A DNA stretch of 27,528 nt, taken from the IMG/VR virus record IMGVR_UViG_3300021519_000054, positions 1 to 27,528 of that record; one strand, given 5' to 3'. How positions within the stretch are numbered: the first letter of the stretch is position 1; each line of letters opens with the position of its first letter. Positions 1 to 27,528 of the stretch are shown in pieces. The translations under genes were made by a program, and so were the position numbers. Origin of the DNA: a virus. The notes below the pieces were generated by a model. It was not told the DNA's origin. It saw only the letters and a program-made list of their open reading frames with translations, and searched no databases.

Positions 1-52
1 TCCCATAGTGACTCACAACACAAGCAAAGCGCCTGACTAGATCGCTGCGTGC

Positions 53-93
53 TTGACTTGGGGAATGTGCGCGGCTACCGATTCCCCAAGTCA
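53..93 (+). promoter_or_regulatory. Perfect 13-bp palindrome (possible operator or terminase site) with weak promoter match
   Basis: TGACTTGGGGAAT at 54-66 is repeated exactly as its reverse complement at 81-93, with a 14-nt centre; the right arm ends 2 nt before the small-terminase ATG at 96. The same stretch can be read as a promoter (TTGACT at 53-58, 17 nt, TACCGA at 76-81), but the -10 match is poor. No T-run follows, so a terminator is unlikely. In lambda-type phages the terminase binding site lies just upstream of the small terminase gene, so a packaging (cos/pac) role or autoregulation is plausible. The palindrome is directly visible; its role is inferred. Confidence 0.5.
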
Positions 94-95
94 CC

Positions 96-548
96 ATGCT
101 CGCATCAGAATCAGATTTGGCCCTTTGGACACGAAAAGATCGCAAGACCATTCGTGCGAAACTCATTGACGTTCAGCACAAAAAGGGGCCTCGGGCATCG
201 AAGCTGTTCGAGTCGGACGTGGCGTTGGCTGTGCTGTATGGAAAGGTGGAGAAAGGTGACAAAAACGCACTCACTCCCCAGGAGGCCGCGCGCCGATTGA
301 CCATCAAGCGCACGGAGGAGATTGATCTGAACATGGAAGTGCTGCGCGGAAAACGCATCCCGTTGGAAATTGTGGACGCATCGGAAGACAAGGCGATCAC
401 GAACTGCGCCGGCATCCTCAAGGCCAGCGAGGGGAAAGTGCTTACGGCGGAACTTCTACAAGAGATTTTCGCCGAGTTTCGCAACATGGGGGAAGCGTTA
501 AGGGAGCACGCAAAGCACATCCGAGAGGAGGCTGATTCTGGTGAGTGA
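96..548 (+). CDS. Terminase small subunit (Nu1-like DNA-packaging protein)
   Basis: 150 residues. Small terminases recognise the packaging site and recruit the large ATPase/nuclease subunit. The call rests on position directly before a GpA-type large terminase, on size, and on composition: an N-terminal helical part (LASESDLALWTRKDRKTIR, about residues 2-20) that could be a winged-helix DNA-binding region, a charged middle (RRLTIKRTEEIDLNMEVLRGKR, about 66-87), and an acidic helical C-terminus. The ATG at 96 has no clear Shine-Dalgarno and abuts a 13-bp palindrome. The end overlaps the next gene by 8 nt, which points to translational coupling. Assignment is mainly by synteny with the lambda nu1-A pair; sequence similarity is not obvious by eye. 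Confidence 0.75.
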   Translation: MLASESDLALWTRKDRKTIRAKLIDVQHKKGPRASKLFESDVALAVLYGKVEKGDKNALTPQEAARRLTIKRTEEIDLNMEVLRGKRIPLEIVDASEDKAITNCAGILKASEGKVLTAELLQEIFAEFRNMGEALREHAKHIREEADSGE

Positions 549-2472
549 CTGGATCTCAGAAGCGGCGCACCTAGAAAACCTTGGCGAAAAGTTTATCACC
601 CGGTTCGCTCCATGGTCAAAGATGACTCCCGAGGAGTGGGCGCTAGAGGTTTATCGCCTGCAAAACGGATCGAAATTTTCGTTCGACTACGCGCCCTACT
701 CGCGTGCCATGTTCCGCAGCCTGTTCGACCGAAACACGGTGGACACGTCGTTCCAGATGTACTCGCGCGGACTGAAAAGCACTGTCATCCTCATCGCCAT
801 CGGGTTCCTGATTGACCAATCTCCGCGGCGTATCCTTTCGTTGTGGCCGACAAACAGCAACGCCGAGAAGTTCAGCACGGACAACCTGTGCGGCGAGCTG
901 CTGGACTCGACGCCGTGCCTGAACTTCCTTGGCAGCAAGGCCAAGAAGCGGACGGGCGGCAACACCATGCTGGCGAAGAAGTTTCCTGGCGGTCGCATTG
1001 ACCTGTTCGGCGCGAACGCACCCGGCGACATGCGGCGTGCGAAAGGATCGTTCCTTTATGCTGACGAAATAGACGCCATCAAGACGGAGGAAACCGATGA
1101 GGGTGATCAGCTTGCCATCTTTGCAAAGCGCGGGAGTGAATATCCCGATACCATTCAGGTCTTCGCAAGCTACCCGGCACTCAAGCTCCTCGATGCACAT
1201 GGAGAGCCGATGAACGGGCACAGCCGGATCAACTCGAAGCTAATCCGCACGGATGAAAACCAATGGCATTCAACGTGCGTGGAGTGCGGCGGCGAGCCGT
1301 TCGTGATGCACCGCTCGCAGATTCGGTATGAGAAAGGGAGACCGGAGACGGCGCGGCTGGAATGTCCGCGATGCCACGCACTGCTTACAGACACACAGCG
1401 GCACGACATGGCTCACCGTCAGGGATTCGACTGCTGGAAACCGACGCGGGAGTTTCGCGGGCACCGCGGATTTCAAGGAAACGCGATGCTTTGGCCGCAT
1501 CCGACCGATCCGGTGAAATGTCCCGGCGGGGCGTTACAGATGATCGCGCAACAGGAACTCGATGCCGAGCGGAGCGACAATCGAAAGCGTTCGCTGCGCG
1601 TGCTTGTCAACACGGTGGACGCCGAGCCGTTCGACCCGCTCGATGAGACGGAGACGCCGCCGGACTGGAAAGTTCTGTTCGACCGGCGCGAGGATTACGA
1701 GGTTGTGCCGGCACGGGCCGCGTTCCTCACCGCATTCGTGGACGTGCAACGAGACAGGTTGGAAATTGGATGGGACGCATGGGCGCGTGACGAAGAAAGT
1801 TGGGGCATGGATCACACTGTCCTCGATGGATACACGTCGCATCAGGAAGTTTGGGATGCACTGTTGCGCGAGTTTGCGCGAAAGTTCCCGCATGAGAGCG
1901 GCGCATCGCTTTCACTTGGGCAGGCGTTCATTGACGGCGGCGCGTACGCGGAGGACGTGTATCGCTTTTTTCAGCGCCTAGCACGGAAGCCGGTGGAGGG
2001 CATCAGCGGCAAGGTTTATGCCAGCAAAGGATACGGCAAGTTTGGGATGCCGATTGTCACCCGAAAGATTTCTACTGTGGCTGGGAATTTGAAGGGTAAC
2101 GCCGTCGGTACGTGGGAGGCGAAGGATTTGATCTACCAGCGTCTCCGAATGAAGGAACCGGGCGCGCAGTTCATCCATTTGAACAAGAAATTCGGTGAAG
2201 CATTTGTGCGGCAAATGGTCGTCGAGAAAGTTGCAATCGAGTACGACGGTGGGCAGGAAATTCGGAAGTATGAAAATGAAGGCGACGCACGGAACGAAGG
2301 TCTGGACATCAAGGTTGGAAACCTCGCTGCGGTTCGTCGCGTGCATCGGAATTGGGATGCACTTGAAGCGAAGATTGCAGAGGATTCAGAAGGGGTGAAA
2401 ACCGGAGAGGTCGCCGCGCAACCGCCAAAAGTCGCCGTATTCTCGCCAAGCGGCGGCGGGTGGAGGGTCTAG
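541..2472 (+). CDS. Terminase large subunit, GpA family (packaging ATPase and nuclease)
   Basis: 643 residues, the usual GpA length. It pumps DNA into the prohead and cuts the concatemer. Visible features: aromatic N-terminal region before the ATPase; a degenerate Walker A-like segment SRGLKST (residues 75-81); Walker B GSFLYADEID (169-178); a zinc-finger-like set of four cysteines in CVEC (246-249) and CPRC (275-278), typical of gpA relatives; and a nuclease domain beginning near AFLTAFVDVQRDRLEIG (394-410), with Asp401 and a second acidic position in AFIDGG (462-467). The GTG start at 541 is chosen because AGGAGG at 526-531 sits 9 nt upstream. The stop is only 7 nt from the end of a convergent leftward gene. 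Confidence 0.95.
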   Translation: MSDWISEAAHLENLGEKFITRFAPWSKMTPEEWALEVYRLQNGSKFSFDYAPYSRAMFRSLFDRNTVDTSFQMYSRGLKSTVILIAIGFLIDQSPRRILSLWPTNSNAEKFSTDNLCGELLDSTPCLNFLGSKAKKRTGGNTMLAKKFPGGRIDLFGANAPGDMRRAKGSFLYADEIDAIKTEETDEGDQLAIFAKRGSEYPDTIQVFASYPALKLLDAHGEPMNGHSRINSKLIRTDENQWHSTCVECGGEPFVMHRSQIRYEKGRPETARLECPRCHALLTDTQRHDMAHRQGFDCWKPTREFRGHRGFQGNAMLWPHPTDPVKCPGGALQMIAQQELDAERSDNRKRSLRVLVNTVDAEPFDPLDETETPPDWKVLFDRREDYEVVPARAAFLTAFVDVQRDRLEIGWDAWARDEESWGMDHTVLDGYTSHQEVWDALLREFARKFPHESGASLSLGQAFIDGGAYAEDVYRFFQRLARKPVEGISGKVYASKGYGKFGMPIVTRKISTVAGNLKGNAVGTWEAKDLIYQRLRMKEPGAQFIHLNKKFGEAFVRQMVVEKVAIEYDGGQEIRKYENEGDARNEGLDIKVGNLAAVRRVHRNWDALEAKIAEDSEGVKTGEVAAQPPKVAVFSPSGGGWRV

Positions 2473-2479
2473 GCCGTAG

Positions 2480-2743
2480 CTACTTCAGCAGCCCCATCGC
2501 CCGCGCCTGTGCGGGGTGGCTGTGAACCTCGGCGTGGTGGAAGTGGCACAGCCCGCTCCATGTGGACGTGACGTTCAGGTTCTTAAATCGGCCTTCCCGG
2601 TGGTGGATCTCCGTCGCGAGGCACGGGCATTGCGGCCACTGGCAGGCGGGGTGGTCGCTCAGGTATTCAGCGCGCAGCTTGGCGTAGATGCGGAGTCGGG
2701 CGGACTGCTTGGCGCTGACACGGCGGAGAGGCGAACGTCTCAC
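2480..2743 (-). CDS. Small HNH endonuclease on the opposite strand
   Basis: 87 residues when started at the GTG at 2743. That start overlaps the stop of the upstream leftward ORF in a GTGA junction and has GGAGG 5 nt ahead, so it is preferred over the ATG at 2806. The core is CQWPQC with TEIHHREGR, then N and CHFHHAEVHSHP: paired cysteines, the first histidines, the central asparagine and the final histidines of an HNH fold. The ending HPAQARAMGLL resembles the tail of short phage HNH proteins. It is read against every neighbour, converging on the large terminase gene, and forms a two-gene unit with the 62-residue ORF at 2740-2928. Role inferred: mobile or packaging-associated nicking nuclease. 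Confidence 0.8.
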   Translation of the reverse strand: MRRSPLRRVSAKQSARLRIYAKLRAEYLSDHPACQWPQCPCLATEIHHREGRFKNLNVTSTWSGLCHFHHAEVHSHPAQARAMGLLK

Positions 2744-2928
2744 GGCTTCCTCCGCCTGCGATGCTCCATCATCACGGCCACAGCACGAACGGCGTCGCTT
2801 TCGCACACGTCGGCGGGGGTTTGGCAGATGTCCGACACAGGCTGGTTCGGGATGGCGGTTTGGAGCCAGGACAGCACGGCGTTGCCGTCGAGGTTATTGT
2901 CGGCGATGAAGCGCGTCAGGGAGTTCAT
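2740..2928 (-). CDS. Small hypothetical protein upstream of the leftward HNH gene
   Basis: 62 residues from the ATG at 2928 (MNSLTRFIADNNLDGNAVLS...), ending in the basic tail EHRRRRKP. No domain is recognised; it looks like a short soluble helical protein. It is supported mainly by context: its TGA stop overlaps the GTG of the HNH gene (GTGA), and the HNH gene's GGAGG lies inside it, as expected for a coupled pair. The frame stays open upstream to 3042, but the longer version begins with low-complexity residues. A leftward TTGACG at 2963-2958 could be a -35, but the -10 position (AAACGT) is poor. The 259 nt from 2929 to 3187 contain no other convincing gene. Confidence 0.5.
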   Translation of the reverse strand: MNSLTRFIADNNLDGNAVLSWLQTAIPNQPVSDICQTPADVCESDAVRAVAVMMEHRRRRKP

Positions 2929-3187
2929 GGCGTGACGTTTCGCGGTTTGGAGCGTCCCGTCAACGACATTTCGCTTGCCAGCAGGACGGGGTGAGGTGAG
3001 CGTGGCGACGAATCCGCCGGGAACATCCCCGCGACGCAGCAAGAAAAAAATCTTGGTTGAAAACTGTGCCGCGCGCCCTTAGCCAAATGGCGGGGCGGGC
3101 AGAATCCCGCGATGTTCACGAAACAGATTTCATTGACATGCCTAAATCGAAACGCTCGTATCAGGCGTGACTCACCCCGACCCCTCC

Positions 3188-3400
3188 ATGAGAAACAACA
3201 CCAACAGTGCCCACGCCCACCTCAACATCCGCTCCCGCCACCGCTTCCGCGACGCCGTGAGCAGCAAACGCCACGGCGAATCTGCGGACGACATACGGAT
3301 CGCCTGCCACCTGTGGCTTCTCAGGCGATGCCCCGGATACGCCGAGGAGCACGCCGCACACGTCGAGCAGTGCGCGCGTAACTTCGGACGGGCGTGTTGA
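3188..3400 (+). CDS. Small hypothetical Cys/His-containing protein
   Basis: 70 residues from the ATG at 3188; a GTG in the same frame at 3167 would add seven. The product is basic at the N-terminus and carries C-HLWLLRR-C and later H-AAHVEQ-C, so metal binding is conceivable but unproven. Third codon positions are strongly G/C, as in the confirmed genes, which favours this strand over antisense ORFs of similar length. No Shine-Dalgarno is visible. A TTGACA at 3133-3138 with TCGTAT 17 nt on (3156-3161) is a weak candidate promoter. It could still be a chance ORF. Confidence 0.4.
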   Translation: MRNNTNSAHAHLNIRSRHRFRDAVSSKRHGESADDIRIACHLWLLRRCPGYAEEHAAHVEQCARNFGRAC

Positions 3401-3504
3401 CGGAAGCGGAATCCCCTTGCCAGCGCGCCGAGATGGTGCGATGATTCCCGTGTTGCCAATCATGGTGACGCGCCGATTCAGACCGGCTCAAAGCCTTTTT
3501 CATC

Positions 3505-3553
3505 GCCCCTTCCGTGCCGCTCTCATTCGAGGCGGGTCTGACACGGAAGGGGC
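3505..3553. promoter_or_regulatory. 12-bp perfect palindrome upstream of the winged-helix gene
   Basis: GCCCCTTCCGTG (3505-3516) and CACGGAAGGGGC (3542-3553) are exact reverse complements with a 25-nt centre; inside, CCGC (3517-3520) can pair with GCGG (3532-3535). The right arm contains GGAAGGGG, the best Shine-Dalgarno candidate for the gene at 3567, so folding of the RNA would bury it. The left arm read leftward puts GGAAGGGG next to an ATG at 3503 that opens a 60-codon leftward ORF, giving a symmetric, possibly divergent control region. Only four T residues follow, so a terminator is less likely than an operator or translational switch. Confidence 0.55.
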
Positions 3554-3566
3554 AACTTTTGCAAAA

Positions 3567-4298
3567 ATGAACACCGTCACCCAAAAGGCCGAATGGCGCT
3601 TCCCGATTGAAAACAGTTTCGTGCGCGACACGTCCCTTTCCGTCGAGGCGCGGCTGCTCTACATCATCATCAAGGGCTACGTCGGCCCCGAATGCGAAAT
3701 GCCGTTCCCCTCGCTGAACACGCTCGCGAGGCACATGGACAGGCACCGTGTCAGCGTTCAGAAGCACCTGAAAGAATTGGAGCATTCCGGCTACATCGAG
3801 CGGCTGAAAACGAGGCGGAACGGCATGTTTTCCTCCACGCGCTACGTCCTGAACGACCGTAGTCAAAAAAAATCACTACGGTTCCCACCGACTACGGTAA
3901 AAGTGACTACAAAGAGGTACCAGCTTAAAGATGTACCATCCGATGCAAAAGATCGTCTAAAGAAGTCTAAAGAGACACCGGAAGTTTCCGGTGTGGAGTT
4001 TTTTGAAGAAATTCCGGCAGAATCGAAGCCGGATATGCGAGCAAAGGAGGAAAAGCTCAAGACGGTCAAAGTGCCTTGGCAATACCCATCGGAACTCGAG
4101 TTCAATGAGTTCGTCGTGTCCGAGAATCTGGACAACGTGGCAAACCGGAACGGCAACCTCTACGCCACCCTCTGCGCTCGCAAGTGGCACGACTGGCGAT
4201 ATCGTGACGCGAAATGGGTTCGCATTTCAGACTGGCGAAGCTACGTGACCGGACTGGAAGAGACGATGGAGGCCGCACGCACGCGGACACGCCGATGA
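3567..4298 (+). CDS. Winged-helix DNA-binding protein, possible replication initiator
   Basis: 243 residues. Residues about 22-95 form a winged helix-turn-helix of the type common in phage replication proteins: SVEARLLYIIIKGY, then FPSLNTLARHMDRHRVSVQK (helix-turn-helix) and LKELEHSGYIERL followed by the wing. Residues about 96-165 are a charged, low-complexity linker. About 168-232 is a compact aromatic C-terminal region (YPSELEFNEFV, LCARKWHDWRYRD, ISDWRSYV). The ATG at 3567 is chosen because it precedes the conserved fold; earlier in-frame starts run through unconvincing sequence and the palindrome. The linker DNA carries ACTACGGT repeats, a layout resembling lambda gene O with its internal origin. 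Lying between the terminase and the connector is unusual for an initiator. A transcription regulator is the main alternative. Confidence 0.7.
   Translation: MNTVTQKAEWRFPIENSFVRDTSLSVEARLLYIIIKGYVGPECEMPFPSLNTLARHMDRHRVSVQKHLKELEHSGYIERLKTRRNGMFSSTRYVLNDRSQKKSLRFPPTTVKVTTKRYQLKDVPSDAKDRLKKSKETPEVSGVEFFEEIPAESKPDMRAKEEKLKTVKVPWQYPSELEFNEFVVSENLDNVANRNGNLYATLCARKWHDWRYRDAKWVRISDWRSYVTGLEETMEAARTRTRR
3856..3913. repeat. Iteron-like ACTACGGT cluster with A-tract (candidate origin)
   Basis: The 8-mer ACTACGGT occurs exactly at 3875-3882 and 3891-3898, inverted at 3856-3863, and in part (ACTAC) at 3906-3910. Centre-to-centre spacings are about 19, 16 and 15 bp. An eight-A tract (3865-3872) separates the inverted pair. 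AT-richer DNA with two tandem 10-mers (GTCTAAAGAA at 3955-3964, GTCTAAAGAG at 3965-3974) follows. All of this codes for the low-complexity linker of the winged-helix protein. Repeats plus adjacent AT-rich DNA inside an initiator-like gene are the hallmark of lambdoid origins, but the function here is inferred. Confidence 0.5.
3975..4004 (+). terminator. Terminator-like hairpin inside the winged-helix gene
   Basis: ACACCGGAA (3975-3983) and TTCCGGTGT (3986-3994) are perfect complements separated by GT; the top pairs must open to form a loop. GGAG and then six T residues (3999-4004) follow. The form is that of an intrinsic terminator, but it lies within the open reading frame, so it may attenuate transcription into the portal genes or belong to the adjacent candidate origin. 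The 4-nt gap before the T-run weakens the terminator reading. Confidence 0.3.
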
Positions 4299-4396
4299 TT
4301 CTCACACGCAAAACCATTCACGCCCGCGAGATCGCGCGGCTGTGCGAGGTTTAGGGCTTGCAATACACCACAACAGGCGGTATGAAGTGACGCTAA

Positions 4397-4996
4397 ATGG
4401 CATCCGTCACCACTACCGCTGGAGTTCCTTCGTCAATCGAGGCGGGCGACGAGTATCATTTTACGGTGAACTACCCGAGCTTTCCGGTCGGGACGTGGAC
4501 GGCGGTTTTCGTGATGGCAAAAGGTACCGGAACTCCGGTCAGCACAGCAGCGACAACCAGCGGAAACGACTTCCTAATTACGTTCACAAGTGCTGTCACT
4601 GCGGCGCTTGGAGTGGCCGGCACCGGAGAATATCAATGGGCGATGTACGTGACATCGAGCAGCCAGCGCACGACCGCCGACACTGGACTCATCACGGTGC
4701 TGCCAAACCTCGCCGTCGCGCGCACGCCGAGCTTTTCGGAGGCGCAAGTGACGCTGTTGCAAGGAGTTCTCGCGTCGTTCAACGCGACCGACAAGATGAA
4801 AGTGGACTTCAACGGCCAGATGTTCCAGCGGGCGCACATCGTGGACTACCAAAAGCAGCTTGTCTATTATCAGGCCGCGGTCATCCGTGAACAGCAGGCG
4901 CTCAAGGCGCAGCGTGGCGAGCACACGGGCGGGCGGATCGATCCGTTCTTCGTGCCGCAGTGGACTGGCCCTTACCTCAACCCTTACGTTCGATGA
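4397..4996 (+). CDS. gpW-like head-tail connector with an added N-terminal beta-sandwich domain
   Basis: 199 residues. The gene sits between the large terminase and the portal, where lambda encodes gpW, the protein that closes the filled head and accepts the tail. About residues 1-105 look like an immunoglobulin-like beta domain (EAGDEYHFTVNYPSFPVGTW, later TGEYQWAMYVTSS). About 115-180 is a helical segment (FSEAQVTLLQGVLASFNATD, then an amphipathic run ending in IREQQALKAQRG) of about gpW size, with a short hairpin KVDFNGQMFQRAH between. The stop overlaps the portal start (ATGA). The 98 nt before it hold only a 19-codon ORF. The gpW call is mainly positional; a fused beta domain plus gpW-like tail is an inference from the pattern of the sequence. 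Confidence 0.65.
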   Translation: MASVTTTAGVPSSIEAGDEYHFTVNYPSFPVGTWTAVFVMAKGTGTPVSTAATTSGNDFLITFTSAVTAALGVAGTGEYQWAMYVTSSSQRTTADTGLITVLPNLAVARTPSFSEAQVTLLQGVLASFNATDKMKVDFNGQMFQRAHIVDYQKQLVYYQAAVIREQQALKAQRGEHTGGRIDPFFVPQWTGPYLNPYVR

Positions 4997-6780
4997 ACCC
5001 ATTCAAATACATTCGCGGCCTGTTTGGAAGCAAAGGCAAGGTCGAGCAGCGCAACTACCGGGAGGCCATTTCACTCGGCGGCGTGAACTCGGATTGGAGC
5101 ACGTTAAATTCGAGTGAGGATTCCCAAATTTGGATGAACGCCTACCTCCTCACGGCCCGCACGCGTTCGCTGGCGCAGACGAATCCGACGTTTTGTCGGT
5201 ACCGCGAACTCATCTGGGGCAGCGTCTTCGGCGACGCCGGCACGATGCTGCGCATGAAGGTAAAGGAGCAGGAGGATCGCGTCATCCACACCGCCGCGGA
5301 GAAAGCTGCCATCCGCGCCCACGAGGAACGCCGCAACCGTGTGCTGCGCTACGTCGCCGAAAAAGAGGAACGCACATTCGAGCCGTTCGTGATGCTGCGC
5401 GACTTCGGCACCAACGGATCTCGCGTCGCACAGGTGAAGGTCGGCGAGCCGGACGTGTTCGCTAACCAGCTCATCGAGCGCAAATGGAAGGAATGGCAGC
5501 GCGCCGAGTTCTGCGACGTGCGGAAGACCCGCACCTACGCACAGATCCGCCAGCTTCGTCTTTGGAGTGCCATCCGTGACGGCGATTTCTTCATTCGCCT
5601 CGTGCGCGGTAAGAACGTCAACAAATTCGGCTTCTCGCTCCAGCTCATCAACGCAGAGTGGGTGGATCGCTTCTACAACGACACGATGCCAAACGGCGAT
5701 GAAGTCCGCATGGGCATCCGCTACAAGATGAACTCGTGGGGACTCGGCGAGCCGGTGAGCTACTTTTTAATCAAACGTCAACCGAAGGACTGGCAGTTCA
5801 GCGTGCCGGGCGCATTCAACTTCTACGGCGGCGCACTGCACGACGAGATTCCGGCAAGCGAGATCATCCACTACGCGCGCCCGATTGACGCCGAGAGCAC
5901 ACGTCCCGCGCCGTGGGTGGCATCCTGCATCCCGGTGGCTCGCCAACTCAGCCAATACGCCATCGCCGAGGTCATCGCCGCGCGTGCGCAGGCGTGCAAA
6001 GTCGGATGGCTGTCCTCGACCGTCGTGCCCGAGGGCGGCGTCCCGACCGACGTTGATCCGCGCACCGGAGTCCCGCGGCAGGAACTCACGCCGGGCAGCA
6101 TCGTCGGCCTTCCGTGGGGCGTCGAATACACGGAGTCCGATCCGAAGCACCCGAACGGGAATTTCGAGAACTTCCGCAAGGCGATGCTTAGGGAGCAGAG
6201 CGCCGGTATGCCGGGAGCGGCGTACTCGGAACTTGCGAACGACTACGAAGCGATCTCGTTCAGCGCAGGTCGTCTCCAGCATCTTGCTACGTCCAACATG
6301 ACGTACATGATTCAGCAGTTCGACATTGACGATGCTGAGATCCCGATTTTCGAGGCATGGCTGGAAATGGCGCTGATGACCGGACAGATTCCTTTGCCGC
6401 TCGCCAAGCTGGAAAAGTTCAATACTCCGCACTTCCAAGGCCCGCGCACCCCGCAGGTGGACGAGGTGAAGGAGGTCACTGCCGCAGCCCTTCGTGTCGC
6501 GAACCATTTCAGCAGCGACCAGCACGAGTGCGATCAATACGGCGTGGACTTTGAGGAAATGCTGTTCGAGCAGGCCGAGGCCAACATGCTCAAAGAATCA
6601 CTTGGCATGAGCACAGCGAAGACCGTCGAGAAACCAGCAGCCGTAGCTGCGCAGCAGGACGACAGCGAAGACGGCGATGGAGCGGACGATGAACCCGCGA
6701 AGCCAGCCGACAAGCCCGCGGCGAAACCTGCCAAGAAAAAGCACATGACGAAATCGAAGCGTGTGCAACTCGTTCCATGA
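4993..6780 (+). CDS. Portal protein, lambda gpB family
   Basis: 595 residues from the ATG at 4993, which overlaps the previous stop (ATGA). Portals form the dodecameric ring at one head vertex through which DNA enters and leaves. Family-like stretches are RLWSAIRDGDFFIRLVRG, QLINAEWVDRF, the IPASEIIHYARPIDAEST region, and a late segment resembling the lambda-type wing/crown (ANDYEAISFSAGRLQHLATS). The C-terminus (last ~50 residues) is an acidic stretch followed by an Ala/Pro/Lys-rich tail. The stop overlaps the start of an HNH gene (6777), whose insertion may have replaced the end of the original intergenic region. Confidence 0.93.
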   Translation: MNPFKYIRGLFGSKGKVEQRNYREAISLGGVNSDWSTLNSSEDSQIWMNAYLLTARTRSLAQTNPTFCRYRELIWGSVFGDAGTMLRMKVKEQEDRVIHTAAEKAAIRAHEERRNRVLRYVAEKEERTFEPFVMLRDFGTNGSRVAQVKVGEPDVFANQLIERKWKEWQRAEFCDVRKTRTYAQIRQLRLWSAIRDGDFFIRLVRGKNVNKFGFSLQLINAEWVDRFYNDTMPNGDEVRMGIRYKMNSWGLGEPVSYFLIKRQPKDWQFSVPGAFNFYGGALHDEIPASEIIHYARPIDAESTRPAPWVASCIPVARQLSQYAIAEVIAARAQACKVGWLSSTVVPEGGVPTDVDPRTGVPRQELTPGSIVGLPWGVEYTESDPKHPNGNFENFRKAMLREQSAGMPGAAYSELANDYEAISFSAGRLQHLATSNMTYMIQQFDIDDAEIPIFEAWLEMALMTGQIPLPLAKLEKFNTPHFQGPRTPQVDEVKEVTAAALRVANHFSSDQHECDQYGVDFEEMLFEQAEANMLKESLGMSTAKTVEKPAAVAAQQDDSEDGDGADDEPAKPADKPAAKPAKKKHMTKSKRVQLVP

Positions 6781-7241
6781 AAGTAATCGAACTCACAAAG
6801 GGGGCAGTTGCCATTGTTGACGACGAAGATTTTGAGCGTCTCGCGCAATTCAGGTGGTACTGTGATCACATGGGATATGCGCGAAGAAATGTAAAATCTA
6901 CACCCGGAAAGCAGCGCGCCATCCTCATGCACAGAGAGATCATTGCGAATGGGTCAGATAAACATGTGGATCACATAAATAGAAACCCTCTGGATAATCG
7001 GCGATGCAATTTACGACTGGCGACCGCCTCTGAAAACATGGCGAACAGAGCAATGCACTCAAACAACAAGGCAGGGAAAAAAGGCGTGAGCTTTGATAAG
7101 TTCAGAAGGAAATGGCGCGCCCAAATCAAGAAAAACGGGAAAGTTAAAAATTTGGGCAGATTCGAGACTGTTGAGGCCGCTCATGCCGCCTACGTCTCTG
7201 CCGCTACATTGATGCACGGCGAATTCGCCAGATTTAACTGA
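6777..7241 (+). CDS. HNH endonuclease with C-terminal AP2-like DNA-binding domain
   Basis: 154 residues. About 40-85 is the HNH_3 core: HREIIANGSDKHVDHINRNP with LDNRRCNLRLATASENMANR, giving the His, Asn and His ligands. About 98-150 resembles an AP2-type DNA-binding domain (GVSFDKFRRKWRAQIKKNGK, LGRFETVEAAHAAYVSAA). This pairing is typical of free-standing homing endonucleases. The ATG overlaps the portal stop, with no separate promoter seen. Base composition is more AT-rich than its neighbours, fitting recent insertion between portal and capsid genes. Confidence 0.92.
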   Translation: MKVIELTKGAVAIVDDEDFERLAQFRWYCDHMGYARRNVKSTPGKQRAILMHREIIANGSDKHVDHINRNPLDNRRCNLRLATASENMANRAMHSNNKAGKKGVSFDKFRRKWRAQIKKNGKVKNLGRFETVEAAHAAYVSAATLMHGEFARFN

Positions 7242-7242
7242 T

Positions 7243-7359
7243 ATGAGTAAGATCAAGCCAGGAAACCCGAAACGGAAAAAAAAACCCCGTCGCGAGCCGG
7301 ACCCGTTTGAAAAGTTCCACGTCGAACATCGCGATCCCGTCAATCTCCACACACGATAA
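7243..7359 (+). CDS. Tiny basic protein (38 residues)
   Basis: Begins MSKIKPGNPKRKKKPRREPD and ends NLHTR. The first half is almost entirely Lys/Arg/Pro. It starts 1 nt after the HNH gene's stop and ends 4 nt before the protease-capsid start, so it fits the tight packing of the operon. A nine-A run (7276-7284) in its coding DNA is a slippage-prone site. No Shine-Dalgarno is apparent and no family is recognised. It may be real or only a bridging open frame. Confidence 0.4.
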   Translation: MSKIKPGNPKRKKKPRREPDPFEKFHVEHRDPVNLHTR

Positions 7360-7363
7360 TCCA

Positions 7364-9280
7364 ATGAACAAAAAACAAATCGAAATCCCGCAAACATTGT
7401 TCCGCGCAGGTGTTGCCACCATGAGCGAGGACAAGAAGACTCTCCGGCTCTCGATCAGCAGCGACGAGCCGTATTTGCGCTACGACTACCGCACTGGTGA
7501 TCCGTATTACGAGAAGCTGGATCACGCGCCCGGCGGAATGGATGTGACGCGCATCAAGAATGGCGCACCGCTGCTCTACAACCACGACCGCTCGCTTCTG
7601 CTCGGCACCATCAGCAACCCCACATTCGAGAATGGCCGTTGCTATGTGGACGCGCGCATGAGTGATGCGCCCGACGTGGCGAGCTACAAACAAAAGGTGG
7701 ACGAAGGAATCCTCAAGGACACGTCCATCGGCTATTCCATCGAGGACGACGGCGAAGAAGAGGGCGAACGCGACGGAATACCCATCGTTCGCTTCAAATG
7801 CCGCGTGTTTGAGACGAGCTTGGTCACAATTCCCGCAGATCCGACCGTTGGCGTAGGCCGCGGCGAGCGCCCCGAAGGGATGCAATTCCGCACGCTCGAC
7901 ATTTTTTCTAAAAAAACACTTGCTATTGTGGTAGAACCGCCTAAAAGCGACGCAACACCACAACATATGGCACTCGAAACTCCCGCAGCACCCGTCATCG
8001 AAACCCCGAAAGTCAATGTCGTCGCCGAGCGCGAGGACGCCATCAAGGTCGAGCGGAAGCGCATCGCCGAAGTGCAGGAGCTTGAAAAGCACATCTGCGA
8101 AAAGGGCGTGTTTGGCCGCAAGGTCGATCCGTCCGCAATTCACGCGATTTCTGCGCGGATGATCGCCGAAGGCAAGCGCGTCGAGGACTTCCAAGGTGAG
8201 CTGATGCGTTCCGAGCTTCCCGAACTCAAGCCCATCACGACCTCGCCAGACATCGGCGCGAGTCAGCGCGACATCAGCAAGTATTCGCTCGTCCGCGCGA
8301 TGAACGGTGCCCTCGGCCAGTTCAACCGCAAGAAGTGGGAAGGTCTGGAGCGCGAGATGCACGACGCCACCACCAAGCAGCTTGGCCGCGAGTCCAATGG
8401 CGGATTCTTCGTGCCGAACGACGTGATGGCTTACCGCGCGCTCGCCACCAACGTCTTCACCGGAGCCGGTGCATTCGTTCAGGCTGGCCCGCAGGGGCAG
8501 AGCATGATCGAGCTTTACCGCAACCAGATGAAGGTCGTGAAGATGGGTGCTCGCACCCTCTCCGGCCTGGTCGGTAATCTCGCGATTCCGGCGCAGACTG
8601 GCGGCGCGACTGCCTACTGGCTCCCGGAGAACGGCACAATCACGGCCACCGACCAGACGGTTGGACAGGTCGCGCTCACGCCGCAACGTCTCGGTGCTGC
8701 CACGGCCTTCACGCTCCAGCTTCTCGCGCAGACCGACAACCCTGACATCGAGAACTTCGTCCGCGAGGATCTGATGAAGGTGCTGGCACTCGCCAAGGAC
8801 AAGGCCGCGCTCGTCGGCGCAGGCAGCGCGGGTGAACCGCTCGGCATCTACAACACGTCTGGCCTCTCTACTTCCGTCACGCTGGCGAACGCCGGCACGA
8901 TGACCTACGCGGAAGCCCTTCGCTTCGAGCTGAACGTCGCGAACAACAACGCGGATGTGGGAAGCCTCGGATACCTCACCACGCCGACCGTGCGCGCCGG
9001 CACGAAGGCCGTCGCCGAAATCGCCGCGGCGAACTCGCTTCCTGTCTGGAAGAACAACATGGTGAACGGCTACCCCGCCGACGCCACGCTGCAAATCACC
9101 AGCGCTGGCACTGTGTTCTTCGGCAACTGGGCCGACCTCATCATCGGCGACTGGGCGGGACAGGAAATCATCGTTGACCCCTACTCGCTCTCGCTCCAAG
9201 GCCAGGTGCGAATCGTCATGCAACAGCTCACGAGCGTCGCGCTTCGTCACGCGAAGTCGTTCAGCGTCTCCACCAACTAA
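7364..9280 (+). CDS. Prohead protease fused to HK97-fold major capsid protein
   Basis: 638 residues from the ATG at 7364. About 20-170 is an HK97-type prohead protease: candidate catalytic His74 (GAPLLYNHDRS), Ser121 (KDTSIGYS) and acidic Glu150 in VFETSLVTIPADP. About 175-340 is a charged, Ala/Glu/Lys-rich delta or scaffold-like segment (VERKRIAEVQELEKHICEKG). About 340-638 is the capsid domain: ESNGGFFVPNDV, LAIPAQTGGATAYWLPENG, the IENFVREDLMKVLALAKDKA helix, AGEPLGIYN, and a final P-domain strand VRIVMQQLTSVALRHAKSF. The polyprotein presumably self-cleaves during maturation, combining shell, scaffold and protease in one chain. No strong Shine-Dalgarno is visible. An internal ATG at about 7967 could allow a separate capsid product, untested. 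Confidence 0.93.
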   Translation: MNKKQIEIPQTLFRAGVATMSEDKKTLRLSISSDEPYLRYDYRTGDPYYEKLDHAPGGMDVTRIKNGAPLLYNHDRSLLLGTISNPTFENGRCYVDARMSDAPDVASYKQKVDEGILKDTSIGYSIEDDGEEEGERDGIPIVRFKCRVFETSLVTIPADPTVGVGRGERPEGMQFRTLDIFSKKTLAIVVEPPKSDATPQHMALETPAAPVIETPKVNVVAEREDAIKVERKRIAEVQELEKHICEKGVFGRKVDPSAIHAISARMIAEGKRVEDFQGELMRSELPELKPITTSPDIGASQRDISKYSLVRAMNGALGQFNRKKWEGLEREMHDATTKQLGRESNGGFFVPNDVMAYRALATNVFTGAGAFVQAGPQGQSMIELYRNQMKVVKMGARTLSGLVGNLAIPAQTGGATAYWLPENGTITATDQTVGQVALTPQRLGAATAFTLQLLAQTDNPDIENFVREDLMKVLALAKDKAALVGAGSAGEPLGIYNTSGLSTSVTLANAGTMTYAEALRFELNVANNNADVGSLGYLTTPTVRAGTKAVAEIAAANSLPVWKNNMVNGYPADATLQITSAGTVFFGNWADLIIGDWAGQEIIVDPYSLSLQGQVRIVMQQLTSVALRHAKSFSVSTN

Positions 9281-9282
9281 TC

Positions 9283-9480
9283 ATGTCTGACCGAATTTGC
9301 AAAGTTGTCCGCGGGACGACGCACGACGGCAAGGCTCTCAACGAGGGCGACGAAGTGCTTCTTCCTGAGGACATCTACCGTAAGCTCTCCATGACGCACG
9401 ACGTTGTGGAGATCCTGCCGCAAGCAAAGCCGGAACCCGCTCAAAAATCCACCGCACAACCAATCAAGAAAACCGCATAA
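9283..9480 (+). CDS. Small hypothetical head-region protein
   Basis: 65 residues, starting 2 nt after the capsid stop. The N-terminal half (TTHDGKALNEGDEVLLPED) reads like a small beta-barrel, and the C-terminal part is Pro/Lys/Gln-rich (PQAKPEPAQKSTAQPIKKTA). Small proteins with this layout often follow HK97-type capsid genes, but no specific family is recognised. A role in head completion is only suggested by position. Confidence 0.7.
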   Translation: MSDRICKVVRGTTHDGKALNEGDEVLLPEDIYRKLSMTHDVVEILPQAKPEPAQKSTAQPIKKTA

Positions 9481-9483
9481 CCT

Positions 9484-9882
9484 ATGGCACTCAATCCCGA
9501 TCTCAATGGCGCACTCACCGCCAACACGTTGCTCAACAAACACGTCCTCGTGGCTGCGGGAACGCAGACCGGCGTTGGCGTTGACCTCACCGGCTACGTC
9601 GGCAACCTCATGGTGATTCTCAGCGCAGCCGGTGCCAATACCGATGGAGGCGCGACGATCACGTATTCGCTGCTCGACAGTGCCGACAACACCACGTTCG
9701 CGGCGCTCACGACCCCGACGTTCGCAGCCGTCACCGCGGCCAGCACGCTCGCCACGGTCGCGCTCGACCCGAAGGCGGTGCGTCGCTACGTCCAGTTCAA
9801 GGCGCTGACTGCCAGCACCACTGCGACGTTCACCACGTCGGCGGTGCTCATCGGACTCAAACAGCGCGTCGGCAGCTTCTAA
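9484..9882 (+). CDS. Small beta-rich head protein (possible capsid decoration)
   Basis: 132 residues, rich in Ala, Thr and Val with alternating hydrophobic strands (NLMVILSAAGANTDGGATIT, YSLLDSADNTTFAAL, RRYVQFKALTASTTATF). This pattern is common in small phage beta-sandwich proteins encoded just after the capsid. It is the last gene before a strong intrinsic terminator, so it closes the head transcription unit. Decoration or stabilisation of the shell is a reasonable guess from position and composition; a tail component cannot be excluded. Confidence 0.75.
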   Translation: MALNPDLNGALTANTLLNKHVLVAAGTQTGVGVDLTGYVGNLMVILSAAGANTDGGATITYSLLDSADNTTFAALTTPTFAAVTAASTLATVALDPKAVRRYVQFKALTASTTATFTTSAVLIGLKQRVGSF

Positions 9883-9909
9883 ATCTAGCGTAGGGTTGGT
9901 ACTCATCTC

Positions 9910-9946
9910 GGGCCGCTCGGATAAATCTGAGCGGCCCTTGCTTTTT
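9910..9946 (+). terminator. Strong intrinsic terminator after the head genes
   Basis: GGGCCGCTC (9910-9918) pairs perfectly with GAGCGGCCC (9929-9937). The stem can extend inward by three further pairs including a G-U, leaving a small loop. TTGC and five T residues (9942-9946) follow. It lies 28 nt after the stop at 9882 and separates the capsid operon from the accessory cassette. Confidence 0.85.
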
Positions 9947-9950
9947 GTTG

Positions 9951-9980
9951 TTGACGAACCCACGCGCACGGGTTTATGTG
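9951..9980 (+). promoter_or_regulatory. Candidate promoter restarting transcription after the terminator
   Basis: TTGACG at 9951-9956 is followed after 18 nt by TATGTG (9975-9980). The -35 is good and the -10 partial. It lies immediately behind the terminator and just before the HNH-derived frame at 9987, which would be nearly leaderless. The same TTGACG -35 precedes the HNH genes at 18551 and 25954. Confidence 0.4.
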
Positions 9981-9986
9981 TGAACC

Positions 9987-10369
9987 GTGAACGAAATTCA
10001 CGAACTCTGCTGGAAATGCGAAAGGCCGAAGATTCCGCTTAGGACTGCAATAAGAAGGACTGTGTCGCCATCTGGAAAAATCTACGTAACACGAGAGTGC
10101 AAGGACTGCGAAAGCGGAAAGCAGCAGATGGTGCGCATGAGAAAGGTTTTTGGGATCACGGATTTTACGCGCCGGAATATGCCGATTCTTTTCCATACAA
10201 GGCGTGGGGAAAAGTTTTGGACAAATGCGAATACCGCTGCGCGATTTGTGGAGAGCAAAAGCCGATGACAATTGACCATATTGTTCCAATGTCCAAGGGC
10301 GGAAGTCTTGAGATAGAGAACCTGCAACCGCTTTGTCGAAGCTGCAATTCGCGCAAATCGAACCGATGA
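9987..10369 (+). pseudogene. HNH endonuclease split by a -1 frameshift
   Basis: The first frame (GTG at 9987) encodes an N-terminal zinc-ribbon-like part with CWKC and CKDC. It then runs into unlikely sequence and stops at 10268. The HNH core lies in the -1 frame: CAIC, then MTIDHIVPMSKGGS, NLQPLC and CRSCNSRKSNR, ending at 10369. Joining the frames near the five-T run at 10147-10151 gives a normal HNH layout (two CxxC pairs before the HNH core) of about 127 residues. No canonical slippery heptamer is present, so an indel, either natural decay or a sequencing error, is more likely than programmed shifting. The stop overlaps the next ATG (ATGA), so the gene was recently intact. Confidence 0.7.
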
Positions 10370-10497
10370 AAACGAAAAACAAGGCCGCACAAGAATTGGC
10401 GAGACTTAGCCGATTGAACATCACCGAGAAACAAAAGTCAGCGTCGCGGCGCAACGGAAAGCTCGGCGGCAGACCGAAGAAGAAGAAATCCAAATGA
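10366..10497 (+). CDS. Small basic protein with GKLGGRPKKK tail
   Basis: 43 residues: a helical stretch (AAQELARLSRLNITEKQKSA) and a basic tail RRNGKLGGRPKKKKSK of a type often seen in tiny phage proteins. It overlaps the HNH frame at its start and the next gene at its stop, both as ATGA, which strongly suggests real coupled translation. Function is unknown; nucleic-acid binding is possible from its charge. Confidence 0.6.
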   Translation: MKTKNKAAQELARLSRLNITEKQKSASRRNGKLGGRPKKKKSK

Positions 10498-10691
10498 ACG
10501 TCGAAAATATGAAGTGCGCGGATTGTCGGTTCTGGAAACCCTTCAGTTCTTGCGGACAGTGCCGCAGGTGGTCCCCGAAAAGCAGCGTCGGCAGCAGTGG
10601 GCAGAGTCAGCCTGTGTGGCCGCTCACTGAAGGCAATGACTGGTGCGGAGAATTCCAGCACAAAGCCAATTTCACAGAGGTCAAACCATGA
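10494..10691 (+). CDS. Small cysteine-rich (zinc-binding-like) protein
   Basis: 65 residues. MKCADCRFWKPFSSCGQCRR contains two CxxC pairs spaced as in a small zinc ribbon, followed by a conserved-looking tail with Trp and a late Cys (WPLTEGNDWCGEF). Short phage proteins of this pattern are common, with no established role. It sits in an unbroken chain of ATGA overlaps with the genes before and after it. Confidence 0.75.
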   Translation: MNVENMKCADCRFWKPFSSCGQCRRWSPKSSVGSSGQSQPVWPLTEGNDWCGEFQHKANFTEVKP

Positions 10692-12049
10692 CTGCCCGCA
10701 CCCTAAACATCGAACTCCTCACCCGCGCGCAGGACTTGCAGCGCGACAAGAAGTGGGCCGAAGCGATCCCGCTCTGGCGCGAGCATCTGGAATTTGACCC
10801 GCAGGACGCCGCCGTGTGGTTCAATCTCGGCGCGGCATTGCAGGCGACAGCGGACTCGCCGGCAGACCGCTACGCAGCGGCAGAGTGCTACCAGAAAGTG
10901 CTGACATGCCCAGGCGTCGAGATGGACACAAAGGCACACGCCATGTCGAACCTCGGCGTGATGATGCTCAAGGTCGGGCACCACGCCAAGGCGACGATCT
11001 GCTTCAACCTCGCCACGCAGATTGACCCGACAAACGCCGCTGCCCGCGTGAACCTCGGCGACGCTTTGCGCTACGAGGGAAAATACGACGAGGCGGACGC
11101 GGAATTCGAGGCCGTGTTGAAGCTCGACCCGGAAAGCCACGGCGCGAAGTTCAGCAGCGGGATGATCAAGCTACTGCTTGGCGATCTCGCGGAAGGTTTC
11201 GCCGGCTACGAGAGCCGCTTCTTCGTGGAAAGTTTTCCGGCGAAGCGTTTCATCACGGATGTTCCAGTGTGGAGCGGCGAGGACTTGGACGGAAAGACGC
11301 TTCTTTTGACGCAAGATCAGGGGTTCGGTGATCAGCTTCAGTTCATCCGCTATGCTGCCGAGATCAAGCGCGAGTGGCCGACGTGCTGCATTATATTTCG
11401 CGGCGATGAACCGCTGCGCAACATCATGCTGTGCGCCGATGGGGTGGACGAATTCGTGAGCAACGCCAGCGAGACCGCCTACGATTACCACGTCGCGACT
11501 ATGAGCCTTCCGTTCCGTATGGGCACCACGCTCGCGTCAATACCAAGCGCGGTGCCGTATATCGGGACCGGCGGCGCTGGTATCATATCCGATGAGAAGC
11601 TTGAGTCGGGATCATTTAATGTCGCGCTGGTTTGGGCTGGCTCGCCTCGGCACGGTCGCGACGAGTTCAGGAGCTTTGCGCCAGAGTTATTCCAGCCTCT
11701 CGTGGACGCGCACCCTGAATGCTCTTTTTACTCGCTCCAGTGCGGCCCGCGCGCCGATGAGGCAGCCAAGCTGCGTAACGTGACGGATCTCGCGCCACTT
11801 ATAAGCGACTGGACTCACACCGCGCAGGCGCTCCAGCAACTCGACCTGCTCATCACCGTGGACACCGCCGTTGCTCACTTGGCCGGCGCGCTTGGCTGCA
11901 ACGTCTGGATGCTGACACCGCACTCGCCGGACTGGCGGTGGCTGCTCGGGCGCGACACGTCGCCGTGGTATCCTTCCATGCGCCTGTTTCGTCAGGAGCG
12001 CGAAGGCGACTGGCAGAGCGTCATTAAACGAATCAGCGAAGCACTATGA
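10688..12049 (+). CDS. TPR protein with glycosyltransferase family 9-like domain
   Basis: 453 residues. About 10-175 are tetratricopeptide repeats (WAEAIPLWREHLEFDPQDAA, ATICFNLATQIDPTNAAARV, DEADAEFEAVLKLDPES). The C-terminal half carries a GT9/heptosyltransferase-like fold: LLLTQDQGFGDQLQFIRYA, YDYHVATMSLPFRMGT, ALVWAGSPRH, LDLLITVDTAVAHLAGALG and the closing DWRWLLGRDTSPWYP. Such proteins transfer sugars or use the sugar-binding fold in polysaccharide pathways. The ATG at 10688 overlaps the previous stop and has GAGG 7 nt ahead; an earlier in-frame start (10643) lies within the previous gene. It opens a run of coupled transferase genes. The target, a virion protein or host surface polymer, cannot be told. 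Confidence 0.88.
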   Translation: MTARTLNIELLTRAQDLQRDKKWAEAIPLWREHLEFDPQDAAVWFNLGAALQATADSPADRYAAAECYQKVLTCPGVEMDTKAHAMSNLGVMMLKVGHHAKATICFNLATQIDPTNAAARVNLGDALRYEGKYDEADAEFEAVLKLDPESHGAKFSSGMIKLLLGDLAEGFAGYESRFFVESFPAKRFITDVPVWSGEDLDGKTLLLTQDQGFGDQLQFIRYAAEIKREWPTCCIIFRGDEPLRNIMLCADGVDEFVSNASETAYDYHVATMSLPFRMGTTLASIPSAVPYIGTGGAGIISDEKLESGSFNVALVWAGSPRHGRDEFRSFAPELFQPLVDAHPECSFYSLQCGPRADEAAKLRNVTDLAPLISDWTHTAQALQQLDLLITVDTAVAHLAGALGCNVWMLTPHSPDWRWLLGRDTSPWYPSMRLFRQEREGDWQSVIKRISEAL

Positions 12050-12843
12050 ACAAGAACGGACTCGACACATACGAAAGCGACGCCAAAAAGCAGTCGCGCA
12101 GAATCATCGCGGAGGAATTATTCCGCAGAGTGAAACACCCGGCATTCTCGACGGTACTTTATTTGCCGGGTCCGCACGACTATCAGCGCAAGTCGCTTCT
12201 GAATATCGGATTCAAAAACGAAAACATCTTCGGCGTAGACTTGGGCGCAAACGTGCAAGCCGTGCGCGACCGTGGCGGGTATTGCATTGAGGGAAAGCTG
12301 CACGAAGTGATTGATAACTGGCCGACACATCGATGCATTGATGTAATCCTCGCCGACCTCTGCTGCGGATTGGGCGGCACTGCGCTGGAAACCGTAAGAG
12401 CAATCGGTTGTCTTTACGAAAAGCAAAAGTGCGCGCCGATTGTTTATATGAATCTTCAACGAGGGAGGGATGCAGACACAAACGGAGTGAGGGAATTTCT
12501 CAAAGGCTTGCGGTCAGATAGCTACTCGAAACACCGGGTGCTTCAGCTAATAATGTGGCAATACTCAGAATTTGGGATTCATAACAAGGACGCGTTACAT
12601 CGCGCATTTGGAAATGACGGAGACGCGATTGCAAAACATGCTTGCGAGGAAATCGACATGATGAAAATCCGAATGTGGGATTACAAAAATGCAGCATCTT
12701 CCGTAGTGATGGACAGCATGATATTCCAGTGGCCAAGATGGTTAATTGGAGAAAAAAGAGACGCGGCAAAAGTTACGACACAACGCATCGCCGCCACGCT
12801 CGCAACCGCAACCCGCCGCCGCAACGAAAGGATCGCAGCATGA
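12046..12843 (+). CDS. Rossmann-like protein, possibly methyltransferase-related
   Basis: 265 residues, unrecognised at family level. Residues about 35-110 read like a nucleotide or SAM-binding fold: STVLYLPGPHD (first strand and loop), NIFGVDLGANVQAVRDRGG (second strand with acidic end), CIDVILADLCCGLGG (fourth strand). The classical GxGxG is replaced by PGP, so cofactor binding is uncertain. The remainder has a helical middle and a basic Ala/Arg/Thr-rich end. The DNA is more AT-rich than its neighbours. It is joined by ATGA to the TPR-glycosyltransferase before it and to a true methyltransferase after it. Confidence 0.6.
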   Translation: MNKNGLDTYESDAKKQSRRIIAEELFRRVKHPAFSTVLYLPGPHDYQRKSLLNIGFKNENIFGVDLGANVQAVRDRGGYCIEGKLHEVIDNWPTHRCIDVILADLCCGLGGTALETVRAIGCLYEKQKCAPIVYMNLQRGRDADTNGVREFLKGLRSDSYSKHRVLQLIMWQYSEFGIHNKDALHRAFGNDGDAIAKHACEEIDMMKIRMWDYKNAASSVVMDSMIFQWPRWLIGEKRDAAKVTTQRIAATLATATRRRNERIAA

Positions 12844-13433
12844 CCCGCCTCGAATCCTTCATGGCCGCACGCGCGGCGGAGACTTATCCCGAGCCAGTCA
12901 CCGCACAGCACTCTGAAATCACGAGCATGATGGCACCGCTTGTCGCTGCGATGCTTCCGGCAGGCGCGAGCGTGCTTGACGTGGGCTGCGGGCAAGGGCC
13001 GGCGCTGGAATGGTTCAAGGCGCACGGATTTAAGGCACTTGGTATAAGCTCCAACGCAAAGGAAACGGCAGAGCTTAACGACCGCGGCTTTCACGTTCTT
13101 TTGCGAGACATGCACGAAATGCTTTTACCAGCAACCTGCTACGATTGCGTGTGGGCGCGGCACGTCCTAGAGCATTCCGTGATTCCCTTTTTCGTGCTGT
13201 ACGAATTTGCGCGCGTGCTGAAACCGGGCGGCATCCTATACGTGGAAGTTCCAATGCCTGACACGCCATGCAACCATGTCGCAAATCTGAACCATTACAG
13301 CGTTCTCGGTAAGGACGCATGGCTATGTCTTATCGCCCGCTCAGGCTTTGAGCTTCACGAAGTCCGCGAGATTGGCCTGCAAACTATGGCAGGACCGGAC
13401 AAATATCTGAGCGTGATCGCTCGCAAGCTATGA
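12840..13433 (+). CDS. Class I SAM-dependent methyltransferase
   Basis: 197 residues. Motif I VLDVGCGQGPALEWF (about residues 42-56), the second strand ALGISSN, the acidic-motif region RDMHEMLLPATCYDCVWARH, and LEHSVIPFFVLYEFARVLKP followed by GGILYVEVP are diagnostic of the Methyltransf_11/23 group. It probably acts on a small molecule or sugar. The ATG at 12840 is preferred over an earlier in-frame start inside the previous gene: it overlaps the stop (ATGA) and has AAAGGA about 9 nt ahead. The stop overlaps the next glycosyltransferase start. Confidence 0.92.
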   Translation: MTRLESFMAARAAETYPEPVTAQHSEITSMMAPLVAAMLPAGASVLDVGCGQGPALEWFKAHGFKALGISSNAKETAELNDRGFHVLLRDMHEMLLPATCYDCVWARHVLEHSVIPFFVLYEFARVLKPGGILYVEVPMPDTPCNHVANLNHYSVLGKDAWLCLIARSGFELHEVREIGLQTMAGPDKYLSVIARKL

Positions 13434-14425
13434 AAACCATGCACTTCGCAGGCTCTCCCGGCACCGGCTACGGATGGGGCGTGTTTAACGCCAACATGTA
13501 TCGCGAACTCGACAAGCACTTCGTCATGGTGACATCGAACCACGACCCGGTTGACGTGTGCTTTATGCCGGTTGACGGCGCATTCCGACCGCTCACGCCA
13601 GCGCGAGGGAAGGTCAACGTGTGCATGAACTTTTTCGAGTCGCCGCTGGAACCGGACGCGCGAGAGAACGCCGCGCAATTCGACGTGTGTTTCGTCGGCT
13701 CGACATGGTGCCAGCAGCGATGCGCAGAGGCGGGCATCCTCAATACGCGCGTGCTCATCCAAGGCGTTGACGGCGACATCTTCAAGCCGCAGCCGCCGCG
13801 CGGACCGGACGGCACGATCCGCATTTTCAGCGGCGGCAAATTCGAGTATCGTAAAGGGCAGGACTTGGTGATCGCAGCCTTCCGCGAGTTCGTGAAGGTG
13901 CATCCCGAGGCGCACCTTGTCTGCGCGTGGCATAACCCGTGGCCTCAACTCATGTTAGCAGCCGTTTGCGATAAGCGATGCGCGCTCAATCCAAAGGCGA
14001 GCGGGCAAACTCAGGAGGAATATCTCGAATCACTTCTCGTCATCAACGGTATCCCGCGCGAGTCATTCACCATCCTCCCGCAACTCAGCCAACACGACCT
14101 CGCGCGCGAGATGGCGAACACGGATTTCGGACTGTTCCCGAATCGGTGCGAGGGCGGAACGAACCTCGTCCTGATGGAATACGCGGCACTAGGCCGCGAG
14201 ATTGTCGCAAACGTGCTGACCGGCCACGCCGACGTTGAAAACGCAATCTCGATGCCGATTGAAGCGACCGAAGACGAGAATCATTGGGCGCTTCAACCCG
14301 TCGCCAACATCACCGACGCGATGAGGGACGCAGCGGATTACCCCCGGAGCGATTTCACCGGATGCTCATGGACATGGGAGGACGCGGCGAAAACGGTGCT
14401 CTCGGAGATTGACAATCTCTCCTGA
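13430..14425 (+). CDS. Glycosyltransferase, GT4-like
   Basis: 331 residues. The N-terminal part has the loop GSPGTGYGWGVFNANMYREL, where such enzymes often begin, and a middle strand FDVCFVGSTWCQQ. The C-terminal nucleotide-sugar half shows IRIFSGGKFEYRKGQDLVI, the strand SFTILPQLSQHDLAREMANT, and the acidic motif FPNRCEGGTNLVLMEYAALG. The last corresponds to the conserved glutamate pair of GT4 enzymes. It is the fourth gene of the ATGA-coupled transferase cassette and is followed by neck genes 20 nt later, so the cassette ends here. Confidence 0.9.
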   Translation: MKTMHFAGSPGTGYGWGVFNANMYRELDKHFVMVTSNHDPVDVCFMPVDGAFRPLTPARGKVNVCMNFFESPLEPDARENAAQFDVCFVGSTWCQQRCAEAGILNTRVLIQGVDGDIFKPQPPRGPDGTIRIFSGGKFEYRKGQDLVIAAFREFVKVHPEAHLVCAWHNPWPQLMLAAVCDKRCALNPKASGQTQEEYLESLLVINGIPRESFTILPQLSQHDLAREMANTDFGLFPNRCEGGTNLVLMEYAALGREIVANVLTGHADVENAISMPIEATEDENHWALQPVANITDAMRDAADYPRSDFTGCSWTWEDAAKTVLSEIDNLS

Positions 14426-14445
14426 GCGTAGCAACCTGTGCGGCG

Positions 14446-14787
14446 ATGGCAAACCAATTCACTTCTGCACTCGGCGAACTCGCGGCGTGCGAGACTGCCG
14501 AATTTGGAACGTCGTGTGCGGCAACCATCGGAACGCAGACGGTCGCGTGTGTGATTTTGGAAGACCCGTTCAACCCGATCATCGCCGAAGACGGCGGCGG
14601 CTTGTCCAGTTCAGGACAGCAAACGATCATGGTTGACAAGTCATTGCTCACATCGTTTGCCAATTCACCGAACGGCGAGCCGCCTGTCAACGTGACGCCC
14701 ACCGTGGTTCTTGGCATCTCCGCATTCGTGCTTTCCGTGAACAACAAGCTAGGGGTGCTCTACATCACCACCGGATTCCCGACGTAA
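14446..14787 (+). CDS. Putative head-tail joining (stopper, gpFII-like) protein
   Basis: 113 residues. The central part reads ATIGTQTVACVILED, an acidic loop, then QQTIMVDKSLL, and the end is FVLSVNNKLGVLYITTGFP. This arrangement of strands around a flexible loop is typical of small head-tail joining proteins. It resumes the structural order right after the transferase cassette and precedes a terminator-like tail protein, as in lambda FII-Z-U. The call is supported by size, predicted fold pattern and position, not by a diagnostic motif. Confidence 0.55.
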   Translation: MANQFTSALGELAACETAEFGTSCAATIGTQTVACVILEDPFNPIIAEDGGGLSSSGQQTIMVDKSLLTSFANSPNGEPPVNVTPTVVLGISAFVLSVNNKLGVLYITTGFPT

Positions 14788-14788
14788 A

Positions 14789-15211
14789 ATGCAAGAATCA
14801 CTTGGAACCACTATCAGTAATTGGGTGATCTCGGCTTTCAGAGCATTCGCCGTCCTTCCGTTTGACTTGCAGATCGAGCCGTTCGTTTCCGGGGCCGAGG
14901 CGCAATCGGAAAGGCTCATCATCAAGGTCGAAATCGGAAACCAGTATTGGGAGGCCGACGAAGGCTACAACGGCACGATGACGATCACGTTCAAGACAGT
15001 GGAGCGCGATGCCGCGATTGCGGATGACAAATGGGCAAAGGCAGAGGCCGCGCTGTTCGCTGGAATGCAGACCGCAGGATCGCTTGCCGCGATGCAAACG
15101 CTGTTCCAGCGCATCTGCTTTCTCACGAATGATGCAAGCTCATCGCTCGACAACACCGACAACTTTCGCCGCTACACCCGCACAATCCCGCTTCAAGTTA
15201 AACCGATTTGA
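14789..15211 (+). CDS. Putative tail terminator or neck protein
   Basis: 140 residues, starting 1 nt after the previous stop. It begins with a helix (TTISNWVISAFRAFAVL), then strands (ERLIIKVEIGNQYWEAD, GTMTITFKTVERD), a helix (WAKAEAALFAGMQT) and a final strand pair ending RRYTRTIPLQVKPI. Alternating helices and a long final strand resemble tail-terminator proteins, which cap the tail tube at the head end. It could also be another neck component. Confidence 0.5.
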   Translation: MQESLGTTISNWVISAFRAFAVLPFDLQIEPFVSGAEAQSERLIIKVEIGNQYWEADEGYNGTMTITFKTVERDAAIADDKWAKAEAALFAGMQTAGSLAAMQTLFQRICFLTNDASSSLDNTDNFRRYTRTIPLQVKPI

Positions 15212-15258
15212 AGTTTTCGCTTGCAATTCAACACAATCCAACCTAAAGCATCTCCGAT

Positions 15259-15681
15259 ATGGCCGCTCTCGCTCAAACCGCCGGTTCCTTCGTTCCCTCC
15301 GCAGGGGCACTTTTCACCAACCTGAGATACGTCTTCGGTGCAACCGTCCTAGCCGGCCAGCCGTGCTACGTGGACGCAAACAACCTCATCCAGCTCGCGC
15401 TGAACGACACGGTGGCCCACGCAGCGGTCACGGGATTTGCCGAACTCGGCGGATCTGCCGGGCAATCGTCCCGCCTTGTGATTTCCGACCCGAACCTCGT
15501 GCTCGGCTCCACAATGGTCATCGGCGACACGATTTATCTCTTTTCAACCGCTGGCACTTTCACGAAAACGGCTTCGGACCTCGGCACAGGGAAGGTCACG
15601 ACGCTGTTGGGTACCGCAAAGTCCACCACCGTCCTGAACTTCACCGCCGGGCCTATCACCGCCGGCACGCTCACACCGTAA
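15259..15681 (+). CDS. Small beta-rich structural protein (decoration-like)
   Basis: 140 residues. After a short lead it shows LAGQPCYVDANNLIQLA, HAAVTGFAELGGSAGQSS, TMVIGDTIYLFSTAGTFTK and VTTLLGTAKSTTVLNF. This recurring pattern of short strands and turns is found in phage beta-sandwich proteins that decorate heads or tails. It follows a 47-nt gap, with weak promoter-like boxes TTGCAA (15221-15226) and TAAAGC (15244-15249). The specific role is unknown. Confidence 0.65.
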   Translation: MAALAQTAGSFVPSAGALFTNLRYVFGATVLAGQPCYVDANNLIQLALNDTVAHAAVTGFAELGGSAGQSSRLVISDPNLVLGSTMVIGDTIYLFSTAGTFTKTASDLGTGKVTTLLGTAKSTTVLNFTAGPITAGTLTP

Positions 15682-15686
15682 TCCTG

Positions 15687-15950
15687 ATGCCGCTCGATCC
15701 CGCCATCCAGCAACTCATCACAGCGCGAGACAACGCTGTGAAGGCTATTGCCGTTCAGGAGGATGCCTTTAAGCGGGACGGATTCGACCGGAGCGTGTCC
15801 ATCGCTAGCCTCACGCGCGACATTGCCAATTACGAATTTCAGATTGAGCGATTGTCACCAAAGACGGAGCAGGAAGCGCCTGTTGAGCAGGTTGTTGAGC
15901 AGACCGTCGCCGAAGACCACGAATCCACCGAAACTCACACACCCGAATAA
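15687..15950 (+). CDS. Small coiled-coil hypothetical protein
   Basis: 87 residues from the ATG at 15687, 5 nt after the previous stop. It is helical throughout (AIQQLITARDNAVKAIAVQE, then a second helix ending FQIERLSPK) with an acidic Glu/Val/Thr-rich tail. The shape suggests a coiled-coil accessory or assembly protein. The frame extends far upstream, but that part is a shadow of the previous genes. No family is recognised. Confidence 0.6.
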   Translation: MPLDPAIQQLITARDNAVKAIAVQEDAFKRDGFDRSVSIASLTRDIANYEFQIERLSPKTEQEAPVEQVVEQTVAEDHESTETHTPE

Positions 15951-15956
15951 CCCACT

Positions 15957-16340
15957 ATGGCAATCCAATTCCTCGGCCAAGGCGCAGTTGCGCTCTACTC
16001 GATCCCGTCTGCCGAAATCGGCATCAACATCAAGGACTACTCCCTGGATGTCACGCCGGAGTTCCGCCTGCCGATCAACAACATCGGCAACGAAGTGGAC
16101 GGCATGGCAATCGGAAACCCGAAAGGCGACTTGAAGTTTTCGGCTGAGACGAAAGCCATCACCACCGCCGGCTGTATCGCCCTGGCGAACTTCTACACGC
16201 CGTTCGTGATGGCAAACCGCACGGACTACTTCGGGCGCTCGCAGGGTGGCATGTATGTCGTGTCGCTCTCGTTCAAGGCCAGCCGCGGCGCATGGGCCGA
16301 GTTGGATGCGAGTCTTGAAAGCCACTGGAATTTGGCATAA
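15957..16340 (+). CDS. Probable tail tube protein
   Basis: 127 residues. EVDGMAIGNPKGDLKFSAET, then a helical turn (TTAGCIALANFY), then YVVSLSFKASRGAWAELDAS form the strand-helix-strand pattern of tube-type proteins: one long loop, a beta-sandwich and a central helix. Its place before the tail chaperones and tape measure agrees with the major tail protein. It is shorter than many, so a minor tail component is the alternative. Its stop overlaps the next start by one base (TAATG). Confidence 0.5.
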   Translation: MAIQFLGQGAVALYSIPSAEIGINIKDYSLDVTPEFRLPINNIGNEVDGMAIGNPKGDLKFSAETKAITTAGCIALANFYTPFVMANRTDYFGRSQGGMYVVSLSFKASRGAWAELDASLESHWNLA

Positions 16341-16705
16341 TGGCTGGAGAACTACAAGGCACCGTCGCAACTCGGCTCGCCAACGGCAGCTTGGTTGACC
16401 CGAACTTGAGCGCAGCGTTTTCGATCACGCAGGGAACTGCGCTGATGGACGTGCTCACGGTGTCGGTCACGACTTCTGAGGGAGACATCACTTTTCCAAG
16501 CGTCACAACCCTTGGCTGGATTCGGATCAAGAACCTCGACACCACGAACTTCATCAAGTACGGCCCGAAATCCGGCACGATGGTTGTCCTTGGAAAGCTC
16601 AAGGCGGGCGAGGAAGCATGGTTCCGCATGATGACTGGAATTACACTTCGCATGATCGCCGACACCGGGACGTGCAAAGTGCAGATCAGGGCATATAACG
16701 ACTGA
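16340..16705 (+). CDS. Small beta-sandwich tail or decoration protein
   Basis: 121 residues. TSEGDITFPSVTTLGWIRIK, NLDTTNFIKYGPKSG, LGKLKAGEEAWFRMM and CKVQIRAYND look like successive strands of a compact beta-sandwich, as found in small accessory virion proteins. The one-base overlap with the previous gene suggests they are made together. No catalytic or binding motif is visible. Confidence 0.65.
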   Translation: MAGELQGTVATRLANGSLVDPNLSAAFSITQGTALMDVLTVSVTTSEGDITFPSVTTLGWIRIKNLDTTNFIKYGPKSGTMVVLGKLKAGEEAWFRMMTGITLRMIADTGTCKVQIRAYND

Positions 16706-16760
16706 GCTAGATTTTCAGCACAACAAAAGGGCGACGGAACCCTCGAAACGTCACATCAAA

Positions 16761-17435
16761 ATGAGCAACGAACCAAAACCAATAGAAGCTGGCGAGCAGG
16801 CATTTACCACGACGGACGCGGAACTTGCAAACGCCCTCATCACGGCAGGTTGCCGATACGCCCCGGCGGATTCCGGCGGCCCGGCGCAAATGCACTTCAC
16901 CCCGGATCGGCTTCGTGGCATGTGGGTGACGAACAGGTTGCCGGACGGACAGAGAATCCGGCGCACCATGCTACCACAGGGCGGATCATCCGCGGTGGAC
17001 TTCGAGCTTGCGGCCATGCGCGCAGTGAAGCTGAAAAACCCCGGAATCGTCACGCATTTCATCGTGCGGGACACCGTATTCCGAGAGGCAATCGCGGCAC
17101 ACGACGCCATCGTTGGCGTGTTCGCTGATGCTGATCGCACCGGCAACCCTCCGGCGCTTCCGAATCTTCAAGCGATGACAGAGGCCGCGATGATCATGAC
17201 CGTGCTTTTCATCGCCCGCAAGAACCGGGATACAGTGGACGCAATGGGATGGCTGCGTTCGCCGATGTTGGCGCTGACCAGCGTGAAGCGGGACATCAAG
17301 CCGATCAAGGGCGCATCGCAGGCGACGCTTGAGGAGATGAGCTACAAGGCCGAGGGCAACGGAAAGATTTGGTCGATGGATCTCGGCGATGATGACCGAG
17401 CCCACATGGAAATTCACCCGAAACCAAGGCCGTGA
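16761..17435 (+). CDS. Hypothetical tail-region protein
   Basis: 224 residues, unrecognised. The N-terminal 30 residues are polar; AALITAGCRYAPADSGG-like and WVTNRLPDGQRIRR stretches follow, then a helical body (LQAMTEAAMIMTVLFIARKN) and a Lys/Pro-rich end. It lies between tail-tube-type genes and the tail chaperones, so a tail completion or assembly role is likely. A 55-nt gap precedes it with no promoter evident. The stop overlaps a GTG start (GTGA). Confidence 0.65.
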   Translation: MSNEPKPIEAGEQAFTTTDAELANALITAGCRYAPADSGGPAQMHFTPDRLRGMWVTNRLPDGQRIRRTMLPQGGSSAVDFELAAMRAVKLKNPGIVTHFIVRDTVFREAIAAHDAIVGVFADADRTGNPPALPNLQAMTEAAMIMTVLFIARKNRDTVDAMGWLRSPMLALTSVKRDIKPIKGASQATLEEMSYKAEGNGKIWSMDLGDDDRAHMEIHPKPRP

Positions 17436-17695
17436 TCATTACACACGGCAGGTTCATCTTTGGCACCACTGGGGATAAACCAATTCTTCCTCCTGGTTTT
17501 AGTTTCATTGAGAGAGAGGATGATTTTCTTCGCGCCACCCGTGACTTCGGTATCACCTGTTACTTCGTGACCAGCAAAGCACTTGTACCGCAGTCACGCG
17601 TGAGGCGCAGGGATGTCCGTCGCACCAATCACCGCTTGAAGCTCGGGCAAACTTTTGCAGATATGAACCCCAGGCACAAAATCAGATTACCATGA
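17432..17695 (+). CDS. Small hypothetical protein with AT-richer DNA
   Basis: 87 residues from the GTG at 17432 (GTGA junction). It begins MIITHGRFIFGTTGDKPILP, continues SFIEREDDFLRATRDF and ends in a very basic half (SRVRRRDVRRTNHRLKLG). Its base composition is more AT-rich than the genes on both sides, suggesting separate origin. Its stop overlaps the chaperone ATG at 17692. It is in the -1 frame of the gene before it, but no canonical slippery site was found at that junction. Confidence 0.6.
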   Translation: MIITHGRFIFGTTGDKPILPPGFSFIEREDDFLRATRDFGITCYFVTSKALVPQSRVRRRDVRRTNHRLKLGQTFADMNPRHKIRLP

Positions 17696-18222
17696 ACACC
17701 GAAACCGACCACGCACCCGAAGAAGAAGCCTTCCACAACGCCAGCAAGGGCGCAGAGCTTGACGGAGCACCATTGCTGGCGTTCTCGCCGGCCCGCGAGC
17801 GCGCTGCGCAGGCGATGGGAATGAAGATGCCAGGATGGAAGCCCGGCGAGATTGCCACGATTCAAAGCGGCGCGATGTACCCCGGCGCACTTCGGGACTC
17901 CACGATCTTCGCATGGCTGTGCTCCATCCCGACCGCGAGCGATCAGGAGGCTGAAAACATCGCCGAACGCGCCGCGGCAAAGCGTGACGCCCGCCCGCCC
18001 GTGTTTCAGAACGGCTGGACGGTGCAGCGCGCAGATCGCAACCCCGATGATGCCTACGAGGAGGCGTGCCGTTTCTGCGACGAGAAGAGAATCGTGCTCG
18101 GCTCCAACAAGCTCGTTGAAGCCTACGGACTGATGGTGTCCAAGGGGCTGGAGATCCTTTCGAGCCGGTTCACCATTGAAGGCGGTGAATCTGGCGGGGA
18201 TGAATCGGGAAACGCAGTCTGA
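17692..18222 (+). CDS. Tail assembly chaperone G
   Basis: 176 residues in the zero frame. The protein is acidic and helical, with MKMPGWKPGEIATIQSG and a C-terminal helix-turn region ending GGESGGDESGNAV. Lambda-type tails need a G protein that coats the tape measure and a longer GT protein that recruits tail-tube subunits. The identity rests on its place before the tape measure and on a -1 frameshift signal, GGGAAAC plus hairpin, just before its stop. The HNH gene at 18551 has been inserted right after the T part. Confidence 0.8.
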   Translation: MNTETDHAPEEEAFHNASKGAELDGAPLLAFSPARERAAQAMGMKMPGWKPGEIATIQSGAMYPGALRDSTIFAWLCSIPTASDQEAENIAERAAAKRDARPPVFQNGWTVQRADRNPDDAYEEACRFCDEKRIVLGSNKLVEAYGLMVSKGLEILSSRFTIEGGESGGDESGNAV

Positions 18223-18464
18223 GGCAATCGGTATGGTTTAGCCGATTGTCTCGCGCAGCAAGCGCAACTGGACATACTGTAACATGGATTGATAACAATA
18301 TGGACACCGTTTTAGTGAACGGGTATGAAGCTCTGTGGTACATGGACAGCATCCACTCCGATGAGGTTTCAGCGGGATACGCAGTACCAAGAGCATTCGG
18401 CGCGACGGTGCCGCATCGAATAGTTTCCGGTATTTGCGGTGGACAAGAACAGGAATTGGTTTGA
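17692..18464 (+). CDS. Tail assembly chaperone GT, made by -1 frameshift
   Basis: A fusion of 174 G residues (to the AAC codon at 18211-18213) with 83 residues from the -1 frame (18213-18464), about 257 in all. The extension begins RSLRQSVWFSRL and includes HTVTWIDNNMDTVLVNG and GYEALWYMDSIHSDEV; it has no in-frame ATG near its beginning and opens only at 18204, exactly where G ends. An ATG at 18300 could in principle make a 54-residue protein alone, but the frameshift signal explains the frame better. The TTGACG promoter of the next HNH gene overlaps its stop. Confidence 0.75.
18207..18250 (+). promoter_or_regulatory. Programmed -1 ribosomal frameshift site
   Basis: The heptamer GGGAAAC (18207-18213) is in the correct phase (G GGA AAC; codons TCG, GGA, AAC). 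A 9-nt spacer contains the G stop. A hairpin then follows: GGCAATCGG (18223-18231) with CCGATTGTC (18242-18250), nine pairs including one G-U, loop of 10. Phase, heptamer, spacing and stem all match known -1 sites, and lambda uses GGGAAAG for the same gene pair. Confidence 0.85.
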
Positions 18465-18550
18465 CGATTCACTGAGTTAAGCGTAAAAAAGACAAGCCAT
18501 CGCGGAGTTCGTTGCTCCGAAATGGCTCTAACGCCAAGCACACATACATT
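18461..18550 (+). promoter_or_regulatory. Promoter and hairpin leader of the first HNH gene (copy 1)
   Basis: TTGACG (18461-18466), 17 nt, TAAAAA (18484-18489). Transcription would begin near 18496, at the base of a stem-loop: GCCAT (18496-18500) with ATGGC (18522-18526), an internal loop CG/AA, then CGGAG (18503-18507) with CTCCG (18515-18519), loop of 7. GGCTCTAA (18524-18531) and AGCACAC-A-TACATT (18537-18550) then lead to the ATG. No Shine-Dalgarno is seen. The unit aligns without gaps to 25864-25953, about 54 of 90 bases identical by hand count. Confidence 0.75.
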
Positions 18551-19165
18551 ATGCCGAACGCTTCAAACCCAATCGCGGAACTCACAGAAAAAGACAAGGA
18601 AAGATTCTGGAAACGAGTCGAAAAAAGAGGTCCAGACGAATGTTGGCTATGGCGCGGGCTTCTGACTAGAGGCGGATACGGAAGCATCAGGATAGGTCGA
18701 AAAATGGTCACTACGCACAGGGTTAGTTACTTCATTTCATTCGGACAAATCACAAATGGGCTTCACGCTCTGCACAAATGCGACGTTCGCAACTGCGTGA
18801 ATCCGGCGCACATTTTTCTAGGGACGAATCTCGAAAACATGATTGACCGTGAGGCGAAGGGGCGAAACAAACCGCAGCGCGGAGACAAGAATGGTGCGCG
18901 ACTTTATCCCGAACGACTCATGCGCGGAGACGGACATTGGGCGCGCACAAATCCAGAAAAAGTGAAACGAGGAATCCACCAATACGCGGCAAAACTGTCA
19001 GATGAAAAGGTGCGTGAAGCGAGGGCGAGACACGCAGCCGGAGGCGTGACATTCACTGACCTTGGAAAAGAATATGGAGTTTCAAACGTGGCGATCACGA
19101 ATGCGATCAGAGGAAAGACGTGGGCATCCATTCCTCTGCTTGCGCCCGTGTCCGAGCTGGGGTAA
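18551..19165 (+). CDS. HNH homing endonuclease (copy 1) with C-terminal HTH
   Basis: 204 residues. An N-terminal segment LTEKDKERFWKRVEKRG and the W(L)W pair introduce the domain. The HNH_3 core spans about 60-105: THRVSYFISFG, LHALHKCDVRNCVNPAHIFL, GTNLENMIDREAKGR, with His-Cys-Cys-His and the Asn. A C-terminal helix-turn-helix (LGKEYGVSNVAITNAIRGKT) is expected to contact DNA. It shares this order, start codon and upstream leader with 25954-26493. The DNA is more AT-rich than the tail genes. It begins 86 nt after the GT stop and ends 9 nt before the next tail gene, a clean insertion between genes. Confidence 0.9.
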   Translation: MPNASNPIAELTEKDKERFWKRVEKRGPDECWLWRGLLTRGGYGSIRIGRKMVTTHRVSYFISFGQITNGLHALHKCDVRNCVNPAHIFLGTNLENMIDREAKGRNKPQRGDKNGARLYPERLMRGDGHWARTNPEKVKRGIHQYAAKLSDEKVREARARHAAGGVTFTDLGKEYGVSNVAITNAIRGKTWASIPLLAPVSELG

Positions 19166-19174
19166 TAGTCTTGC

Positions 19175-19885
19175 ATGGCTGGCCAACTTTCACTCGATAC
19201 AAAGGGGTTCGCCGCGACTCTGAAAACGTACATGCAGCTCACACGGAAAGACATTTCCGAAGTGTTAAATTCGCGTGCTGGAGATGTCGCGTATCGGGCG
19301 GAGAAGTTCCAGCCGCGTGCGGACGCTGGAAAGATGGATGCGCTGTTGAAAGTTGGAGGGAAGAACTCGCCGGGCACTCTCAAAAGCGGCAAGCAAAGCA
19401 AAAACAAGCGCAACCAGACATTTCAGGCATCCGACTACGTGTATGCAGTGATCCGATTCTATCTCAAATACGGTAAAATGCCGCCGTTCGCTTACGGAGT
19501 GATGCCGAAAAAGCTGGCAGGCTTGCGTGGTAAGATTTCCGACTTGCAGCTTAACGCCGCCGCGAAACAGTATGTGAACGCCAAGAAATCCTCCATCGCC
19601 TACATCGCGGTTGGCTGGCTCATGGTGGCGCGATTCTTCGGCAAACAGGTCAGCATCGCGAAACTCAGCGCGAAGGGATGGGCATACCACTCGGACGGCA
19701 TCAAGGCGACGCCGCAGAATCTCACTGCCACGCTTCGGAACTTCTCGCGCGGTGCAGACAAGGCACCGGGATCGTTGCAGGCATTGGATTCAGCGATGCG
19801 TTCCGTAGTGTCCGACATGCAGGACCACATCGCGAAAAAGATGACGGAGCGTGCCGTAAAAATGGCACTGGCAGGCAAGCCGTAA
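19175..19885 (+). CDS. Tail completion-like minor tail protein
   Basis: 236 residues. The opening SLDTKGFAATLKTYMQLTRK and EVLNSRAGDVAYRAEKF resemble phage tail-completion or HK97 gp10-type proteins that begin with a helical segment. A basic linker (residues about 65-85), a strand-rich middle (SIAYIAVGWLMVARFFGKQ) and a C-terminal helix follow. It sits between the tail chaperones and the tape measure, an ordinary place for such a gene now separated by insertions on both sides. No catalytic motif is seen. Confidence 0.6.
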   Translation: MAGQLSLDTKGFAATLKTYMQLTRKDISEVLNSRAGDVAYRAEKFQPRADAGKMDALLKVGGKNSPGTLKSGKQSKNKRNQTFQASDYVYAVIRFYLKYGKMPPFAYGVMPKKLAGLRGKISDLQLNAAAKQYVNAKKSSIAYIAVGWLMVARFFGKQVSIAKLSAKGWAYHSDGIKATPQNLTATLRNFSRGADKAPGSLQALDSAMRSVVSDMQDHIAKKMTERAVKMALAGKP

Positions 19886-19930
19886 AAGATTCCGATTGAC
19901 GGAACGATTATTTACGGCATGGTGCGGTGA

Positions 19931-20206
19931 ATGAAAATCCTCAAACAGCTTCTCGGATGGAAACGCGGCATGGCCCGCAAAGGCGCAATCTCGGCACTCG
20001 CGCGCAAGATGGGAGTGCGGTTCAGCACCGTGAAAAATTGGGCACTCGGAAGCCCGATGAAGCTCGCCACGCAGGACTACATCGAGCGACTGCACGCATC
20101 CGGCGAACCGCTGGCGATGGCAAAGCTCGGCAGGCCATTCGGGACGAAAAAGAAAGTTTGCGAAAAAGTGAAAGATTGTTTGACAGCGCAGCAGGCACAG
20201 GCATAG
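19931..20206 (+). CDS. Small helix-turn-helix protein
   Basis: 91 residues. The segment SALARKMGVRFSTVKNWALG is a clear helix-turn-helix signature; LGRPFGTKKK and a basic tail follow. It may bind DNA as a regulator, or act as a partner of the ligase encoded 9 nt downstream (20215). Both genes lie between tail genes, where neither is expected. Start ATG at 19931 has no clear Shine-Dalgarno; a TTGACG 35 nt upstream lacks a plausible -10. Confidence 0.7.
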   Translation: MKILKQLLGWKRGMARKGAISALARKMGVRFSTVKNWALGSPMKLATQDYIERLHASGEPLAMAKLGRPFGTKKKVCEKVKDCLTAQQAQA

Positions 20207-20214
20207 TGACGGCC

Positions 20215-20922
20215 ATGAATCCTGAACTTGTACTGCAACAACCTTGTGACTACGAATGCGCGTTCACGACGCCAGACCCGCTTTTCGAGAGCGACGAGTA
20301 CTGCGCCCAAACCAAACTCGACGGCGTAAAGCTCATCATCTTTTCCGAGAACGGCGACCTCCGCGGTGAGTCACGCAGCGGTCGCGGCATGAAGCTCTCC
20401 GCAAAGACTCGCGCATTCATGCCGACGCACGGCACTTTCGTCGTGGAGGGAGAGCAAGGCGACAAGTCCACAGGCGACACCGGCTTTCAGGCGTTCGACG
20501 TGATCTCCGAAAACGGTGAGGACGTTCGGCATCTTTGCTACGCCGACCGGCTCGCCATCCTCGCGACGCTCGGCGTGCCCGTCATCCGCACGGTGTACGG
20601 TGCCGCGGCGAAGCGACGGCTGCACGTCGAGGTGTTTGCAAATGGCGGCGAGGGAATTGTGATGAAGCGCCTTGATGCCGTGTATCGGCCTGGCAAGACA
20701 TCGGCGCAACTCAAGATCAAAAATTGGAAGTCCGATACCTTTCGGGTGACGCATGTTGACGGGATGGGGGTTGAGCTTTCGACGATGGCAGGCGTTCCTT
20801 GCGGACGTTGCGCTGGATACGCCAACGCAGGGGCGCTCGTGGAAGTCCGATTTCAGGAAGTGACTGAGGCTGGAAAGCTGCGTTGCCCGACGATCATCGG
20901 CACACGGGAGGATTTGGAGTAG
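20215..20922 (+). CDS. Compact ATP-dependent DNA (polynucleotide) ligase
   Basis: 235 residues. Ligases join nicks using a lysine-AMP intermediate. Visible nucleotidyltransferase motifs are: motif I KLDGVKLI with Lys34; an arginine-rich RGESRSGRGMKL after it; motif III near GTFVVEGEQ; motif IIIa-like AFDVI; motif IV GGEGIVMKRL (about 144-153); motif V QLKIKNWKS with paired lysines (about 165-173). About 60 C-terminal residues (VTHVDGMGVELSTMAG onward, with CGRC) look like a small OB domain. The length is near that of the minimal phage/viral ligases. It lies in the tail region, away from any visible replication module, and is encoded just behind the HTH protein. ATG at 20215 is chosen because the earlier in-frame sequence overlaps that gene. 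Confidence 0.88.
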   Translation: MNPELVLQQPCDYECAFTTPDPLFESDEYCAQTKLDGVKLIIFSENGDLRGESRSGRGMKLSAKTRAFMPTHGTFVVEGEQGDKSTGDTGFQAFDVISENGEDVRHLCYADRLAILATLGVPVIRTVYGAAAKRRLHVEVFANGGEGIVMKRLDAVYRPGKTSAQLKIKNWKSDTFRVTHVDGMGVELSTMAGVPCGRCAGYANAGALVEVRFQEVTEAGKLRCPTIIGTREDLE

Positions 20923-21003
20923 CACAAGGCTTGCCACGGGCGCGCAAGCGTGTAAAGTGCGCGGCAATGATCGCGCAAATTCACGACTCGAAGGAGGTTG
21001 ACC

Positions 21004-23214
21004 GTGCCTAACGGCGGGCCGCAGCTCACGGCCCGGCTTTCGCTAGATCCGAGCCAATTTGAGTCGAATCTAAAGAAGTCTCTGAGTTCGGCGAAAAGCG
21101 CATCGGCGGCGCTTGGCAAAATCGCGTTTAAGATTCCGTTGGCCGGAATTCACGCAGCGCAGAAAGCACTCAAAGGCTTCGCCGCTACGCTCGCCAGCAT
21201 CGGCAAGGGCGGATTGAGCGGCCTCGGCGCATCGGCGCTTATGGGAGGCTGGCAGGGCATCGGCGGCGCGATTGCCAGCGTCGGCACGAAGATGGTGACA
21301 GGCACGCAGGACGCCTACGAATACGGGCGCGCGATGATGAACCTGTCCCGCGCGACAGGCATTTCCAAGGACAAGATCGCTGTGATGAGCCTCGCAATGG
21401 AGGATTCGCAGATTCAGGCGAACGAAACCATCATGGCGATCAAGATGATGGATCAGCTTTTCCTGAAGGCTGCTCACGGTGTCCATTCGGCGAGCACGGC
21501 CTTCGCGCAGCTTGGGCTGAACTGGAAGGAGATCATGCACTTGGAGCCTGCGGAGGCATTCGAGAAGGTCGGCGCGGCACTTGCAGCCGTGGAGAACCCG
21601 GCCCTGCGTTCAGCAGGAGCCATCACGATCTTCGGACGAACCGGCGCGAAGATGCTCAAGCTGTTTGAGCGCGGCGGGGCGCTGCAACTGGCCAGGGAAG
21701 CACTCGGATCGCAGGCTGGTATCGTGGCGAAAGATGGCGCGGCATTTGAACAGGTGGCGATTCGGCTCTCACACGTCGGCGTTAAGATCCGCGGCATCTT
21801 CATGGGGATTGCCAAAACGATCCTCCCGACCGTGGACAAATTTGTGAAGAAGTTTCACGCAATGGACTTCACTGAATGGGGCGAAAAGATTGGCAACGCG
21901 CTCAACAACGCGATGTCTTGGTTGGTGACATTCTGGAAAGAACCGGGGAAGACGATGGATGTTTGGTGGGCATACGCTCAGTTGAAGGCGCGAGAACTTG
22001 GCAACTTCTTTCTTGATATGATCGAACGCGCATTTCCGGGAATGGGTGACGCCATCATGGATGCCATCCTGATCACGAAGGCATGGGGCAAGATCATCCT
22101 TGGCACGGCGATTGACTTTGGAGGGGCATTGCTGAACGCTGGAAAAGCGTTCATTGATTACATCAAGACGAATTGGGATGCGTTAGGAATTGATGACTTG
22201 ATATTGTTCATCAAGCACTCAGTATTAAAAGTCGGGCATGGCGAACTTTCTCCAGAGGAACGGGGAGCACTCATGCTTGGGCCTGAGGAAGATTTAGGTT
22301 TTGTGCCAAGCGGCTGGGATAACAAACCAAACTTTCCGGGCGCAGGTGAAAGAAACGATGATCGTGAAAGAGACAGGAGGCTTGCTAGAGAGATCGCAAG
22401 AATAGACAAGCCTCAAAAGGATCAGGAAGATTTGGTGAAAACGCTGGCTCTTTTAGGAATCGGAGCATCAACAGGTTCAACTGATGGAATTGCCACATTG
22501 TTCTCTGCTTTTAACCCAGGAAAAGGAATCTCCCGCGCATTGGCAGGGAAGCCGCAAGGACTGGCAGAAGAAGGATGGGCCGAACTCGAAGAAGCAAAGA
22601 ACAGGACTAGGGGAAAAAAGGATCGCTTCGGCGCATACGAAGCCGGGCAGCAGCTCGCAAAAGCCGAACGCGCGATCATGCCGACTTATATGGCATCGCG
22701 GATGTTCCTTGCCATCGCACCACTGCTCGACAAGGCGCAGGAGGCATGGCTTCACCAGACCCGGAATGCCGGGGACAAGGTTGGGGATCTTTCCAGACAC
22801 ATCATCAATATGGAAAGAGGCACAGGGATTCAAGGAGCCTCGTTGATCGGTGCTCCTTGGCACGACCTAGGAGGATTTCGCGGCCACGGAATCAACCCCG
22901 AGGCCACTCACGGCGCTGGCCTGTTGAGTCACCGCGAGCTGGCCCGCTTCCGCAACAGCGCCATCGCTGCCCGCTCAGGTCGCATCCTCGCAGCCGGCGG
23001 AGATCCGTCCAAGCTCGGCAGGGGTGAGATGTTTGACCCCGACACCATGCGGCGTCCCGGCGAGACGGCCAACGGCGACCGTCGCCGAGCCAAGGCGTTT
23101 GCCAAGGAGGTCGCGCGCCGCGAGGCTGGCGAGGGAACGGACAACCAGCTTCTCGGAGACATCTCACGCAACACGGAAAAGAGCGCAAAAATAATGACGG
23201 AGGCATTCCAGTAA
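21004..23214 (+). CDS. Tape measure protein
   Basis: 736 residues from the GTG at 21004, chosen because AAGGAGG at 20991-20997 is 6 nt upstream; the TTG at 20998 would abut the ribosome site. The protein sets tail length; at roughly 0.15 nm per residue (known for the family) the tail would be about 110 nm. The N-terminus is a helical segment (SQFESNLKKSLSSAKSASAA), followed by glycine/alanine-rich hydrophobic stretches (ASALMGGWQGIGGAIASVG), a large helical centre, and a charged C-terminus ending in the helix LLGDISRNTEKSAKIM. A stretch from about 22160 to 22620 is AT-richer, with different codon use. Confidence 0.88.
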   Translation: MPNGGPQLTARLSLDPSQFESNLKKSLSSAKSASAALGKIAFKIPLAGIHAAQKALKGFAATLASIGKGGLSGLGASALMGGWQGIGGAIASVGTKMVTGTQDAYEYGRAMMNLSRATGISKDKIAVMSLAMEDSQIQANETIMAIKMMDQLFLKAAHGVHSASTAFAQLGLNWKEIMHLEPAEAFEKVGAALAAVENPALRSAGAITIFGRTGAKMLKLFERGGALQLAREALGSQAGIVAKDGAAFEQVAIRLSHVGVKIRGIFMGIAKTILPTVDKFVKKFHAMDFTEWGEKIGNALNNAMSWLVTFWKEPGKTMDVWWAYAQLKARELGNFFLDMIERAFPGMGDAIMDAILITKAWGKIILGTAIDFGGALLNAGKAFIDYIKTNWDALGIDDLILFIKHSVLKVGHGELSPEERGALMLGPEEDLGFVPSGWDNKPNFPGAGERNDDRERDRRLAREIARIDKPQKDQEDLVKTLALLGIGASTGSTDGIATLFSAFNPGKGISRALAGKPQGLAEEGWAELEEAKNRTRGKKDRFGAYEAGQQLAKAERAIMPTYMASRMFLAIAPLLDKAQEAWLHQTRNAGDKVGDLSRHIINMERGTGIQGASLIGAPWHDLGGFRGHGINPEATHGAGLLSHRELARFRNSAIAARSGRILAAGGDPSKLGRGEMFDPDTMRRPGETANGDRRRAKAFAKEVARREAGEGTDNQLLGDISRNTEKSAKIMTEAFQ

Positions 23215-23218
23215 TTCA

Positions 23219-23941
23219 ATGGCGCTTAACATTCATTACATTGGAAACTCCGCATGGCGGCAGAACAAGCCGCCTGCGTGGAGCAAGAGCTTCGCGGGCG
23301 AGATGGACACTTGCACGCTTCAATGGCAGGGCGCGCAGTATCTTGAGAAGGCGTTTCTCGACTCGCTCACAGCATACCAGGCGCTCGTATATCTGAACGA
23401 GGCGGGCGTCACTGTCACTGACACAGCGATGCGGCTGATCAAGGCCAGCAGCGACGACAACCCGATTTGGCCGACTGTGACCCTGAGCTTCGACGGGTTC
23501 CGCAACGGAGCCGTGTCGGATGCGGTGGCTACCGATGGCAGGACTTCGCAGAGCGCGTCCACAACACACACGATCACGGATGATTCATCGGTGAACTACG
23601 GCAAGGCGATCACGATGAGCATCCAGTATTACGCGAATCGCACGGCGTACGAATGGACGCAACTCAGCAACCCATCAGGTACGCCGACATACGGCACGGT
23701 GCGAAACCCGCTCAGCTACTCAGGGCCATACGGCGACCCGAACATCTTTTACAGGAAGTTCAGCGGACAGGTTGATGATGACGGACAGCCAGCCTCGCAG
23801 ATCCCGATTGGTGACGCGACGGCGGTGTGGAACACCTTCAGCGGCACCACTCAGATTTCAGACTTCACATCCAAGGAGCTTGTCCCCGGCTACGTGTGGC
23901 AGTGCAGTGCCACGGCGGAATTTCTCCTCGTCGGTTCTTAA
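23219..23941 (+). CDS. Distal tail or tip protein (hypothetical)
   Basis: 240 residues, 4 nt after the tape measure stop. It is beta-rich: HYIGNSAWRQNKPPAW, DTCTLQWQGAQYLE, YVWQCSATAEFLLVGS as final strand. The region after the tape measure normally encodes the tail tip, and the size fits a distal tail or tip-collar part. No specific family can be assigned. Composition matches the surrounding tail genes. Confidence 0.7.
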   Translation: MALNIHYIGNSAWRQNKPPAWSKSFAGEMDTCTLQWQGAQYLEKAFLDSLTAYQALVYLNEAGVTVTDTAMRLIKASSDDNPIWPTVTLSFDGFRNGAVSDAVATDGRTSQSASTTHTITDDSSVNYGKAITMSIQYYANRTAYEWTQLSNPSGTPTYGTVRNPLSYSGPYGDPNIFYRKFSGQVDDDGQPASQIPIGDATAVWNTFSGTTQISDFTSKELVPGYVWQCSATAEFLLVGS

Positions 23942-23944
23942 GCC

Positions 23945-24928
23945 ATGCCGCTACCGTCCGATCCTCCAATCCCGAAATTCAAATGGCCTGCGAAATGGTG
24001 GCAGTGGCTCATGGACTTGTATCTATGGATGCGCTCGACTCAGGCAATCCCGGACCCGGCAGATTTCGCCGTGTCGGAAAAGCCGAACGGCAGATATTTT
24101 TCGCTGCGACCGCAAGCCCCGAAAGCCCCGCCAGCCATTCCAGACCCGCGCGACTACCGGGAGTTTCACATCCTGTCCGCAGGGTTCAAGCGTGTGGTGG
24201 TGTACAACGGCACCCTTTTCGGCGAACTGCCGACCGGGTTCTCGACGGAAGACAACCCGATTTTTGAGCTGACCGGCCTTTCTGATGCCGATGAAATCTA
24301 CGCCGCGGTGACGTGGGACAGGAGGGTAAAGGCAGACGGGACAAGCGCCATCACTACCCGCACGATTAAAAGCGCGGCATTTACTCCAGAGAATGACGTG
24401 CTTAACGGGCTTTTTTACTATCGGTTAGGATACGTCCGCATGGCGGAAGATAATATCCCGGTCGTCCATCAGGAACTTTGGGGGCCGATTGACGATCTGC
24501 CGGGCACTGCGACAAATCCTTATCTCATGCCGCCGTCGCCGGGGACGCAAACCACCGCGCAAACAGACTATTGGAATTTAACTGAGACGGGAAAGGGCAA
24601 GGACACAGGAGCGGCAAATCTCGCGCCAACTTACGACTCAGTGACGTTGAACAAATCGGGCTTTGTTCGGTTCGTAAATGACGATGGGAACCTGAAGGCG
24701 TTTCTTCGTGCTGTGACGATCAATTCCCTCGGCGCAATAACAATCGCGCCCGCCGAGACTCTTGCGTTTGAGCATGTGCAGATTGACGTGCTTGTGGGTT
24801 TACGGCTTTATGGCGGGGAGTTGCAGGGGCAATATAAGAAGGTATGGGTGATGGATGATGAAGCAAGCTCTCCCGAATGGGTGGATTTGATCACCACGAC
24901 CGCCAGCGTGCCAGATACATGCCCCTAA
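23945..24928 (+). CDS. Tail tip protein (hypothetical)
   Basis: 327 residues. The N-terminus is Pro/Trp-rich (FKWPAKWWQWLMDLYLWMRS), unusual for a soluble protein, followed by proline-rich linkers and beta-rich segments (YRLGYVRMAEDNIPVVHQEL) and a C-terminal strand region. It follows the previous gene by 3 nt. Position suggests a tail tip or adhesion platform component; no motif for catalysis or binding is visible. The tryptophan cluster could form an attachment patch. Confidence 0.6.
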   Translation: MPLPSDPPIPKFKWPAKWWQWLMDLYLWMRSTQAIPDPADFAVSEKPNGRYFSLRPQAPKAPPAIPDPRDYREFHILSAGFKRVVVYNGTLFGELPTGFSTEDNPIFELTGLSDADEIYAAVTWDRRVKADGTSAITTRTIKSAAFTPENDVLNGLFYYRLGYVRMAEDNIPVVHQELWGPIDDLPGTATNPYLMPPSPGTQTTAQTDYWNLTETGKGKDTGAANLAPTYDSVTLNKSGFVRFVNDDGNLKAFLRAVTINSLGAITIAPAETLAFEHVQIDVLVGLRLYGGELQGQYKKVWVMDDEASSPEWVDLITTTASVPDTCP

Positions 24929-24931
24929 GCA

Positions 24932-25498
24932 ATGGCTGAGAAACTTCTAACAAACTGCGCGGCATCCACGCTGCTAACAAACTGCGCAGGGAATTCCCTG
25001 CTGATTAGTTGCCCCGGCTGCTGCGTTTGCGGCCCGGGGATCACGCTTCCGATTTATACGTACATCACCGGGGGTTACACAGGAACGGGATGCGGCTATC
25101 GGCTGTCAAACGGTGGGCCAGTTGCCGTTCCTCCGTGGTCAAGTGGATGCACGCCCGTCTATCAGACAGGCAAAGACATCACTGCGACAGTAGCCGGGCC
25201 GGGCTTTTCGCAGACCTTCGACGCACCTGCCTTTATAGGCTTGCCTACATGCAGTGAAAATTACAGTTCCATTGAAGTGCAGTGTGTGGACGATTGCGGA
25301 ATGCTGGTGTATGCCGGTCATGCACAGCTTGACTTTCGTGGCCCGCCATCTGTCCCGCAAGCAGCGGGGCCGGGTGCGACATTGACTGTCACATACGATG
25401 ATTGTGTGGCATGGCTGGCTGCGTGGTTGGCTGGCGCAGCATTCCCAAATCCTGACCCGCCGTGGTGCGGGAACCCAATGGGCTGCACTCCTTGCTGA
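24932..25498 (+). CDS. Cysteine-rich tail protein with 9-residue repeats
   Basis: 188 residues with about 15 cysteines. The N-terminus carries three 9-residue repeats of the form LLTNCAxxT (LLTNCAAST, LLTNCAGNS, LLISCPGCC). The rest is Gly/Pro/Cys-rich (CGPGITLPIYTYITGGYTG) with paired cysteines near the end (GCTPC). Such density suggests disulfide bridges or metal binding, as for proteins exposed outside the virion, but no family is recognised. The stop TGA overlaps the next ATG (TGATG). Confidence 0.65.
   Translation: MAEKLLTNCAASTLLTNCAGNSLLISCPGCCVCGPGITLPIYTYITGGYTGTGCGYRLSNGGPVAVPPWSSGCTPVYQTGKDITATVAGPGFSQTFDAPAFIGLPTCSENYSSIEVQCVDDCGMLVYAGHAQLDFRGPPSVPQAAGPGATLTVTYDDCVAWLAAWLAGAAFPNPDPPWCGNPMGCTPC
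24944..25015 (+). repeat. 27-nt tandem repeats coding LLTNCAxx
   Basis: CTAACAAACTGCGC at 24947-24960 recurs exactly at 24974-24987, 27 nt apart, and a third, diverged unit (CTGATTAGTTGCCCC) starts 27 nt later at 25001. They encode the start of the cysteine-rich protein, so repeat number might vary by slippage. Confidence 0.8.
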
Positions 25499-25758
25499 TG
25501 AACAGTGAACTTCCAAGTGGTGCGGCTAAAGCCGCCAGCTTCATAGCTGCTGCCGCAAAAGCTGCGATGGGTGTCCTTTCAACCGGGAAGCTGATTGCTG
25601 CGCCGGATGTTCGCGCGGAGCGGATGGCGGTTTGCGAAGCCTGCCCAAGTTTCCTAGCGTCAGAGGACATCCTTGGCCCACAGTGTTCAGTCTGCGGATG
25701 CTTCCTTAAAGCAAAGACCGCCCTCATTACGCAAAGTTGCCCTGATGGAAAATGGTGA
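25498..25758 (+). CDS. Small zinc-ribbon-like tail-region protein
   Basis: 86 residues from the ATG at 25498, overlapping the previous stop. About 1-45 is an Ala-rich helix (SGAAKAASFIAAAAKAAMG). The C-terminal half is a four-cysteine site: CEACPSF then CSVCGC and ITQSCPDGKW, a pattern seen in short phage zinc-ribbon proteins near tail genes. Role unknown. The 105 nt that follow (25759-25863) contain a short hairpin GCGTG/CACGC (25845-25858) and no gene. Confidence 0.75.
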   Translation: MNSELPSGAAKAASFIAAAAKAAMGVLSTGKLIAAPDVRAERMAVCEACPSFLASEDILGPQCSVCGCFLKAKTALITQSCPDGKW

Positions 25759-25863
25759 CGAGCTATCAAGAGGATTGACATCGAGCCGTGATCAACCCGT
25801 AGTGATTCCGCCCTCCCCCGCGACGGCTGGCACCACAATTCAGTGCGTGTAATCACGCCGCGC

Positions 25864-25953
25864 TTGACGCACTCCCGAAAATCCGCTACAAAAGACGAAC
25901 CGCCGCGATGTATTCAGCACCGCGACGGCTCTAAACATCAGCACACTTACATT
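25864..25953 (+). promoter_or_regulatory. Promoter and hairpin leader of the second HNH gene (copy 2)
   Basis: TTGACG (25864-25869), 17 nt, TACAAA (25887-25892), at the same distance (90 nt) from its ATG as copy 1. Its stem uses the same positions: CC-G/C-GG in the outer arm and CG-T/A-G in the inner arm, with the 7-nt loop kept. Two base pairs differ by compensatory changes relative to copy 1. GGCTCTAA (25927-25934) and AGCACACTTACATT (25940-25953) are conserved. Confidence 0.75.
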
Positions 25954-26493
25954 ATGCCGACGCCTACACAAACAATCCCCACCCTCACGGAAAAAGACAA
26001 GTCTCGATTTTGGGGCAAAGTTGAGAAGCTAGGAAACGAAAGCGGTTGCTGGCTGTGGGCCGGATATTCTGATTCCGCAGGGTATGGGAATTTTCAACTG
26101 CTAAAACTGCCAAGGAAGGCGCATCGCGTTGCGTTCGTTTTAAGCGGGCGCAAACTCATGGAAGGAATGTGCGTGTTGCATAAATGCGACACGCCTGGAT
26201 GCGTGAACCCGGCACATCTTCGCGCAGGAACGCATCGCGAAAATTCCAAGGACATGGTTTCAAAAGGGAGGCAGGCACGCGGCGAAACTCACATGAGCAG
26301 GACAAAGCCAGAGGCGTTGCTTCGCGGGGTCAAAAATCCGAGGGCAATTCTTGACGATGCTGCGGTTCACAAAATCCGAGCGCGTTTCGCAAAAGGAGAG
26401 GCGATTTCTGTCTTGCGTGAAGAAATCGGGGTGTCGCACGGGTGCATCAGCAGCATCGTTCATGGCCGGAGTTGGAAGCACCTTGTCGCTTGA
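25954..26493 (+). CDS. HNH homing endonuclease (copy 2) with C-terminal HTH
   Basis: 179 residues. Same order as 18551-19165: LTEKDKSRFWGKVEKLG, WLWAGYSD, then the HNH core (KAHRVAFVLSG, VLHKCDTPGCVNPAHLRAGT, HRENSKDMVSKGR) and a final helix-turn-helix (LREEIGVSHGCISSIVHGRS). It is shorter in the spacer between the two parts. It carries its own promoter and leader at 25864-25953, follows the zinc-ribbon gene, and stands before the tail fibre gene with a 31-nt gap. Homing to nearby conserved tail DNA is the usual behaviour of such genes; the target is unknown. Confidence 0.9.
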   Translation: MPTPTQTIPTLTEKDKSRFWGKVEKLGNESGCWLWAGYSDSAGYGNFQLLKLPRKAHRVAFVLSGRKLMEGMCVLHKCDTPGCVNPAHLRAGTHRENSKDMVSKGRQARGETHMSRTKPEALLRGVKNPRAILDDAAVHKIRARFAKGEAISVLREEIGVSHGCISSIVHGRSWKHLVA

Positions 26494-26524
26494 CTCCTCC
26501 GGCGATTTCCTTTAATGATTCAAA

Positions 26525-27528
26525 ATGCCTCGCGACCTCGACCTCACATGGGATATTGCCACGGGTGAATTTACGTTTGACAGAACGGTTGGGAATTATG
26601 TGAAGCGGCAGGAAACGCTTTTCCTAAACGTCACAATCGTCGCCGATGGAGCGACGACGACCGCGCCGACAGGCATGAAGTCGAGCCTCAAGCCGGTGAA
26701 TGCGCCCACGAACACGCTGGCGCAGTGGTCAACATTCGCACAGGTCGGAGCCACAAACGTCTATCGGGCTTCGACCACGCTGAACTCATCGGCGATTGAC
26801 ACGCTTCTCGGTGCCACGTCAGACACATGGAACTGCGTATTCGACATGGCCGGCGACGGCGTTACGGAGTCAGACACTTTGGCCGTGGTTCTGAAAACGA
26901 ATCAGACAAGAGATAATGACACAGCACCGACCGCGCTGCTTGAGCGCAACGATTTCCTCGTCACGAACGGCACCGGCCTGCTCGTCAACGTCGCAGCAGG
27001 CTACTCGGCGAACGGCGCATTCGTGGCAGCGCAAAGCAGCCTCGCAATCACCAACGCGACGAACTACATCGAAGTTACGGCGGCAGGCGTGGCCAGCGTC
27101 AACACCACGGCATTCACGGCTGGCAGCTACCCGCTGGCAACCATTGTCGCGAGCGCGGGCGCAATCACGGCCAACACGGATCTCCGCGCGTGGATTACGC
27201 CGAAGCCATCCGCAGATGAACTGCCCTCCCAAACCGGCAACAGCGGCAAATATCTCACCACGAACGGCACGGCTACTTCGTGGGGTGCCGTCAGCACGGG
27301 CCTCACAGTCGGCACCAGCGCCATCGCCAGCGGCACTAGCGGGCGCATCCTCTACGACAACGCGGGAGTCCTTGGGGAGCTACCAGTCGGCACCGGAGTC
27401 GCGACGGCACTGGCGATCAACGTGGGCAGCGCTGGGGCGTTCCTGACATCGGCTGTAACCAGCATCACCGGCGCGGCAAACGAGATCACAGTCACCGGCA
27501 CGACGACGCCGACGCTCTCGCTGCCCTC
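26525..27528 (+). CDS. Tail fibre protein, N-terminal part (runs off the window)
   Basis: The ATG at 26525 opens a frame that stays open to the last base: 334 codons with no stop. The first ~110 residues (PRDLDLTWDIATGEFTFDRT) look like a beta-rich attachment domain. Next comes FLVTNGTGLLVNVAAGYSAN, then strand-rich TNYIEVTAAGVASVNTT and the fibre-like repeats SGRILYDNAGVLGELPVGTG and ITGAANEITVTGTTTPTLSL. Gly/Thr/Ala/Ser repeats are typical of receptor-binding fibres. The C-terminal tip, which would decide host recognition, is outside the window. Confidence 0.8.
   Translation, partial: MPRDLDLTWDIATGEFTFDRTVGNYVKRQETLFLNVTIVADGATTTAPTGMKSSLKPVNAPTNTLAQWSTFAQVGATNVYRASTTLNSSAIDTLLGATSDTWNCVFDMAGDGVTESDTLAVVLKTNQTRDNDTAPTALLERNDFLVTNGTGLLVNVAAGYSANGAFVAAQSSLAITNATNYIEVTAAGVASVNTTAFTAGSYPLATIVASAGAITANTDLRAWITPKPSADELPSQTGNSGKYLTTNGTATSWGAVSTGLTVGTSAIASGTSGRILYDNAGVLGELPVGTGVATALAINVGSAGAFLTSAVTSITGAANEITVTGTTTPTLSLP

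Follow-up and report, generated by a model that had tools for sequence, protein, structure and literature searches.

Repeats inside a winged-helix initiator gene mark a probable replication origin in a phage head gene cluster

Introduction

In phage lambda (O and ori-lambda) and in the O proteins of Stx phages, iterons lie in the middle of the initiator gene, beside an AT-rich region (PMC7466680). Comparable layouts occur in plasmids: the RepA_N initiators of pSK41 and pTZ2162 (4pt7, 5kbj) use a winged-helix N-terminus to bind Rep boxes placed centrally within rep (PMC5703833). Rep of the staphylococcal plasmid pPR9 is a functional initiator with an HTH_36 (pfam13730) N-terminal domain of phage origin, and its DNA-binding domain and origin were exchanged together as a module (PMC5703833). 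In PLE RepA, the DNA-binding domain and the iterons covary as a specificity module and the C-terminus is conserved (PMC8263062).

Here we describe a locus of this kind in a 27,528-bp stretch of viral DNA, analysed whole and called the window. We consider it highly likely that the window holds a lambda-O-like intragenic origin at 3856-3976, within an initiator gene at 3567-4298, with binding and origin activity predicted from sequence. The repeats found there are very probably sites bound by the phage's own replication initiator, inside that initiator's gene.

Results

An HTH_36 replication initiator

The gene and its parts are as follows.

3567-4298, + strand: predicted replication initiator gene, 243 aa, with N-terminal winged helix, linker and C-terminal helical domain (HTH_36, phrog_270, AlphaFold)
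3636-3797, + strand: HTH_36 winged-helix domain, residues 24-77 (Pfam)
3747-3788, + strand: recognition helix, residues 61-74 (V62 in the window, E62 in relatives)
3795-3851, + strand: wing, residues 77-95 (R79, L80 and N85 unlike relatives)
4035-4292, + strand: C-terminal domain, residues 157-242 (AlphaFold), presumed to recruit helicase or primase

By profile, the product is an HTH_36 phage replication initiator of the phrog_270 type, and its initiation activity is predicted on that basis. Pfam HTH_36 was matched at E 1.2e-10 (41.4 bits, above the gathering cutoff of 25), and the replication initiation protein phrog_270 tops the PHROG matches (1.1e-12), limited to residues 14-163, with further replication-initiator matches to phrog_4707, 4221 and 8102. 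Neither Phage_rep_O, the lambda O family, nor RepA_N (PF06970) appeared among the Pfam matches at E 0.01, and the PHROG 'O-like' profiles matched weakly. The winged helix and disordered linker proposed in the initial annotation are borne out by the HTH_36 match at residues 24-77 and by AlphaFold pLDDT below 50 at residues 100-155.

Top Foldseek matches include 4pt7, 5kbj and 4pql, which we take to be staphylococcal plasmid RepA structures; because their E values are ~0.01 and MarR-type regulators score similarly, this similarity supports a winged helix rather than RepA-type membership. A sequence search of PDB chains returned no significant match, and no relatives were found among 84,980 cellular genomes. 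In annotated phages the match is restricted to the winged helix, at ~30% identity.

A probable rep-origin cassette among head genes

The initiator gene stands among the following neighbours.

541-2472, + strand: large terminase, GpA type (Pfam and PHROG)
2480-2806, − strand: HNH endonuclease-like gene between terminase and rep cassette (PHROG)
3406-3572, + strand: upstream leader of rep, sharing 90% identity with the DNA that precedes rep in contigs L003 and L004
4397-4996, + strand: head-tail joining protein, or connector (phrog_5774, 1e-15)
4993-6780, + strand: portal (Pfam and PHROG)

The position between terminase and portal genes to which the initial annotation drew attention is therefore real. 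It is an odd setting, and the cassette is placed elsewhere in relatives, where terminase genes are likewise no more than a few kb away. L003 and L004 carry the rep segment at 93% DNA identity in a phage whose packaging genes differ; in L004 these are on the opposite strand. The rep-origin cassette has moved between phages.

The cassette could be real and its placement nevertheless due to chimeric metagenome assembly or to a dead insertion, an account compatible with the origin reading of the array. It would fit contig L036, in which the connector and portal are 78% and 87% identical to those of the window and the connector comes immediately after terminase, rep being absent, and it would fit the cassette's best DNA matches, which are in phages with unrelated terminases. 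Against it, rep and the reading frames on both sides are intact, and terminase, connector and portal stand in normal order. In L023, moreover, a homologous rep sits just upstream of a terminase with 65% identity, which shows that initiator genes do occur next to such packaging genes. We regard a chimera or dead insertion as unlikely.

Five HNH-type endonuclease genes are scattered among the structural genes (2480-2806 on the − strand, beside the rep cassette; 6777-7241; 10097-10369; 18512-19165; and 25843-26493), a gene with an ATP-dependent DNA ligase domain lies in the tail gene region (20220-20922), and genes for a TPR protein, a methyltransferase and a glycosyltransferase lie inside the structural gene cluster (10643-14425).

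An iteron array with fixed geometry

The candidate origin comprises the following elements.

3856-3863, − strand: iteron 1, inverted ACTACGGT, exact match (GCTACGGT in L002-L005)
3865-3872, + strand: A8 tract between iterons 1 and 2
3875-3882, + strand: iteron 2, ACTACGGT, exact match
3891-3898, + strand: iteron 3, ACTACGGT, exact match
3897-3976, + strand: AT-rich low-stability segment, candidate unwinding element
3906-3910, + strand: partial iteron 4 (ACTAC), A to G in relatives in concert with the other copies
3955-3973, + strand: GTCTAAAGA tandem repeat within the AT-rich segment, units at 3955 and 3965, similar in L023
3975-4004, + strand: terminator-like perfect 9-bp hairpin with T6 within the initiator coding sequence

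The three exact copies (one inverted), the partial fourth and the A8 tract reported in the initial annotation were all found again at these coordinates, and the window contains no further exact copy of ACTACGGT. The array spans codons 97-115 of the 243-codon gene, in its linker-coding part. As in the lambda-type intragenic design, the iterons thus fall within the linker region of the initiator gene and an AT-rich segment of low stability adjoins them. The AT-richer DNA with short tandem repeats previously noticed beside the copies corresponds to this segment, the second least stable 80 bp of the 27,528-bp record, and to the GTCTAAAGA units; a comparable AGATTCTTT tandem repeat lies downstream of the L023 array. 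The hairpin at 3975-4004 was rejected as a conserved origin part (z −3.6 in the window versus −1.3 to +0.2 in L005, L023 and L029). GC skew gave no clear signal along the record, a linear fragment, which makes skew uninformative and leaves room for an origin elsewhere.

We searched IMG/VR for the pattern ACCGTAG-spacer-CTACGGT-spacer-CTACGGT and for a strict version of it. The broad pattern recovered the family and further loci. The strict geometry occurred at rep-linked loci exclusively; the ordered arrangement ACCGTAG-N-CTACGGT-N-CTACGGT arose in none of 100 shuffles of the window. A 13/9 spacing (ACCGTAG-N13-CTACGGT-N9-CTACGGT) is common to the window, L002-L005, L023, L027, L029 and L030, and all related full-length initiator loci that were found preserve the repeats at the DNA level, concertedly and at a fixed geometry. 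In the L023 homologue, which is 47% identical across residues 2-147, the residue corresponding to 62 is E and the sites are GCTACGGT; the array there, at the same 13/9 spacing, is reversed in orientation relative to the gene. In L027, L029 and L030 the array is non-coding and lies upstream of the initiator.

The L029-type initiator shares a 54%-identical C-terminal domain and has a different N-terminus, in which no HTH_36 domain was found; it had no match in annotated phages, and its AlphaFold model has a mean pLDDT of 37. Since this protein has another N-terminus yet keeps the array, HTH_36 is perhaps not the array's sole reader. Just upstream of the CTACGGT array and initiator in L029, at 10704-10801, about eight tandem copies of an 11-bp unit (GGCGTGACTGA) lie in helical phase and are a candidate second set of binding sites.

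More distant HTH_36 O-like initiators, in L032, L034 and L035, carry 18-bp CTACGGT iterons in their linker DNA, and the HTH_36 initiators of Staphylococcus phage IME-SA4 and Pseudomonas phages LPPA33 and LESphi3 carry other repeats there, which indicates that the repeats-in-linker layout is widespread. The checks made on the other motif matches (L007-L011, L024, L025, L028 and L033) gave no link to an initiator. L033, a contig with no recognised initiator, has two clusters of inverted CTACGGT sites (GTCCACCGTAGC...GCTACGGTGGAC) at 1094-1139 and 1949-1986, possibly an unrelated operator.

The array of the window might itself be an operator, through which the winged-helix protein or another phage regulator controls transcription. 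Winged helices of the HTH_36 type also resemble MarR regulators, and in L029 the array is closely followed by a promoter-like TTGACT-17-TAATAT and the start codon of the initiator. However, the array is mid-gene in the window and in L023, its surroundings in the window yielded no promoter-like site, an unwinding-type segment adjoins it, and replication initiators head the protein's profile matches. Each array-bearing record has a single array, always adjoining the initiator gene. Autoregulation and origin function can also coexist, as in iteron plasmids. We consider a purely regulatory array very unlikely.

Concerted change of repeats and reading domain

Each of the three ACTACGGT copies falls in a different reading phase, which rules out a repetitive peptide as their source. 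They also use rare codons (CTA, AGT and GTA at 4%, 6% and 7% of their amino acids, respectively). Synonymous codon shuffling of the gene never placed three ACTACGGT copies within 60 bp (0 of 100,000), and any 8-mer occurred at least three times in 60 bp in 18 of 5,000 shuffles (~0.4%); the rest of the window has one other, unrelated cluster of that density. Given this rate and the second cluster, the cluster of copies by itself is only moderately improbable. Taken alone it is suggestive, and conservation in relatives decides.

Full-length homologues were found in four IMG/VR contigs, at 93% protein identity in L002, L003 and L004 and 75% in L005. All four have GCTACGGT at every copy where the window has ACTACGGT. 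Between L002 and the window, the 60-nt array region differs by 11 changes: the core-flanking bases changed in 4 of 4 cases (A to G from window to L002, in site orientation) versus 0 of 25 core bases (hypergeometric P ~8e-6 for this post hoc contrast). On the protein side, residues 1-60 show 9 synonymous and no amino-acid changes, compared with 9 synonymous and 10 amino-acid changes in codons 61-116 (Fisher p 0.01). Within residues 1-95 the complete list of amino-acid changes is V62E, where the recognition helix begins, plus three in the wing: R79K, L80I and N85G. L005 keeps the N-terminus and linker and has a diverged C-terminus, and the head-plus-origin block therefore behaves as a module.

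Their joint change across related phages marks the repeats and the protein's DNA-reading part as a matched pair. That the repeats instead arose by coincidence, from the codons or the peptide of a linker of low complexity, which the shuffle rate and the second cluster might favour, is extremely improbable and already contradicted by the reading phases and rare codons, by the concerted change, and by the same geometry in reversed and non-coding contexts. As far as these comparisons go, the covariation amounts in essence to a single event, the window versus one clade, with L023 fitting as outgroup. More tentatively, and with the odds against it, the window lineage may represent a natural specificity switch, in which V62 and three wing residues shifted the preference at the first base from G to A at all sites at once, with one array also being read by two unrelated heads (HTH_36 and the L029-type N-terminus) on the same C-terminal domain.

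A proposed mechanism

Under the origin reading, the winged-helix N-terminus would bind CTACGGT iterons in the very stretch of DNA encoding its flexible linker. Once bound, multiple protein molecules would wrap the array and help melt the adjoining AT-rich segment at 3897-3976, and the C-terminal domain would then recruit host helicase or primase machinery. We infer binding, melting, recruitment and origin activity; the family assignment, the array with its fixed geometry and its concerted change with the recognition helix, the low-stability segment and the differing genomic positions of the cassette are observed. With the sites inside the coding sequence, initiator and origin would be passed on and exchanged as a single cassette, able to change specificity together.

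Discussion

Intragenic origins are already known as a kind, from lambda O and from Rep of pSK41 and pPR9; the useful part of this locus is the natural switch of recognition helix and iterons. The close-relative pair offers a test of how initiator and origin may change specificity without loss of function, setting four amino-acid changes against one base per iteron. The rep-origin cassette also passes intact from one phage to another where packaging genes are unrelated, and it can be housed among head genes; gene order is therefore no sure guide to where replication genes lie.

The initial annotation had likened the locus to the origin inside lambda O. In layout this holds, with iterons in linker DNA, and in mechanism it probably does; in protein family it fails, the initiator being HTH_36 rather than lambda O. 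Like lambda O and ori-lambda, the window combines an N-terminal DNA-binding domain, mid-gene iterons, an AT-rich neighbour and an origin-encoded linker. It differs in having HTH_36 with no Phage_rep_O match, one inverted iteron, cores of 7-8 bp at steps of 20 and 16 bp, and a place between the terminase and portal genes, where no neighbouring helicase-loader gene was recognised.

Among plasmid systems, pPR9 Rep shares the HTH_36 N-terminal domain and the modular pairing of DNA-binding domain and origin; unlike the window, it belongs to a plasmid and has another C-terminal domain. The RepA_N proteins of pSK41 and pTZ2162 resemble the window in their winged-helix N-terminus, origin-encoded linker and C-terminal recruitment domain (presumed in the window), whereas the window protein has no RepA_N (PF06970) match and weak fold similarity (E ~0.01). 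PLE RepA provides the parallel for covariation of DNA-binding domain and iterons, although there the origin is intergenic, the whole domain is swapped and the protein is of the RepA_N type.

Closest in layout are the HTH_36 and O-like initiators of L032, L034, L035 and the Pseudomonas and Staphylococcus phages, which combine a winged helix with repeats in linker DNA. Unlike those of the window, the L032-type iterons are in-frame 18-bp direct repeats that encode a repetitive ATVA peptide, and they have the CTACGGT core in common with it.

Follow-up and report, generated by a model that had tools for sequence, protein, structure and literature searches.

How a free-standing homing endonuclease comes to be expressed wherever its gene lands is an old question. 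It is raised by two HNH genes of an uncultured phage (IMG/VR virus record IMGVR_UViG_3300021519_000054; the 27,528 nt analysed are called the window hereafter) that carry the same leader organization.

18551 to 19165, plus strand: HNH gene 1, 204 aa, HNH_3 (PF13392), from a domain match.
25954 to 26493, plus strand: HNH gene 2, 179 aa, HNH_3, from a domain match; 39% identical to gene 1.
18461 to 18489, plus strand: promoter-like pair of copy 1, TTGACG-N17-TAAAAA, read from the sequence; equal spacing in copy 2.
18494 to 18528, plus strand: stem-loop P1 of copy 1, with 7 pairs (A.C at the foot), a 2x2 internal loop, 6 pairs and a 5-nt loop closed by U.G.
18529 to 18550, plus strand: leader tail of copy 1, TAACGCCAAGCACACATACATT, without Shine-Dalgarno sequence (SD), read from the sequence.
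25864 to 25892, plus strand: promoter-like pair of copy 2, TTGACG-N17-TACAAA, read from the sequence.
25897 to 25931, plus strand: stem-loop P1 of copy 2, with three A.C mismatches, from fold and sequence.
25932 to 25953, plus strand: leader tail of copy 2, TAAACATCAGCACACTTACATT, read from the sequence.

The HNH_3 domain of both proteins scores above the cut-off (26.8 and 35.7 bits versus 24.8), and the only further match in either is a zinc loop below cut-off. An Rfam scan of the window, which gave no match at E up to 1, revealed no intron family. From the domain score and the absence of an intron family both are inferred, from sequence alone, to be free-standing HNH_3 endonucleases. Two further HNH genes of the window lack the leader unit.

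A sequence-only reading had claimed that the 90-nt stretches immediately before the start codons at 18551 and 25954 can be aligned gap-free, with 54/90 positions identical, and this held; the top score among ~200,000 pairs of random 90-mers from the window was 44. The similarity has a sharp left boundary at TTGAC, farther-upstream blocks being at chance level (5-8 identities per 30). The elements listed in that reading (TTGACG-N17-TAAAAA/TACAAA, a stem-loop, GGCTCTAA and AGCACAC-N-TACATT-ATGCCGA) were all confirmed in the window copies. Each -10 box matches TATAAT at 4/6 positions, and the AGCACAC-N-TACATT-ATGCCGA pattern is found at only two sites of the window, both of them HNH leaders. The two compensated pairs that it described held in the aligned copies (46/56, A-U versus U-A; 39/63, A-U versus G-C). 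Its count of two mismatches in copy 2 was corrected to three A.C in a 13-bp model, in which copy 1 has one A.C at the stem base. The absence of an SD also held, but is usual in the window, where SD-like motifs occur at 4 of the 27 listed gene starts (a list typed by hand, two entries of which are not start codons). The window copies have neither an SD nor a second hairpin (P2), and the 3' end of P1 lies 22 nt before the ATG. When the 61-nt leaders were folded against shuffles the signal was clear for copy 1 (z -4.1, equalled by 0/200) and moderate for copy 2 (z -2.1, 5/200); it was weaker for the full 90 nt (z -2.45, 5/200, and z -1.22, 20/200, respectively).

Relatives of the window leader (class A) occur in other virus records. 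L003 and L004 keep the hairpin despite changes of stem sequence, L004 displaying the same fold with a largely different stem. Across the 4 sequences both sides changed in 6/13 pairs, amounting to 7 both-side-change cells versus 2.0 in shuffles. The related protein in L003 is 45% identical to gene 2 and has no HNH_3 match, only a zinc loop below cut-off. The class A model R2 detected two further copies in record G011, weakly (E 0.006 and 0.015), both preceding HNH_3 genes. Of 50 records scanned, R2 matched 4 at E <= 0.1, including both seed records; P1 of copy 1 and of copy 2 score 82 and 80 bits, yet both are themselves seed sequences. The class A set is limited to 4 well-aligned sequences and three looser ones from one record, with no empty site, and a search of named phages for the composite gave nothing beyond two 21-nt matches at E 6.

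Several class A candidates were discarded. The R2 match L197 (E 0.09) has an unrelated ORF downstream; five pattern-scan matches in genome contigs, all without hairpin, and the L009 match, within a long open frame adjoining a portal-like gene, were judged to be chance. An upstream leader peptide was rejected: its frame is broken in L199 by a loop one base shorter (by eye), and on reading the G011 copies both this idea and that of an N-terminal extension were dropped.

A sister leader class with more sequences available (class B) has a TATAAT-like box, an 11-bp hairpin with a bulged C, a UGGCACC-like linker, an SD and the start. Its cells are 97% paired and 10/11 pairs show both-side changes, in 51 cells, whereas shuffling left 12.4 and sliding no more than 8, with the caveat that the alignment was fitted to the model. 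The one-sided bulged C and the asymmetric linker recur while both arms vary. The sequence-only reading had made its hairpin depend on pairing support in a larger alignment; such support was found, compensatory change being present in both the class A and class B sets. As a separate observation, the pairing departures counted are mostly A.C and not G.U, which is odd for a sense RNA.

A gene-blind pattern scan returned 51 stretches, 9 of which have 6-7/7 stem pairs and a 6-nt loop and represent 7 distinct hairpins; all 7 precede HNH-type genes. L160 (6/7 paired, 8-nt loop) was excluded as chance, and the family scan left out the genes downstream of the remaining 41 stretches, which have at most 5 pairs. 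The class B model R1 gave 26 matches, 20 at >=30 bits, in 50 whole records that had been chosen for an HNH gene or, for 4 of them, for the hairpin. Nucleases lie downstream of 19/20 strong matches, for L100 and L101 on tblastn evidence. Thirteen of the strong copies were retrieved otherwise than through their own gene, and HNH or GIY-YIG genes follow 12 of these. Six matches below 30 bits were kept outside the strong count: L182, L183 and L102 precede nucleases, and L113, L185 and L105 do not or look spurious (the gene downstream of L185 was not family-scanned). The 51-kb record G003 has three strong copies, each before an HNH gene.

The other elements of the layout recur as well. A TATAAT-like hexamer (>=5/6) starts ~17-36 nt before the stem in 17/23 class B leaders versus 15/874 controls, and the distance from the 5' foot of the stem to the start is 50-65 nt in 27 leaders, most commonly 55. 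A second hairpin P2 (>=5 bp), which often holds the SD, is found near the start in 17/31 leaders (of the 31, three have doubtful starts, L104, L175 and L217, and two are duplicates) versus 4.2% of 530 control ORFs. Some leader-bearing nucleases have HTH or AP2 matches, all under the Pfam cut-off. At ten other loci Rfam gave two matches (E 0.17 and 0.38), neither of them to HEARO. Anatomy, maintained pairing and, for class B, association with several nuclease families are thereby shown at the level of sequence. That the window copies belong to this kind of unit is inferred; a common origin of the two classes is possible but unproven, since sequence and fold detail differ.

The association is not exclusive in either direction. 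R1 marks the locus's own HNH gene in only 9/80 related HNH loci, and a class B leader is missing from six named-phage HNH genes (L114-L119) that were retrieved through their proteins. Named-phage cases found by the hairpin alone have other genes downstream in 3/6. Class B hairpins precede non-nuclease genes in L173, phage Richie (gp47, adjoining a divergent gene), virus Rctr16k and Acetobacter phage phiAP1, and a lower-scoring one precedes a replication gene in L074. HNH genes as a whole show no excess of upstream hairpins (mean z -0.29, n=29, versus -0.33 for 105 other genes; 50 HNH genes survived crude gene calling and 29 had a gap >=60 nt), and a loose stem scan was uninformative (20/80 loci versus 659/2364 control windows). 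The leader unit is not universal among HNH genes. Intrinsic terminators were rejected as an identity of the hairpins: in 27 leaders the 12 nt following a stem of fixed class B size contain no run of four T, and for the longer class A stem the sequence was read directly. The look-alike hairpin of phiAP1 does have a T-run.

Empty sites reveal what moves with the gene. In Arthrobacter phages RadFad, Phrank15 and BillyTP a block of ~0.58 kb, made of a ~102 nt leader and the HNH gene, is absent from BenchScraper, Richie, Faja and Anekin. With model R3 the hairpin is detected in 4 HNH-carrying phages and at none of the 4 empty sites. Leader and gene were inserted jointly in this phage group. IS200/IS605 or REP units bear hairpins at both ends; the RadFad block ends near the HNH stop, and inspection by eye alone showed no second hairpin there. 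A repeat search of its leader (minimum 8) gave no inverted repeat, and R3 had 0 matches at E up to 0.001 in 50 other records. The flanks of Pitbull match Hum25 and MrSmee without the HNH region, with a less clean edge as the gap includes gp26 too. A search for an empty site of Pan2 met no relative in the collection, and the remaining relatives of Anatole are too distant.

The initial proposal of a portable, covarying 5' element moving with nuclease genes is supported, because pairing is kept in a larger set, sister leaders precede several nuclease families and the Arthrobacter empty sites lack the leader. The three functions suggested with it (mRNA stability, translation control, nuclease binding) are undecided. 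In the model favoured here each HNH gene would bear a self-contained expression leader that belongs to the mobile gene. This leader would run from a sigma-70-type promoter through P1 and a short conserved linker to the start codon, ~55 nt past the 5' foot of the stem. P1 would begin a few nt after the predicted transcript start. The promoter is presumed to be used, in the absence of transcript ends and expression data. In the mRNA, P1 may form a structure at the 5' end that shields the transcript and insulates it, which would give the nuclease gene a set level of expression wherever it lands. In class B phages that use an SD, P2 would probably throttle translation by holding it. The mechanism is inferred, and the model as a whole is held to be slightly more likely than not. 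A bolder reading, as easily wrong as right, is that in unrelated phages free-standing mobile nuclease genes have as a constituent an undescribed family of structured-RNA leaders, common to HNH_3, classical HNH, NUMOD4-HNH and GIY-YIG nucleases, the promoter-plus-RNA cassette being itself a selfish module passed between them.

The alternative that survives best is a T4-like timing switch, a possible explanation in which RNA structure mainly restricts translation to keep the nuclease low or late, P1 aiding folding or isolation of the start region and P2 masking the SD. In its favour, structures masking the ribosome binding site (RBS) are reported for I-TevI, I-TevII, I-TevIII, segB and mobE (PMC2988022), and P2 is enriched beside class B starts. 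Against it, the T4 late promoter yields late transcripts without the structure, whereas here the box is upstream of the entire hairpin; the window copies lack SD and P2, and P1 excludes the start region.

It is unlikely that the inverted repeat serves as a DNA operator through which the nuclease, or a different dimeric repressor, would exert autorepression. The palindrome directly downstream of the promoter, the HTH or AP2 matches below cut-off, the lack of G.U preference among pairing departures and the repression by I-TevI of its own promoter (PMC2988022) speak for it. The recurrence of the class B bulged C and asymmetric linker while both arms vary, and their being common to nucleases of different families, speak against it. 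A general phage leader merely borrowed by nuclease genes, such as an early-operon leader, is likewise improbable. Put-like antitermination is an example of such leaders. The hairpins before Richie gp47, L173, Rctr16k and the L074 replication gene favour this reading; the 19/20 strong matches before nucleases, in records selected for HNH genes or the hairpin, and the three G003 copies count against it. Recent duplication with an incidental hairpin, suggested by the window's holding no more than two copies, the second partly degraded, is all but excluded, as proteins and third codon positions are each 39% identical, so that unconstrained DNA would have diverged, and as L004 retains the fold with a largely different stem; the wider set already contradicts this reading.

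HEARO, the IscB omega RNA, is a large RNA beside a mobile HNH gene and acts with the IscB protein. The window differs in having no Rfam match (E up to 1), and its proteins of 179 and 204 aa, with HNH_3 and a sub-cut-off zinc loop only, are unlike IscB with its split RuvC and HNH. The SAS/ESAS motifs of cluster K mycobacteriophages are repeated and start-linked, about half have imperfect inverted repeats, and their function is unknown (PMC3203893). They resemble the present leaders in being start-associated repeats with inverted repeats; unlike them, they are described for a gene subset of cluster K and are consensus-aligned, not stem-variable (PMC3203893). A similar architecture is that of the homing endonuclease gene seg43(25) from Aeromonas phage 25, in which a very stable predicted hairpin of undetermined role lies immediately 5' of the RBS without masking it (PMC2988022). 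Here too the start region of a mobile nuclease gene is left unmasked by a stable hairpin directly 5' of it, a likeness of architecture only, as sequences were not compared. Seg43(25) is however a single case, called segD-like, with no family or covariation described (PMC2988022).

Like the leaders of T4 I-TevI, I-TevII, I-TevIII and segB and of Aeh1 mobE (PMC2988022), the present ones place RNA structure ahead of mobile phage nuclease genes, class B P2 lying over or around the SD. They depart from this RBS-masking type in that the window P1 comes after the promoter and does not cover the start, although class B P2 fits in part. They also differ from the late transcripts without structure told for I-TevI, as the box precedes the entire hairpin both in the window copies and in 17/23 class B leaders, with transcript starts unmapped throughout. 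T4 segB, segE and mobB have promoters in their upstream non-coding DNA (PMC2988022) and are comparable in that a free-standing endonuclease gene adjoins its own promoter. Theirs are middle or late T4 promoters, and no leader RNA common to nuclease families is described (PMC2988022). If the model is true, such leaders would help to spot these genes, to correct their start sites and to source natural portable promoter-leader parts. In T4, seven free-standing endonuclease genes are promoter-less cassettes and others are served by a middle or late promoter lying either in the non-coding DNA upstream or within the gene before (PMC2988022); a promoter-plus-RNA leader inside the mobile block, accompanying nucleases of different families, would answer the same question in another way.

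The window record of 27.5 kb encodes terminase, portal and capsid proteins of a tailed phage. Two of its HNH_3 genes are each preceded by a leader with a main hairpin, P1, and two further HNH genes have no such leader:

18494-18528, plus strand: P1 of copy 1, the leader before the ATG at 18551
25897-25931, plus strand: P1 of copy 2, the leader before the ATG at 25954
6777-7241: HNH gene without leader (HNH_3 and a sub-cut-off AP2 match)
10097-10369: HNH gene without leader (classical HNH)

Frames resembling TPR, methyltransferase and glycosyltransferase proteins are also seen at 10643-14425, inside the structural gene region (by eye, without a family scan).

The 90 nt preceding the two ATGs are identical at 54 of 90 positions without a gap, as the sequence-only reading had claimed, while the best of ~200,000 random 90-mer pairs reaches 44. 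Identity drops to 5-8/30 to the left of the TTGAC box. The leader is conserved beyond expectation for unconstrained DNA, because the two HNH proteins are only 39% identical and their third codon positions likewise 39%. Two compensated stem pairs proposed by the same reading were both confirmed; its count of two mismatches in copy 2 was not, the 13-bp model having three A.C mismatches. Compared to shuffled sequences, the 61-nt leader folds well below expectation in copy 1 (z -4.1) and modestly so in copy 2 (z -2.1); the full 90 nt give z-scores of -2.45 and -1.22, respectively. The -10 boxes match TATAAT at 4/6 positions. A Shine-Dalgarno sequence (SD) is indeed not visible, as had been stated, but this is normal for a phage in which only 4 of 27 hand-listed gene starts have one. 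An Rfam search of the window gave no match.

The window's leaders form a sub-class, class A, to which belong L003, a locus from a pattern scan of virus contigs, and L004, obtained by protein search. The L003 apex retains GTGTATTCAGCAC; L004 keeps the apex and has a mostly different stem that yet still pairs. In the four sequences 92% of cells are paired and both sides change at 6/13 pairs, with 7 such cells against 2.0 in shuffled and 0-3 in slid controls. A covariance model made from the same four sequences finds the two known copies and nothing else in the window. In another virus record, G011, it detects two further sites (per-record E values 0.006 and 0.015), each directly 5' of an HNH_3 gene, and a third HNH gene there has a degenerate version of the leader. 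The G011 leaders have an SD, which those of the window lack. One other match (L197, E 0.09) lies upstream of an unrelated 244-aa ORF, and searching named phages with a class A composite gave just two 21-nt matches (E 6). The frames upstream of copy 1 (window 18453-18464) and of L003 (5660-5649, minus strand) differ, yet both end ...ELV-TGA, the TGA falling within the TTGAC box. It is possible that the inserted leader unit provides the stop codon of the upstream frame.

A tblastn search with an alignment of four HNH proteins yielded 80 virus loci, some of which have a leader unlike the window's in detail and similarly built. In this class B a TATAAT-like box is followed by a 7-bp stem, a bulged C on the 5' side, a 4-bp stem and a 6-7-nt loop, then by UGGCACC or UGACACC, an SD and the ATG. 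Kinship of the two classes is inferred. A model built from six class B leaders (R1) marks the locus's own HNH gene at 9/80 loci with at least 22.9 bits (L018, L021, L035, L040, L046, L047, L049, L050, L089). Across 50 whole records it gives 26 matches at E <=0.02, 20 of them of at least 30 bits, and a nuclease gene lies downstream in 19 of these 20 (called by tblastn for L100 and L101, by Pfam or PHROGs for the others). The exception, L173, lies before a 225-aa ORF that matches no family. Thirteen of the 20 were not fetched via their own gene (L096, L110, L171-L180, L184), and 12 of these have nucleases.

Nucleases behind strong class B leaders not fetched via their own gene
HNH_3: L096, L110, L174, L177, L178, L180 (L180 also NUMOD4)
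Classical HNH (PF01844): L171, L172
HNH by PHROGs: L175, L176, L184 (L184 a short 108-aa frame)
GIY-YIG: L179

One 51-kb record, G003, has three strong copies, each upstream of a different HNH gene. A class B-like hairpin of 24 bits is also found at L074 4007-4054, before a phage replication initiation gene (phrog_270).

Virus contigs were also scanned with the hairpin-linker pattern only, blind to genes. Among 51 stretches returned, nine have 6 or 7 of 7 lower-stem pairs and a 6-nt loop, and represent seven distinct hairpins; all seven precede HNH-type genes, three being on contigs already known from the 80-locus search. Named phages, searched by blastn with composite hairpins and with R1 and R3 (a further hairpin model), provide six distinct class B cases. 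HNH genes follow in Anatole (region nearly identical in B3 and E1), Pan2 and Pitbull; Richie gp47, Rctr16k and phiAP1 are non-nuclease cases. The association between hairpin and nuclease is strong but not exclusive, since it holds for 7/7 gene-blind hairpins and fails in 3/6 named-phage cases. Nor is it general: HNH genes overall show no excess of upstream hairpins (mean z -0.29 for 29 HNH genes, -0.33 for 105 others), and no class B leader was found at six named-phage HNH genes fetched by protein. Blastn rows for S-CBS1, Caulobacter, Streptomyces Joe and Endor2 were set aside as weak or intragenic.

Some named-phage annotations deserve mention. The annotated starts of Anatole gp02 (Propionibacterium phage, L188 505-1260; start 772) and Pan2 gp09 (Pseudanabaena phage, L187 1054-1788; start 1579) look truncated; reading frames of 251 and 244 aa, respectively, open shortly 3' of the leader hairpin. 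Persistence gp34 (Arthrobacter phage, L217 553-1056) has its annotated GTG within the leader, directly after the hairpin, and the ATG at 577 better matches the leader layout and relatives. In Acetobacter phage phiAP1 (L186 1001-1040) a near-identical P1-like hairpin is followed by a T-run, so the stem shape could perhaps serve as a terminator.

In the Arthrobacter phages RadFad, Phrank15 and BillyTP an HNH gene sits between an HTH and an integrase gene, while BenchScraper, Richie, Faja and Anekin have the same site without it. At locus L211 the DNA match ends at 754 and restarts at 1350 (1305 in Anekin). The inserted block therefore comprises ~102 nt of leader, in which the box and the hairpin lie, and the HNH gene (857-1336). 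In this phage group the leader thus lies inside the mobile block, which ends around the HNH stop codon; its right edge is blurred, since the convergent integrase gene ends differently from phage to phage. With R3 the hairpin is detected in RadFad, Phrank15, BillyTP and Persistence but not at the four empty sites (a single 15-bit Anekin match is situated elsewhere); the same model has no matches in 50 other records.

Class B pairing reaches 97% of cells, with both-side changes at 10/11 pairs (51 such cells, versus 12.4 after shuffling and 5-8 after sliding), counted on 24 distinct rows, one probably spurious, of an alignment that had been fitted to the model. A TATAAT-like hexamer (at least 5/6) begins ~17-36 nt 5' of the stem in 17/23 leaders and in 15/874 control windows. 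The 5' foot of the stem lies 50-65 nt from the start in 27 leaders, most commonly 55, and 56 in both window copies. A second hairpin, P2, of at least 5 bp adjoins the start in 17/31 leaders versus 4.2% of 530 control ORFs (at least 4 bp: 22/31 versus 15.3%), counting two duplicates and three leaders with a doubtful start. Its loop usually contains the SD; both window copies lack P2.

The departures from pairing that were counted comprise 13 A.C and one G.U on the coding strand, excluding the apical U.G that class A always has. This excess calls for explanation because G.U should be the better tolerated departure in a sense RNA; on the opposite strand the A.C departures in P1 (both window copies and the rows of alignment A8) would be G.U wobbles. 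A DNA-level constraint, a role of the opposite strand or small numbers are all possible. Of the 13 A.C, four sit at the foot of the stem. The arms of class A were entered by hand and only in part, and in Pan2, which is outside the count, one G.U was read.

The most economical reading, which we hold with moderate confidence, is a self-contained expression leader; promoter use and an RNA role are inferred. The proposed order is promoter, stem-loop near the predicted mRNA 5' end, linker and start, which would make expression independent of context for a gene landing at arbitrary sites. P2 could hold the nuclease level low in SD-using hosts. In bacteria, mRNAs can be stabilised by a stem-loop located right at their 5' end. 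No paper on such a leader family was found in the open-access literature searched (titles and abstract starts, for one result set only a small part of it; subscription journals were mostly outside). Promoters lie in the non-coding DNA upstream of several free-standing T4 endonuclease genes, and in reviewed T4 cases the RBS is masked by RNA structure; for I-TevI the late promoter is positioned such that this structure is missing from late transcripts (PMC2988022). The window leader is unlike these masking cases; its layout resembles that of seg43(25), whose stable hairpin does not mask the RBS and has an undetermined role (PMC2988022).
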